Below, in pieces: positions 1 through 64,000 of a stretch of 64,000 nucleotides of DNA. Each line of letters starts with the position of its first letter. Position 1 is the first letter of the stretch. The stretch covers positions 392,001-456,000 of the forward strand of contig JAJGOT010000506.1 in the NCBI GenBank assembly GCA_022457155.1. Reading direction: 5' to 3'. Source of the DNA: Cladopsammia gracilis. Lineage: Eukaryota; Cnidaria; Anthozoa; Scleractinia; Dendrophylliidae. A model generated the notes under the pieces. It saw only the letters and a program-made list of their open reading frames with translations, was not told where the DNA came from and searched no databases. Both the position numbers and the translations under genes were made by a program.

Positions 1-272
1 ACACAATGATTTTTAACATTGAAATGGAACTTGACTGCATTTATTGTATATTTTTATGTCCATAGGCGTAGCTTGTAACACCATTCTCATGGATATAACG
101 TTTATCATCGAAGCAAGATAATGACACTTTATTAAGCTCATAGTTCAGTTCCGAGTTCATGATTTTGACTTCTAATTATTTTCATTTTATGATGCATTTG
201 TTTGTTATTCAATAATAAGTTTTTATAGTCTTCATGTTTGATGTCCTGTTTTATAACATTTTTCTTTATAGA

Positions 273-420
273 TGGTTTTCACTCACGTGACGTTCAGTTC
301 TGTGGGACTCAAATGACAAAAGCCATGGCGGCCATGTTGGTGCACACAACAAAAGAAGTTCATTAAAATTCTTTTGTAGGTGTGCACCAACATGGCCGCC
401 GTGACGTAACGTGAAAACCA
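273..420. mobile_element. Foldback MITE-like element (copy A)
   Basis: The left end reads GGTTTTCACTCACGTGACG and the right end is its near inverted complement ending in GTGAAAACC. The interior is also palindromic, with GGCGGCCATGTTGGTGCAC on one arm and its complement on the other. The short reading frame here is only a by-product of the palindrome. The copy in C is at about 25015-25162. Confidence 0.6.
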
Positions 421-1103
421 CCCATTCCTTTTGCTGTTTTACCACCTTTACCATTGTCTTTTATGTATGAATACATTTTACTTCTCAATCCTATGAATTC
501 ATTAATCGGTATACCACTAGGATGAAGATATTGAAACTCGAAGCTTGAAATTTTAGCAGCCTCACTCGCTAGCGGTTCAATTTTTTAGGATGATTGTTAT
601 AGTTATGTTCAGTTACATGTTGTTTTGGTCTACCTCTTGGTGAAACTGTTATTTGTGTTAAATAAAAAATTGGGAAGGACTGTGTGGAAAAACAGTTTTA
701 AAAGACTAAAGCTTGGAAGTGCATTCATGTTCATTTCAAACCCTTTCAAACAGCAGCTACAAACTATCTAGCAAGTGGGTTTCCCCCGCGCTCTACAAAT
801 GCGAACCGCTAGCAAATGTTTTTTTCCCTTTACAACTGCTAACCCCTGGCACATGGGTTCTTTCCCCTCTACAATTGCTAACCCCTAGGGTGGAGAAGCC
901 ATCCCCTTAGACCTAACCCCTAACCCTTATTACCAGGTTACCATTTCCCCAAACAAAATGCTAACACCTAGCAAATGGGTTTTTTCCCTTTCTACATCTG
1001 CTAACCCCTAGGGTGGAGCCTAATTCCAATCCTCGCAATAAAAAGTCCTTAACTCCAATCAAATGCTAACTTTTGAGAAAGGCTATCCTCCCTTTGATCA
1101 TAT

Positions 1104-1408
1104 AAAAAAAGTAAGTAAAGTCGCACACGAGCCAGATGGCCCACACGGCCGGAGCTTAACCCGGTTTCTGTAGCATGAAGCGACTAGGAATATTGCTACT
1201 CCCTCCTGGATGGGATGCTAGTCAATCGCAGGGTTACCCCCAGCATTTTGTCGCCGGTACCCATTTATACACCTGGGTGGAGAGAGACAAGTGTGGAGTA
1301 AAGTTTCTTGTCTAAGGAAACAACACGACGACAGAGACCAGGCTTCGAACCACCGACCTTCAGGTTGAATGTCCGACGCGCTAACCACTAGACCACCGTG
1401 TCTCCACA
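1104..1408 (-). mobile_element. tRNA-derived SINE (family 1), full insertion with TSD
   Basis: On the minus strand the element starts with a tRNA-like head. It has an A box (GGTCTAGTGGTTAGCGCG) and a B box (GGTTCGAAGCC), followed by a tRNA-unrelated body. The insertion is flanked by a perfect 14-bp target duplication, CCCTTTGATCATAT, at 1090-1103 and 1409-1422, which is typical of LINE-mediated insertion. Related copies lie at 25849-26153 and 59187-59488. It is a SINE and not a functional tRNA gene, because the cloverleaf is degenerate and a long tail is attached. Confidence 0.88.
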
Positions 1409-1773
1409 CCCTTTGATCATATGCCAACTTTAAAAACAGTGACTGTTCATAACACTTTTTGCAATTTTTACTGATTTTAATTTGAATTTGTATTCTTTTA
1501 TCACATTGAGGTTGTAGTGTGCTGCGTTGCAGAAGTCGCTCCCTCAATTAACAACTAATTTAACAGACTTATATTTGTTTTTATTTTCACTACTCACAAC
1601 AACTCCCGCCCATACACTTTTTATCAACCTCCTGATATTTCATTGATGCAAATCAATGTTCATGTTGGGAACCCCTCTTTTATGGGGATCCCATTCTATA
1701 ACACCTAAAGAATGCCACAAAGGTTGCTAGATAACTACCAATTATATATATATTTTTCAATTAAACAGCATGG

Positions 1774-2497
1774 ATACCTCTATAATACAGACACCTCTAT
1801 AATACAGATACCTCTATAATACACGCCCTTGTAAAAAAGGTACCGGGATCCCGCCAGGAAATTGGCCGCCGGGATTTTCACCCACAGACACCTCTATAAT
1901 ACGGACACCTCTATAATACAGACACCTCTTTAATGCAGACACCTCTATAATACAGACACCTCTATAATACGGACATCTCTATAATAGAGACACCTCTACA
2001 ATACAGACACCTCTATAATGCAGACACCTCTATAATACAGACACCTCTATAATGCAGACACCTCTATAATACAGACACCTCTATAATACGGACATCTCTA
2101 TAATAGAGACACCTCTATAATACAGACACCTCTATAATACGGACATCTCTATAATAGAGACACCTCTATAATACAGACACCTCTTTAATACGGACACCTC
2201 TATAATAGAGACACCTCTATAATACAGACACCTCTATAATACGGACACCTCTATAATACAGACACCTCTATAATACGGACATCTCTATAATAGAGACACC
2301 TCTATAATACAGACACCTCTTTAATACGGACACCTCTATAATACGGACACCTCTATAATACGGACACCTCTATAATACGGACACCTCTACAATACAGACA
2401 CCTCTATAATACAGACACCTCTATAATACAGACACCTCTATAATACATACACCTCTATAATACAGACACCTCTTTTATACGGACACCTCTATTACGG
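1774..2497. repeat. 17-bp minisatellite (copy A)
   Basis: About 40 tandem copies of a 17-bp unit, ACACCTCTATAATACAG, alternate with variants ending in CGG or GAG. One 60-bp interruption near 1825-1888 contains GGTACCGGGATCCCG. The unit resembles the terminal sequence of pogo-like transposons (CAGTCRAACCTCTATTA), such as the MITE at 42478-43189. The sequence GAGGTTCGACTGA lies about 35 bp beyond the array. It may therefore be an amplified transposon end. Copy C is about five units shorter (26520-27159), and copy B begins inside the last unit. Confidence 0.9.
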
Positions 2498-3016
2498 GTG
2501 GCTTGGCTCCGTGACTGATTTAGAGAGAGGTTCGACTGAGTATTGTTCAACTGTACAAGATGTTATATGGGTCTTATATAATTTTAAAGTGGAAAAGTCT
2601 AAACAGGCTTCAATGTTATGTGCACGATAAATTTTACATTAAAGGAAAGGAGTGGACGTTTGTGACGAAGACACTCAAAGAAATACCGAAGAGTTACAAT
2701 AGTAGCGACCCTCGTTACTTTCGGAATTAGCAGCCTTTGGGGGTCGCTACTTTCGGGGGGGTCGTTACTTTCGGGGAACAAAAATCGTTTACAAATAAAG
2801 CTGGCGCGAGCTTTTTTTCCGAAATAAAAAATGAACAACAAAAAATTAAAAAAAAGAACAATATTTTATTTGCATTCCATATGTATAGATTGTGTTTCAT
2901 AAAAAGAAGGTAACAATGATAAATACAGCAATAATAAAATAAATCAATATCAATGCCAATAAACAAATGAGACAAAATTCGTCTATCCAGTTTCGTGTTT
3001 TACAGTGCGGCTACTG

Positions 3017-4202
3017 ACCCAGACAAAGTTAACCAATCACAAAGGAGAACGAGTAGATTCCAACATTTTTAACTTCAGCCAATAAAATGTCGAGTACAGA
3101 ACAATGAAATGTCCACTTGTTCACTCGTGAAGCTTGTGTTGAATAAAGCTTTAGCTAGCGTTGACTTTTCGATTTAAAAATTTGAGTAGTTTCACTTGCT
3201 ACATGAATGAATGTCATGCATCATGCAAGTGGGCGAGAACTGATTTCAAACTGTATGAAAGCAGTGAACGCGACAGCCGTATGTTTGGGCAAATTGCGTG
3301 GTGGATTTGAATTCTCGGAAAAAAATAACAACTCAACCACCGGCTGTTTGCAAATGTTACAAGGTACACTGCCAGCATAGCATATATAAGCATTTATTTT
3401 CTAACCGTTTGAAAAAGAGCGGCAACTTTATTTCAATTCTTTTTTTATTGAAATGTCAAAATTTTTTCCGTTGCAGATTTTCTTTGCGATTTGGAAAATT
3501 ATAAAAACTCAACTGGCGAACCGTGTAATATCGATAGATTTTTAGTGAAATATATGTTGAAGAATGCGCCGTTTCTATACGACCGATACCCTTTTTATAC
3601 AGTTTTGAATTTCTCTTTTACTTAATTTTATTTCAGCTTAATCCGACTGCCGGCCAACCCCGCGTGGAACTCAAAGCGCATAAAACTTAATTAACCACGG
3701 CGGCGAACAAGCCGTGTTGTCGTTGTTTTCAAATGCGTAAGGCACTTTTTAATTTCCCTAAACTATGACCGTCGCTTTCACTGGTACTTTTACAGTTAAG
3801 AAGGTCTTCTTTTTTCGCTGGCGTCAAGTGTATTTATCAGTTCCAGCCCGCCGTTGACGCCGTAGAGAAAACTTGAATCTGTTACGAGCGAACAAATTAT
3901 TTTAAATCCACTTGTGTACCGTCGCATTCCATATTTTCACACAGTTTGGAATTTCTCTTTCATTTGAATCGCCGATATTTACTTTCCAAATCGCGATGTT
4001 AAAACAAGTCAAGTTCAAAAGGGATGGAATCGAAGTAAATTGAAAATCCAAAGCTGTACAGTCAAAACTTGTTTTGATCTGTTTTCATGGCAAACGAAAT
4101 GAAATTTCATTGTTCTGTACTCAACATTTCATTGGTTAAAGTAAATAATTTTGGAATCTATTGTTCTCGTTCTGTTTTGTGATTGGTTAACTTTGTCTGG
4201 GT
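3017..4202. mobile_element. Nested inverted-repeat element inside the TA transposon
   Basis: Long inverted arms lie at about 3017-3113 and 4098-4202, with ends CCAGACAAAGTTAACCAATC and its complement. The interior shows no recognisable protein. It sits inside the 1.94-kb transposon in both A and C, so it was nested there before A and C split. Confidence 0.55.
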
Positions 4203-4232
4203 GACCCCGGTGGGCTCCGGATGTCCATGTTC

Positions 4233-4523
4233 CTAGATTGTATTGTCAGTAGTCGGGACGAGTTGTATTAGTTTGTCTCTCAGTTCCTTTCTTAGACTTC
4301 TAAGTCCTTTCTTAACACCTATTTCATAAACGCAAGGAATCTCGATGCCTTCTCCTTGAACCCATACACCTTCAGGCGCACTCCTATTTTGGCCAGATAC
4401 ACAGCAAGTCATCTTGATTTCCTTTTCCAGCAATGGCTTGTACAGGACCTTCGCTAGACTATCAGGCACGTGTCCAACTGTAGTCGCATCTTGTTCGCAA
4501 CCGTTTGTGTTTTTCATCTTCAT
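4233..4523 (-). CDS. HIRAN-like ORF fragment carried by the transposon (copy A)
   Basis: A 96-residue frame includes VGHVPDSLAKVL near residues 16-27, then a basic CCVSGQNR segment and GIEIPCVYEIGV near residues 59-70. This spacing of GHVP, V-S/T-G and EIPC recalls the second half of HIRAN-type domains in uncharacterised cnidarian proteins. The match is from memory and weak. The paralogue in C (28896-29186) differs at one residue (Cys to Gly near residue 9). The first half of such a domain is not seen upstream, so this is probably a captured fragment and not a full gene. Confidence 0.4.
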   Translation of the reverse strand: MKMKNTNGCEQDATTVGHVPDSLAKVLYKPLLEKEIKMTCCVSGQNRSAPEGVWVQGEGIEIPCVYEIGVKKGLRSLRKELRDKLIQLVPTTDNTI

Positions 4524-6056
4524 CTTCGGGGGTTGCTACTTTCGGGGGGTCGCTACTTTCGGGATTTACTAACGGCCAGAAAAAATTGACGTTACTTTCG
4601 GGGGGTCGTTACTATCGGAACTCTACGGTAGTCTGAGAAAAGACTGAACTGAATTTCGTCACCTTTATCAAGCTGCGAACCAGAGAAGCGCGAGGTGTGC
4701 GCTTCTCTCGTTCCGCGTCTATCCCCCACGCGCGTCTCCCGCGTCTTGCCCAGAAAGACGACAGGGGACGAGTCAGATTTCTTAACGAATAACTTCAGTG
4801 CATGTCAGAGTTAAAAAATATATATTGGCCACCTACCTCTCAAGGAGTACAGACGCTCAGTTGCAAATCTAATATTAAATAAACCTTATTTATTTGGCCT
4901 ACTTAGTCGACTGTTTCGGAACGTTATTTTCGTTCGTTCCAATCCACATCAACTTCATTCCTATAACGCCATACTGCACGCGCCTCATGCCACGTGCACG
5001 TTCACAGTTTACGGAGTGATCATACCAGTATACAGTACGTGAAATCAAAAGGTTCATATATCATCATAAAATATAGCAAAGGATATGGTACCAAATTAGT
5101 TCAAAATCAATGTGATCTTTCCTTAATTTTATGTATGTCATCCTTGCGGTAAAAAACGGCGAATTTTGGCGTCTGAAGTGTCACGGTTTGGGTAGGCTCG
5201 CTGTGATTTTATTAACAAATTGTTGAGTTGTATTAACAGCATGTGGGTTAGAGCTCGGGCCAGTTACATTACAGAGCTCTTAGCGGCCATTCACACACTA
5301 TTGCGGTTGGTTGAAAGCGCATACGTTTATTACTAAAACTCACCGATCGAACGCCTTGTTTTTTAGTGTAGACGCATGTAGACGGTTTACAAGCGATGAC
5401 GTCGTTTCACTCGTATCGGTGTGGATGAAAGGCAATACCGCCCTAGGCAGGGATTACACTCCGACGCAGACTTCCTTATACCATAGAAAGCAGAGGTTCT
5501 TTCGAGGTGCGGCAATTGTTTTGTTTCGTGAACGGTCGATGCCATTTTAGTGACACCAGGGTAATCGGCTCCCGGCTACACTTAGAAAAATTTTCACCAG
5601 TTATAGAAATTTATTTTTAACTGATCCCCCACCTTCACCACTACACCTCTGCGTTGATCTGGCAAACATACGAAAACTTTAATTTTACCACAATTGCCGC
5701 TAAACTCGCAATCTGATTGGTCGACGTGAGTGGTAAATGAGAGTCCAGACAACGGTGCTGACGCTAACATCACGCGCGCTTGAAAACAACCAATCAGATT
5801 GCGAGAAAGTTATAGACAACGCTTGCTCTTTCTTTGCTGTCACGTTTTGTAACAAGACTTCGATTTTTCCTTGTATTTTTTCTAAATATTGTTGTAAAAA
5901 ACAAATTTACACCGGTTTTCCGTGGTGTGGACTCTTATTTACCACGATTTACGTTTAACAACGAAAGTACAGCCTAAACTTAGAATAAACTTTGAGGAGT
6001 CGAAAACAATTGTAATATGCCATTTTTTTATGGAATCATTGATGAAGAAACACTAT

Positions 6057-6124
6057 TTTGCCTTCACTACACAACCGAACACACTCAAACGTTGAGGCAT
6101 GGGCGCGTTGGTCAGCCAGGCCCA
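6057..6124 (-). repeat. Split direct repeat B2 of the DIRS-type element
   Basis: This 68-bp stretch is repeated at 6652-6719 with the same orientation. It begins TTTGCCTTCACTACACAACC and ends in GCCAGGCCCA on the plus strand. Confidence 0.85.
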
Positions 6125-6471
6125 CGATACATTTTATTATTGACAAAGGACTATCGTATTACAATATTACTATAATATACTATACTATAATATTACAATA
6201 ACTCTAGGTTGGCCGGCCAGGCCCACGATACATTTTGTTATTGACGAAGAACTATAATATAACGATAACTCTAACCGCACCAGAGCCGGACACGTAAACC
6301 CCAAAAAACCAACTGTTGGAAAAAATAGGGACCGTGTACCCCCGACCTATGCAGTGGTGCTACCTTTGGGGTTTTAAGGTGTTTTTAACTAAGAAACAAA
6401 CGACTAAAATGCGGCTAAAACTGCCGATAACAAATCTTAAGGTATTACAATAAACAACTAAGACGAAAGTT

Positions 6472-6719
6472 AACTTGTTTGAACAGTACTAGAGGCGGCG
6501 AGGCTGACCGTAGAATGACACAAATCTATCAACGAACACTTTTCAAACTCACGAACCGTGAGCCCCTGCGCACTACACTAGAACCCAGTTCTCTGCTCCG
6601 TGTCGGCAAAATATTAATTTATGTTAATACCGATTATCACAAATTACATATTTTGCCTTCACTACACAACCGAACACACTCAAACGTTGAGGCATGGGCG
6701 CGTTGGTCAGCCAGGCCCA
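6472..6719 (-). repeat. Internal A2-B1 repeat junction of the DIRS-type element
   Basis: 6472-6648 repeats the right end of the element (10806-10982), and 6652-6719 repeats its left end. They are joined by TAT. In PAT/Ngaro elements this joined pair templates the termini during replication and mirrors the circle junction used by the recombinase. Confidence 0.85.
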
Positions 6720-7009
6720 TAGTAGACAGCAAAAGAAAGGGCTAGAGCTCAGAGCGACAAGGACTTGAAGACTTCAAGTCTGCTTGGTAGTGAATCCTTA
6801 ACATAAATGTTTTAGCTGCTCGCCTCGACTAGCTAACCTGCTAACTGCGGGCAGTGGATATTCTCAGCTATCCGGGCCTTCTGCGTTTAAGTTATGAACA
6901 AAGCTAAACTGGACATCCCTGCTACAAATAAGACATAACTCAGAGCTTCTAAGGAAACCTGAAAAAGTGAGAATAAACATAACTAGACTTTTTAATTGCA
7001 GAAGATTGT

Positions 7010-7370
7010 CCCAATCAGTTTTTTTTTTTCAGCAAGTTGCTTGAGACGAGTAACTTCGAGGGGCTCGTTCCTCCTGGTGGTAGGTTGGCTGGCAAGGCGA
7101 AGAGCGCCTTCTTTTGCAGCAATGACAGTCGGGTGTACTGAAGGGGAAGCAACTCTGGCCAGCTAATGCGCCCACTTAAAAGCGTATAGTAGAAAGCACA
7201 ATTGATGCAGACACTGACTTTGTGGACTCGAGCAGATGTTGCAGATGCAGGGCACGATCCAAAGGTCTGACCGGAAAATCAGGAATACGCAACACGTCTT
7301 TAGCAAAGTCTCGCCATCTATTAAAGGTAGTTTTGCGATGACCCAGTGGTTTTGGAAGCAAGCACGGTGA
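7010..7370 (-). pseudogene. Tyrosine recombinase N-terminal (core-binding) remnant
   Basis: The minus-strand translation reads PLDRALHLQHLLESTKS, then after a frame change FKWAH, VASPSVHPTVIAAKEGALRL and finally NEPLEVTRLKQLAEK. This order of W-x-x-FC-like helix, LHLQHLL, KWAH, SP-HP-V and EPL matches the SAM-like core-binding region of DIRS-type recombinases. At least one stop and one frameshift interrupt it. The catalytic C-terminal half was not identified, so it is a broken copy. Confidence 0.7.
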
Positions 7371-7649
7371 ATTTCAGATTCTGTTTTAGCTGGATAACTT
7401 GGTACGTTGTCCGGGCTTCCTGCAGACCAAAATGCGGACGAGGAGATATCTAAGAACATTATGAAACACATATAATGTAAGAGACGAACTCATAAAGAAA
7501 AATGTACGGACGAACGGAAAATAAAAAAAAAAAAAATGAATTTAAATTGCGCTCGCAACCCTGCTGTCAAAAACAGAAAACTATCCTAACTGATTCGACA
7601 AGCATAATACCAAACTTAAACCCCGTTTAGCTCCTCTTAGAAAATAGGG

Positions 7650-8050
7650 ATGATCCCCTATAGGGCATATCATCATGCCCCTCTTGGACGTAACATTGAG
7701 CCTGTCTAAGCCACTCTCGGGCATAACATTGAGCCCCTCTTGGGCGTAACATTAAAACCCATCTAGGGCGTAACATTGAACCCCTCTTGGGCGTAACATT
7801 GAAAACCATTTAGGGCATTTCATAACGCTGAGCCCATCTAGGGCATTCGGTAAGCCCCTCCAGGGCATAACGCTGAGCCCATCTTGGGCATTCGGTAAAC
7901 CCCTCCAGGGTATAACGCTGAGCCCATCTAGGGCATTCGGTAAGCCCCTCCAGGGCATAACGCTGAGCCCATCTTGGGCATTCGGTAAACCCCTCCAGGG
8001 CATAACGCTAAGCCCATCTAGGGCATTCATTAAGCCCATCTAAGGCATAA
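7650..8050. repeat. 45-bp minisatellite inside the DIRS element
   Basis: A composite 45-bp unit alternates GCCCATCTAGGGCATTCGGT and AAGCCCCTCCAGGGCATAAC. A shorter, related unit of about 23 bp (GGGCGTAACATTGAACC) occupies the left part. The open minus-strand frame through it (15-residue periods with GLSVMPWRGLPNA) results from repeat length divisible by three and is not evidence of a protein. Confidence 0.85.
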
Positions 8051-8329
8051 CACCTCTAACAGGCAATTCAATCTAGGAAAAAAAAATACCCTAGAAACTC
8101 GACTCTGGTTGAAATACGTTCAGTAGGAAATCTGCAAAATAGTCATATCTCTGTGCATTCACTTGGGACACGAAAGCTCTCACTAGATAACTCGTAGCCC
8201 GACCTAGGAGCGATACTAAAGTCAATACGAATTGCTAATGAAGGGACCGTCACGGGATTACAACCGAAAATAGAGTTTCTGGCTTGACATCTATAAGTAA
8301 ATTAGGCAAATTAAATTAGATAGAATGCC

Positions 8330-8640
8330 CCAATCATGAATAAAGGTGCTCCAGTGGAAAACCATCTAAACGCAGAATGGGCCAGAAATGGGCAGACTTC
8401 CAAAATGGTACGCTGAGAGCTCCCTTAGCACTGCAAGATCTCGTATGGCTGAAGACTATGCACGTTAAGTAAACCGAGGACGCAGCCGGCTGTCGTGATG
8501 GGACCAATTTTGGGCAAAGGCGTATGCACCGCTGGAACCGGGTTGGTAGAATCTGGAATTGAAAACATTTAACGTTAGCGTTGAATGAACATGCGAACCT
8601 ATCACAGGTATGAGGACCCGCTAAACCGTCGAGAGCATAG
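8330..8640 (-). pseudogene. RNase H-region remnant of the DIRS element
   Basis: Minus-strand frames read VDRFACSFNANVK-like text, then after a frameshift PGSSGAYAFAQNWSHHDSR, then GALSVPFWKSAHFWPIL. The order D-RFA, PG-AFAQNW and VP-W-SA-FWP-L is characteristic of the end of the RT/RNase H polyprotein in DIRS-like elements. Several frame changes show it is dead. The stretch 8650-10050 presumably holds the rest of the polymerase, but I could not recognise further motifs. Confidence 0.6.
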
Positions 8641-10062
8641 AAAACCGTGCCATCAATGGTGTAATCGACATAATCAATAAACTTGAATATAACACCTGCA
8701 ATAGTATTTAGATCCCTTAATAGTATCCACTGCATGTCGATGTCAACGTCGTTGAACAGACAGCTCTGAAAGATGCCTACTGCAGGCTGTTGTAAAGCCG
8801 GACCTTTAGATTATCAGTAGACCAGGTAACTGGCTTACTGGCCTCCTAGAAAGCTTTCAATGACAGGAAAAACGGCAAGCAACTCTCTGAACGTGGAACC
8901 TTGCGCTTTCTCGAAGTCGGAACGGGTATTGATGAAAAATTTTGCCGTCGAAACTATAAAACTTCCACAAGATGAGGCCACTGCATCGGAATATATCACC
9001 TAAGAGGACTTATGACGGGCTGGCAAATAGGTATGCCGTTAAGGCTCGCTACGTTGGTTTTCCCGAAGATCAATTCAGCATTCAGCATTCTCGGGAGGAA
9101 AGTGATGTCGACGCAGTGTTGATCATAGCAAATAGATTTCTAGTCAAAAGCTGGGAGACCTTGCCCACGCAGTAGCCGAGTGAAATAATTTTCCCTGCTA
9201 ACCCTCGCAATCCTACGAACTGGGACGCGAAAAGAAGCGACCAATATGGAACACATCTATCTGTCTGTCTATATGTAGCGTAAATTTCCGACGTGGCCGT
9301 ACGTTGATGACAGTTCCGAGCCGAGAAATTACCTGAGTTGGGCCCCAAGACATTTGGCTTCATTAGGAAGAAAACCAGAGGTAAGCAAATCGGCATGAAC
9401 CTGAAGGCTCGCAATCTTTGCGTTGTTGTAACCGACAGCAGCGACGAGACCGTCGTCTAAGAAGGCAACAATTTACCCGGCTTCAGATCTCCATTTCTCA
9501 ATTAACGGCTTAAACAATTCCGTAAACAGGTAAGGCGCTAAACTAAACCGAAAGGTAAAACTGAAAACTTATAAAATATCTAGCGTGACCGGCGGAAAAT
9601 GTCCAAGAAAAAGAAAGAAACTTTCGATGAACGAAGATCTTCAACATGATGATGACCACAAGATCAAAGAGAACATATAGTCTCCCGGATTCTAAATCTC
9701 TTAGGCAACAGTCAAGTCTTCGCATCTAAAATTTTCTCTTGTCGTGACGCACATCTAAAATAAAACGCTTTTAAACAGATTTTTGCGTTAACACAAACAA
9801 AGAGTCCATAGTGAAAGGTGGCTCGTAAACTTCAGTAATACAATGTGGACTAATGAGCTCGTTTATGACATTCTCAACGGAACTAGAATCCTTCAAAGCT
9901 AACGCGTTATTACTGGCCGTAAAAGACGTGGGAATTTTGAGCAACGGCAATTTGCATACAAATGGAATAACATCGATAATAAACTTCGGCGTGTTAATGC
10001 TCTTCCAGAACTCAATTACTCAATATAATCTCCCTTAGACCGATACGAATTCCTGGTCAGAT

Positions 10063-10302
10063 TTAAATTCGCATTGTACTTCGGGGTCCAAAAAAACAAA
10101 ATATAGAGATGATGGGCAAGAGTCCTTCTGATAGTAATCTTCGTCCAACTCCATGTCTGAACAGAGTCAGGGGTTTTCCGCACGCAAAGCAAACACCAGT
10201 AGCAGATCTTTGCACTAAATGTTGTTGATTAAGGCGAGAGAAGAAATTAGATGATTGTTGTCTTGCGATCTGTGGAGATTTAGCCTGAATGGACGTCGGC
10301 AA
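10063..10302 (-). pseudogene. Gag C-terminal piece with a degenerate zinc knuckle
   Basis: The frame contains GVCFACGKPLTLFRHG, a decayed CCHC-type knuckle (C-x2-C retained, the following GH and C lost). It follows the gag frame at 10280-10660 after a frameshift near 10300. Together they are read as the gag of the DIRS-type element. Confidence 0.55.
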
Positions 10303-10660
10303 GGTTTTCGTTGGTGGGAAGAACGCGCGGTGAAACGCTTACGGCTCTGTAAATTTTCTTTTCGTCTTCTTCGTCGTCGGCCAAATCATGATGTTTGTAT
10401 TCATTGACAGTTTTCCAACCAAACGGTGACTTATCTGCAAGCAGGATGAATTTTTCACGCTCTTGCACGAGAGCCAAACCTTTGTCTAAGGCATCCTTTA
10501 ATTTCTGCATGTCTTTGCGTTCCAGAGCGGCCTTTGCGTCCTTCATGGTTTCTTTAATCGCTTTATTGACGTTGTACTGGTCCTCGCTGCTCTTCTTGTT
10601 GAATTGCGGAGTGAAACCGCGCTTGATTCTTTTGATTTCTGTCATTTGCTGGGCAGCCAT
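10280..10660 (-). CDS. Gag-like protein fragment of the DIRS element
   Basis: A 126-residue frame starts MAAQQMTEIKRIKRGFTPQF and continues through an alpha-helical, highly charged region (QKLKDALDKGLALVQEREK) to ADKSPFGWKTVNEYKHHDLA and an acidic DDEEDEKK stretch. The 'ADKSP-GWKTV-EY-HDLA-DEEDEKKI' block is familiar from gag proteins of DIRS-like elements in cnidarians and fish. It lies next to the A1 repeat, as expected for the first ORF. The C-terminus is cut by a frameshift that separates it from the zinc-knuckle piece. Confidence 0.6.
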   Translation of the reverse strand: MAAQQMTEIKRIKRGFTPQFNKKSSEDQYNVNKAIKETMKDAKAALERKDMQKLKDALDKGLALVQEREKFILLADKSPFGWKTVNEYKHHDLADDEEDEKKIYRAVSVSPRVLPTNENLADVHSG

Positions 10661-10805
10661 ATCCTCATGTGAACGCTTGAGAGCTAAACTGGAATCTTTA
10701 ACCAGAGTCTTAAACTGACCAACTGGTTGTTCTGTGTTATTAGTCGTACCGCTGTAGCCTCATTCATATTGCCAGGGAGGAAAGCAAAAAATCGGGGTAA
10801 CATTG

Positions 10806-10982
10806 AACTTGTTTGAACAGTACTAGAGGCGGCGAGGCTGACCGTAGAATGACACAAATCTATCAACGAACACTTTTCAAACTCACGAACCGTGAGCCCC
10901 TGCGCACTACACTAGAACCCAGTTCTCTGCTCCGTGTCGGCAAAATATTAATTTATGTTAATACCGATTATCACAAATTACA
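10806..10982 (-). repeat. Split direct repeat A1 of the DIRS-type element
   Basis: 177 bp nearly identical to 6472-6648. It begins AACTTGTTTGAACAGTACTA and ends ...CAAATTACA on the plus strand, followed by TAT and the flank shared with copy C. Confidence 0.88.
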
Positions 10983-11245
10983 TATCTCGGAAGCCATACT
11001 AACCGTCCTATTATAAACCGCAGACTTGCGCTCACACAAAATCACGCCATGGACTGAGAAATTAACTCAGTGATCCTTGCATTCATTCTTGCAAACTATG
11101 TGCCAAAGAAACAATATTGTTATGCCGAGAACTAGCAAACAGCGATGGCATAACTAAATATTCTCATAGTAAACGGCTCTGGAAAGCGTAAATATCTCAT
11201 GTCAGTATCAGACTTTCCTAAGATCAAAGAATCGGCAATATCCCA

Positions 11246-12151
11246 GGGTATCCAATCGATGAAATCGATAATCGGTGACAATCGATATCAATCGATATCA
11301 ATTAATCGATTGATATTGATAATCGATAACCGATCGATGGAGAAGATTTGTGTGATCTTATCGATTGTCATCGATTATCAATAGCAATCGATAGCGTAAT
11401 TGATATCGATTGGTTGCAATATTTTTTTCCGTTTCAGAGTCTACAAGTTGACGAGAATAAGCGCTTAGTATCACGCATTTATTGTAAAAGACTTTGTATG
11501 TAGTGATCGTTAACACATTTTATTTGAATTATTAAAACGTGAACATGAGAATAAGAATGATTTCCCTATCTTCTCTCTCTCGTTTCTGCGTTCCCTCTTC
11601 TTCTTACAAGCAGAAAAAAGCTCTCCAACGTTCACTGCAAAATGGCATTGGTGGTATCCTTTGACGACGCATGTTAGGGCCGATTTACACGGTACAACTT
11701 TGTTGCATGCGAAACGCATACGGCATGCTTACGACATGACTTGGGTTGGTTTACAAGGAGTAATCCGTGTTGTAAGCATGTCGTAAGCATTAAGTTTTAA
11801 GCGTGTCGCATGCGACAAAGTTGTACCGTGTAAAACGGAGAGTTCAACTTCTTTTTCGCCTGACCCAGACATATTCTGCGCATCCGTCATTTATGAAGGT
11901 TTCTGCCCGCCGGTTTATGGCAGTTTACGGGTGACTAGCAAATCGAGCGCGTGTAACAAGAAATCCAATCACGACGATCCAATCGATAACAATCGATAGC
12001 CAATCGATAGCAATCGATGAACGATTTTTGTATGACTATCGATTGATCATCGATTGATCGATACCAATCGATATCTATTAGCTAATTTTATCGATTGATA
12101 TCGATTTATCGATTGCTTTTCCGATCATCGATTGCCATCGATTGAAGACCC
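11246..12151. mobile_element. ATCGAT-rich inverted-repeat element (copy A)
   Basis: Two blocks dense in ATCGAT and TATCGATA hexamers (11246-11420 and 11970-12151) face each other as imperfect inverted repeats. The outer ends read GGGTATCCAATCGATG and, inverted, GGGTCTTCAATCGATG. The centre holds a second foldback (11677-11838) with arms carrying TTTACACGGTACAACTTTG. Copy C has the same structure at 30979-31897 with a variable number of hexamers. No coding content is seen. Confidence 0.6.
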
Positions 12152-14933
12152 AGGGGCAATATTGAGAACAACGGTCCTGTTATATATCTTAATTTTGATC
12201 TATAAAAAGAAAACAATCTCTCAGACAGGTACTTGGGGTAACCCTATTCTAAAGCCGGGCTGAAATGCTTTTTTTGCGACAAGCAGTATTTGTGCTAGGC
12301 ATAAATATAAATATAACCTATAAATATCTCGCCTCTGACTCCTTACTTTTAATTTTGGTCACGCGCCACGTGTAATATAATGCCAAGACTCCCGTATGTA
12401 AACAAACACAAAGGTGTGGCTGACTTGGGTCCTTTAAGGGAAATCAGCTGAGCTGCGGCGCGCTTTGGTGCCGGAAGTCGGGGCGGCGAAATATAAGAGA
12501 CCAGAGGCGTGTAATATGAGAGAGATGAGAGCGCGGGAATAGCCTCTGGCATCCAGGGTAACTTCCCCACGCAATCCATTAGGTGATGTCGGCGTTGGTG
12601 GCTACAGAGACAGGATTGTTCCAGGAAAAAGCCGTCCGATGGGGGCTTAGATCAGACCATAAAAAGGCTGTTTGTGTAGAAATAAAATCTAGCGAGGAAA
12701 CGCGCGAATCAGACAAAAAACATCACTTAAACGTGGGAGTGGGTCGCGTAATCGGCACGTAGTCACCCTCCTGACTGACCTGACAACAAGCAGCGATGTT
12801 TGCATTCTAGACCTGCAAACGCCAACTCATGATTAACAGCAGGTCTGTAATTGACGTAGTGTTTTGTATTTTAAGGCATAATTTTTAGGAATGAGGGAAC
12901 AAAGGAAATAAAGCACTTATTGAATGGATGATGGGGTGGTTCCATGCGTCATAGTCAGTAAACGCCTAATATGATGGGAACAGTATTAATTAGAGACGTA
13001 ATTTTGTCCTAAATAGGGTGTAGCTGTACATAATACGATTTCATGTGGAATGTCTCAGTAGACCCCTACACAGATCATCGTTTATCTCGGCGCGAGCACT
13101 TTTTCACGAATTTTAAATAGAGTAACTTAAATGCGAAATTCCCATTTATTTCAAGTTTCGGTTCGGAGATCATTAGCATTCTTGAACGTATAAAATAGAC
13201 CTTAATTCCTGCTAAAAGAATTAGAGTACAGCTATTACAAATCCTGTATGAATCCCACTTCGGAGAATCAGATACAAACAGCATCATCGAGTACTCCGGC
13301 AAATACTAAAGGATTTTTCATTTAAATGTTATATATTTTTGACTTTCTATCTTCCGTTTTAGCTAAAAGTTTCAAGCGCATTGACGGAAGGTTTAGAACC
13401 TTGACTAAAAATGTTCTTGGACTAGATGTTACATTTCGGACTTTAGATTATGCAAAGGTATAAAATTCCAATTTCCTGATGCGACAACACTGAAACGGTA
13501 AAAATATTACTGAGGAACCGGATGCGGCAAAGAAGTTATCAGTTACTATGGCTGCATTTCCGAAAAAAGTAAACAATAAACAAACAAACAACATGCGAGT
13601 ATCTCGCTTGAAGAGAAGCAAGACATTTTACGTAAAGGAAGCCCTATTATTTACTTTTCTTTTATCAGTAAATTTTATGAGACATCAACTACATTTGACC
13701 AAAATCACGTTAAATTTCTACACGCGTCCATGTCAGTATGTCAGGACACGCCTCTGGACACGACTTTGAAATACCCGTGATAGCTTCTCGCGCAATTTTT
13801 TGAATTTTTAATGAAGAAGAAAAAAATATGTTCAAATCAAAACATATCTCAAAATGAAACTTGTTGAATAAAAATATACTTCGGCTGAAAGAATTGACAA
13901 TAAGACTAGAGACAATTACAATTACGAATTTTACAAGCAATTTATAGGATACTGACGGCATTAAATTCTTACTTACCTTTCGAGAATTTTGTCTTGAATT
14001 AAATGTACGTTTTGTGAATGTTGTTGAAAAGAACGTAGCTTACACAGCAGATAACATCACCGCCTTCTGCAATCTTTGATATCGATATTGCGGTTTTCAT
14101 TAACCCTAATTATCCACTCCAACGTGACGGACCACCATGGATATTTTGATTTTGATCTGTGAACGGGGGCCGGCCATGATCAAAACGAGATTGACATTTA
14201 ATACCAATAAAGTCACTACGAAGATTTGTATTGTTCACTTTTCGATATTTCGCTTTGTTTTCCTTGTATAAAAGCCCAAAAGTGCAAAGAGGTCTTTAAG
14301 GGTTTGTACGTCATATCTGTATTTTGAAACCTGACGACATAAAACGTATCGGACCGCGATATCGGACGGCCTTGTTACGACTTGTGGTTAAACGCAAAAG
14401 AGAAGAGAATCAATATTAGCCTAAGGCAAGTTATTTCAATTCATGAGATACACTCGATTTTGCTGACAAGAGAATGTTATTCTTTGCAGGAAGCCAAATA
14501 ATATATAGAGACCCAACGGTCAAAAGTATTGAATGTCGGCAACGGTAGCTAATTATAACCTTATAATTGCCGAGAAAGCTGTAGAAGTTTTAAGAACTGT
14601 CACTGACGTCTCCCTTACAGTGCACTTTCGTTCTTTTAATTCAGCGAGATCATAATTAAAATTCCCATTACACTTACACTTCACTTACATACAGCTTGCA
14701 TTTGCGGGACGATTTATCAGAGTCAAGGCTTTTCCGGATCAAAAAGGTTGTCCTTCAATCGCGTGACTGATTGAAAGAACTAGAATTAGAGAAAAAAATC
14801 CTAAAAAAAAAACGTTTCATTCCTGCTGGGTCGAATTTGGTGATCCGTACGGGAGACCGGGAGATTCTGTCCGTATCTGGGAGACTCCCGGATAATCCGG
14901 GAGAGTTGGCAATAAGTGCATATGGTATTTTAC

Positions 14934-15546
14934 CCTCAAATGTTTTCTCTAGTTTGGCCATAAACCTTTTGCTTTTGGCTATCTTCTCAGGCGTGACATA
15001 CAAAAGTTTTAACTCGGATTTCTTGTCAACCATGGCACTGTGAACCGCATTCACTTCTTCTTTTGAGCAATTAGAATTCAAGAAGGAACTGTTGATTTTT
15101 AGTTCCTTCAAAGCCATAAGCTGGTCCTCTATCAATGATATTAACGGTGAAACAGCAAGTGTGAGCCCTGTGGAAATCACGGCTGGCAGCTGAAAACACA
15201 AACTTTTCCCACCACCAGTTGGCATAATCAAAATACAATCTTTTCCCGCCATTGTTGCATTTATGCATTCCAGCTGTAGTGGGCGAAAATTTCTCAACTT
15301 GAAAGTGTTTTCCTTAGCATTTTCAACTTTTTCAGACCAAGGAAAATTTCTTGCAGACCAGTCTTGTTCATTTTCCTTTCTTTGGGAAGAAGAAGGCAAA
15401 CATTTATCTGTGCGACTGCTTATTTGGGATTGAATGAACTCCTTCCGCGACTGAAGAAATTGCTGTCTTTCGACTAAGTTTTCAATTTGTTTCTCGATTT
15501 CTTTGAGTTCTATGTCAATTTCGTCCAGCTCCTTTGATATATCCAT
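14934..15546 (-). pseudogene. RECQL-like DNA helicase, truncated 5' exon
   Basis: Starting at 15546, residues 1-45 form a charged coiled coil, as in animal RECQL (RecQ1). [20 protein letters not shown] and then motif [16 protein letters not shown] (Walker A lysine present) follow. Next come motif Ia [27 protein letters not shown] and MAKLEKTFE. The alignable part ends just before the DEVH box. A donor-like G|GTAAAA at 14933 suggests a normal exon end there. Motifs II-VI and the RQC/HRDC parts are missing because the sequence runs into the end of duplication copy A, so no complete helicase can be made from this window. It retains only about a third of the usual length. Confidence 0.75.
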
Positions 15547-15839
15547 GGTAAATTAACAAACAAAAACGCCAAAAAGAGTTAATTCTCAAAGACGTTTAGT
15601 GAAAGTTATCTTATGATATAGCGCCATTTCGTCCGCCATATTGAATTTGCTGGTAAATCTGCTGAGATTTTCAACGCGGGCTCAAATTCTCGGTACCAGG
15701 TTACATCCTCTCCTCTGTTCCTAAAACATCCTGGGGTTGACTACGAGTAGTCCCTCCTTTTTGGGGTAGCTCCACCCTACAGCGGCTTGCTTAATAATAT
15801 TACCCGAGTCAGAAGTAATTTACCCTCATGACGCACGTC

Positions 15840-16335
15840 CTAGAAATGATAAAAAAACAGCTTCCATTTACCATGATTGTTGTCGTCAAGGTATTTCTGT
15901 ACCCACTTAGCTTTTAAAGCGCAGTTGAATGTTTGGATGTCTAAGATCTTTAATCCACCATTTTCATAACCATTTATCATTTCGCTTCTTTGAATTTTAT
16001 CCCTTTTTTTCCCAAAGAAAATTATAAAGAAGTTGATTTATATCTTTCAAGTAGGATTGTGAGGAAGGAAGAGGCGACATAATCGATACGCATGTTGAAA
16101 GGCGGCTAAACTTTTGATGACTTTTATTTTTCCTAACAAGGTTAATCTTCTGAGCTGCCAGGACCTTAGGATTTTAGAGATTTTTTCAGTTTTTTCTTTT
16201 CCTTATAATTTAGCATAATAGCTTCCTTCCCACATTTTGAAAACCATACCGCAAGTGCTTTAAGCTTCCAAAAAGCCCATTTTATATTTTGTTGCCTTAT
16301 CAGTAGCAATTTTATCTGTCCGGTTTCGGTCTTCT
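15840..16335 (-). pseudogene. LINE reverse transcriptase C-terminal fragment
   Basis: The minus strand encodes WQLRRLTLLGKIKVIKSL, a frame break, then GYENGGLKILDIQTFNCALK and KWVQKYLDDNNHGKWKL. This is the conserved thumb/C-terminal part of non-LTR reverse transcriptases (G-K-I-VIKSL, then GGLK-DI-...-ALK-W). Frame breaks show it is inactive. A (GTT)n run lies beyond it at about 16356-16380. Confidence 0.75.
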
Positions 16336-16939
16336 CATAATTAACTGTAAATTGTTATTGTTGTTGTTGTTGTTGTTGTAAGCCTGATAACTCGGCAAAA
16401 CTATCTAACAAGGAAAAGGATCTTTCTATAGATTTAGTACCATCGAGGATTAATACAGTATTTTACATGTTGTAATGTCATAAATTGTTCACGAGAGTTT
16501 CTTTACCCTTCGAACAATTTTCAGTATACTCTAGCGAACAATATAACTGCGTTAAGCAAAACAAACGTCAATGCCACAACAACTATTAAAAATACGAGCT
16601 GTTGGGTTTGGAAGCATACCGGAGCCTTTATCGACTTTTAAATGACTTCCTCGATACTGACAGAAACCTCTATTACGGGCACTTGGCTCCGTGACTGATT
16701 TAGAGAGAGGTTCGACTGAATATTGTTTAACTGTACAAGATGTTATATGGGTCTTATATAACTTTAAAATGAAAAATCTCAGGCTACAATGTTATGTGCA
16801 TGATGAATTTTACATTACAGGAAAGGCGGAGTGGACGTTTGTGACGAAGTTAAACAAATAGTCTGAGAAAAGACTGAACTGAATTTCGGCACGTTAATCA
16901 AGTTATGTATTGAGTCACATCAGTACATGATTCTGAAGG

Positions 16940-17235
16940 TATAACTCCCGGGGGGGGGGTGGGGGAGGGGGGACTCCCATATAAAAATGACGGGGGTGCT
17001 CGTCGTACCTTTTAGGGGTCAAAATTTGTAGATTGGTACCGCTTAGGGTACTAAAATCTGAAATGACTACCATTAGAATTATCGCGGTACCTTTTAGAAT
17101 ATGAGCCGAAAAACTATGACAGAATATGACATGTGTTGTTTTAGAATTGGTACCTCTTAGGGGTAAAAATTCTTTTGAGCCACGCCCATCACACGAGATT
17201 CTGGTATCTTTTAGGGTGTTTTTCGAAAATTTCCG
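16940..17235 (+). mobile_element. Interspersed repeat, GGGACTCCCA family
   Basis: The sequence begins with CCCGGGGG and a poly-G run, then GGACTCCCATATAAAAATGA and repeated GGTACCTTTTAGGG-like motifs. A copy in opposite orientation lies at 45095-45372. It is absent from copies A and C at the same place, so it inserted into copy B. No coding content. Confidence 0.65.
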
Positions 17236-18849
17236 ACGCCAGAGTTAAAAAAAGATATTGGCCACCTATCTCTCAGACGCTCAGTTGCAAATCTAATATT
17301 AAACCTTATTTAAACCTTATCTACTCAGTCGATTGTTTCGGACCGTTATTTTTTTTCAGTTCGCATCAACTTCATTCCTGTAACGCCATAATGCACGCGC
17401 CTCATGTCACGTGCACGCTCACAGTTAACGGAGTGGAGTGATTATGCCAGTAAACAGTACACGTAAATCGTTGGACATTTTATCACAGGGACCCTACATT
17501 ATCGAAAGGTTCATATATCATCATAAAATATAGTGAAGGATGTGGTACCAAATTAGTTCAAAATAAACGTAATCTTACCTTAATTTTATGTAAAAACGGC
17601 GAATTTTGGCGACTAAAGTGTCAATTTGGGTAGGCTCGCTGTGATTTTATAAACAATAATTCTTGACAGCATGTGGGTTAGAGCTCGGGCCAGTTACATT
17701 ACAGAGCTCTTAGCGGCCATTCACACACTATTGCGGTTGGTTGAAAAAAAATACTTTTATGACTAAAACTCACCGATCGAACGCCTTGTGTTTAGTGTAG
17801 ACGCATGTAGACGGGTTACAAGTGATGACGTCGTTTCACTCGTGTCAGTGTAGATGAAAGGCGAAAACGCCCTACGCAGGGATTACACTCCGACGCAGAC
17901 TTTCTTATACCCAAGAAACAAGATGTTCTCTCGCGGCGCGGCAAATTTCTGTTTCGTGAACGATCGATGCCATTTTAGCGACACCCGGGTAATCGGCTCC
18001 TGGCGACACTTCGAAATTTTATTACCGTCAGTACGTCAAAGAAAAAAAATTTCTAACATCGTATCCCTCCTTCACCACTACACCTCTGCGTTCATTTGGC
18101 AAACCCACGAAAAATTTAATTGTAACTTTTTTTTTCGGGTAACCCTATCCCTATCCCTGAGGGTGAATCGTGTAATCGCTTTACCTATGCCCTAGCCGAC
18201 AGCGCTGAATAACGCAAATGTCTACGTCACTGACCAGCGGAAGTCGGTTCATCATGTGAAGTAGGTCTCTTTAGACTCCGCGAACCAACTTCCGCGGGTC
18301 AAATTTGAAATTTCACCCAGTTACAGATGAAACGAAAAATCGTTCAAGCTGAAATTTTAAAGAATATCGAGGTGGCTGTCTAAAAACGCAAACAGCATTC
18401 TTAACCATTCAAACACAGAGCTTAACCATTGGAATTGTTTTTGTTACAGGGAAACCTCTGATAGGCTCCTACCTCTGAGTGTTATTCAGCTCTGTCATGA
18501 TAGCCTACTTTCGTCCTTACCCAGGCATAAACTAGAGCAGAAATGGCATCGACCATTACAAAATGCTTGGTTACTTATGATGGCATGGACCGTTAATAAT
18601 GGCATCGACCCTTTATAAAGGGAAATCAGCTGAGCTGCGGCGCGCTTTGGTGCCGGAAGTCGGGGCGGCGAAAATATATAAAGAGACAAGAAGCGTGCAA
18701 TATGAGAGAGATGCGAGCGTGAAAAAAGCCTCTGGCATCCAGGGTAACTTCCCCAAGCAATCCATTAGATGATGTCGGCGTTGGTGGCTACAGAGACAGG
18801 GTTGTTCCAGGAAAAAGCCGTCCGATGAGGGCTTAGATTAGACTATAAC

Positions 18850-19317
18850 AAGAGGCTCCAAGCAGCCTTTACTCATGCGCATGCGTAAGAAAATTTTATG
18901 ATATATTTTAAACATGATAAGAAGATGTCCGACATGGAGAAGAGTTACTCCTTTCATTCAGTCATCGTTCCTTAAAACCACGTTGTTTACTATTGAATGT
19001 TGTGGACATGAATGCTGTACCACAATGAAGCCAGTGATTTTTCTAAGTGTTATATATACCAAACGTGAACATAGTAATGTATGTAGGGTTGTAGGAGATT
19101 CTGTCGTGACACTTAAGTAACGCTCTTTTACCGGAAGTGAGAATAGCCGGAAGTCACTAAACAGGAAGTGTAAATGGCAAAGACGTCAACCGGAAGTGCA
19201 CAATTTAAAATATGCGCGCATAAATTTGCATGCAAAATCGTGACACAAAAAATAAAAACAATAATAATAAAAACAAGAAAAACGGAGCCGAAACCTTACC
19301 TCATGCCGCTACGCGCA
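18850..19317. mobile_element. Insertion specific to copy B with inverted ends
   Basis: Copy B differs from A near 12660 and C near 32405 by about 470 bp placed before AAAAAGGCTGTTTGTG. The ends carry inverted AGCCTTTACTCATGCGC and GCGCATGAGTAAAAAGGCT. The interior has repeated ACCGGAAGT-type words. Probably a MITE; no protein recognised. Confidence 0.5.
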
Positions 19318-19412
19318 TGAGTAAAAAGGCTGTTTGTGTAGAAATAAAATCCAGCGAGCAAACGCGCAAATCAGACACCGAACATCGCTGAAACGGTAAA
19401 TATATTACTGAG

Positions 19413-19925
19413 GCCCCGTCCACACGTATCCGGATATTTCTGAATCCGCAACTTTTTTGTTGCGGATTGGCCTTCCGTCCACACGTATCCGGCGAATATG
19501 GCTTACGAATCCGCAACTTTTTGAATCCGCTCTCCAAAGTGGAAATTTTTGAATACGCTACGAGTACGGCATCGTGTGGACGGTCGAATCCAGATATTTT
19601 TTAATACGCTGACGTAACAGTATCAGATCCATTCTTTTACCGCGCGAATATTCAACATGGCCGACCGAAATGTTCTCGCTTCACTTCTACTTGGACTTAT
19701 TTCAAGTCTAATAACGTGTTTACAGTTGAACTTTGATTTGAACTTGGCCTTTGCCTATGCTTTTTTTGACAACATTTAAAGAGGAGCCCTGGCTGCTAGA
19801 GCGAATCCGGATACGTGTGGACGGGCAAATACGATTCAAATACGCTACGTGCGGACGCGAATATTTTCTAATCCGCAACAAAAAAGTTGCGGATTAAAAA
19901 ATACCCGGATACGTGTGGACGGGGC
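19413..19925. mobile_element. 513-bp MITE with CTGAG target duplication
   Basis: Inverted ends GCCCCGTCCACACGTATCCG are flanked by CTGAG at 19408-19412 and 19926-19930. Copies A (13510-13514) and C (33256-33260) show the empty site with a single CTGAG. Internal blocks repeat the end motif. The superfamily is unclear from a 5-bp duplication. Confidence 0.8.
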
Positions 19926-21404
19926 CTGAGGAAGCGGATGCCGTAAAGAAGTTATCCGTCAGTACGTTACTATGGCTTCTCGTGATAGCTTCTCGCGCAG
20001 TTTTTCGATTTTTTAATGAAGAAAAAAAATGTTCAAATCAAAACGTATCTCAAAATGATAACTTGCTAAATAAAAATATACTTCGGCTGAAAGAATTGAC
20101 AATAAGACTAGAGACAATTATAAAAGACTTACGAGTTCACAAGCAATTTATAGGATACTGACGGCATTAAATTCTTACCTACCTTTCGAGAATTTGGTCT
20201 TGAATTAAATGTACGTTTTGGGAATATTGTTGAAAAGAAGGTAGCTTACGGGTGCCAGAGTAACAGCAGATAACATTACCGCCTTCTGCAATCTTTGATA
20301 TTCATTAACCTAATTATGTGCTCCATCGTGACGGACCACCATGGATATTTTGATTTTGATCTGAGAACCGGGGCCGGCCATAATCCAGATGATCAAAACG
20401 AGATTGACATTTAATACCAATAAAGTCACTACGAAGATTTGTATTGTTCACTTTTCGATATTTCGCTTTGTTTTCCTTGTATAAAAGCCAAAAAGTGCAA
20501 AGAGGTCTTCAAGGGTTTGCACGTCATATCTGTATTTTGAAACCTGACGATATAAAACGTATCGGACCGCGATATCGGACGGCTATCGCCTCATGATCAT
20601 TGACTTGTTTAATACGACTTGTGGTTAAACGCAAAAGAGAAGAGAATCAATATTAGCCTAAGGCAAGTTATTTCAATTCATGGGATACACTCGATTTTGC
20701 TGACAAGAGAATGTTATTCTTTGCAGGAAGCCAAATAATAGAGACCCAACGGTCAAAAGTATTGAATGTCGGCAACGCAGCGGCAACGGCAGCTAATTAT
20801 AACCTTCTAATTGCCGAGAAAGCTGTAGAAGTTTTAAGAACTTTCACTGACGTCTCCCTTACAGTGCACTTTTGTTCTTTTAATTCAGCGAGATCATAAT
20901 TAAAATTCCCATTACACTTACACTTACACTTACGTACAGCTTGCATTTTCGGGACGATTTATTACAGAGTCAAGGCTTTTCCGGATCAAAAGGGTGGTCC
21001 TTCAATCACGTGACTGATTGAAAGAACTAGAGTTAGAGAAAAAAAAATCCTAAAAAAAAACATTTCATTCCTGCTGGGTCGAATTAAGGATTGACAATCG
21101 AAGCGTTTAGCAAAACCTGTCATACGTGCAGCTTGAGACTGAAGAAATTTTAGGAGCACTATTAAATTAAACTAATTGTAGTTAACGAACACCTGTTTCG
21201 ACAACATCAACTAATATAAAAAAAGTATTAGTGTACACAAGTGTATTATTTATCGATATTTATCGATCTTAGACATTTGACAAATGACAAAACCTAAAAA
21301 TGAAGTGTGTTCCTTTACTTTGCAACACAGGATGTTTATCACAAGGCTTAAATCGCGACACAACAAAGCTTACAAGAGTCTTCCTTTTGCGAGACACAAT
21401 TGTG

Positions 21405-21600
21405 ACATACATACATACATACATACATACATAAACTTTATTAAAGTGTCAAAAATATTTAGCTGTAAGGCTAATTGAGGACACAATAACAATATAACAA
21501 AATATATGCGTGCAATACGTGATGTGGCACGCGTGATGCGGATGACAAGTTGGTTCCAAGGTACGGAACTTGATATTGTGTACGGGTCATTGTGCAATCT
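21405..21600 (-). mobile_element. LINE-like 3' tail fragment
   Basis: On the minus strand a non-coding stretch ends in TTAATAAAGTTTATG followed by (TATG)n, the usual form of a LINE 3' end. The corresponding place in copy C lacks it, so it inserted into copy B. Confidence 0.4.
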
Positions 21601-21936
21601 ATTTACGACTGCCTTCTTAGTTGTTCTTAGTTTGTCACAAGCTACACCGCGCTGACGAGCCCCAATAAAGGGCGAAACAGCTGTCCGCGGTTGCTACCCT
21701 GCTTTATCGGTTTCTGTCGCATTGGTGTCTTGCAAAATCTACCTTTTTACGTAGTCAGATCAGCCTTGCAGTTTGTCGTTTATGTTACTACACTGTACGT
21801 CATTTGAAACCTTTAATCAGTCTTTCGCAATCACTCGTGAAAGGTCAACTTAATACTTCCATTTATCTGTTCCTCGAAAAGAAAGTCGGCTCGAAGCCAA
21901 GGCACGACTCAATTAAAAAAATGCGTTAGCTGCAAT

Positions 21937-21944
21937 TATAAAAG
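21937..21944 (+). promoter_or_regulatory. TATA box of small-peptide gene 1
   Basis: TATAAAAG lies 93 bp upstream of the start codon at 22030. The same box, TATAAAGA, is kept at 35281-35288 before gene 2 (92 bp). The sequence between box and ATG is strongly conserved between the two genes, which supports a shared core promoter and 5' UTR. Confidence 0.6.
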
Positions 21945-22029
21945 AGGCGAAGTACACCTTGTATTTTCATAATCGCCTCAACTGGAAGACAGTCTAGAGC
22001 TAAGTCATAAGGAGCTAAGCCCGACCAAG

Positions 22030-22160
22030 ATGAAAGGAGTTGTAATATTTGTTACATTCGTGGCTGTGATAGCAGTGCTGTGGAGAACGACGGATGGAAA
22101 ACCACTGGAAGAAGCGTGGCTGGCTGAGATCAAAGATGAGATTGCTAAAAGTAAACTGAG
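22030..22160 (+). CDS. Gene 1 exon 1: signal and pro region
   Basis: Encodes residues 1-43 plus two bases of codon 44. The ATG follows GACCAAG. The donor is CTGAG|GTAAAG. It is one Ala codon shorter than exon 1 of gene 2. Confidence 0.72.
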
Positions 22161-23184
22161 GTAAAGAGAAAATTTTACACTGTAAATTCCTTTTACAACT
22201 ATTTGAAAGATTTGATCGCACAAAATACTGCCGTCAACAATGAGATTACAGGAGGATTGGAGGTCTACCTCTCCACTAGCTTAAAGTTTGGACGTTAAAA
22301 TCAGGGCCTAGGAGCACTCACCAAAGGCTTTAGAAAGTCATGCTTATGTTTCTTTTGTTTGAATTTCGATATGTTCAGAAGCCTTAGCTGGAAATTGAAC
22401 CGGCCGAAAGTATTAGAAACAAAATCCTTTTATCCTAAAAGTTACCTCAAGTATGATTTTCAAGAATTTTAAGGGAACTGCCTTGCCACCCGAAATCTTT
22501 ACCTCGGGCTTTCTGAGAATCAAAAACAACATTTTCATCACCTTCAGAACGTCAGGCGTGGTTTCGATACTGGGTCCCCGAAAACGTCAGTTTATATTTT
22601 CGGTTTGAGACCCTTAACTTTTCATCCGAGTTGTAATCCGAAATTCTGAGAGCGGACGGTATGAGCAGCTATTTGCAAAACAATTCGTTACGTGCCCCTG
22701 TAAAATTAACTTTAATTCCCTTCAGTTTAAACTGCACCGAGGCTATTTCTACCTTAGCTTTCTTACAAATACGTATGTCAATTTTATTTTAATTATACTG
22801 CTGAATTGATTTCAGCTCCATCCAAACCGCCGTACTGAAAAAACATGTTTAGCAATTGATATTTCCCTGTGCACAATTATTTGAAGTTCCTCCAATTTCC
22901 ACCATGCAAGATAAGGCATCTTATGGCAAGAGCAGTGAAAAGATCAGCTTGTCACTGTAAAATCCTAAACAGGGTCGTCGGAAACGTAAAACGAACAAGA
23001 ATGGGGGCATACAGTTTTTTTAAAAGCTTAGAATGCATTATTTTTCTTTTTTTGCAGTTTATCAGATGTGATTTTAAAGCGACGTCATGAGCGAGCTATA
23101 GAACGTTCTGGACGATTTAAACGATGGTTGTGGTGTAGCCCGCCCGCAAAATTGCCTGGCTGTCCTAAAGGCGTTCCAAACTAA
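22030..23184 (+). CDS. Small secreted Cys/Trp peptide precursor, gene 1 (two exons)
   Basis: Exon 1 is 22030-22160 and exon 2 is 23058-23184, with GT at 22161 and AG at 23056-23057 (phase 2). The product is 85 residues. Residues 1-23 are a hydrophobic signal peptide (MKGVVIFVTFVAV start). A mixed-charge pro region (LEEAWLAEIKDEIAKSK) and a basic LKRRHERAIERSGRFKR stretch with dibasic sites follow. The C-terminus carries RWLWC, a proline-rich 8-residue loop, a second Cys in LPGCP and a short tail ending GVPN. It is likely cut to a short cationic peptide with one disulfide. It could be an antimicrobial, signalling or other secreted peptide; I do not recognise the family. AATAAA follows at about 23218. 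Confidence 0.7.
23058..23184 (+). CDS. Gene 1 exon 2: basic linker and mature peptide
   Basis: The acceptor is TTTTTTTGCAG. The exon encodes LSDVILKRRHERAIERSG, then the Trp/Cys peptide, with TAA at 23182-23184. Gene 2 has an alternative tail and a third exon. Confidence 0.72.
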
Positions 23185-23664
23185 AATGCGGTGTTCCGAT
23201 TTCGATAAATTTAGAGAAAATAAAGAAAATACTCTGAAAATGACTGTGGAAAGAATCACCATAGCGTGACATTCTCGGAAAAACAGGAAGTCTATTATTC
23301 TTAAAAAACAGGAACATTTAATCAAACTTGCTGTGACTTCCTATGACGTTAGAGTGTGTTCACATGACGTCATAAAAATTAAAATCTAAAGTATACATCC
23401 TACAAATCTGTTAATGTGGATACCAGTGTTATAATCTTTCACAAAACGTTTCAGGTTTTAACGATGTTTCGTTTTCGATTTATAAAGGTTGTAGATGTGT
23501 CACGCAATTCATTACGCTATTTCAGATAAGCCGTGAAAATAAACAAAATTGAACTAGTTGAAAGTTGTTAATGAATTATAAATCCTTATAAGCCGATTTC
23601 ATGCATGTTATAGTGAATACAATATTTTGTGATGAGATTTTTGGTGTTATTAAGACTTTAAATT

Positions 23665-24170
23665 TTTTGCCTGCCATGTTGGTGTCCCTAACGAGTAGAA
23701 CACCAAGATGGCCGCTCCATACATTTCTTACTAAAAATGTATATATTCATTCGCCTATAACTCTTGAATGAAATGCTCTTGCACTTCAAAATTTGGCCCA
23801 GATGATAGATAGGAGAATGTGCCGCCTTTGTAATGACTTCAGCAAATGGTATGACATCCTAGTCTTCTCGGATAAGGACGAAAAAACTGTAGGTCCCGTC
23901 TCACAGCACTCTCTGATCTCTTCTTGTGGGACGTTAAAGATCCCACATCACTGTTCGAAAAGAGTATGGGACGTAGACCCCGGTGGTGTGGTCAACCTTG
24001 CGGGTTGTGGGATTGGAAGGGATGGCACCTCGCATGGGACCCTGAGTCCCGTTCGTGCCTTTCCCTCTGGACTGTATGAGTCCAGAAAAGTTGTTAGAAA
24101 AAGACAGAAAGTTTTAAACTCTCTACAATTCCATAAACATTTTCGAATCGAAAACGGCTTGTGAATTTTG
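23665..24170. repeat. Interspersed SINE-like repeat stretch
   Basis: This holds a GCCATGTTGGTG/CACCAAGATGGC inverted pair near 23670-23715. A stretch with CTTCTCGGATAAGGACGAAA, GTGGGACGTTAAAGATCCC and TTCGAAAAGAGTATGGGACG follows. I recall this from abundant cnidarian interspersed repeats. The 123-residue open frame through it (23793-24164) has no protein-like features. Confidence 0.35.
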
Positions 24171-24366
24171 ATGTGACGTCAGTGAAACACTCTATTCAAG
24201 GTAGCGCTATTGTTTTCAAATCATGTGTGTCATCGTATGATTTTTTTCGATCAATCACAAGCTGCGCAATTGCAATTTTATTACACACTTGAGTTTCAAA
24301 ATTGTGAACTTTTTAAGTGAATTCACTTTCATTTTGTGAAATTGTTGAGTGAAGAAGTTGGTCAAG

Positions 24367-24669
24367 ATGCCTACATCCCTTAAACAGTTGGATCAACGCT
24401 ACGAAAGTGTATGTAACAACATAACGGATGCCAAAGACTATACAATGCAGCATTTAAAGCCAAATATTGAGGTAGATATCCCAACGTTTTACACTCATCT
24501 TGACAGCTCAAACCTTGAGCAACTGGAAGCGGATATTGATGTCATGGAACGCGTTATTGGGCAATGTCGCATCGCCATCAAAAATGAACAGTCGCGACGT
24601 TTACTTCAAAAGCATATAATCAAACTCACGGAAAGAAAAAACAAAAACAAAATCAAAAACACGCATTGA
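24367..24669 (+). CDS. Hypothetical 100-residue helical protein
   Basis: The first ATG in the frame is at 24367 (GTCAAGATGC). The product is mostly charged helix: SLKQLDQRYESVCNNITDA, then a central VDIPTFYTHLDSSNLEQLEA, then a helical VMERVIGQCRIAIKNEQSRR, ending in a Lys/Asn-rich tail. It resembles N-terminal helical regions of BEL/Pao-type retroelement polyproteins, but I have no firm match. It ends 75 bp before copy C starts. If the unit truly begins further left, another copy may lie outside the window. Confidence 0.35.
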   Translation: MPTSLKQLDQRYESVCNNITDAKDYTMQHLKPNIEVDIPTFYTHLDSSNLEQLEADIDVMERVIGQCRIAIKNEQSRRLLQKHIIKLTERKNKNKIKNTH

Positions 24670-25848
24670 AGTTGTCAAGAAGAGCGGCCAGATTGACTCG
24701 AGCAACACCCTATCCTATACAACCAACACGTGAACCTTCAATCACACAATGATTTTTAACATTGAAATGGAACTTGACTGCATTTATTGTATATTTTTAT
24801 GTCCATAGGCGTAGCTTGTAACACCATTCTCATGGATATAACGTTTATCATCGAAGCAAGATAATGACACTTTATTAAGCTCATAGTTTCCGAGTTGTTC
24901 ATGATTTTGACTTCTAATTATTTTCATTTTATGATGCATTTGTTTGTTATTCAATAATAAGTTTTTATAGTCTTCATGTTTGATGTCCTGTTTTATAACA
25001 TTTTTCTTTATAGATGGTTTTCACTCACGTGACCTTCAGTTCTGTGGGACTCAAATGACAAAAGCCATGGCGGCCATGTTGGTGCACACAACAAAAGAAG
25101 TTCATTAAAATTCTTTTGTAGGTGTGCACCAACATGGCCGCCGTGACGTAACGTGAAAACCACCCATTCCTTTTGCTGTTTTACCACCTTTACCATTGTC
25201 TTTTATGTATGAATACATTTTACTTCTCAATCCTATGAATTCATTAATCGGTATACCACTAGGATGAAGATATTGAAACTCGAAGCTTGAAATTTTAGCA
25301 GCTTCCCTCGCTAGCGGTTCAATTTTTTAGGATGATTGTTATAGTTATGTTCAGTTACATGTTGTTTTGGTCTACCTCTTGGTGAAACTGTTATTTGTGT
25401 TAAATAAAAAATTGGGAAGGACTGTGTGGAAAAACAGTTTTAAAAGACTAAAGCTTGGTCGAAGTGCATTCATGTTCATTTCAAACCCTTTCAAACAGCA
25501 GCTACAAACTATCTAGCAAGTGGGTTTCCCCCGCCCTCTACAAATGCGAACCGCTAGCAAATGTTTTTTTCCCTTTACAACTGCTAACCCCTGGCACATG
25601 GGTTCTTTCCCCTCTACAATTGCTAACCCCTAGGGTGGAGAAGCCATCCCCTTAGACCTAACCCCTAACCCTTATTACCAGGTTACCATTTCCCCAAACA
25701 AAATGCTAACACCTAGCAAATGGGTTTTTTCCCTTTCTACATCTGCTAACCCCTAGGGTGGAGCCTAATTCCAATCCTCGCAATAAAAAGTCCTTAACTC
25801 CAATCAAATGCTAACTTTTGAGAAAGGCTATCCTCCCTTTGATCATAT

Positions 25849-26153
25849 AAAAAAAGTAAGTAAAGTCGCACACGAGCCAGATGGCCCACACGGCCGGAGC
25901 TTAACCCGGTTTCTGTAGCATGAAGCGACTAGGAATATTGCTACTCCCTCCTGGATGGGATGCTAGTCAATCGCAGGGTTACCCCCAGCATTTTGTCGCC
26001 GGTACCCATTTATACACCTGGGCGGAGAGAGACAAGTGTGGAGTAAAGTTTCTTGTCTAAGGAAACAACACGACGACAGAGACCAGGCTTCGAACCACCG
26101 ACCTTCAGGTTGAATGTCCGACGCGCTAACCACTAGACCACCGTGTCTCCACA
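25849..26153 (-). mobile_element. tRNA-derived SINE (family 1), copy C
   Basis: Same 305-bp insertion and same 14-bp target duplication (25835-25848, 26154-26167) as at 1104-1408. The SINE therefore predates the A/C duplication. Confidence 0.88.
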
Positions 26154-26519
26154 CCCTTTGATCATATGCCAACTTTAAAAACAGTGACTGTTCATAACAC
26201 TTTTTGCAATTTTTACTGATTTTAATTTTAATTTGTATTCTTTTATCACATTGAGGTTGTAGTGTGCTGCGTTGCAGAAGTCGCTCCCTCAATTAACAAC
26301 TAATTTAACAGACTTATATTTGTTTTTATTTTTACTACTCACAACAACTCCCGCCCATACACTTTTTATCAACCTCCTGATATTTCATTGATGCAAATCA
26401 ATGTTCATGTTGGGAACCCCTCTTTTATGGGGATCCCATTCTATAACACCTAAAGAATGCCACAAAGGTTGCTAGATAACTACCAATTATATATATATAT
26501 TTTTCAATTAAACAGCATG

Positions 26520-27159
26520 GATACCTCTATAATACAGACACCTCTATAATACAGATACCTCTATAATACACGCCCTTGTAAAAAAGGTACCGGGATCCCG
26601 CCAGGAAATTGGCCGCCGGGATTTTCACCCACAGACACCTCTATAATACGGACACCTCTATAATACAGACACCTCTTTAATGCAGACACCTCTATAATAC
26701 AGACACCTCTATAATGCAGACACCTCTATAATACAGACACCTCTATAATGCAGACACCTCTATAATACAGACACCCCTATAATACGGACATCTCTATAAT
26801 AGAGACACCTCTATAATACAGACACCTCTATAATACGGACATCTCTATAATAGAGACACCTCTATAATACAGACACCTCTTTAATACGGACACCTCTATA
26901 ATAGAGACACCTCTATAATACAGACACCTCTATAATACGGACACCTCTATAATACAGACACCTCTATAATACGGACATCTCTATAATAGAGACACCTCTA
27001 TAATACAGACACCTCTTTAATACGGACACCTCTATAATACGGACACCTCTACAATACAGACACCTCTATAATACAGACACCTCTATAATACAGACACCTC
27101 TATAATACATACACCTCTATAATACAGACACCTCTTTTATACGGACACCTCTATTACGG
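26520..27159. repeat. 17-bp minisatellite (copy C)
   Basis: Same unit and same internal interruption as 1774-2497, but about 85 bp (five units) shorter. This shows length change since the duplication. Confidence 0.9.
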
Positions 27160-27347
27160 GTGGCTTGGCTCCGTGACTGATTTAGAGAGAGGTTCGACTG
27201 AGTATTGTTCAACTGTACAAGATGTTATATGGGTCTTATATAATTTTAAAGTGAAAAAGTCTAAACAGGCTACAATGTTATGTGCATGATAAATTTTACA
27301 TTAAAGGAAAGGAGTGGACGTTTGTGACGAAGACACTCAAAGAAATA

Positions 27348-29291
27348 CCGAAGAGTTACAATAGTAGCGACCCTCGTTACTTTCGGAATTAGCAGCCTTT
27401 GGGGGTCGCTACTTTCGGGGGGGTCGTTACTTTCGGGGAACAAAAATCGTTTACAAATAAAGCTGGCGCGAGCTTTTTTTCCGAAATAAAAAATGAACAA
27501 CAAAAAATTAAAAAAAAGAACAATATTTTATTTGCATTCCATATGTATAGATTGTGTTTCATAAAAAGAAGGTAACAATGATAAATACAGCAATAATAAA
27601 ATAAATCAATATCAATGCCAATAAACAAATGAGACAAAATTCGTCTATCCAGTTTCATGTTTTACAGTGCGGCTACTGACCCAGACAAAGTTAACCAATC
27701 ACAAAGGAGAACGAGTAGATTCCAACATTTTTAACTTCAGCCAATAAAATGTCGAGTACAGAACAATGAAATGTCAACTTGTTCACTCGTGAAGCTTGTG
27801 TTGAATAAAGCTTTAGCTAGCGTTGACTTTTCGATTTAAAAATTTGAGTAGTTTCACTTGCTACATGAATGAATGTCATGCATCATGCAAGTGAGCGAGA
27901 ACTGATTTCAAACTGTATGAAAGCAGTGAACGCGACAGCCGTATGTTTGGGCAAATTGCGTGGTGGATTTGAATTCTCGGAAAAAATAACAACTCAACCA
28001 CCGGCTGTTTGCAAATGTTACAAGGTACACTGCCAGCATAGCGTATATAAGCATTTATTTTCTAACCGTTTGAAAAAGAGCGGCAACTTTATTTCAATTC
28101 TTTTTTTTTATTGAAATGTCAAAATTTTTTCCGTTGCAGATTTTCTTTGCGATTTGGAAAATTATAAAAACTCAACTGGCGAACCGTGTAATATCGATAG
28201 ATTTTTAGTGAAATATATGTTGAAGAATGCGCCGTTTCTATACGACCGATACTCTTTTTATACAGTTTTGAATTTCTCTTTTACTTAATTTTATTTCAGC
28301 TTAATCCGACTGTCGGCCAACCCCGCGTGGAACTCAAAGCGCATAAAACTTAATTAACCACGGCGGCGAACAAGCCGTGTTTTCGTTGTTTTCAAATGCG
28401 TAGGGCACTTTTTAATTTCCCTAAACTATGACCGTCGCTTTCACTGGTACTTTTACAGTTAAGAAGGTCTTCTTTTTTCGCTGGCGTCAAGTGTATTTAT
28501 CAGTTCCAGCCCGCCGTTGACGCCGTAGAGAAAACTTGAATCTGTTACGAGCGAACAAATTATTTTAAATCCACTTGTGTACCGTCGCATTCCATATTTT
28601 CACACAGTTTGGAATTTCTCTTTCATTTGAATCGCCGATATTTACTTTCCAAATCGCGATGTTAAAACAAGTCAAGTTCAAAAGGGATGGAATCGAAGTA
28701 AATTGAAAATCCAAAGCTGTACAGTCAAAACTTGTTTTGATCTGTTTTCATGGCAAACGAAATGAAATTTCATTGTTCTGTACTCAACATTTCATTGGTT
28801 AAAGTAAATAATTTTGGAATCTATTGTTCTCGTTCTGTTTTGTGATTGGTTAACTTTGTCTGGGTGACCCCGGTGGGCTCCGGATGTCCATGTTCCTAGA
28901 TTGTATTGTCAGTAGTCGGGACGAGTTGTATTAGTTTGTCTCTCAGTTCCTTTCTTAGACTTCTAAGTCCTTTCTTAACACCTATTTCATAAACGCAAGG
29001 AATCTCGATGCCTTCTCCTTGAACCCATACACCTTCAGGCGCACTCCTATTTTGGCCAGATACACAGCAAGTCATCTTGATTTCCTTTTCCAGCAATGGC
29101 TTGTACAGGACCTTCGCTAGACTATCAGGCACGTGTCCAACTGTAGTCGCATCTTGTTCGCCACCGTTTGTGTTTTTCATCTTCATCTTCGGGGGTTGCT
29201 ACTTTCGGGGGGTCGCTACTTTCGGGATTTACTAACGGCCAGAAAAAATTGACGTTACTTTCGGGGGGTCGTTACTATCGGAACTCTACGG
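27348..29291. mobile_element. TA-flanked DNA transposon, copy C
   Basis: Counterpart of 2686-4628, with TA at 27346-27347 and 29292-29293 and the same nested element. Confidence 0.8.
28896..29186 (-). CDS. HIRAN-like ORF fragment (copy C)
   Basis: 96-residue paralogue of 4233-4523. Apart from the Cys/Gly change near residue 9 it is identical. This reflects recent duplication and does not by itself show selection. Confidence 0.4.
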   Translation of the reverse strand: MKMKNTNGGEQDATTVGHVPDSLAKVLYKPLLEKEIKMTCCVSGQNRSAPEGVWVQGEGIEIPCVYEIGVKKGLRSLRKELRDKLIQLVPTTDNTI

Positions 29292-30978
29292 TAGTCTGAG
29301 AAAAGACTGAACTGAATTTCGTCACCTTTATCAAGCTGCGAACCAGAGAAGCGCGAGGTGTGCGCTTCTCTCGTTCCGCGTCTATCCCCCACGCGCGTCT
29401 CCCGCGTCTTGCCCAGAAAGACGACAGGGGACGAGTCAGATTTCTTAACGAATAACTTCAGTGTATGTCAGAGTTAAAAAATATATATTGGCCACCTACC
29501 TCTCAAGGAGCACAGACGCTCAGTTGCAAATCTAATATTAAATAAACCTTATTTATTTGGCCTACTTAGTCGACTGTTTCGGAACGTTATTTTCGTTCGT
29601 TCCAATCCACATCAACTTCATTCCTATAACGCCATACTGCACGCGCCTCATGCCACGTGCACGTTCACAGTTTACGGAGTGATCATACTAGTATACAGTA
29701 CGTGAAATCAAAAGGTTCATATATCATCATAAAATATAGCAAAGGATATGGTACCAAATTAGTTCAAAATCAATGTGATCTTTCCTTAATTTTATGTATG
29801 TCATCCTTGCGGTAAAAAACGGCGAATTTTGGCGTCTGAAGTGTCACGGTTTGGGTAGGCTCGCTGTGATTTTATTAACAAATTGTTGAGTTGTATTAAC
29901 AGCATGTGGGTTAGAGCTCGGGCCAGTTACATTACAGAGCTCTTAGCGGCCATTCACACACTATTGCGGTTGGTTGAAAGCGCATACGTTTATTACTAAA
30001 ACTCACCGATCGAACGCCTTGTTTTTTAGTGTAGACGCATGTAGACGGTTTACAAGCGATGACGTCGTTTCACTCGTATCGGTGTGGATGAAAGGCAATA
30101 CCGCCCTAGGCAGGGATTACACTCCGACGCAGACTTCCTTATACCATAGAAAGCAGAGGTTCTTTCGAGGTGCGGCAATTGTTTTGTTTCGTGAACGGTC
30201 GATGCCATTTTAGTGACACCAGGGTAATCGGCTCCCGGCTACACTTAGAAAAATTTTCACCAGTTATAGAAATTTATTTTTAACTGATCCCCCACCTTCA
30301 CCACTACACCTCTGCGTTGATCTGGCAAACATACGAAAACTTTAATTTTACCACAATTGCCGCTAAACTCGCAATCTGATTGGTCGACGTGAGTGGTAAA
30401 TGAGAGTCCAGACAACGGTGCTGACGCTAACATCACGCGCGCTTGAAAACAACCAATCAGATTGCGAGAAAGTTATAGACAACGCTTGCTCTTTCTTTGC
30501 TGTCACGTTTTGTAACAAGACTTCGATTTTTCCTTGTATTTTTTCTAAATATTGTTGTAAAAAACAAATTTACACGGTTTTCCGTGGTGTGGACTCTTAT
30601 TTACCACGATTTACGTTTAACAACGAAAGTACAGCCTAAACTTAGAATAAACTTTGAGGAGTCGAAAACAATTGTAATATGCCATTTTTTTATGGAATCA
30701 TTGATGAAGAAACACTATCTCGGAAGCCATACTAACCGTCCTATTATAAACCGCAGACTTGCGCTCACACAAAATCACGCCATGGACTGAGAAATTAACT
30801 CAGTGATCCTTGCATTCATTCTTGCAAACTATGTGCCAAAGAAACAATATTGTTATGCCGAGAACTAGCAAACAGCGATGGCATAACTAAATATTCTCAT
30901 AGTAAACGGCTCTGGAAAGCGTAAATATCTCATGTCAGTATCAGACTTTCCTAAGATCAAAGAATCGGCAATATCCCA

Positions 30979-31897
30979 GGGTATCCAATCGATGAAATCG
31001 ATAATCGGTGACAATCGATATCAATCGATATCAATTAATCGATTGATATTGATAATCGATAACCGATCGATGGAGAAGATTTGTGTGACCTTATCGATTG
31101 TCATCGATTATCAATAGCAATCGATAGCGTAATTGATATCGATTGGTTGCAATATTTTTTTCCGTTTCAGAGTCTACAAGTTGACGAGAATAAGCGCTTA
31201 GTATCACGCATTTATTGTAAAAGACTTTGTATGTAGTGATCGTTAACACATTTTATTTGAATTATTAAAACGTGAACATGAGAATAAGAATGATTTCCCT
31301 ATCTTCTCTCTCTCGTTTCTGCGTTCCCTCTTCTTCTTACAAGCAGAAAAAAGCTCTCCAACGTTCATTGCAAAATGGCATTGGTGGTATCCTTTGACGA
31401 CGCATGTTAGGGCCGATTTACACGGTACAACTTTGTTGCATGCGAAACGCATACGGCATGCTTACGACATGACTTGAGTTGGTTTACACGGAGTAATCCG
31501 TGTTGTAAGCATGTCGTAAGCATTAAATTTTAAGCGTGTCGCATGCGACAAAGTTGTACCGTGTAAAACGGAGAGTTGAACTTATTTTTCGCCTGACCCA
31601 GACATTTTCTGCGCATTCGTCATTTATGAAGGTTTCTGCCCGCCAGTTTATGGCATTTTACGGGGGTGACTAGCAAATCGAGCACGTGCAACAAGAAATC
31701 CAGTCACGAAGATCCAATCGATAACAATCGATAGCCAATCGATAGCAATCGATGAACGATTTTTGTGTGACTATCGATTGATCATCGATTGATCATCGAT
31801 TGATCAATACCAATCGATATCAATTAGCTAATTTTATCGATTGATATCGATTTATCGATTGCTTTTCCGATCATCGATTGCCATCGATTGGAGACCA
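30979..31897. mobile_element. ATCGAT-rich inverted-repeat element (copy C)
   Basis: Counterpart of 11246-12151; the right-hand hexamer block has an extra GATCATCGATT step. Confidence 0.6.
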
Positions 31898-34800
31898 CGG
31901 GGCAATATTAAGAACAACGGTCCTGTTATATATCTTAATTTTGATCTATAAAAAGAAAACAATCTTTCGGACAGGTACTTGGGGTAACCCTATTCTAAAG
32001 CCGGGCTGAAATGCTTTTTTTGCGACAAGCAGTATTTGTGCTAGGCATAAATATAAATATAACCTATAAATATCTCGCCTCTGACTCCTTACTTTTAATT
32101 TTGGTCACGCGCCACGTGTAATATAATACCGAGACTCCCGTATGTAAACAAACACAAAGGCGTGGCTGACTAGGGTCCTTTAAGGGAAATCAGCTGAGCT
32201 GCGGCGCGCTTTGGTGCCGGAAGTCGGGGCGGCGAAATATAAGAGACCAGAGGCGTCTAATATGAGAGAGATGAGAGCGCGGGAATAGCCTCTGGCATCC
32301 AGGGTAACTTCCCCACGCAATCCATTAGGTGATGTCGGCGTTGGTGGCTACAGAGACAGGATTGTTCCAGGAAAAAGCCGTCCGATGGGGGCTTAGATCA
32401 GACCATAAAAAGGCTGTTTGTGTAGAAATAAAATCTAGCGAGGAAACGCGCGAATCAGACAAAAAACATCACTTAAACGTGGGAGTGGGTCGCGTAATCG
32501 GCACGTAGTCACCCTCCTGACTGACCTGACAACAAGCAGCGATGTTTGCATTCTAGACCTGCAAACGCCAACTCATGATTAACAGCAGGTCTGTAATTGA
32601 CGTAGTGTTTTGTATTTTAAGGCATAATTTTTAGGAATGAGGGAACAAAGGAAATAAAGCACTTATTGAATGGATGATGGGGTGGTTCCATGCGTCATAG
32701 TCAGTAAACGCCTAATATGATGGGAACAGTATTAATTAGAGACGTAATTCTGTCCTAAATAGTGTGTAGCTGTACATAATACGATTTCATGTGGAATGTC
32801 TCAGTAGACAGATACACAGATCATCGTTTGGCTCGGCGCGAGCACTTTTTCGCGAATTTTAAATAGAGTAACTTAAATGCGAAATTCCCATGTATTTCAA
32901 GTTTCGGTTCGGAGATTATTAGCATTCTTGAACGTATAAAATAGACCTTAATTCCTGCTAAAAGAATTAGAGTACAGCTATTACAAATCCTGTATGAATC
33001 CCACTTCGGAGAATCAGATACAAACAGCATCATCGAGCACTCCGGCAAATACTAAAGGATTTTTCATTTAAATGTTATATATTTTTGACTTTCTATCTTC
33101 CGTTTTAGCTAAAAGTTTCAAGCGCATTGACGGAAGGTTTAGAACCTTGACTAAAAATGTTCTTGGACTAGATGTTACATTTCGGACTTTAGATTATGCA
33201 AAGGTATAAAATTCCAATTTCCTGATGCGACAATACTGAAACGGTAAAAATATTACTGAGGAACCGGATGCGGCAAAGAAGTTATCAGTTGCTATGGCTG
33301 CATTTCCGAAAAAAGTAAACAATAAACAAACAAACAAACAATATGCGAGTATCTCGCTTGAAGAGAAGCAAGACATTTTACGTAAAGGAAGCCCTATTGT
33401 TTATTTTTCTTTTATCAGTAAATTTTATGAGACATCAACTATATTTGACAAAAATCACGTTAAATTTCTACACGCGTCCATGTCAGTATGTCAAGACACG
33501 CCTCTGGACACGACTTTGAAATACCCGTGATAGCTTCCCGCGCAATTTTTTTGAATTTTTAATGAAGAAGAAAAAAATATGTTCAAATCAAAACATATCT
33601 CAAAATGAAACTTGCAGAATAAAAATATACTTCGGCTGAAAGAATTGACAATAAGACTAGAGACAATTACAATTACGAATTTTACAAGCAATTTATAGGA
33701 TACTCCTGACGGCATTAAATTCTTACTTACCTTTCGAGAATTTTGTCTTGAATTAAATGTACGTTTTGTGAATGTTGTTGAAAAGAAGGTTGCTTACACA
33801 GCAGATAACATCACCGCCTTCTGCAATCTTTGATATCGATATTGCGGTTTTCATTAACCTAATTATCCACTCCAACGTGACGGACCACCATGGATATTTT
33901 GATTTTGATCTGTGAACGCGAGCCGGCCATGATCAAAACGAGATTGACATTTAATACCAATAAAGTCACTACGAAGATTTGTATTGTTCACTTTTCGATA
34001 TTTCGCTTTGTTTTCCTTGTATAAAAGCCCAAAAGTGCAAAGAGGTCTTTAAGGGTTTGTACGTCATATCTGTATTTTGAAACCTGACGACATAAAACGT
34101 ATCGGACCGCGATATCGGACGGCCTTGTTACGACTTGTGGTTAAACTCAAAAGAGAAGAGAATAAATATTAGCCTAAGGCAAGTAATTTCAATTCATGAG
34201 ATACACTCGATTTTGCTGACAAGAGAATGTTATTCTTTGCAGGAAGCCCAATAATAGACCCAACGGTCAAATGTATTGAATGTCGGCAACGGTAGCTAAT
34301 TATAACCTTATAATTGCCGAGAAAGCTGTAGAAGTTTTAAGAACTTTCACTGACGTCTCCCTTACAGTGCACTTTCGTTCTTTTAATTCAGCGAGATCAT
34401 AATTAAAATTCCCATTACACTTACACTTCACTTACATACAGCTTGCATTTGCGGGACGATTTATTACAGAGTCAAGGCTTTTCCGGATCAAAAGGGTGGT
34501 CCTTCAATCGCGTGACTGATTGTAAGAACTAGAGTTAGAGAAAAAAAATCCTAAAAAAAAAAACATTTCATTCCTGCTGAGTCGGATTAAGGATTGACAA
34601 TCGAAGCGTTTAGCAAACAATGTCATGCGTGCAGCTTGAGACTGAAGAAATTTTAGGAGCACTAATTAAACTAGTTAACGAACACCTGTTTCGACAACAT
34701 CAACTAATATAAAAAAAGTATTAGTGTACACAAGTGTATTATTTATCGATATTTAGCGATTTTAGACATTTTACAAAACCTAAAAATGAAGTGTGTTCCT

Positions 34801-35280
34801 AAAATCATACTTTGCAATACAGGATTTTTGGCACAAGGCTTAAATCGCAACACAATTCAACAAAGCCGTACAAGAGTCTTCCTTTTACGAAATTAAATAC
34901 AGACATGATTTCAGATTTCATATTTTGCTCCCCACGTATATCCGGTTGCTCTTGTGGTCGCTTGAATTTTTTAAAAACTAAAATTTCGCCTGCTTCGTTG
35001 GTTTCATTTTTTCATAAAAAAATTGCTTTAGTTATTGAGCAATGCTGCAACGCTGCAACACTTATATCTTGTCAACAAATGCATATATATTTTGGATTTT
35101 TATCGTACCTTGCCCTTTTTCAACAACTACATCGAAGCAAATATTGGTTGATGACGTGAATTGTGTGACTAATATAGGTTTGTCGTGTTATCCCAGCATG
35201 ATTCCTGTTGAGGTTTCTAATTGCCGCTAAAACGTCATCACTTCCAAAAGAATGAATGTAAAAAATGCGTTAGCTGTAAT

Positions 35281-35288
35281 TATAAAGA
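35281..35288 (+). promoter_or_regulatory. TATA box of small-peptide gene 2
   Basis: TATAAAGA lies 92 bp before the ATG at 35373, in a block conserved with gene 1 (GAGGCGAAGTGCACCTTGTG). Confidence 0.6.
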
Positions 35289-35372
35289 GGCGAAGTGCAC
35301 CTTGTGTTTTCATAGTCGCCTCAACTGGAAGACAGTCTAGAGCTAAGTCATAGAGAGCTAAGCCCGACCAAG

Positions 35373-35506
35373 ATGAAAGGAGTTGTAATATTTGTTACAT
35401 TCGTTGCCGTGATAGCAGCGGTGCTGTGGAGAACGACGGATGGAAAACCACTGGAAGAAGCGTGGCTGGCTGAGATCAAAGATGAGATTGCTAAAAGTAA
35501 ACTGAG
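35373..35506 (+). CDS. Gene 2 exon 1: signal and pro region
   Basis: 134 coding bases ending CTGAG|GTAAAG. It differs from gene 1 exon 1 by a few bases and one codon. Confidence 0.72.
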
Positions 35507-36443
35507 GTAAAGAGAAACTTTTACACTGTAAATTCCAACAACTATTTGAAAGTTTTGACGCACAAAACACTGCCGTCAACAATGAGATTACAGGAGGGTC
35601 AGAGGTCTACCTCTCCACTTGCTTATACTAAGTTTGGACGTTAAAATCAGGTTCTAGTGACACTCACCAAAGGCTTTAGAAAATCATCCTTATATAGCAG
35701 GAGCTGCAAATTGAACCGCCCGAAAGTGTTACGAACAAAATCCTTTTCTCCGTAAAAGTTAGCTCAAGTATGATTTTCAAGAATTTTAAGGAAACTGTTT
35801 GCCTCCCGAAATCTTTAGCTCGGGCTTTCTGAGAACCGCCAAAACTAACAGCATTTTAATCCTCATCTGAACGTCAGGCGTAGTTTATATTGGGTCCGTA
35901 AACGTCAGTTTATATTTTCGGTTTGAGAACCTTAATTTTTCATTCGAATCCGGGGGCGGACGGTATATATGAGCAGCTATTTGGCGAAAAAATTCGTTGT
36001 TTAATGTCCTTCAGTTCAAACTGCGCCGAGGCTATTCCTACCTTAGCTTTCTTACAAATAAGTATGTACCAAACTTGAAGTCGTAAACGAACAATTTTAG
36101 CAATTGATATTTCCCTGTGCACAGTTATTTGAAGTTCGTCCAATTTCCACCATAAAATAAGGCATCTTATGGCAAGAGGCAGTGAAAGATCAGCTTGTTC
36201 ACTATAAAATCCTACACTGGGTCGTTGCCGGGAAACGTCAGAAAACGAACAAGAATGGGGACATACAGTTTTTTTAAAAGCTTGGAATTCATTATTTTTC
36301 TTTTTTGCAGTTTATCAGATGTGATTTTAAAGCGACGTCATGAGCGAGCTATAAAACGTTCTGGACGATTTAAGCGATGGTGGTGGTGTGGACAAGAGGA
36401 TCCACCACTGCCTGGCTGTCCTACCGCAGCAGCCGGGAGCTAG
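35373..36443 (+). CDS. Small secreted Cys/Trp peptide precursor, gene 2
   Basis: Coding exons are 35373-35506 and 36311-36443; the product is 88 residues. The signal and pro regions match gene 1 except for one inserted Ala. Exon 2 begins identically (LSDVILKRRHERAI). It then changes Glu to Lys and Leu to Trp, giving RFKRWWWC. A different 9-residue loop (GQEDPPLPG), the second Cys and the tail TAAAGS follow. GTAAGT begins at 36443, inside the TAG codon, and an acceptor lies at 37101-37102. Whether spliced or not, the codon reads TAG. Exon 3 is thus 3' UTR. The function is unknown; a processed cationic two-cysteine peptide is likely. Confidence 0.72.
36311..36443 (+). CDS. Gene 2 exon 2: basic linker and mature peptide
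   Basis: The acceptor is TTTTTTGCAG. The final codon TAG occupies 36441-36443, and the likely donor lies within it. Confidence 0.72.
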
Positions 36444-37102
36444 TAAGTCATCAGATTTATATTGCGCCATGCATATCAGTTTTTATAAATACAGCTTAAA
36501 TTCAACAGTACTTTGACCAAATGCCATTTGCCTTTTTGTCCCAACGTTTTTTAAATGTTAAGGTATTGGTCAGTTTGAAACGAAAACTCGATGTATATAG
36601 TTATGCAAAGAATGTGATCAAAGTTCTCAAAAGATTTGAAGTTTGAAAGGCCATGATCATAAAGAAAACTACTTTTGGTCTATATGACAATAAATCTGAA
36701 CAATAAAGGAGCCATGGAGCGGAATAAAGAACACTTTTAATGTTAATAAAATTCTCGAGCAATGACAACACATCGATCAGATACCTTTGTCGTGCGCAGA
36801 TACCGTCACCGCCCACAAAGATTTCAGTTATCGTAAACACATCGCCAAATTAAAAGTCGGTATGAGTGCTTGCTGTGATGTTGAAAGTCAACTCAATTCG
36901 CAGGTATTCCGGCGGCAAAGTGTGTGGGGTATAGTCGGTAATGCCGGCGGGATATTGCCGGGAGCTATTTCGTGAGCATCTCGTTGGCGTATGAAAACCA
37001 TGTGTTAGGTTGTTTATTTAGGAAGCGCAAAGACCCTTTGAAATCATAAAAATGGAAATTTATTGATATCCAATTAACGACTTGAACATTTTTTTTTTAC
37101 AG

Positions 37103-37230
37103 GAAGCGAACAGCACGAATAGCAGAGGAATCCTGCACGCTATGGAACTCACGACGACATGAAACTGACAGCTGATCAGCTGAATGAATGAATTATTCCA
37201 TTGTAAAGAATTATTAAAGACACTTTATAT
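37103..37230 (+). other. Gene 2 exon 3, probable 3' UTR
   Basis: It follows a strong acceptor (TTTTTTTTACAG). Its first base G completes TAG with the TA left on exon 2. ATTAAA near 37213 is a possible poly(A) signal. The boundary on the right is a guess. Confidence 0.4.
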
Positions 37231-37270
37231 TTGTTACAGTATGTTATCTTTATAAAACAACTGAATATCT

Positions 37271-37490
37271 GTAAACATATATTTATTTTTATATAGGTAA
37301 ATTTGTGCACCTCGATATTTATTTGAAGTAATCATATTAAACAAAAGTTTCATTTCCTAGCAGCTTTGTCATCATTTCTAAGGAATATACTTATGTAAAC
37401 ATATATTTATTTTGATAAAGGTATATTTTTGTACTATGCCATTTATTTGTAGGAGAGGTAATATTAAACAAAAGTTTCGTTTCTTAGCAG
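37271..37490. repeat. Tandem duplication of about 124 bp
   Basis: GTAAACATATATTTATTTT and AATATTAAACAAAAGTTTCG-like segments occur twice about 124 bp apart, just downstream of gene 2. Confidence 0.6.
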
Positions 37491-37539
37491 CTCAGTTCTC
37501 AGTTTTATTCTCATCTTTTCTTACTGTTGTTGTAATTCG

Positions 37540-37637
37540 CATGATCTACTATCTTTTATCTACTTTCTGCTTTATCTTTTTCTACTTTCTCTACTTTCTT
37601 TCTCTACTTTCTACTTTATCTTTTATCTACTTTCTCA
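37540..37637. repeat. CTACTTT simple repeat
   Basis: Degenerate tandem runs of TCTACTTTCT and TTTATCT. Confidence 0.75.
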
Positions 37638-37639
37638 AT

Positions 37640-37914
37640 TTCAATTGAGAATTGAAATTAACTCACAACTAATTTGGTGTTTCATTGCACGCTTTGTGAT
37701 TGGCCAAAAAAATCTCGCGCCACTTTGTCAACCAATCAGAAGCAAAACCAAAACCAATCGTGACTTGCTTGCACGTGTTTTCCCGCGCTTGGCGCCGGAT
37801 ACATGTATTTGCTTCGAGCTCTGATTGGTTCATTGGATTGTTCATGATTGCTGTGATTGGTCTGAGTAATTACTTTGGTTTTGGTTTTACGACACTCAAT
37901 TGAAAACCGCTCTA
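37640..37914. mobile_element. CCAAT-rich MITE (family M1)
   Basis: About 280 bp with ends related to GAGCAGTTTTCAATTGAGTG. The interior contains several CCAATCA/TGATTGG pairs and CGCGCCACTTT. Related copies lie at 50580-50862 and 54283-54564. A second partial copy follows directly at 37915-38075. The left end here is degraded. Confidence 0.7.
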
Positions 37915-38516
37915 TTTACCAATCAGAAGTAAAATCAAAACCAATCGTGACTTGCCTGTAAGCGTTTTCCCGCGCTTGGCACCGGCTACATGTATTTGCT
38001 TGTCTACGTCTGTTGTGATTGGTCAGAGTAATTACTTTGGTTTTGGTTTTACGACACTCGATTGAAAATTGATCTATTTTTAGTTATCTCAAATCTGATT
38101 CAAACATTCATACATTCAGAATATATCACTATGACCCAGCAGATCACGAAATGTCAGTGGCTTGTGACGCGGTATGGCTGCCTTATAGCTAGAGCAACAG
38201 TAGTCAGCACAGGCAACCCAATCTTACTTAATATTGGGACTGGCAAACAAACCTCCAAAGCAACAAACCCATTAGGAGTGCTTGATCTTTTGCAGACTAT
38301 ATGGTTTTGTGGTTATTTATAATAGCTGTACTAATAAAGCTCCCTGTGATCAGCTACTGATAATGATCGATACAAAATTTGAATACTGTTCAGTAATAGC
38401 TGAAGTGTCTTCGATTTGCAAGACAAAACCTCTTTGGGGGCTAATTCTTTTTAGTACCCAAATTATTTTTCCTCCTTCGCTCCCCATTATCTGAACGCCT
38501 GAAACAGGAAAAGGAT

Positions 38517-39120
38517 GAAGAGAGTTTCCAGATAATTTTTAAGACGAATAGTTACGGAGAAATTAATATGGGTTGTACCGCAAAGGAAAACGTAAAATCC
38601 AATATATGCTAGCGGAAACCGTTTGAATAAGTACCCCATGGCTTGTCAGACATGTAAAAGTTGTCACAGTTCTATTCCAATTTCCGATTTCCGAAGCAGT
38701 CAACGGATGTTTCGTTACAACGATTCGGTAAAGTCAAGCAAACTGCCAAATAAATATCGAGATTGGTCACTTGAAGAGATTTGAATGTGTATCGGTTTTC
38801 CGTTAGTTTTTCTTTAACTTTATTATAGTTACTGCGCTTACAAGGCATTTAGAAAAGTATGGAGAGAAGTTCCACATAATTTTCAAGACGAATAGATACG
38901 GAGAAATGAATATGGGTGGTACCGGCAAGGAAAACATAAAATCCAATATGCTTGCAGACATCGTCTGAATCAGTCTGTCTGAATATATTTCTCCGGCAGG
39001 GATTAAGGTCAGACATGTAACAGTTGCCAAGGTTCTTTTTCAATTTCCGATCCGAATCAGTCAACGAATGTTTCGTTAGAGTGATTCGGTAAAGTCAAGC
39101 AAACTGCTAAATAAAGATAG
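38517..39120. repeat. Direct duplication of about 250 bp
   Basis: 38517-38760 and 38858-39117 share AAGACGAATAG, TACGGAGAAAT, AAAATCCAATAT and GATTCGGTAAAGTCAAGCAA in the same order. No coding potential is recognised. Confidence 0.6.
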
Positions 39121-39129
39121 ACAACTGAC

Positions 39130-40360
39130 AAAGAACTGACCTACACGTACCACGGGTTGGGGTATAAGTTTGCGTGTACGTCCGAGGGCTAAATACAAAG
39201 AACTCCAAAGCGGACACCCTTGGCGAGTGAGTCCTAGACGGTTCTCCCCCCGCTCCTCCTCCATGACCACCAGGCTTTCTGTGACGTCAGAACTGAAACA
39301 GGATAAGACGGCCTTGAACAAATGAAAGCCAATCTTCAGGTGATATTTGTGTCACTTCCTGTACCACACGTACGTAATTCCGTATTTTGTTCGTAAAGTA
39401 TTGCCTGTTTCTAAAACTGAAGCCACTTATACCTTTTTGACCACATGATCGTGACACATTGCAGCCAAACTGTTTAAAAAGCTTTTTGCGACATGAAAAC
39501 TAAACTTCCTTTCCTTTTTGCGTACTGAGCGGCTAGTTAATTTTCGCGATCTTCGTGACTCAAAACAAAAATCACGAAATAGAAAAAAGGTTATCGCGAA
39601 AACTAACGACGCGAAAAACTAAAAGAAATTTTAGTATAACGCTGCCCTGTGTCGAGTCGCAAACGAACAATTCAACCTGTTTTTAGTTTTTTTTTTTGTC
39701 ATGGTTCTGTTCAATATCCTTGTAAAATATGGCTACGTAAAATTAAAATCTGTCAGCGCCGATTCTGAGCTGACTGATGCGGATCAGCATTTGGAACATT
39801 TTCGCAACATGTATTTCATTTTAACGCGACTTTTAAATCCTTCGAAAATTGGTAACAGAATGGTACACTTTCGGGCATGCGCACACAGCAAACTTTTGAA
39901 TGTTTCTGACATGGTATTTCACGCTTGGGAAGATTTCTTCATCCTGCATGAGTTGGTTATCAAAGACGTCGTAAGCGTGATGACGTCACAAATGATCGTG
40001 GCCCGTCACAGGCGGTTTTGTGCGGTGGGCTGGTAAATGGATAAAAGTGTCTGCTGTCCGCCTTTTAATGAGAGTTTAGCCTAGGTAAACAACGCTAAAA
40101 CAGTGACCTGCATTGCTTTCTGTGCTAATAAGCAGAGTGAGTACTTCCCCGTGGTGCTGTTAGTTCAGTTTGATGGTTTGCAAGACTGAGGAGGGTGGTC
40201 AATAGGGACATGCAAATCCGCCGATCCGTTCACATTTTGATGACAGCCGATCAAATCCGATCCGAAAAAATGTATGCTAAAATCCGAATCTATGCTAAAT
40301 GTACCATACCAAATGTATGCTAAAATCCGAATCCGCAAAAAAAATTGTGAACATTGTCTC
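39130..40360. other. Intergenic stretch, nothing identified
   Basis: It contains open frames up to 111 codons (39701-40036) without recognisable domains, and a short cluster of ATCCGAATCCG-like words at 40200-40340 that recurs near 43440-43570. Confidence 0.4.
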
Positions 40361-40370
40361 TCTTTACCCA

Positions 40371-40425
40371 GGAGTATAAATGGATACCAGCGACATAATG
40401 CTAGGGGAACACTCGATGGACTATA
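40371..40425 (+). mobile_element. SINE family 1 fragment
   Basis: CCCAGGAGTATAAATGGATA followed by CAGCGACATAATGCT matches the body of the family-1 SINE in the opposite orientation to the other copies. Confidence 0.5.
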
Positions 40426-40924
40426 CAGTAAAAGAAGCGTTCAAAAGAACACTCCTGGTCTACCTGGTCTACCTACCTGGTCTACCATTTTAATACTGAC
40501 GGCCATACTTTAGATGACAACTTCATTAGGGGTTTGTGACTTTGCCGAGGCTCCAGTCGCCACAGGTACAGGAAGCACCTCGAAATGGAAAACAATTTTA
40601 GGCTCGGCACCATGCAACCTTTGGGCCTTAATAATGTTTTCCCTTTCTTGTGAATTGCACGCGTACGCCTTCATTTTTTTCATGTGCGCGCTTTAATTTG
40701 AAATTTAAAAATTTTAAGATTCTTGTTCTCGCATGAACATTTAACGGTCACATTGATGAAAGCGGCTATGCCCAAAACGTTTGTTGAACTCAATTACTAC
40801 GACACTTTTTACAATTTTTCATTTATTTATACTTTTTTTTCGCGTTTTTAACACATTTTATTTCAAACAAGTGTCACGCATCATCTGGAGAACATTTACG
40901 CGTTTACTCCTATTCAATTTAGTA

Positions 40925-41959
40925 CAGTAAAAACCCGCAAGTAAGAACCTGCATTTTCCCAAGTTAGCCTAAACAGGTTCTTACACTGGTGAACCAAGCA
41001 CAATATGCGAGTAGGGAAGCTGGGTACTAGAATTGAGCTTTGTTTAGGTTTATTTTGCTTTGCAACATTTGCGAAAATTTCTGCACGAAATTAATAACTT
41101 TTCTCTTAAAAAGTACAAATGAAGTTCGAAATAAAGTGTTAACATGTAACCTAGTGACTTTGTTTGTTCATTGGGTCTCCCCGTGGCCTGTATTTGAGTA
41201 TTTTCTTCCACGCGCACTATGGAAGAAAATACTCAAATACAGGCCACGGAGGGACCCAATGAACAAAGAAAGACACTAGGTTACATGTTAACACTTTATT
41301 TCGAACTTCATTTGTACTTTTTAAGAGAAAAGTTATTAATTTCGTGCAGAAATTTTCGCAAATGTTGCAAAGCAAAACAAAACTAAACAAAGCTCAATTC
41401 TAGTACCCAGTTTCCCTACTCGCATTTTGTGCTTGGTTCACCTGTGGTTCTTACATAAATGGTAATTAGCAAAAATTTAGGATACTGATTTAGGTTCTTA
41501 AGTAGTTTCTTATTTTCTGAAGAAAAAAATTACATTGTAGCTAATAGAATTTAGTGGTATTCAGTCTATTCCTTATATAAAATCTGCATACCAAGTAAGT
41601 AATTATGTAAAAATGACTATAATAAGAAAAATTGAAGCACTGATCACGGAACATAACATTATATACATGTGATGTAATGCCTTGTCCAATTAATGTAATT
41701 TTATTAATAACAATTTTATTTGATTTTCAACATTGGCATGTACATTGCGATTGGAGTGATAAGGCACTTGTGTCTCCAAAGAGGATCCAAAACGTTGACC
41801 TACTCTTATTTGCCCAAGTGTACTGTACATATTTTTTAATATAGATGTTAGAAAATAAGAACCTGTCTCAAATTTTAGGCTAAACGGGTTCTTGTATAGA
41901 GGGGGGTCTAACTGGCAAATTTTAGCTTGACAGGTTCTTGTAAACTAGTTTTTTTACTG
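40925..41959. mobile_element. TA-flanked MITE with inner snap-back
   Basis: The ends CAGTAAAAACCCGCAAGTAA and the inverted CAGTAAAAAAACTAG carry TA on each outer side (40923-40924, 41960-41961). AAGAACCTG motifs repeat below both ends. A near-perfect inverted repeat, 40988-41210 and 41220-41441 with a 9-base spacer, lies inside. No transposase is seen. Confidence 0.7.
40988..41441. repeat. Large inverted repeat, 223-bp arms, 9-base spacer
   Basis: The arms meet at CTTCCA CGCGCACTA TGGAAG. They match with only a few differences along their length. A transcript through it would form a long double-stranded hairpin. Confidence 0.9.
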
Positions 41960-41967
41960 TATTCCAT

Positions 41968-42093
41968 CCAGGGAGGAGTAACAATACTCCTAGTTGCTTC
42001 ATGCACTAACAAAAAATGGGTTAACCCCTGGCGCGGCATGGCATGGCCGTATAGCGTATGAATAAACAGTGGCTGGTGTGCGACTTTACCTTC
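41968..42093 (+). mobile_element. SINE family 1, 3' half
   Basis: AGGGAGGAGTAACAATACTC, TTGCTTCATGC, GGGTTAACCCC and TGGTGTGCGACTTTACC follow the order of the family-1 SINE body. Confidence 0.55.
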
Positions 42094-42477
42094 TTAAATA
42101 CCAGGCTCTCATATAGCGAGAATACACGAGTTTAAAACAATACGAATGCAAACATGAACGCGAAAAGAAAACGAGCAGGTGCCAATGCCAATTGCCAATG
42201 CCAATGACTGAGAAGTATTGATACTGATATATTGATACGTTATACTGAGAATGTGATGCGTAGGATGAATGCCTTTAGTATGTATGAATTGGTCTTAGGC
42301 AAGACAAGGGCAAAAATGCGCCTAAATTAAATCCACGTATTTTTGATAAATGTATTTTCGTTACCGACTGGCTGTGACCGTAACCGTTCGATGACGATAA
42401 CAATGAATATGATTTTGAAGCCATATCGCCACACGTGGCTGGTCGATTGCATATCGTGTTCCAGACTTGCAAAGCTA

Positions 42478-43189
42478 CAGTCAAACCTCTATTAAGCGGT
42501 CACCCTCAGGGAATAGCCAACTGTGAGCTTAACCCTATTCGGCCTGGGGGGGGGGAGGGGCACAAAGTGCCCGCGCTAACTTTCAACATTCATAACTTCC
42601 TTAATATGTATGCAAACGCCATCAAACTTCGTGACTTTTCCTAAAATTTATCTGGCAACAATTTCATATGACAATTTTTTGATCACGTGACTTGATGTTT
42701 CCATGGCAACAAGATTTTGACAGCCATGTTTTTTGAAAATTGCATATTTATACCTTTGAATGAAAAAAAACAATGTTTATTGGTGTAACTTTTATATTTT
42801 TACGTCATTTGGCGTTTATTTATTGGTTTTGATTAATTTTGGGTGAATTTGGATGGTTTTTAAGAGGTTTTGAAAAAATTCAGAAATCCAAGATGGCGGA
42901 TCCAAGATGGCGGCCGCATAACTAATTATTTAATAACTACGTCATATGACGTCATCGTTCCATTATGCGGACCGCAAAGGAGACAGCTTTGGACGTACTA
43001 TGTACCCTCTAGGTTTCATTGTCATAGCCTTAATGTTCTTCAAGTTACGAAGGGGGGGCACAATGTGCCCCCCCCCCAGGCTCAGGAACTCAAAAAAAGC
43101 CCAGGCCGAATAGGGTTAAAAGAGGCCAAGTTTACCGCTTAATAGAGGGTGACCGCTTAATACGATACCGCTTAATACAGGTTCGACTG
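42478..43189. mobile_element. Pogo-like MITE, 712 bp, TA-flanked
   Basis: The left end is CAGTCAAACCTCTATTAAGC and the right end, inverted, is CAGTCGAACCTGTATTAAGC. TA lies on both sides (42476-42477, 43190-43191). GCGGTCACCCTC repeats inside each end. The interior includes poly-G and poly-C runs and AAGATGGCGG words. CAGTCRAACCT ends and a TA target fit pogo/Tigger-type elements. Confidence 0.75.
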
Positions 43190-43191
43190 TA

Positions 43192-45090
43192 GTTTCCAGT
43201 TGTGGTTTGATTGTTTTAACTTTCATTCATGGAAACCATATAGCTAATGAATCGATATTAGTGATTACTGATAATCACTCATAGATCATCATCAAAGCCA
43301 ACTTAAATTTTCGGTTCTGAACCACTTCTCAAACATTTTTTTTTAAACTTTGCAAAAAGTTGCATCTTACATGCTGATTGTAATTTGATAATAAGAAATG
43401 GGGGTCACCGAGCTCGTTTTTTGTAGCCCGTTGTAAGCACAAATCCGGGCCCAAAAACTGGACGAATCCGTAATCCGTTGCGTTGATAGGATCCACTTGA
43501 CAAATCCGTTAAAAGTTTTTCTCTGAATCCGAAACCCGGGCAAAATTAGTTTCAAAGACCGCCGATCCGAAGATCTGTTCACCCCCTTAAGAAGAAATTT
43601 ACGTTGATCCTGTGTACAGCCGTCCTCTCTCTCAGTCAGCACGTGCAGATTTTTGAGAAAAACAAACGTGGTGCCTATTCAGCAATCATTTTATTTTGCT
43701 CGGCGTGGATCGCGAAAGTGTTGTTTTTCGTTTTAAAATCAAACAATTTGTTGTTCGTAAAAATGTTTGTTGAATCAATAGATAATTTATAGAACCAAAT
43801 GTTGAAGAAATACACTGCCTTCTTTTTGGTCGTTTTTGTCTTTGGATCGAAAACCCAGTCAAATGCAACGCATGCGCAGTTGACCAAAAAATTGTGACTG
43901 AATGTTTTCGCGACTTTACTCGGAAACGTGCTGATTTCTACGGAACCGCTTGTTAGAATTTCACGAAATTTGGCACAATAATAGTTCCGAATATGCCCGA
44001 CTCAACTGCCATCAAAAATTTGAAATCTATCAAAGGAGATTTTTACAAAACGCAAACATATTAAACCACAAATTACGGAAGATCCCTCTGTCAAAATTAC
44101 ATGAGACCAGTGTTAACACGCGAACATTTTTACGAGTTTACTGGATACAAATGATGAACAAAATCTAACGACTAGATTTTCTGAAAATAAACGAAACCAA
44201 ATATTGCAGGTTGATTTACAATCCACCGTGTTGCCATGGCAACACGCTAAAAGCTCAACAAAAATATCAAAATATATAGCTTGTTGCTTAATCGTATGCC
44301 TCACCAATTTTGGACGCCCAGACGTTAGTGGTTTTAAAATGACAATGAATGAGGCATAGGTACAGTGAAACTGTGTTCAGCCACGTTAAAATAGCGTGAA
44401 TTTGTTTTTCAAGTGACGTTTTCCTAGACGTTGTCATCGTTGATTGTTGTTTTCTGTCAGATGGTTGTGGCCTTGTTACAAGCTATGTTTTTTTTGGTCT
44501 AGCTTAAATTTGGAGTTAATTATCAACAGCAGTATAATAGAAGGAAATGACTGGTACTCGACTTATGACCTCAAGTTTAAAAGCTTTCCATTTCTGTTCA
44601 AAGTCGTGTTGTTCGTTCGGGTAAGAGACAGATGTCAGCAATTCCTTTTGTTTTTCCATCACTTCTTGTGTAGTGCAGTGCTTAGGGTAAACGGTAGCTA
44701 CTGTATGTATGTATGCTCAAAACGCCAAGTTCAACAAGACACATCAAGACAGGACCGATCCCGAACAGAGATGTTGGAAGTCTCTTTCTATAGACTGACA
44801 GTTATGATATTAGAAAGAAAGGAAATATGTTCGTGACCCCATTCAGTTATCGTTCATATCATCTATAACGTCAGCTATTAAATACTCCTTCATGTTAACT
44901 CTATACACTGAATGCACGGGGGAAATCAGTTCTGAAGTTTGTTCGTAGTACGAGCGGGTACAGCTAGAAAAACTGTCCTTTTAAAAGGAGGCAAAACGTT
45001 TTGATTCAACTGGCAAACTTGCTGGTCAAGTGGACATTTAAAAGGTATGGAATATGCATGAGATGTCTGAGACGGGTACATAGCTTATGC
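43192..45090. other. Intergenic stretch, no supported gene
   Basis: It contains ATCCG-rich words at 43440-43570 and a 130-codon frame at 44444-44836 with no domain, signal peptide or homologue I recognise. Confidence 0.4.
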
Positions 45091-45094
45091 AAGT

Positions 45095-45372
45095 CCCGGG
45101 GGGACTTCATTTAAAATGACAGAGGTGCTGGTTGGAAATTTTCGAAAAACAGCCTAAAAGATACCAGAATGGATTTTACTCCTAAAAGGGTATCCATTCT
45201 AAAACACCACATGTCATATTCTGTCATATTTTTTCGTCTTAACACCATAACCACCTAACGGTGGTCATTTCATATTTTCGCACCCTAATCGATACCAATC
45301 TACAAATTTCGACCCCTTAAAGGTACAATGAGCAACCCGTCATTTTTGTGTGGGAGTCCCCCCGGGATGTCG
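45095..45372 (-). mobile_element. Interspersed repeat, GGGACTCCCA family, second copy
   Basis: Inverted relative to 16940-17235. It shares GGGAGTCCCCCCGGG, CATTCTAAAACACCACATGTC and CTACAAATTTCGACCCCTTA. Confidence 0.65.
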
Positions 45373-46205
45373 GTTTTACCCCCCGGGACACCGGTTTTGT
45401 TTCACTCGGTTTAGGGATCACCAGGAGAAGTTAGAATATGAATTTGCCTCTACAAACTTTTATAATACAGTGCCTTCGTTGTTACAAACAGTTCACAGAC
45501 TTAATTTCGACTGGTAACGAGACCAGATCGAGAGACCAAAACTACACAAACTAGAATAACGCTTTTCATTCTTGATTCACAGGGTTATAATAAATTACAC
45601 ATTCAAAATGAAGAATCAAGTCTGTCATTTCACTTCCTCGAAGTCTTTTTACATTACTTTAAGTAAACAGAAACGTTTCTGTCGAAAACATTTAAAAACA
45701 ATGATTATCATTTTTCTGCAGTTAAATATGTGAGCTGATCAATCAAATGTCGTTCGGCCCAAAGGAACAATTTTATCGATGACGCGGAATCAGTAAAAAG
45801 AATATTTTGATCTCCGTTAGCATTTCCGGCTTAGCTCAGCGTATAAATAGCCGCAGATAAATAGGTTAATGTTGGAGAAAGCTTGTGCTATTGCGTTGCA
45901 TGAATAAAGTTTCGTTCAGTTTAAATATTAGGTAAATGTTGAACGGGCGGTGATCATGATTAGATGACAGACAATTTTATTTTCCCACAAGCTACCGTAA
46001 AATACCAGTTATAAGCCTTGGGCTTATACAATTTGGTAAGGGATTTTCAGTTGGCTTATAAGCGGGGCTACTAATAAGCGGTATGAGCTGATAAGAGATA
46101 AGCTGAGACTAACATATATGTTTTCCATGTATAGTTCCCACTTCGAACTCATCGTCATCAGCAATAACATAACTGTCCTTTACTTTGCAATCATTATTTT
46201 AACAA

Positions 46206-46455
46206 AATATAGAGCAAGGCTGATACTACGTAGAACATTTAACGCGACAACGACATATATAGATGATAGAGCCCAAACTGAAAGCCAAAATGCAACCTTG
46301 GACAGCTGTTTCGACCTGGTTGGGTCGCGTGCTGACGTACACCGTGCTGACGAGACCCAACCAGGTCGAAACAGCTGTCCACGGTTGCATTTTGGCTTTC
46401 AGTTTGGGCTCTATCATGTCGTTGTCGCATTACGTAGTATCAGCTTTGCTCTATA
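46206..46455. repeat. Foldback inverted repeat, arms of about 110 bp
   Basis: The arms carry GAGCCCAAACTGAAAGCC and CAGCTGTTTCGACCTGGTTG with their complements and meet around GCGTGCTGACGTACACCGTG. The overlapping open frames on both strands here come from the palindrome. Related words (GAAACAGCTGTCC) recur near 21680. Confidence 0.75.
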
Positions 46456-47099
46456 CTTTGATTGTATCTCTATTTTTGGCTGACTAGATCTGTTACAGAT
46501 CCTCCGTACACCGGCAGCATTTTCATTCGCGGTCCTTTCCTTCTTATTTAATTATTTTAACGGTTGGCCATTTTAAAATATAACGGTACGGTTGAGGCCC
46601 AGCGGCCCCGTTGGGGGTTATCGGGAAAAGGGATATGGGATATTTGGGAGAAACTAACGGGATAAGGGATGTCGAGAAAAGAGATTCCGAGATACTGAGC
46701 TACTAATAAAAGTTGTAATTTTCCTTAAAAAAAAGTTAGATTCATAGATCATAACGAAAGATACAGAAGGTCAGAAAAAGATTAATTTTTATTATATAAA
46801 CACCAATGAAATACCAGGTGAGCTTTCGCGCGTAAACATCATATCTTCACACGTGAGAATAGCATGTTATCTTCACACGTGAAAAGATCACCGTTGACAC
46901 GTTGTTCTACTTTAGGACTTCAAAAAAATATTAAAGTGAAATATTTTTCAACACTCGAAGAGAAATTTCGTATCTTCGCACGGCCTTGTAATATCCTCTA
47001 TGTATTTTCCTTATTTTCCTGGTATTTCTCAGACAGGGTGTCATAATCTACCCTCCACCTCAAAGCTCTTCCGATTTTCCTCTTCCCCTATTTTGATAC

Positions 47100-47154
47100 A
47101 TGGTTCAACATTTGTTGATCAACCGACAGATGCTGTAACGGCTGTTTAATAAAT

Positions 47155-47187
<33 letters not shown>

Positions 47188-47625
47188 CTATATTTAGAGA
47201 GGAAATCCACATCAGCCGTAGCTGTTTCTCATCCAGATCGAATTGGAATTTAGAATGTACATGTTGGTTTTTTGAGGAGAGGGGAAAACCGGAGTACCCG
47301 GAGAAAAACCTCTCGGAGCAAGGAGAGAACCAACAACATACTCAACCCACATATGACGCCGGGGCCGGGAATCGAACCCGGGCCACATTGGTGGGAAGCA
47401 AGTGCTCTCACCACTGCGCCATCCCTGCTCCCCATGTCTGTATCATGTCATGTTGGATGTTGAAATACACCATTCAACATATTGAACGTAGTTGAACGAA
47501 AATAATGACAGGTGTAATGACAGGCTCTATTCTGTGTAACTTGTTGAACGACTTCAGTCAATCGCTTTAAAATGTTGAACGTGTTTTCTACCGCATTCAA
47601 CAAGTTACAACATCGTTCATGTATA
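47100..47625. mobile_element. TTGTTGAAC-rich repeat, split by a SINE
   Basis: CATGGTTCAACATTTGTTGA and CATTCAACAAGTTACAACAT frame the region. An unsplit copy lies at 52560-52810. The family-2 SINE interrupts it at 47155. Confidence 0.6.
47155..47433 (-). mobile_element. tRNA-derived SINE (family 2), copy 1
   Basis: The minus strand starts GGAGCAGGGATGGCGCAGTG with an A box (TGGCGCAGTGGTGAGAGC) and a B box (GGTTCGATTCC). A conserved body includes CTCCGAGAGGTTTTTCTCC and GGGTACTCCGGTTTTCC, and it ends in (ATTT)n. This body resembles a conserved eumetazoan SINE core (possibly the Nin domain), from memory. A second copy lies at 58349-58599. Confidence 0.82.
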
Positions 47626-48306
47626 GGAACAAGAAATGAGAATTTAAATTCTGTTGTTAGGGCTTAAAAGGTTAACATATTTAAGTGGAACATTTCGTCG
47701 CAAACGTCCAGAGCCTATTAGCTCGATGACAAAAGAAAAGAGTATAAGCGGTGAGCCAACATCGAATCGATAATAACAGCAGCAAAAGTTCCAACTCTCG
47801 CTTACTATAGTTTGATCGCCAACTTTCATGTTTCTTCTAGAATTTGATGAGAATCGGCGTTTGTACGTACTCTCTGTTTTTCGTTTGAATACCTCAAACA
47901 GTCGTGTGTATTGACCCTCAGGTTTGAACTCTCTTCAAGTTTCGTTCTTTCTTGTTCGTGAACTTTCACAAACAAAACACGCTTCCGATAGATAAGAAAG
48001 GACCACTTACAAAATAAAGGGTCTAACCGTAGTTTTTTTGTAGGTGATCGGCGGCTCCTTTGCTGTTGTGATGTCGGGTTAAACCGCTGTGATATTTGAT
48101 GTTTTGCCAAACATACTTAAAATTCTTGCATAAAATCCGTTTATTACTGACGACTGAAAAGAAAGAATGAAAACAAAACCAGCGATAAGCTCGAACTACA
48201 AATAAAAGAAACTACAAGTGACAACTAACGAACTGAGTCTTGAACAAAACAGCTAACTAGTCAGATCTTGAACCAAGCTTAATTATCCTTTTTGATTTTT
48301 CTGTTA

Positions 48307-48342
48307 AACCAGGAGCCCATCATGGGTGATGGGCTCCTGGTT
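48307..48342. repeat. Perfect 16-bp hairpin
   Basis: AACCAGGAGCCCATCA, loop TGGG, then its exact complement. It lies 60 bp left of the larger inverted repeat. Confidence 0.85.
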
Positions 48343-48403
48343 AAACTTGAAAATTGAAAATTTTTAATCGTATTCCTGAAACTTTCACCTCTCATCTTTG
48401 TAC

Positions 48404-48571
48404 AAATTAAAATTTCTGAATTGTTTTCGGGATTTTCCGAGGTTAAAATCTTTAAATATTGATACATTTTTAAAAGGACCTGAAGAAGGCCAGTGAAACT
48501 GGCCGAAACGTCGATTTTTTTAAAGATTTTAACCTCGGAAAATCCCGAAAACAATTCAGAAATTTTAATTT
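48404..48571. repeat. Perfect 53-bp inverted repeat with 62-base loop
   Basis: Arms 48404-48456 and 48519-48571 are exact complements by eye. The loop contains the hammerhead-like motif at 48480-48512. Confidence 0.9.
48480..48512 (+). ncRNA. Hammerhead ribozyme-like motif (Penelope-type)
   Basis: CTGAAGA fits the CUGANGA core. A six-pair stem II (GGCCAG/CTGGCC) with a TGAAA loop, then GAAA, then CGTC follow. ACGT at the end is self-complementary, as in the minimal, dimer-forming hammerheads known from Penelope-like retroelements. Whether it cleaves is not shown by sequence alone. Confidence 0.55.
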
Positions 48572-49049
48572 GAAAATTTTTAGTTTATCTAGACCCTATC
48601 CACATGCTATCCAATGAATTATTATTTTATCCGAAGTAAAGTAAAATAAAGAAAATATAAAAGGATATGATGCGATATGATGGAAAGTGTTTCCAAGCCG
48701 TGCGACCTCTTACGTGGGATCGACTTGTGTATGATATATATACCTTAATCTATACGCCCCTGTCCTCCACAAGAAAAAAAAAACTCACGCACAATTTCAG
48801 GCGTCAATAACCAAAATGGATATTATTGACAAATGTCTCAATTTCATGCATGGAAATAAAGTATAACACGATCTATATAAGATGATGGAATGAGCTGATA
48901 AATCTCAGTAACAAATACTAGGTTGAATGACCGACTGAAATTTTTCTTTCTGTCAGATGTTATCCTGTTTAGAGTTATGAATAGACATAAAGTTTGATCT
49001 AGAACCAGCCCTTTTAAGCAAACAAAATAACCTTTTGACAAGTTCAATA

Positions 49050-50575
49050 TTATATTACAAGGCTATCTAATATGTAGAAGACGTACAACGATATGTTTAT
49101 CACATCTGCAACTAAAACTGTGTGCTCAAGTACACTTAAATCCAAGTGACTGCGACTGAGTGTAAGTAAGACATTTTTGTTACTTTTATATAATAGGTAC
49201 CTGTAATCGCATTAGGGAGAAGAAACAAAGCGATTTTACACCATCTGTGTAAACTATTTAGTGGTATTAAACAAGTGATAGACTTGACCTTCAAGAACGA
49301 TAGAGGCTTAATTAGAAAGAAATCATTTTACATCACTGGCAAGCTCGGGGACGCTATAGGCTGTTTGGTCGGTTAGAAGTCCAATAAACCTTTCCTTTCT
49401 AAATTCAACGATCAAGCCATTTGTTTTCATTGTTTTATTGTGTTTGTAGATTAGTTGATTAAACACATATGTCTAGACTTAAGCTATTCACTCAGCTCCG
49501 TTGGCGATGTTTGCCGAAAAACTGTTTAAGTAAGTTTTTGCGTTTCTCGTCTATTGAGCTTTTCAAAATAGTTGCAAATCAATTTTAATTAGCTCCCATT
49601 TTTTAAGGATGGTGTAAAATCTTTTTTAAAATGGGACAACACCGTTATCAATTCAATGAAAGCCTTCGAGTACTTTCTTGAATTAACCGTTTGTTATGCT
49701 GTTAAGACATAGCTGTTCTAATCAGTTTTTTGGTCAGTCTGTGGAAATCAAATTCGCAGTGTAGCATTTCGAACTTGAAAGGCTATAGCTAGAGTGCATC
49801 GGTGAGCAATTCTAACTTATGGTGGTCTTCGGTCTGTTCGTCAGGTTTGTTTTATGTTTTTTTTACAAGTTGTATTTTTAGAACCTAACTATCAGACTTA
49901 ACTTGCCTGCCCTTTGACATTCACTCAGAATTTATCAGTTTAAAAACACAAGAAACACGGAAAGGTAAAAGGGGCCCATCTTTGAAATTGAGAAATTGGT
50001 AGACCTGAGAAAGAAAGGTTTAATTGTGTCGGGAGCCAAAACACACAAAAATCACCATTGAAGAACAGAAATTCCTTTTACAGACGGCTACCACATTGGT
50101 CAGATACCAATTCCACTCGGTTTACATCCTCTCTTACAACACTTTCTTCTTTGAGATAAAATATCACTGTTCGGTATCTACCTTGTGAATACTATCGGTT
50201 TAAAGAGGCTGATGGAGTGAAAACATTTGTAATTCGCCATGGCAATTAACTTAATATGCTTGCGGTTTAAACAATAAGTAAAGCATATGAATTGTGTATA
50301 AGTAGTACATGGAATTATTTATGAGCTGCAAATCTGTTTGTGGAAAATTATGTCAACAGCTTAAATCCTCGCTGGAAATTCAGTTTAGTTTTTAGAACAG
50401 CTTTATATATTTAGAACATGGGTGCGCGGAGATATGAAATTTCTCTTAAAGTGGTCAACTTGATACTCTTAACTCGATATCTGACGAGTGAGCAGAACAA
50501 ACGGGTGCGATATCGAGTTGAACACGAGAAGAAAACTTTCCCATCCCCAAGCAGTCATGTATTATTTTGTTTATT
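49050..50575. other. Intergenic stretch, nothing identified
   Basis: AT-rich sequence with short frames only; no repeats or motifs stood out on either strand. Confidence 0.4.
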
Positions 50576-50579
50576 ATAT

Positions 50580-50862
50580 GAGCAGTTTTCAATTGAGTGT
50601 CGAAAGTTATTACACAATTGCTTTGGTTTTGCATTGCTACGCTTTATGATTGGCTAAAAAATCTCGCGCCACTTTCTCGACCAATCAGAAGTAAAACCAA
50701 AACCCGATCGTGACTTGCTCGCACGCGTTTTCCCGCGCTTGGCACCGCCGACACGTAATTGCTTCGAGCTCTGATTGGTTCATTGGATTGTTTACGACTG
50801 CTGTGATTGGTCAAAGTAATTAATTCTGTTTTGGTTTTATGACACTCGATTGAAAACTGCTC
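50580..50862. mobile_element. CCAAT-rich MITE (family M1), complete
   Basis: Starts GAGCAGTTTTCAATTGAGTG and ends in the inverted form, CGATTGAAAACTGCTC. Confidence 0.75.
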
Positions 50863-51808
50863 TAAAAGACTCTAAATAAATAGGTAATTTGAGTTAAAAA
50901 AAAACGGTAGAAATAGGAAAAACTTGCGCGCGATATTGTGTAGTGTTTTTGAGAGAAACAGGGTAGCCTGCGAGCAAGCTCTCGGGGCTCGGGGAAGAGG
51001 AACCGAACCGGGAGTAAAGGGGAAGGGAAGTGGAACGTTCAGATACCTGGTCCATTAACCGGGTCCATTCCTACTAGCTGATTACTTTGAAAAGCTAAAA
51101 AGCACATTTGTATCGAGGAAAACTTAGCAATAATGGTCTAGTTTTGTCAACAATTGCTTTAGTGCATAAAAACTATTAATGTGTGTTTTTATCAGCGGTT
51201 GGCCAGGATGAAAATAGATGGATTTCAACTTGAAAAGTTTGGGCTAATTTTTTTTAAGTTCTTCCTTCGGGTCTTTAAAAAATCCATGAAAAGGGCTGTA
51301 GTTACGTTCGTTCTTCTTTTAAGAATTAACCGTATATCTTCTGATCGTTATTTAAAAAAGCCTGTGACTACATGTATACATAAAAGTGAAATCTGCAAAG
51401 GACTGCAAACGATAATGCTGTATACGTAGGATCTGCGAGAGACCTAACGTTAACCAGCCAAAAAAATGAACAAACATACAATAATCTGCAGGGCGGATCT
51501 GACTGTCGTGATCGGTGTCTCGCAAAGTCTATTGTTTTACGTAGTCAGATCAGCCCTGCAGTTTATTAGGGGCTGGGGGGGCTGCAGCCCCCCCCCCAGT
51601 CGTAAAAAAATATAGAATTATTCGGGCAAAACTGGTCGACTATTCGGGCACGACAGACACAGAAAAATTACTGAATTATTTTGTGATTCAATGTCTTAAA
51701 TTGTTTATACTTCGTTACTCACATTACTCACAGCTTAACTTTCTAACCAAGCTCTACTACTCATTGATGTGATAGCTCCATAAGATGCTAACCGCGTGAG
51801 CAGACATA

Positions 51809-52184
51809 GGCCCTATTTACATGGAAAGAGGATGATCCTAGTGCTAGGATCATCCGAGCGCAACATGTTTTCTACTTTCAGTTTACATGCGAAGGGTTGC
51901 ATTTGGCCCTAGCGCTAAGATCACCCTAGCGCTAGGATCATCCGAGCTCCATGTAAACGGCCTCGGGAGCTCCAAGGTTATCTTCGCTTTTGTTATTGTG
52001 GCCCACCCTCTCGCTTTGCAACCGCGCCGAACTCAAAGGTATTGGGGCCATCCTGCCGAATTTTTCACGTAAACCAAATGAAGAGTTGATCCTAGATGCC
52101 GCATTTACGCATGTAAACCAAATCAGTGAACCTTCTAGGATCATCCTAGCACTAGGATCATCCTCTTTCCATGTAAATAGGGCC
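51809..52184. mobile_element. Palindromic MITE with ATA target duplication
   Basis: The ends GGCCCTATTTACATGGAAAG and the following GATGATCCTAGTGCTAGG are mirrored exactly on the right. ATA flanks both sides. Inside are two more inverted GCTAGGATCATCC blocks. Three-base TWA-like duplications and GGCC-type ends fit PIF/Harbinger MITEs. Confidence 0.75.
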
Positions 52185-52559
52185 ATAGAACGACAAATTT
52201 GCGTTGTGGTCCGCCAAAGGTGGGAATCATATTGTAGACCGCGCAGGGACTGAAACTAAGTATAACATTTGGCGACCATCTTGCTTATTAGGACAGTATG
52301 TGTGGTTGGTATCTGGTCGTTCAAAGTATGTCTCTCGAAGTCTCGTAAAATATATCTTATCGGTACCGTGTGAAGTGCGAAGAATGCGAGATGTAGAAGC
52401 TCATTCTCGCATCGTTCACAGTGGTAGAAAAGTAAAATGTCAGCGAGTGCTAGAATCATCATCATGAATCATGACGAATAAACATGACGTCACGAGTTTC
52501 ATTAGGGCAAATTAAGTTCAGCCCCCCCCCCCCCCCCCCCCGACAAAATTTTTCCCGTA

Positions 52560-52810
52560 CGCCTATGCATGTACGGTTCAACATGGTTGATAAACAGATG
52601 TTGCAACGGCTGTTCAACAAATGTTAAACGTTGAGTGAACTGATAAAAATAGACAGGCTCTGTTGCAACTTGTTGAACGAACTTAGTAGTCAATCGTTTA
52701 ATTTTAAAATACATGTTGAATGTGTTTTCTACTCATTCAACAAGTTGCAACATCGTTCAACATTTCTTGAGCAACAAATGTGGAACAATGTTGCTGACCG
52801 TGTATCATTA
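52560..52810. mobile_element. TTGTTGAAC-rich repeat, unsplit copy
   Basis: Shares TGTTGCAACGGCTGTTCAAC and CATTCAACAAGTTGCAACAT-like words with 47100-47625. A run of about 20 C lies just before it (52519-52541). Confidence 0.6.
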
Positions 52811-53012
52811 GCTCAAAGAACATTTTGTGCACGATTGAAGGTGTTTGTCAGTAATTTTAGCAGAGTTTCGACCAAAATTCAAATCAGTCTCGTGTGATGA
52901 TATGGCCCATTTATACTGGCTAACTGGAAAAAAAGAGACGACTTCTTGGCCTTATATCTTAACGGCTTTTTTTAACTCATCATCATCGGTCGGCTAAAGA
53001 ACAGTCGTCTGT

Positions 53013-53331
53013 AAAGGCCCGTTTACACAGGCGATGTTTTATGCAATTTTTGCGCAGGCTCGTCGATGCAATTTTTGTCGCGCGCAAGTTGCATCTTCAA
53101 ATGGCATGTGTAAACAGATGGCGATTTCAGTGCGATTTGGACACGATTTGTCGCGCGATGTCGCAGAGGTTTCGAACATGTTCGAAACCTGATGCAACTT
53201 AGCGGCGATTATTGGGAAATCACAGTAAATCAAAGCAAATGTCGCACTAGAAACGCACAGGAAATCGCCGCTAGTTTACCGTGACTTGCGACAAAAATCG
53301 GATCAAAAATTGCATGTATAAACGGGCCTTA
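53013..53331. mobile_element. MITE upstream of the IGFBP/VWC gene
   Basis: Inverted ends AAGGCCCGTTTACAC and its complement. The interior is rich in GCGATTT and TTGCGAC words in both orientations. It ends 112 bp before the start codon at 53443, so it overlaps the likely promoter. Confidence 0.65.
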
Positions 53332-53442
53332 TTTTCAAACTACAGCTCCCCAAATGTGTATAAGTGATACCTACATATATGTTATCATTCCATCTCTTAT
53401 AAAAACGTTAATTTTATATTCATGTATTAGTTCATTGCAGCC

Positions 53443-53797
53443 ATGACAAACGTCATCTTAGCCACTTTACCTCTGGTGTATCTATCATCATACATCACTG
53501 CGCAGACTCCAAATCCAATCCCAGACTGCTCCGCATGTTGGTGTAAGAGTCCAGGAGACTGCCCCGACCCTAAATACGCATGCCCTGTGGTGAAAAACTG
53601 CAAAACCGCTGTGGTAAAAGATAAGTGTGGTTGCTGTGATGTGTGTCTTAAGGATATTGGAGAGGCGTGCAGAAGAGAGCCACTGGACAAACAAGACGCT
53701 ATGTGTAATAGGGGACTTACATGTAAACAAAGCGACGATGCATGGTATTGCGAAAATATGGAACCCAGTAATGTTAAAGTCAGCAGATGTGAAAAAG
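53443..53797 (+). CDS. IGFBP/VWC gene exon 1: signal peptide and IGFBP-N-like domain
   Basis: It starts at the first ATG (GCAGCCATGAC). The 118 codons include 18 cysteines. The donor is AAAAG|GTTTGT, phase 1. If the CAG before the ATG is an acceptor, a non-coding exon lies upstream. Confidence 0.8.
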
Positions 53798-56700
53798 GTT
53801 TGTAGAAATGGGAACCTTACTTTCGATGAATAGTTTATTTTAAAAGAACACTGTCTCGCCGAAGTAGCAAACTTTCCGTAAGATTCTATTGAGCAAAACA
53901 GAAGCAGTAGTTTGGAGGTAAAGTGCAGGATTGCAAGGATGGAAGTGGATTACAGTTCATCAAATTTGATTTCGTGACAGGCGGTCAAGAAATCAAAATT
54001 GCCATTTATTTATTTATATATCATAATTCGCAAAGCTTAAGTACATCACTGCGAATATGTAAAAATAAAAAGCAAAACAAGATAAATGAAAATGAAAAAT
54101 AAACAAACACATTGGCAGTCATTAACTTATCTGTACATCTCAACTAGTGCAGATTTAAATGCACTAAGTGTCGGCATCTCGATTATATGGTCTGGCAGCA
54201 TGTTCCACTTCTTAATAGTTCTTCTGATTCTTGTTGAATTTTGACTTTTTATCCGTTATTTCGTCTCTTTAGTTAGTTAATAGAGCAGTTTTCAATTGAG
54301 TGTCGTAAAACCAAATCCAAAGTAATTACACTGACCAATCACAGCAGTCGTAAACAATCCAATGAACCAATCAGAGCTCGAAGCAATTACATGTCGGTGG
54401 CGCCAAGCGCGGGAAAACGCGTGCGAGCAAGTCACGATTGGTTTTGGTTTTACTTCTGATTGGTTGAGAAAGTGGCGCGAGATTTTTTAGCCAATCACAA
54501 AGCGTAGCAATGCAAAACCAAAGCAATTGTGTAATTACTTTCGATACTCAATTGAAAACTGCTCTATTTCTTTGCTTTCATCCCTTCAGGCGATATTTTC
54601 CTATTTCAAGATAATAAAAGTAGCTTAAAGCAAACTTCTGGCCATCGCATGCTTATGCTTATGCTTATGTCACAAGTGAAAACTAGGCGTCAATACAGTC
54701 ATACCTAAGTGGCGATACATCCGTATCGTAATAATACAGGACTCCATTTAAACCAGGCCATGTTGACTTGGATACTTCCTGATATAACCTTCTAGCTTTG
54801 AAACTTGTTCTATTAGTAATCCCTTTTCTCATTTCACTTCAGAGGGGAGAAACCGATGTTATGACTTAGTCACAAACAAATACTACCGAACTGGAGAAAT
54901 CTGGACACGAGGAGACTTCGCGTGCACTGCATGTGTCTGCAAAACCAGTGGTCATCTAAACTGCTGGGGAATAAAATGCAATGTTCCTGGCTGCAAACGA
55001 ACTGCTCGAATAGAGGGAAGGTGCTGCAGATTTTGCCTGGACACCGACTCTAAAAAAGGCTAGTATTAATATAAAACCATTCGTCTTATTTCAGACACAG
55101 AAAGGAGGCAGATAAACCGGCCGGGGAACCCTAAGATTCCTACAAAAATTAGGTTTAGTCAAATGAGTTGATAATTAAGGTAAATTGGCCATTGAAAGAT
55201 ATTATATAAGCTGATATTTCGAGCGCTATCCCTTTGTCAGAGCGAATCAGTCAAGGAATTGTGAATTGTATGTGGTTTATATATCGAAAGGTGGAGCTAT
55301 GCTATTGGTAGAGACATGGTAACATGAAAGTAAGAATAAATTAGTTAAATGAAAGACGTTCCTTTATTCCGTGGGTATTAAGAGTGCTGATTTGGAAGAT
55401 GAATGTTACTCTAGATTTAGATACTCTAGAGAAAAAAACGCTCTGACAAGACGAGAACCAAAAATAAATTTAACCCACACGTCACGTCGAAACCAGGATT
55501 CGATCAGAATACATGCATCAGTGGGATGCCCTCAGAAATTATTCACGATTGACTGCTATGTGACTCGCGAAAAGATCGCGTTACTGCACTTCATGAAATC
55601 CTCTGAAGGGAATAGTCCTAAATTTAACTATGTAAACTGCTACCCCTACCCTCAACTGAAAGCTGACCAGTTACTCCGTTATATAAGTCTCAATAAGGTG
55701 TCCGACGTCCTTCTGGACGGTATGACCCTGGTACTCTTAGAACAGTTGAACCTCCCGTAAGCGACTACCCAAAATGCAAAGCGAAGATGGTCGCTTAGGA
55801 GAGGTTGTCGCTAATACGAGTGGTCAGACCACAGGGATCTTAGCTTTGAATCACATGAACCTGTAGTAATTTCAATGTACAAAGCACCTATCAGACCACA
55901 GGGGTCTTAACTCTGAATCATATGAACCTGTAGTAATTTCAATGTACAAAGCACCTATCAGACCACAGGGCTCTTAACTTTGAATTATATGAACCTGTAG
56001 TAATTTCAGTGCACAAACCACCTATCAGACCACAGGGGTCTCAATTTGCTTTTGCAGTTACATCGAAATATGGGTGAGTGGTCGCTTACCGGAGGTTAAA
56101 AACAATAGAAAAATTCAAATCATCAGCGTTGAAAGTGGTCGCGGCTGCTTACGAGAGGTTTCGACTATATAGTGATTTATAGTGATTTGACTGGAAAAAA
56201 ATTGGTATTTTGGAACAGTGGTGAGGTGAGGTGGTCGCACGTGTCTGGGGGTTTCACTGTATGTTTATGATCAGTGGCTTTAGTTGTTGAAACATGAGTA
56301 TTGGTCAACACACATAACACTGTTTACTCCTATTTCTCTTTAGCGTGCAAATACAACGGAAAGAAATTCTTTCAAAACGAGATCATCGTGCTAGAAGATC
56401 ATCGTTCTCTCTGGTGAGTAGATTGAAATTCACGAATTTAGCTACATACTGATCAAACACGCATGTAGCCTGTTCCAAGCGTTCAGATAGTGGGGAGCAA
56501 AGGATAGGCAGCGCGCGAAGGAAAACTATTGCGAGTGCTGACAGAGGGGGATAGGTTGCGCCTCTCTCCTCTCTCCCCTCATCAGTGACCCTACTCGTTC
56601 GCTCGCCGACGTTTAGCTGCTCCCCAACCTACGATCTTAACGCTTGGAACAGGCAGTGACACGCTTGATGATTTCCATATCTGTGATCACTGCTTATTTT

Positions 56701-59700
56701 TCTCTTCAATGGCAGTAAATGTGAAGAGGCAGAAGGATGGGTGTGTCAGCATGACGACCAAAATCCAATGGTTCCTCTTAATGGTAAGATCCCAAGGGAC
56801 TGCTATATAAAAGTCACGTGAAGGCTGGTTTTCACTAACGACGGAGTGGGAGTCGTAATCAGAAGCGCAGAGCGATACGATCTAGTGAAAATCAAACCGA
56901 CGGAATAGGAAGAAGATTACGGAGTCATAATCGGAATCGGAAGAAAATGGAACCGTTCTGATTCTTCCGACCCCGATTCCGTCAAGCTTATGACTCCGAT
57001 TTATTTTCGATTTTCACTAGGTCGGAAGCGCTCTTACGACTCCGGCTCCGACTCCGTCGCTAGTGAAAACCAGCCCTAAGTGCTCGGCTCGTGACGCTGC
57101 TCGTGGCAAATTTTGAAGGACCCTTTGTAGGTGTGTGGCTCTAGCTTACAGTGAAAAATAGAACGATTGTACACTAGCAGTGCAGACCAATCGGTAGTAA
57201 CTAGCTTCTGTAGTCGTTGTTAAAGGGGCTAAAAATATTGTCACTAGATTGTAGTACCAAAAGATATATTATTTTTTGTATCAAATTAAGGAAATTTATT
57301 ACTAGTGGCCCAGTTTTGTTAGTTAGTGCACTGAAACTATTAATGTGTGATTTTAGCGGCGATGGTCAGGATGGAAATAGACTGCATGCAACTTGAAAAG
57401 TTTAGGCTAAATTTTTCAAGTTGTTTCCCCGTGTGTTTGAAAACATGATCGATCAAAAATTACTGTGGTTCGTTCCCTAAAGAATTCACTTATTACATCT
57501 TCTTTTTTAGGTTCAAGCAAACATTGATTGAATATCATCAGTAATTTTAGCAGAGTTCTGTTAAAAATCAGGCAGATACTCGTGACATAGCCTCTTTAAA
57601 AGAACTACCGTTATTAGCCCCCCCCCCCCCCCTCCCCTCACCCCCCGCTCATAGGCCCATCTGCCTGTAAAAATATTGCGGTTATAAGTCCCCGCCCCCC
57701 CCCCCCCCCCCCGTAATTTTCCTTGTTTACAAACACATTCAAAGAACACTGTACAACTTTATATACAGCATGTCAACAGGCTTTCTGGTTGGGGATAGGG
57801 CGAAAAGAAAGATCGTGAAAAGAAATGAAAGATCGGGAGCGACCGAAGCGAGCCGATGGAATACTGGGGAGAGAGGAAGGGGGAGGGGAAGGCCTTCCTT
57901 TTTTCCCCTCTCACTAGTTCCCCCTCGGCTCGCTTCGCTCCTGGCCTTCGCCCTATCCCCAACAGAAGGCATGTCCACAGGCTACTTCAAATAGAAACAT
58001 AGAAAAGTATAGGGCCTGTAGAGCGCGAAACAAAACGTTTAATTAAAGCTTTATTGTTATCTCATCAAATATTAACGTAACGGTTCAATGTTTTTCTGTA
58101 GTATTGGTAAGAATGCAATAGTCATTAGAAGCCGATTGCAGCGCATCTCAGTTCAACAGGCTCCAACTTTGCACAGCATCAAAGATTGAAAAGGCTTTCT
58201 TTGTGTATCTGTCATTATAAAGATGCAGTAAATGGAAAACATATTTTGATAATGATGTATGTTGGTCTCAGCCAATGGAAAATTTTATCTTATCTCAGCT
58301 TTTCTCAGCTTATTATCTTTTCTCAGCGGTTCTTTTTTATGCCGCTTATAAATAGATAAATAAACAAATAAATAACAATTTTTAAAGAGGGTGGCACCAA
58401 GCTAACTCTAGATTAATCAGGGAGGCCCTTTTAAAATTCCCACGGGTCGAATTGGAATTTAGAAGTGTTAGTTTTTGAGGAGGGAGGAAGAACCGGAGTA
58501 CCCGGAGAAACCACATATGACAACGAGTCCGGGAATCGAACCCGGGCCACATTGGTGGGAGGCGCGCGCTCTCACCACTGCGCCATCCCTGCTCCCCGGA
58601 GATATTTGCTCCACCGCTTATAAACCCGCCGAAAACCCTTACGAAGTTGCATGAGCCCAGGGCTTACAATCAGAATTTTTACAGTATGTTTCATATTTTC
58701 ATCAGAGTGGCCAAAATGCGTAGATCCACTGTCAGATGAGGTGTACAACAAAGGTGCAATCTGGAGCCTCAGTGAGTGTGCTCACTGCCGGTGTGGAGAT
58801 TTCCAGACTGGCAACTGCTCATCAGTTAGCTGTCCCACACCGCAGTGCGATAATCCATTTAAAATGAAGGGGCGTTGCTGTCTTGTGTGCCCTGCGGACT
58901 ACGCTAGAGGTTGGTTATGCTGCGGTTTGTAATGCTGGACCAAACGGAAAAAAGACTGAGAATGTAATTTGTTTTCTGTTTGTTGTATTTAGTTTGTCAC
59001 TTTGAAGGAGTTAAGTACTTTCATGGTGAGCTTGTAGTGCTTCCCGACAGATGTACACTGTGGTAAGTTTATCTTGAATCTTTCTCCAATCAGTCCTAAA
59101 TGGCGGTTATTGTTTATTTACTCCGACCCGGTTGGGTAAAGTCAAAGCTCGTGTTTAAATTCTACAGCTCGTGTTACTTTAAGAAGGTAGGTAGGTAAAG
59201 TCGCACTCGGGCCACGATGGCCCACACGGCCGGAGCTTAACCCGGTTTCCGTAGCATGAAGCAACTAGGAATATTGCTACTCCCCCTTGGATGGGATGCT
59301 AGTCCATCGCAGGGTTACCCCCAGCATTTTGTCGCCGGTACCCATTTATACACCTGGGTGGAGAGAGACAGTGTGGAGTAAAGTTTCCTGTCTAAGGAAA
59401 CAACACGACGGCAGAGACCAGGCTTCGAACCACCGACCTTCAGGTTGAAAGTCCGACGCGATAACCACTAGACCACCGTGCCTCCCACGTTACTTCAAGA
59501 AGCCCCAAACATATTTATATCAGTGGAAACCTAAAAATAATGGTTCAGGTTTCGTTCAAAATTATCTGCTAGTGCTGCAAAAATTATTGACTATTTTAAG
59601 CTATAGATGGCCAGTATTGGAAGGGATTGCAACAGTTTTTCAACTTTATCACCTTGTGCCTTTAGGAACTCCCTAAAACTCCGATTACGGTTTATTTCTC

Positions 59701-61677
59701 TTCGACAATTCCCTTGATTAATCTTCCTCTAGTGTTATATAAGCATTTAGTGTTTGACAACGGTACTTAGTTTTAATTTTGAGGAGGTTCGACCCAAAGA
59801 CGTTTAAATCCCATGACATAGCTGCTTAGAGAAGAAAGGGGGTTTCGTTTCGAATTATCAAGATTGTACTCAATGTCAAAACATTCATACCTCTCTAAAC
59901 ACTTTTCTTTACATGCAGCACGTGCAGCAACTCAAACTGGCAGTGCTCCAGTGGCAGGTGCAAGTTCACGGACATGATAAAAGGTGGTGTCGTAAGGAAC
60001 GTAAATATATGGGAAAAAAGTTAAATACTTTGTGATGGCCAATCCTAATTAGTCTAACGACGGATCCTGCTAATTGCTTTGCTATTGAAATACCTTATAT
60101 TAAGTCAGCCTGGTTGCTTTATTTCGTTATTCAAACGATGTTGTGCCATTGACATTGCTGCTCCTTTCAATATGAAACACCAACCCTCGTCGTAGCGATC
60201 GTCGTCCGTGATCAGGAATTAAAGTAGCGCGAGGCCGCGGCCTAATGGTCAAGGGCGAGGTCTATCAACTTCCATAAAAGAACGAGAATAATTAAATTTT
60301 AACTGATTCAGCGTGGGAAACGAATCAGCTTGTTCAATAAAGGTTTTAAAGCGACATCAGAAAACGCGTGCTACAAAGACGAAAGTTTAAATACAAACAT
60401 TTTTTCAAACAAGTTTTGAAGATGTGAAAGGTACAACAACAACAACATTTATTTAAACACGATAAAAATTACAGCGGAGCTGATGTGGTCGTGTGTTAAA
60501 AAGTTAAACAGTTTACAAATGGATAAAAAGATTAAAAACTAATTAAAATTTAAAATCTAACTTATAGCAAAATTAATCTATAAATTAAGCAATTGATATG
60601 AAGTTCAGCGTTTAAAAGAGTTTTTAAATAAACTCTTGCTTGAGATTGCAAGCGTATGATTGTCAAGAGAATTCCATAGAGATGCAGCTTTGTAACAAGT
60701 GGACTTGCGAAGAACTTCAGTGTTTGGTTTTCGTAACAAAAAAGTAAATTTCCTACGCAAGTTATAGCTACACTCATATTTCGTAAACAGCTTCATAATA
60801 GGAACGGGTAAAAAGTTATAAGGGGCCCATAACCCGGAGCGTGCAACTCCCTGTCTATGGCAAGGTGTATTCACAGACCTATTTATTTTTAGTTTAAATT
60901 TCCCGCACGTTACGATTCCAACCGGCCAATTCGACCGTTTGCGAAGAGATTTTGTATCCAGTTGAGAAACGGAATGCAGAAGCAGAGATCATAGAATTGA
61001 GGTTCATGCCCTTGGACAGATAAGACCCAGATAAGGAACGATCTTAATCTTGATTAGGACCGTCATACTACTGATCTTTTATTCTAATTATCGTATTATT
61101 TATGCTGGGTGGAAACAGATATTAATCAATTTCCCGACAAAAAGGAATCTTAAAATAATCCAGTCTGTAAAAACGCCGTGACAATACTGTTGTTCGCTTC
61201 GTGTCATGTCGCGCGTGAATCACTTTAGAGCGGTGGAATCTTGGGAATCTTGGGTTGCCTTTATATATTATCGGGTTGGTGTCCTGCAGTTAATTGCCCA
61301 GCAACTAAACCGCGACAAAGCTCCGATTAACGTCATCCAGTGTGATGAGCGATTGGGAACGAGAATGTCTCAACTTCAAAACAACCTCTCCAGTTAAACC
61401 AGACTTCCATCCCCCCCTCCCCCGTCACTAAACGTTTGCGGTGCACCTGCCCCCGAGATTCGCGAGGTTCTGCGAGACACCTATTTCTAGTTATACTGAT
61501 TCACGGGAGTGTAAAACCTCGTTGGGTTTTGATCTTCAAGGTTTGTGTGTTATTGAAAAACGCTGTATAAAACATATCACAGATATCATGGTACAGAATT
61601 CTGATTAATTATTGTTTTCAGTGTTTGACACCATCTTTGGTATGTTTCTTCTCGCAGAACCATTAAAAATGATCTGA
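53443..61677 (+). CDS. Secreted IGFBP-N/VWC protein, CRIM1/kielin-like (multi-exon)
   Basis: Exons: 53443-53797, 54843-55058, 56344-56413, 56716-56783, 58706-58909, 58993-59062, 59919-59983, and a tentative last exon 61622-61677. Residues 1-21 are a signal peptide. Exon 1 adds a Cys-rich IGFBP-N-like region (CGCCDVCLKDIGEACR, NRGLTC). Exons 2 and 5 encode VWC modules with the C-x-C and G-CC-x2-C pattern. Exons 3+4 and 6+7 encode partial VWC-like modules (ACKYNGKKFF and VCHFEGVKYF). The layout resembles CRIM1, kielin/chordin-like and other extracellular BMP modulators. The two exon triplets look duplicated. TATAAAAA lies near 53398. No transmembrane segment is seen; the tentative last exon is hydrophobic but very short. 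Confidence 0.78.
54003..54245 (-). pseudogene. LINE C-terminal fragment in intron 1
   Basis: The minus strand encodes NSTRIRRTIKKWNMLPDHII, then EMPTLSAFKSALVEMYR and a stop. This is the W-LP-...-SAFKS-L ending of non-LTR polymerase ORFs. (AAAT)n at the 3' end completes a truncated LINE insertion. Confidence 0.75.
54283..54564. mobile_element. CCAAT-rich MITE (family M1) in intron 1
   Basis: GAGCAGTTTTCAATTGAGTG at the left and its complement at the right, with TA outside both. Orientation is opposite to 50580-50862. Confidence 0.8.
54843..55058 (+). CDS. IGFBP/VWC gene exon 2: first VWC module
   Basis: Encodes RCYDLVTNKYYRTGEIWTRG, then CTACVCK, CWGIKC and GRCCRFC, the ten-cysteine style of VWC. 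The acceptor is TTCACTTCAG. In phase 1 the only workable donor is AAAAAAG|GCTAGT, a GC donor. Reading on gives GGC TAG and a stop. Confidence 0.75.
55211..55240 (-). ncRNA. Decayed hammerhead-like motif in intron 2
   Basis: The minus strand reads CTGACAA, stem AGGGATAGCGCTC, then GAAATATCAG. The usual form is CTGACGA...GAAACGTCAG. The core G and the CGTC are mutated, so it should be inactive. It marks a Penelope-like remnant. Confidence 0.45.
55741..56167. mobile_element. Pogo-like MITE with 67-bp minisatellite, intron 2
   Basis: The left end CAGTTGAACCTCCCGTAAGC and the right end, inverted (AGTCGAAACCTCTCGTAAGC), enclose TCGCTTA-rich repeats. A 67-bp unit containing CAGACCACAGGGGTCTTAAC is repeated about 3.3 times (55825-56045). 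The right boundary could lie further out, near 56262. Confidence 0.6.
56344..56413 (+). CDS. IGFBP/VWC gene exon 3
   Basis: The acceptor is TTCTCTTTAG. It encodes CKYNGKKFFQNEIIVLEDHR and ends SL C, split over the donor TG|GTGAGT. It is 70 bp, the same length as exon 6. Confidence 0.75.
56468..56654. mobile_element. Foldback MITE in intron 3
   Basis: GCCTGTTCCAAGCGTTCAGA and an inner GGGGAGC are mirrored at the right end (CGCTTGGAACAGGC). Confidence 0.7.
56716..56783 (+). CDS. IGFBP/VWC gene exon 4
   Basis: Completes Cys (TG|T) and continues KCEEAEGWVCQHDDQNPMV. The donor is AATG|GTAAGA, phase 1. Counterpart of exon 7. Confidence 0.72.
56823..57075. mobile_element. MITE in intron 4, GGCTGGTTTTCACTA ends
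   Basis: The ends GGCTGGTTTTCACTA and TAGTGAAAACCAGCC enclose CGGAGTCG/CGACTCCG-type inverted words. A degraded relative with GGAATC runs lies near 62375-62560. Confidence 0.75.
57604..57712. repeat. Poly-C tracts in intron 4
   Basis: Two C runs (about 57618-57632 and 57696-57712) sit in a repeated TATTAGCCCC/ATAAGTCCCC context. Confidence 0.8.
57776..57985. mobile_element. Foldback element in intron 4
   Basis: TGGTTGGGGATAGGGCGAA on the left and TTCGCCCTATCCCCAACAGA on the right. GAGCGAnnCGAAGCGAGCCGA-type words are inverted inside. Confidence 0.6.
58349..58599 (-). mobile_element. tRNA-derived SINE (family 2), copy 2, intron 4
   Basis: Same head (GGAGCAGGGATGGCGCAGTG), B box and GGGTACTCCGGTT body as 47155-47433, with an internal deletion, ending in an A/T-rich tail of TTTATTTA type. 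Confidence 0.8.
58706..58909 (+). CDS. IGFBP/VWC gene exon 5: second VWC module
   Basis: Encodes EWPKCVDPLSDEVYNKGAIW, then CAHCRCGDF and GRCCLVCPADYAR. The acceptor is TTTTCATCAG; the donor is AGAG|GTTGGT. Counterpart of exon 2. Confidence 0.78.
58993..59062 (+). CDS. IGFBP/VWC gene exon 6
   Basis: Encodes VCHFEGVKYFHGELVVLPDR then C-T-L-C split over TG|GTAAGT. 70 bp, phase and length identical to exon 3. The preceding intron is only 83 bp. Confidence 0.76.
59187..59488 (-). mobile_element. tRNA-derived SINE (family 1) in intron 6
   Basis: Third copy of the family. It is flanked by GTTACTTTAAGAAG and GTTACTTCAAGAAG (59173-59186, 59489-59502), a 14-bp target duplication with one mismatch. 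Confidence 0.85.
59919..59983 (+). CDS. IGFBP/VWC gene exon 7
   Basis: The acceptor is CTTTACATGCAG. It encodes CTCSNSNWQCSSGRCKFTDM. The donor AAAG|GTGGTG in phase 1 matches exon 4. Without splicing the frame would run 13 further codons to TAA. Confidence 0.68.
60000..61620. other. Probable last intron or 3' region; LINE remnant inside
   Basis: Apart from a LINE 3' fragment (60435-60870), nothing else is identified. A tRNA-like A-box word (GGCCTAATGGTCAAGGGCGA) lies at 60239 without a B box. Confidence 0.4.
60435..60870 (-). pseudogene. LINE C-terminal fragment with (TTG)n tail
   Basis: Minus-strand frames read YNLRRKFTFLLRKPNTEVLR, then KAASLWNSLDNHTLAISSK and LFKNSFKR. This is the usual non-LTR C-terminal 'GA-LWNSLP...FK' ending. 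The 3' end is AAATAAATG(TTG)n at about 60435. Confidence 0.65.
61622..61677 (+). CDS. Tentative last exon of the IGFBP/VWC gene
   Basis: A good acceptor (TTATTGTTTTCAG) lets the phase-1 frame continue as VFDTIFGMFLLAEPLKMI and TGA. An alternative acceptor inside (TCTTCTCGCAG, 61657) gives EPLKMI and the same stop. Either may be chance. Confidence 0.3.
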
Positions 61678-62374
61678 TACGCAAATGATTTACCACGAAT
61701 GAATGGAAGACTTAGGAACCTGAGGAACCCTTATACCAAGTCATCGACCGAAGTTTGAAAGCAAAGTGTGTCCTTGTTGCTATAATTTATGTGACTTTAG
61801 TCAAGGGTACCTAACGAAAAACGTTTAGACTTGTTTAGGAAAACGCTTTTAATGGCGTTGTACTGTTGTTGTTGTTGTTTTTTTTTTTCATTTTTAGTTA
61901 GTGCCGAAAACAAGAAGCATTAAATTTTCCGATGTTATGGAAGTTTGAGGTTATTATACTTAAAAACTATAAGTCAAAGATGACGAGGGACTTCCGAGCA
62001 GCTTTTTTTGCCGAAAAGTGAATCGGTGGATCAACAATAAGACAATGGTTTGCGTATTTTAAAACGTTCACCGCTTTTATAATGATCAGTTACAACTGTT
62101 TGAGTTATTTTAGTGAAGATTTTTTAGATACAGAGATTTAAAATTAAGCAGGATCTAGAAATCGTGCAGAAAATAGGCGACAAGTTAATTTAAAATAAAC
62201 GAGAGAAACATAACTAACTTGCACGCAAGTCTTTTTGCACATCACTGCTGACCGCGAGTAAACTGACAAAGATTATATTCTCTTTCACTACGCCCAGCCG
62301 AATAGAATCACACATGTCTACGAAATCGAAAGCGGAATCAAAGTCGGAAGCGTAAGGAGCCTTGTAAAATGAAA

Positions 62375-62465
62375 AACGGAGTCGCAATCGGAATCGGAAG
62401 CGCGACGGAATCGGAATCGGAATCGGAAGCTCGACGGAATCGGAATCGGAAGGATCAGAAGGTTT
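62375..62465. repeat. GGAATC hexanucleotide repeat
   Basis: Imperfect (GGAATC)n with GGAAGC and GACGGA variants. It probably belongs to a decayed relative of the MITE at 56823-57075. Confidence 0.75.
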
Positions 62466-62769
62466 CCTTTTTCTTCTGATTTCGCTTCTGCTCCCGTCGT
62501 TTACTATTCGCTTCCGTCGTTTTGATTTCCACTAGATCGTAAGGTTCTTGGGTTCGCTAGATGAAACCAAGCTTAACACGCTACTAAAATGAATACAACT
62601 GTGTAGGAAGAGGCCAACCAGCCGTACAAAGCCTATTTGATTAAGGAACAAAAACATGCGAATTAAAAACACTTTTCGCTATAAGTGATCTTGTAACTCA
62701 GTGGCGTTAATTAGTGAACCCTCGTGGAAACGAGCAAAATGAGAGTTGTCCAATATAGGCGCACTGATA

Positions 62770-63110
62770 CAGTCAGTCAAAGCAATGTTACGATCTGTAC
62801 GGTCTGACAAAATGTAGCAGTGGTGGTCAGTCCGTTGACTGTCCGTAAATTTCATTTCATTAAGGGGACTTTTCACGTGCCATCCCGAGTGTGCGGTGAA
62901 ACAATTTGGCGATTTATACGGACCGAGAGAGACGGTCCGTTGACAGTCCTTAAATTGCATCTCATTAAGGGGACTTAGAATATTTTCACGTTCCATCCCG
63001 AGTGTGGGGTGTAACTGTTTGACGATCTGTACGGTCTGTTCAGACCGTAAAGGAGAGAGATGGTCCGTTGACGGTCGGTAAATTGCATGTCATCAAGGTT
63101 ACTTAAATCG
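62770..63110. repeat. Tandem repeat of about 105-128 bp
   Basis: GTCCGTTGAC recurs at about 62831, 62936 and 63064, each time followed by TAAATT-CAT-TCATTAAGG. The second and third copies also share CATCCCGAGTGTG. The minus-strand frame here (62679-62996) reflects the repeats. Confidence 0.7.
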
Positions 63111-63114
63111 GGTA

Positions 63115-64000
63115 AGCCCCACGCAGAACCGTTTAAATCCTTAAACTTTGCAGTTTTCAGAAGTTAAGAACGGCAATATACAATATTTTCTAAGTGTCGA
63201 ACTCACGGCTATTTCACTCTATGTCCAAGCAAGCAAAACTAGTCAGTTACGAAGCCACTCTCGTTTTCTTAATCGCTTAGCGATTCTAAACGAAGATAGC
63301 ATACTTTCAGGAGGTTAGGACAAGACATTTCGTAGAAATTCTATAAACTTTTCTGACTGCCGAGCATTTAGTCTATTTAAGACCCTTCCCTGCTGCCAGG
63401 CATACAGCCACAGCGAAAAAAGTATTGCAAAAACTGTGCGTGAAAACATAGATCGCCATTGTTTTGTGCATGAAAACATCTTTGGAACGAAAAAACATGT
63501 GGAACATGGATACGGAAAGACCAAATCGACTAACCAGGTTCTATTCTACGCATAAATCACTGATAAGGGTACGTACCTTTCGCAGCCATAAGTTATTTTA
63601 TAACAATGACAACTTATGACAACTCAAACAAAGCATACGCTTAAATGCGAAACGGGCCGAATGTTTGGTTATATGTTTAGTAACAATTGACATGAAGGTG
63701 AGAAAAATTATGTTTTAATGAGCAACGGACTATTTAAGTGATACACGTTGCGCTGGCAGTCAGTTTCACAGAGTCGACGCCCAATCATGGCTAAGTTAAA
63801 ACTGTACTGTGATGAGATAGGAACGTTATCTAAAGAAGAAATTGTAGAGGAACGAAAGTAACTGTTTAAGTTTATCAATGGGGATGCGTTCTTCCCACTA
63901 AGTTCCTGGCCAAAAGATATGCAGCTATAATTTTCTGGAAGAAACCCATAGGTGATGAAGAGCCTCTTGAAGTTGTTGCTGTTCTTTCTTGGCAACGGAG
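63115..64000. other. Right edge, nothing identified
   Basis: A 95-codon minus-strand frame runs to the edge (63708-63995) without recognisable motifs. No splice-supported exon was found. Confidence 0.35.

Follow-up and report, generated by a model that had tools for sequence, protein, structure and literature searches.

Three tandem genes for predicted secreted Cys/Trp peptides with a constrained prepro part and non-homologous tails in the coral Cladopsammia gracilis

The window analysed here, a stretch of 64,000 nt from the genome of C. gracilis, carries two intact genes (A and B) for short precursors that show strong purifying selection in their signal and propeptide (prepro) part and have non-homologous C-terminal tails. 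At the sensitivity of our search there are three such genes in the whole genome (878 Mb), all in one tandem array. We give about an even chance to the reading that they form a lineage-restricted family of secreted effector peptides, each released by a convertase and carrying a single disulphide. Judging from the open-licence literature and the libraries searched, the family is apparently new and its general kind familiar.

Defence, signalling and the control of symbionts in corals all depend on secreted peptides, and short spliced exons like those of A and B are easily overlooked by gene finders. The locus provides a precise gene model, three copies, and two distinct predicted mature peptides (19 and 21 residues) whose synthesis is feasible. 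The family was matched in none of the libraries searched, and an exon-1 relative lies on another contig.

Gene models and duplication history

Gene structures were established by motif and conservation. An earlier note, made from the sequence alone, had proposed two paralogous genes here, and both prove real: each has an intact reading frame with canonical splice sites, preceded by a TATA box and supplied with poly(A) signals. Its description of loops of 8 and 9 residues, of the two cysteines and of LPGCP is correct as well. Gene 0, which encodes the same protein as gene A, had escaped its view just beyond the left window edge.

C1169:389286-390440: gene 0, third copy, 1.6 kb left of the window, found by genome search
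21937..21942, + strand: TATAAA of gene A, 93 bp upstream of the ATG
22030-23184, + strand: gene A, intact, two exons, 85-aa precursor
22030..22160, + strand: gene A exon 1, coding for a hydrophobic, signal-like N-terminus and the first half of the propeptide (MKGVVIFVTFVAVIAVLWRTTDG / KPLEEAWLAEIKDEIAKSKL.., at a predicted cut point)
22161..23057, + strand: gene A intron, phase 2, 897 bp, gag/GTAAAG ... TTTTTTGCAG
23058..23184, + strand: gene A exon 2, remaining propeptide, RFKR site at 23113-23124, stop TAA
23125-23181, + strand: predicted mature peptide of gene A, WLWCSPPAKLPGCPKGVPN, after RFKR; WLWC-x8-CP
23219..23224, + strand: AATAAA poly(A) signal of gene A, 35 bp past the stop
35281..35286, + strand: TATAAA of gene B, 92 bp upstream of the ATG
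35373-36443, + strand: gene B, intact, two exons, 88-aa precursor
35373..35506, + strand: gene B exon 1
35507..36310, + strand: gene B intron, phase 2, 804 bp, gag/GTAAAG ... TTTTTTGCAG
36311..36443, + strand: gene B exon 2, with the last part of the propeptide, an RFKR site at 36366-36377 and the stop TAG
36378-36440, + strand: predicted mature peptide of gene B, WWWCGQEDPPLPGCPTAAAGS, after RFKR; WWWC-x9-CP
37103..37220, + strand: candidate 3′-UTR exon of gene B, from motifs only (acceptor TTTTTTTTTTACAG up to 37102, and ATTAAA at 37213)

The gene B stop codon overlaps a consensus donor (TA/GTAAGT, GT at 36443), and a candidate 3′-UTR splice at TA/G would retain the stop. Alternatively, four AATAAA sequences at 36689-36745 downstream of the gene would allow an unspliced 3′ end.

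Expansion by tandem duplication, as the earlier note envisaged, is borne out by the three genes in one array. Genes 0 and A are the products of a recent duplication of about 29 kb whose junction shows a 3-bp microhomology (ATT), and A and B are the older pair, with introns diverged by 11%.

window -13936 to 14837: left copy of the recent tandem duplication (holds gene 0, beyond the window)
14835..34588: right copy of the same duplication (holds gene A)
19981..23167: older unit, left member (upstream block and gene A), paralogous to 33526-36423
33526..36423: older unit, right member (upstream block and gene B), with homology ending within the coding region

The gene 0/A pair could be an assembly artefact, with two haplotypes joined, although we regard this as unlikely; it would concern the recent event only and leave the functional readings unaffected. 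The two copies mismatch at 36/3048, 8/400, 55/11503 and 68/3880 positions in four aligned stretches, a low divergence that falls within the range of coral haplotypes. Against an artefact stand the clean break at the microhomology, the 94 kb free of any N, and the truncated first part of a neighbouring helicase gene that was copied along with the rest; an overlap assembler should not, in all probability, invent so clean a junction without Ns. The A/B pair, with its 11% intron divergence, is untouched by this question.

Constraint on the prepro part and the end of A/B homology

Between A and B, exon 1 shows two substitutions in 131 sites, both synonymous, and one 3-bp insertion, and the 68 sites of exon 2 that encode propeptide contain 2 differences (an E/K change and one synonymous change), whereas the introns differ at 88 of 780 aligned sites (11%) and by 19 gap events. 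Exon identity is thus far above the local background. The 5′ flanks are identical at 107 of 113 aligned sites. Over the prepro part, changes are found at 1 of 150 nonsynonymous sites and at 3 of 48 synonymous ones (dN 0.007, dS 0.065, dN/dS about 0.1), where divergence at the rate of the intron would have produced 17 nonsynonymous changes (P = 3e-7). Strong purifying selection has therefore acted on the prepro part. The earlier note had held that a functional family would be in doubt if dN/dS lay near 1 over the whole precursor; the ratio obtained favours such a family, for the prepro part alone. One of 43 amino acids of the propeptide has changed. RFKR, both cysteines and the core of WxWC and LPGCP are retained, and the indels in alignable coding sequence are multiples of three.

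A fast-changing mature part, which had also been suggested, is not supported in that form: neither the tails nor the 3′ flanks of A and B share homology, and the core rate is not significantly above that of the intron. DNA homology between A and B ends within the coding region at 23167/36423, just past LPGCP, and so the tails (..KGVPN in A and ..TAAAGS in B, each followed by the stop) and the 3′ flanks are unrelated. This suggests that a breakpoint or a replacement of the end, and not faster substitution, separates them. Across the alignable core, which was aligned under protein guidance and also holds two in-frame indels, 7 of 36 sites differ by hand count (Fisher P = 0.18 against the intron), and when the loop was compared by itself at the DNA level, unguided by protein, no similarity between A and B was detected. 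This comparison of core and intron lends no support to positive selection in the loop, and with a single diverged pair such selection cannot be claimed. The predicted mature peptides carry a net charge of +2 (A) and -2 (B), and their calculated average masses are 2050.45 and 2229.45 Da in the open form, about 2 lower once the disulphide is closed.

23168..24743, + strand: sequence right of the A/B homology on the gene A side, with no counterpart right of gene B

In the 94 kb of contig searched, this segment is copied solely beside gene 0, and neither tail segment has any other copy there. From about 23350 the gene A flank is a dispersed repeat (40 of 2593 candidates scored), and for this reason the older duplication is not reconstructible to the base. 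We tentatively suggest, as a rather doubtful possibility, that the duplication of a frozen cassette, running from the signal and propeptide through WxWC and the loop to LPGCP, had its boundary within the coding sequence, so that downstream DNA would have supplied tail, stop codon and 3′ UTR in one step. Diversification would then have proceeded by breakpoint capture, not by point mutation under positive selection, and the locus would be a compact case of new secreted peptides arising in one duplication step.

Relatives and known peptide families

Exon 1 used as query against the protein database gave one relative among one candidate. P0015, on an ENA contig, is identical to exon 1 at 39 of 44 residues (89%), ends at the same Arg and is known from exon 1 alone; it is the only relative found outside the present assembly. 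The 88-aa B precursor drew one candidate from the protein database and none at E 10. A control with the window's IGFBP-like ORF recovered 14 relatives among 15 candidates, so the database does contain related proteins; short spliced genes are probably often absent from it. In Pfam the best match of gene A was DUF2428 (E = 0.13, under the cut-off) and gene B had none, NCBIfam gave none for either, and the best PDB values were E = 0.29 for A and 1.7 for B, nothing significant; rows for phage primase/helicase structures (E 0.29-1.8) were weak and taken as chance. The exon-1 alignment, run against viral contigs, gave 85 pattern stretches and no relatives, and among 102 pattern stretches in bacterial and archaeal genomes one 18-residue actinobacterial match was rejected as chance. 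No related peptide with the same motif strings appeared among the matches listed from the open-licence literature. The family had been called uncharacterised, a description that holds for Pfam, NCBIfam and PDB, where it is without annotation. The genome search also recorded 39 matches to the GFP family, with one exon closest to DsRed-type proteins, consistent with an anthozoan.

Coral antimicrobial peptides of the damicornin/AmAMP1 type have six cysteines and are ShK-related; A and B have two cysteines. Frog-skin and cone-snail precursors combine a constant prepro part, a basic cut site and a variable C-terminal peptide, in some cases with a single disulphide loop, but they belong to other phyla and have other gene layouts. 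According to the available portion of one Hydra study (PMC10945409), HyCWR has six cysteines, is Trp-rich, carries a strongly positive C-terminal portion and lacks a conventional cleavage site, its activity being unproven. The present precursors resemble the Hydra families treated there (arminin, periculin and HyCWR) as putatively secreted, taxonomically restricted, clustered paralogues, mostly of biased charge, and resemble HyCWR in being rich in Cys and Trp. Unlike HyCWR, they have two cysteines, a clear RFKR site and a charge of +2 or -2 after it, and neither A nor B combines six cysteines and Trp richness with a positive C-terminal portion.

The SCRiPs of reef corals, as presented in the accessible text of PMC2652719, are likewise coral-restricted, short and multi-member, with a signal peptide and, in almost all, a convertase site. 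A hydrophobic N-terminus (by Kyte-Doolittle only) and RFKR are found here too, but with two cysteines in place of the eight in the fixed SCRiP pattern, Cx6-7Cx4-6CPx3-6Cx4-6Cx5-6CCC. A presumed Cys-Cys ring beside Trp recalls the cyclic FRamides (CxxxMCWFRamide) of Scyphozoa and Cubozoa; in the excerpted text of PMC6909153, however, the scyphozoan precursors hold several copies each of an amidated C-x4-C ring, whereas A and B have a single, non-amidated copy with C-x8/9-C and no FRamide-type end. Processing by a convertase and secretion, both predicted here, are shared with hexacoral neuropeptide precursors (RFamide, GLWamide, PRGamide, RWamide and others), but the part of PMC7523074 available presents these peptides as mostly amidated and N-terminally protected and describes no cystine ring. 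The ends of A and B show no C-terminal Gly-basic amidation signal, and Trp follows RFKR in both, in place of pyroGlu or Pro.

Possible functions of the precursors

On the effector reading, the precursor would enter the secretory pathway and a furin-type convertase would cleave between RFKR and W, releasing a peptide of 19-21 residues. It would have a Trp-rich head (W-L/W-W) and a single Cys-x8/9-Cys disulphide loop that closes with LPGCP, beyond which the C-terminal tail would be free and variable. The genes would be expressed for an extracellular role, as venom or in defending the host or controlling its microbiome, and not as neuropeptides; new copies would arise by segmental tandem duplication, with the tail swapped at or near the duplication edge while the prepro part stays nearly fixed. 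In favour of this reading, two diverged copies keep open frames, splice sites, TATA box and poly(A) signals. The selection on the prepro part, the retained RFKR and cysteines, the in-frame indels, the exon-1 relative P0015 and the shared protein of genes 0 and A also speak for it. The opposite mature charges make a shared cationic membrane-lytic action unlikely. Counted against an effector are the small size of the family (three genes), unsupported positive selection, a propeptide whose helical amphipathicity was not significant (P 0.76, 0.32 and 0.59), and a sole outside relative, P0015, known from exon 1 alone; to our knowledge, Trp at P1′ is also not favoured by furin. Hydra antimicrobial families consist of short paralogous secreted genes clustered in tandem (PMC10945409, in the portion available), and the clustering seen here may, by analogy, count towards an effector. 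The lack of an amidation Gly at either C-terminus and of Gln or Pro at the N-terminus, which sets A and B apart from most hexacoral neuropeptides in the available text of PMC7523074, counts the same way.

The main rival, which we hold to be possible but clearly less probable, is a non-amidated cyclic signalling peptide, neuropeptide or paracrine, whose conserved Trp head and LPGCP ring would bind a receptor while the tail is free to vary. Conservation of the WxWC and LPGCP core suits it, as do the single-Cys-ring neuropeptides predicted in Scyphozoa and Cubozoa (CxxxMCWFRamide; PMC6909153), a report of a non-amidated cnidarian neuropeptide (PMC12440616), and hexacoral precursors with one mature copy, though there it lies right after the signal sequence (PMC7523074). 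It is harder to reconcile with paralogues of opposite net charge and different tails that lack amidation Gly, a pyroGlu or Pro N-terminus and repeated copies, and the available main text of the hexacoral survey (PMC7523074) has no such ring, 'cystine' occurring there once, on vasopressin. The propeptide is better conserved than the mature peptide and could itself be the product, an unlikely alternative in which cleavage at KRR and KR sites would release HERAI(E/K)RSGRF or some longer basic stretch, leaving the Cys/Trp tail as a by-product or chaperone-like appendix. One amino acid changed in 43 beside an unconstrained tail, the dibasic KRR site ahead of the segment, and the bipartite charge in A (-2 in residues 24-50, +6 in 51-66), a layout like that of most Hydra antimicrobial precursors in the available text of PMC10945409, point this way; yet a by-product would not need two cysteines, WxWC and LPGCP kept amid diverged surroundings, and in B the replacement of E by K introduces a KR site within the proposed peptide. 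That the genes are decaying, non-functional duplicates, their tails diverging under relaxed constraint after duplication, seems to us highly improbable: homology ending in the coding region means that at least one copy may lack its original 3′ end, and core substitutions do not exceed the intron rate, but both frames are intact, alignable coding indels stay in frame, the prepro dN/dS is low, and splice and promoter-like elements are retained.

Gene models and members of the family

The window carries two intact paralogous genes, A and B, each of two exons, for short precursors of secreted type, and a third member of the family, gene 0, lies to the left of the window on the same contig (C1169, of which the window is 392001-456000).

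Features of the locus (window positions unless prefixed)
22030-22160, +, gene A exon 1
897 bp, +, gene A intron, phase 2
23058-23184, +, gene A exon 2
35 bp after the gene A stop, +, AATAAA
35373-35506, +, gene B exon 1
804 bp, +, gene B intron, phase 2
36311-36443, +, gene B exon 2
C1169:389286-390440, gene 0, its stop 1,560 bp before the left edge of the window
-13936 to 14837, left copy of a recent duplication
14835 to 34588, right copy of the recent duplication

Both introns begin with gag|GTAAAG and end with TTTTTTGCAG. The precursors of 85 (A) and 88 (B) amino acids have a hydrophobic N-terminus (peak 3.3 in A, on the Kyte-Doolittle scale only), then a 43-residue propeptide containing the sites KRR and RFKR; their C-terminal part reads WLWCSPPAKLPGCPKGVPN or WWWCGQEDPPLPGCPTAAAGS. 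The description in the earlier note is accurate. Given the hydrophobic start, the RFKR site and the short Cys-looped C-terminus, the simplest reading is that the precursor would be secreted and the peptide then released by a convertase at RFKR.

Throughout the 878-Mb assembly (1469 contigs, including C1169), a 27-base word of exon 2 occurs three times. A six-frame protein search gave seven matches from eight candidates, six of them exons of the three genes and the seventh weak (E 2.1, on contig C1078). Gene 0 differs from A by 4 substitutions over 1,401 bp, only one of them coding (exon 1, synonymous), and encodes an identical protein; the paralogous peptide genes proposed earlier are real and now number three. 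The exon-1 open reading frame has one relative in the protein database, P0015 (44 amino acids, 39/44 identical, E 7.6e-18), from a 4,487-bp ENA contig. P0015, which represents exon 1 only, shows that this exon exists outside the Cladopsammia gracilis assembly. Its last residue is the Arg that the AG|GTAA donor produces in these genes, which makes conservation of the splice site probable. Searches including NCBIfam (both precursors) and PDB (A) found no family annotation. Tandem secreted families with a constant prepro (signal-like start plus propeptide) and a variable peptide are a well-known kind.

Constraint on the prepro and loss of homology in the tails

The introns of A and B, over 780 aligned sites, differ by 88 substitutions and 19 gap events, compared with 2/131 plus one 3-bp gap in exon 1, 2/68 in the propeptide part of exon 2 and 6/113 in the 5′ flank. 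Nei-Gojobori-type counting on 66 aligned prepro codons gave 3 synonymous changes at 48 sites (dS 0.065) and 1 nonsynonymous change at 150 sites (dN 0.007), so that dN/dS, the measure proposed earlier, is well away from 1 in this part. As the intron rate predicts 17 nonsynonymous changes (binomial P 3e-7), the prepro is under strong purifying selection, and the reading of these genes as decaying copies is very improbable. The synonymous rate of the prepro lies below that of the intron, but not significantly (P 0.19; A vs B).

The WxWC and LPGCP motifs of the mature part are conserved in A and B. The DNA of the loop between the two cysteines (15 vs 18 nt) gives an alignment no better than shuffled sequence does, and its score falls below those of all 300 copies simulated with the substitution rate of the intron. 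Aligned under protein guidance, the core shows two in-frame indels and, by hand count, 7 differences at 36 sites, a rate not significantly above that of the intron (P 0.18). The guided alignment of the core and the unguided one of the loop conflict, and both come from the single pair A/B.

Homology between A and B ends after CCTGGCTGTCCTA (23167/36423); over the next 101 bp their score is below the shuffle mean, and the 94 kb searched hold no further copy of either 3′ flank except that of A beside gene 0. On this evidence, the tails, stops and 3′ flanks of A and B look different in origin. Such a pattern would be accounted for by an edge of the older duplication within the coding region, or by one of the 3′ ends having been replaced afterwards. 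The earlier claim of a divergent mature tail holds in that the tails differ while WxWC and LPGCP are kept, but the 3′ parts look unrelated rather than diverged, and the core, aligned under protein guidance, does not significantly exceed the intron rate. This loss of homology inside a coding region, giving paralogues unrelated tails, merits closer study.

The gene B stop overlaps a GTAAGT donor. Splicing to a good acceptor ending at 37102, a candidate recognized from motifs, would restore the same TAG, with ATTAAA at 37213. Four AATAAA to the right of gene B at 36689-36745 would equally suit an unspliced 3′ end. Just after gene A, a dispersed repeat (about 23350-23700) has at least 38 further matches (40 scored of 2593 first-look candidates).

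Duplication history

Genes A and B are products of an older duplication, in which 19981-23167 is paralogous to 33526-36423 (two main blocks, 81 and 88%). The copies of the recent duplication, aligned in stretches of at least 300 bp, show 36/3048, 8/400, 55/11503 and 68/3880 mismatches. Only ATT is common to both edges at the 14837 junction, which therefore looks like a simple microhomology join. The junction carries a truncated first part of a neighbouring helicase gene (14755-15546, -; Pfam DEAD, E 4.5e-16; candidate RecQ-type by eye), a product of the recent tandem duplication; further helicase-like segments belonging to the source copy, also candidate RecQ-type by eye, lie left of the duplicated block (C1169 left of 378780).

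A 4.9-kb insertion (6057-10985), in the left copy only, resembles a young mobile element. Two elements, one short and one longer, apparently stand head-to-tail in it and have the same end, an identical 180-bp stretch (6472-6651 and 10806-10985); the only target duplication seen was at most 2 bp (AT). Tandem arrays of a 17-bp unit (ACAGACACCTCTATAAT; about 36 and 31 copies) occupy matching places in the two duplicated blocks (1884-2492 and 26631-27154).

Possible functions of the peptides

We give about an even chance to the products being effector peptides. Three features speak for an effector over a neuropeptide: the predicted peptides lack amidation and N-terminal protection, unlike most hexacoral neuropeptides; genes A, B and 0 are clustered in tandem like the Hydra antimicrobial families (PMC10945409); and the tail changes between paralogues. 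The same three features weigh against a signalling role, which we consider rather unlikely. Less probable still is that the propeptide itself is the product, a reading to which the unusual order of constraint, with the propeptide more constrained than the mature peptide, lends some weight. The net charge of the mature part (+2 in A vs -2 in B) speaks against one cationic lytic mechanism common to both.

Elsewhere in the window, a single-ORF protein (53443-53805, +) has an IGFBP-type domain match (E 1.6e-5; 25.9 bits, slightly below the Pfam cut-off of 28) and 14 relatives at 65-77% identity in the protein database, and a stretch of 463 bp (40984-41446) forms a near-perfect palindrome, with 94.8% identity between the two strands read 5′ to 3′. 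Two results point to a probable anthozoan source: the assembly has 39 GFP-family matches, compared with 0/14 control genomes, and the best PDB matches of a translated exon at one locus (L033) are DsRed-type and mCherry-type chains.
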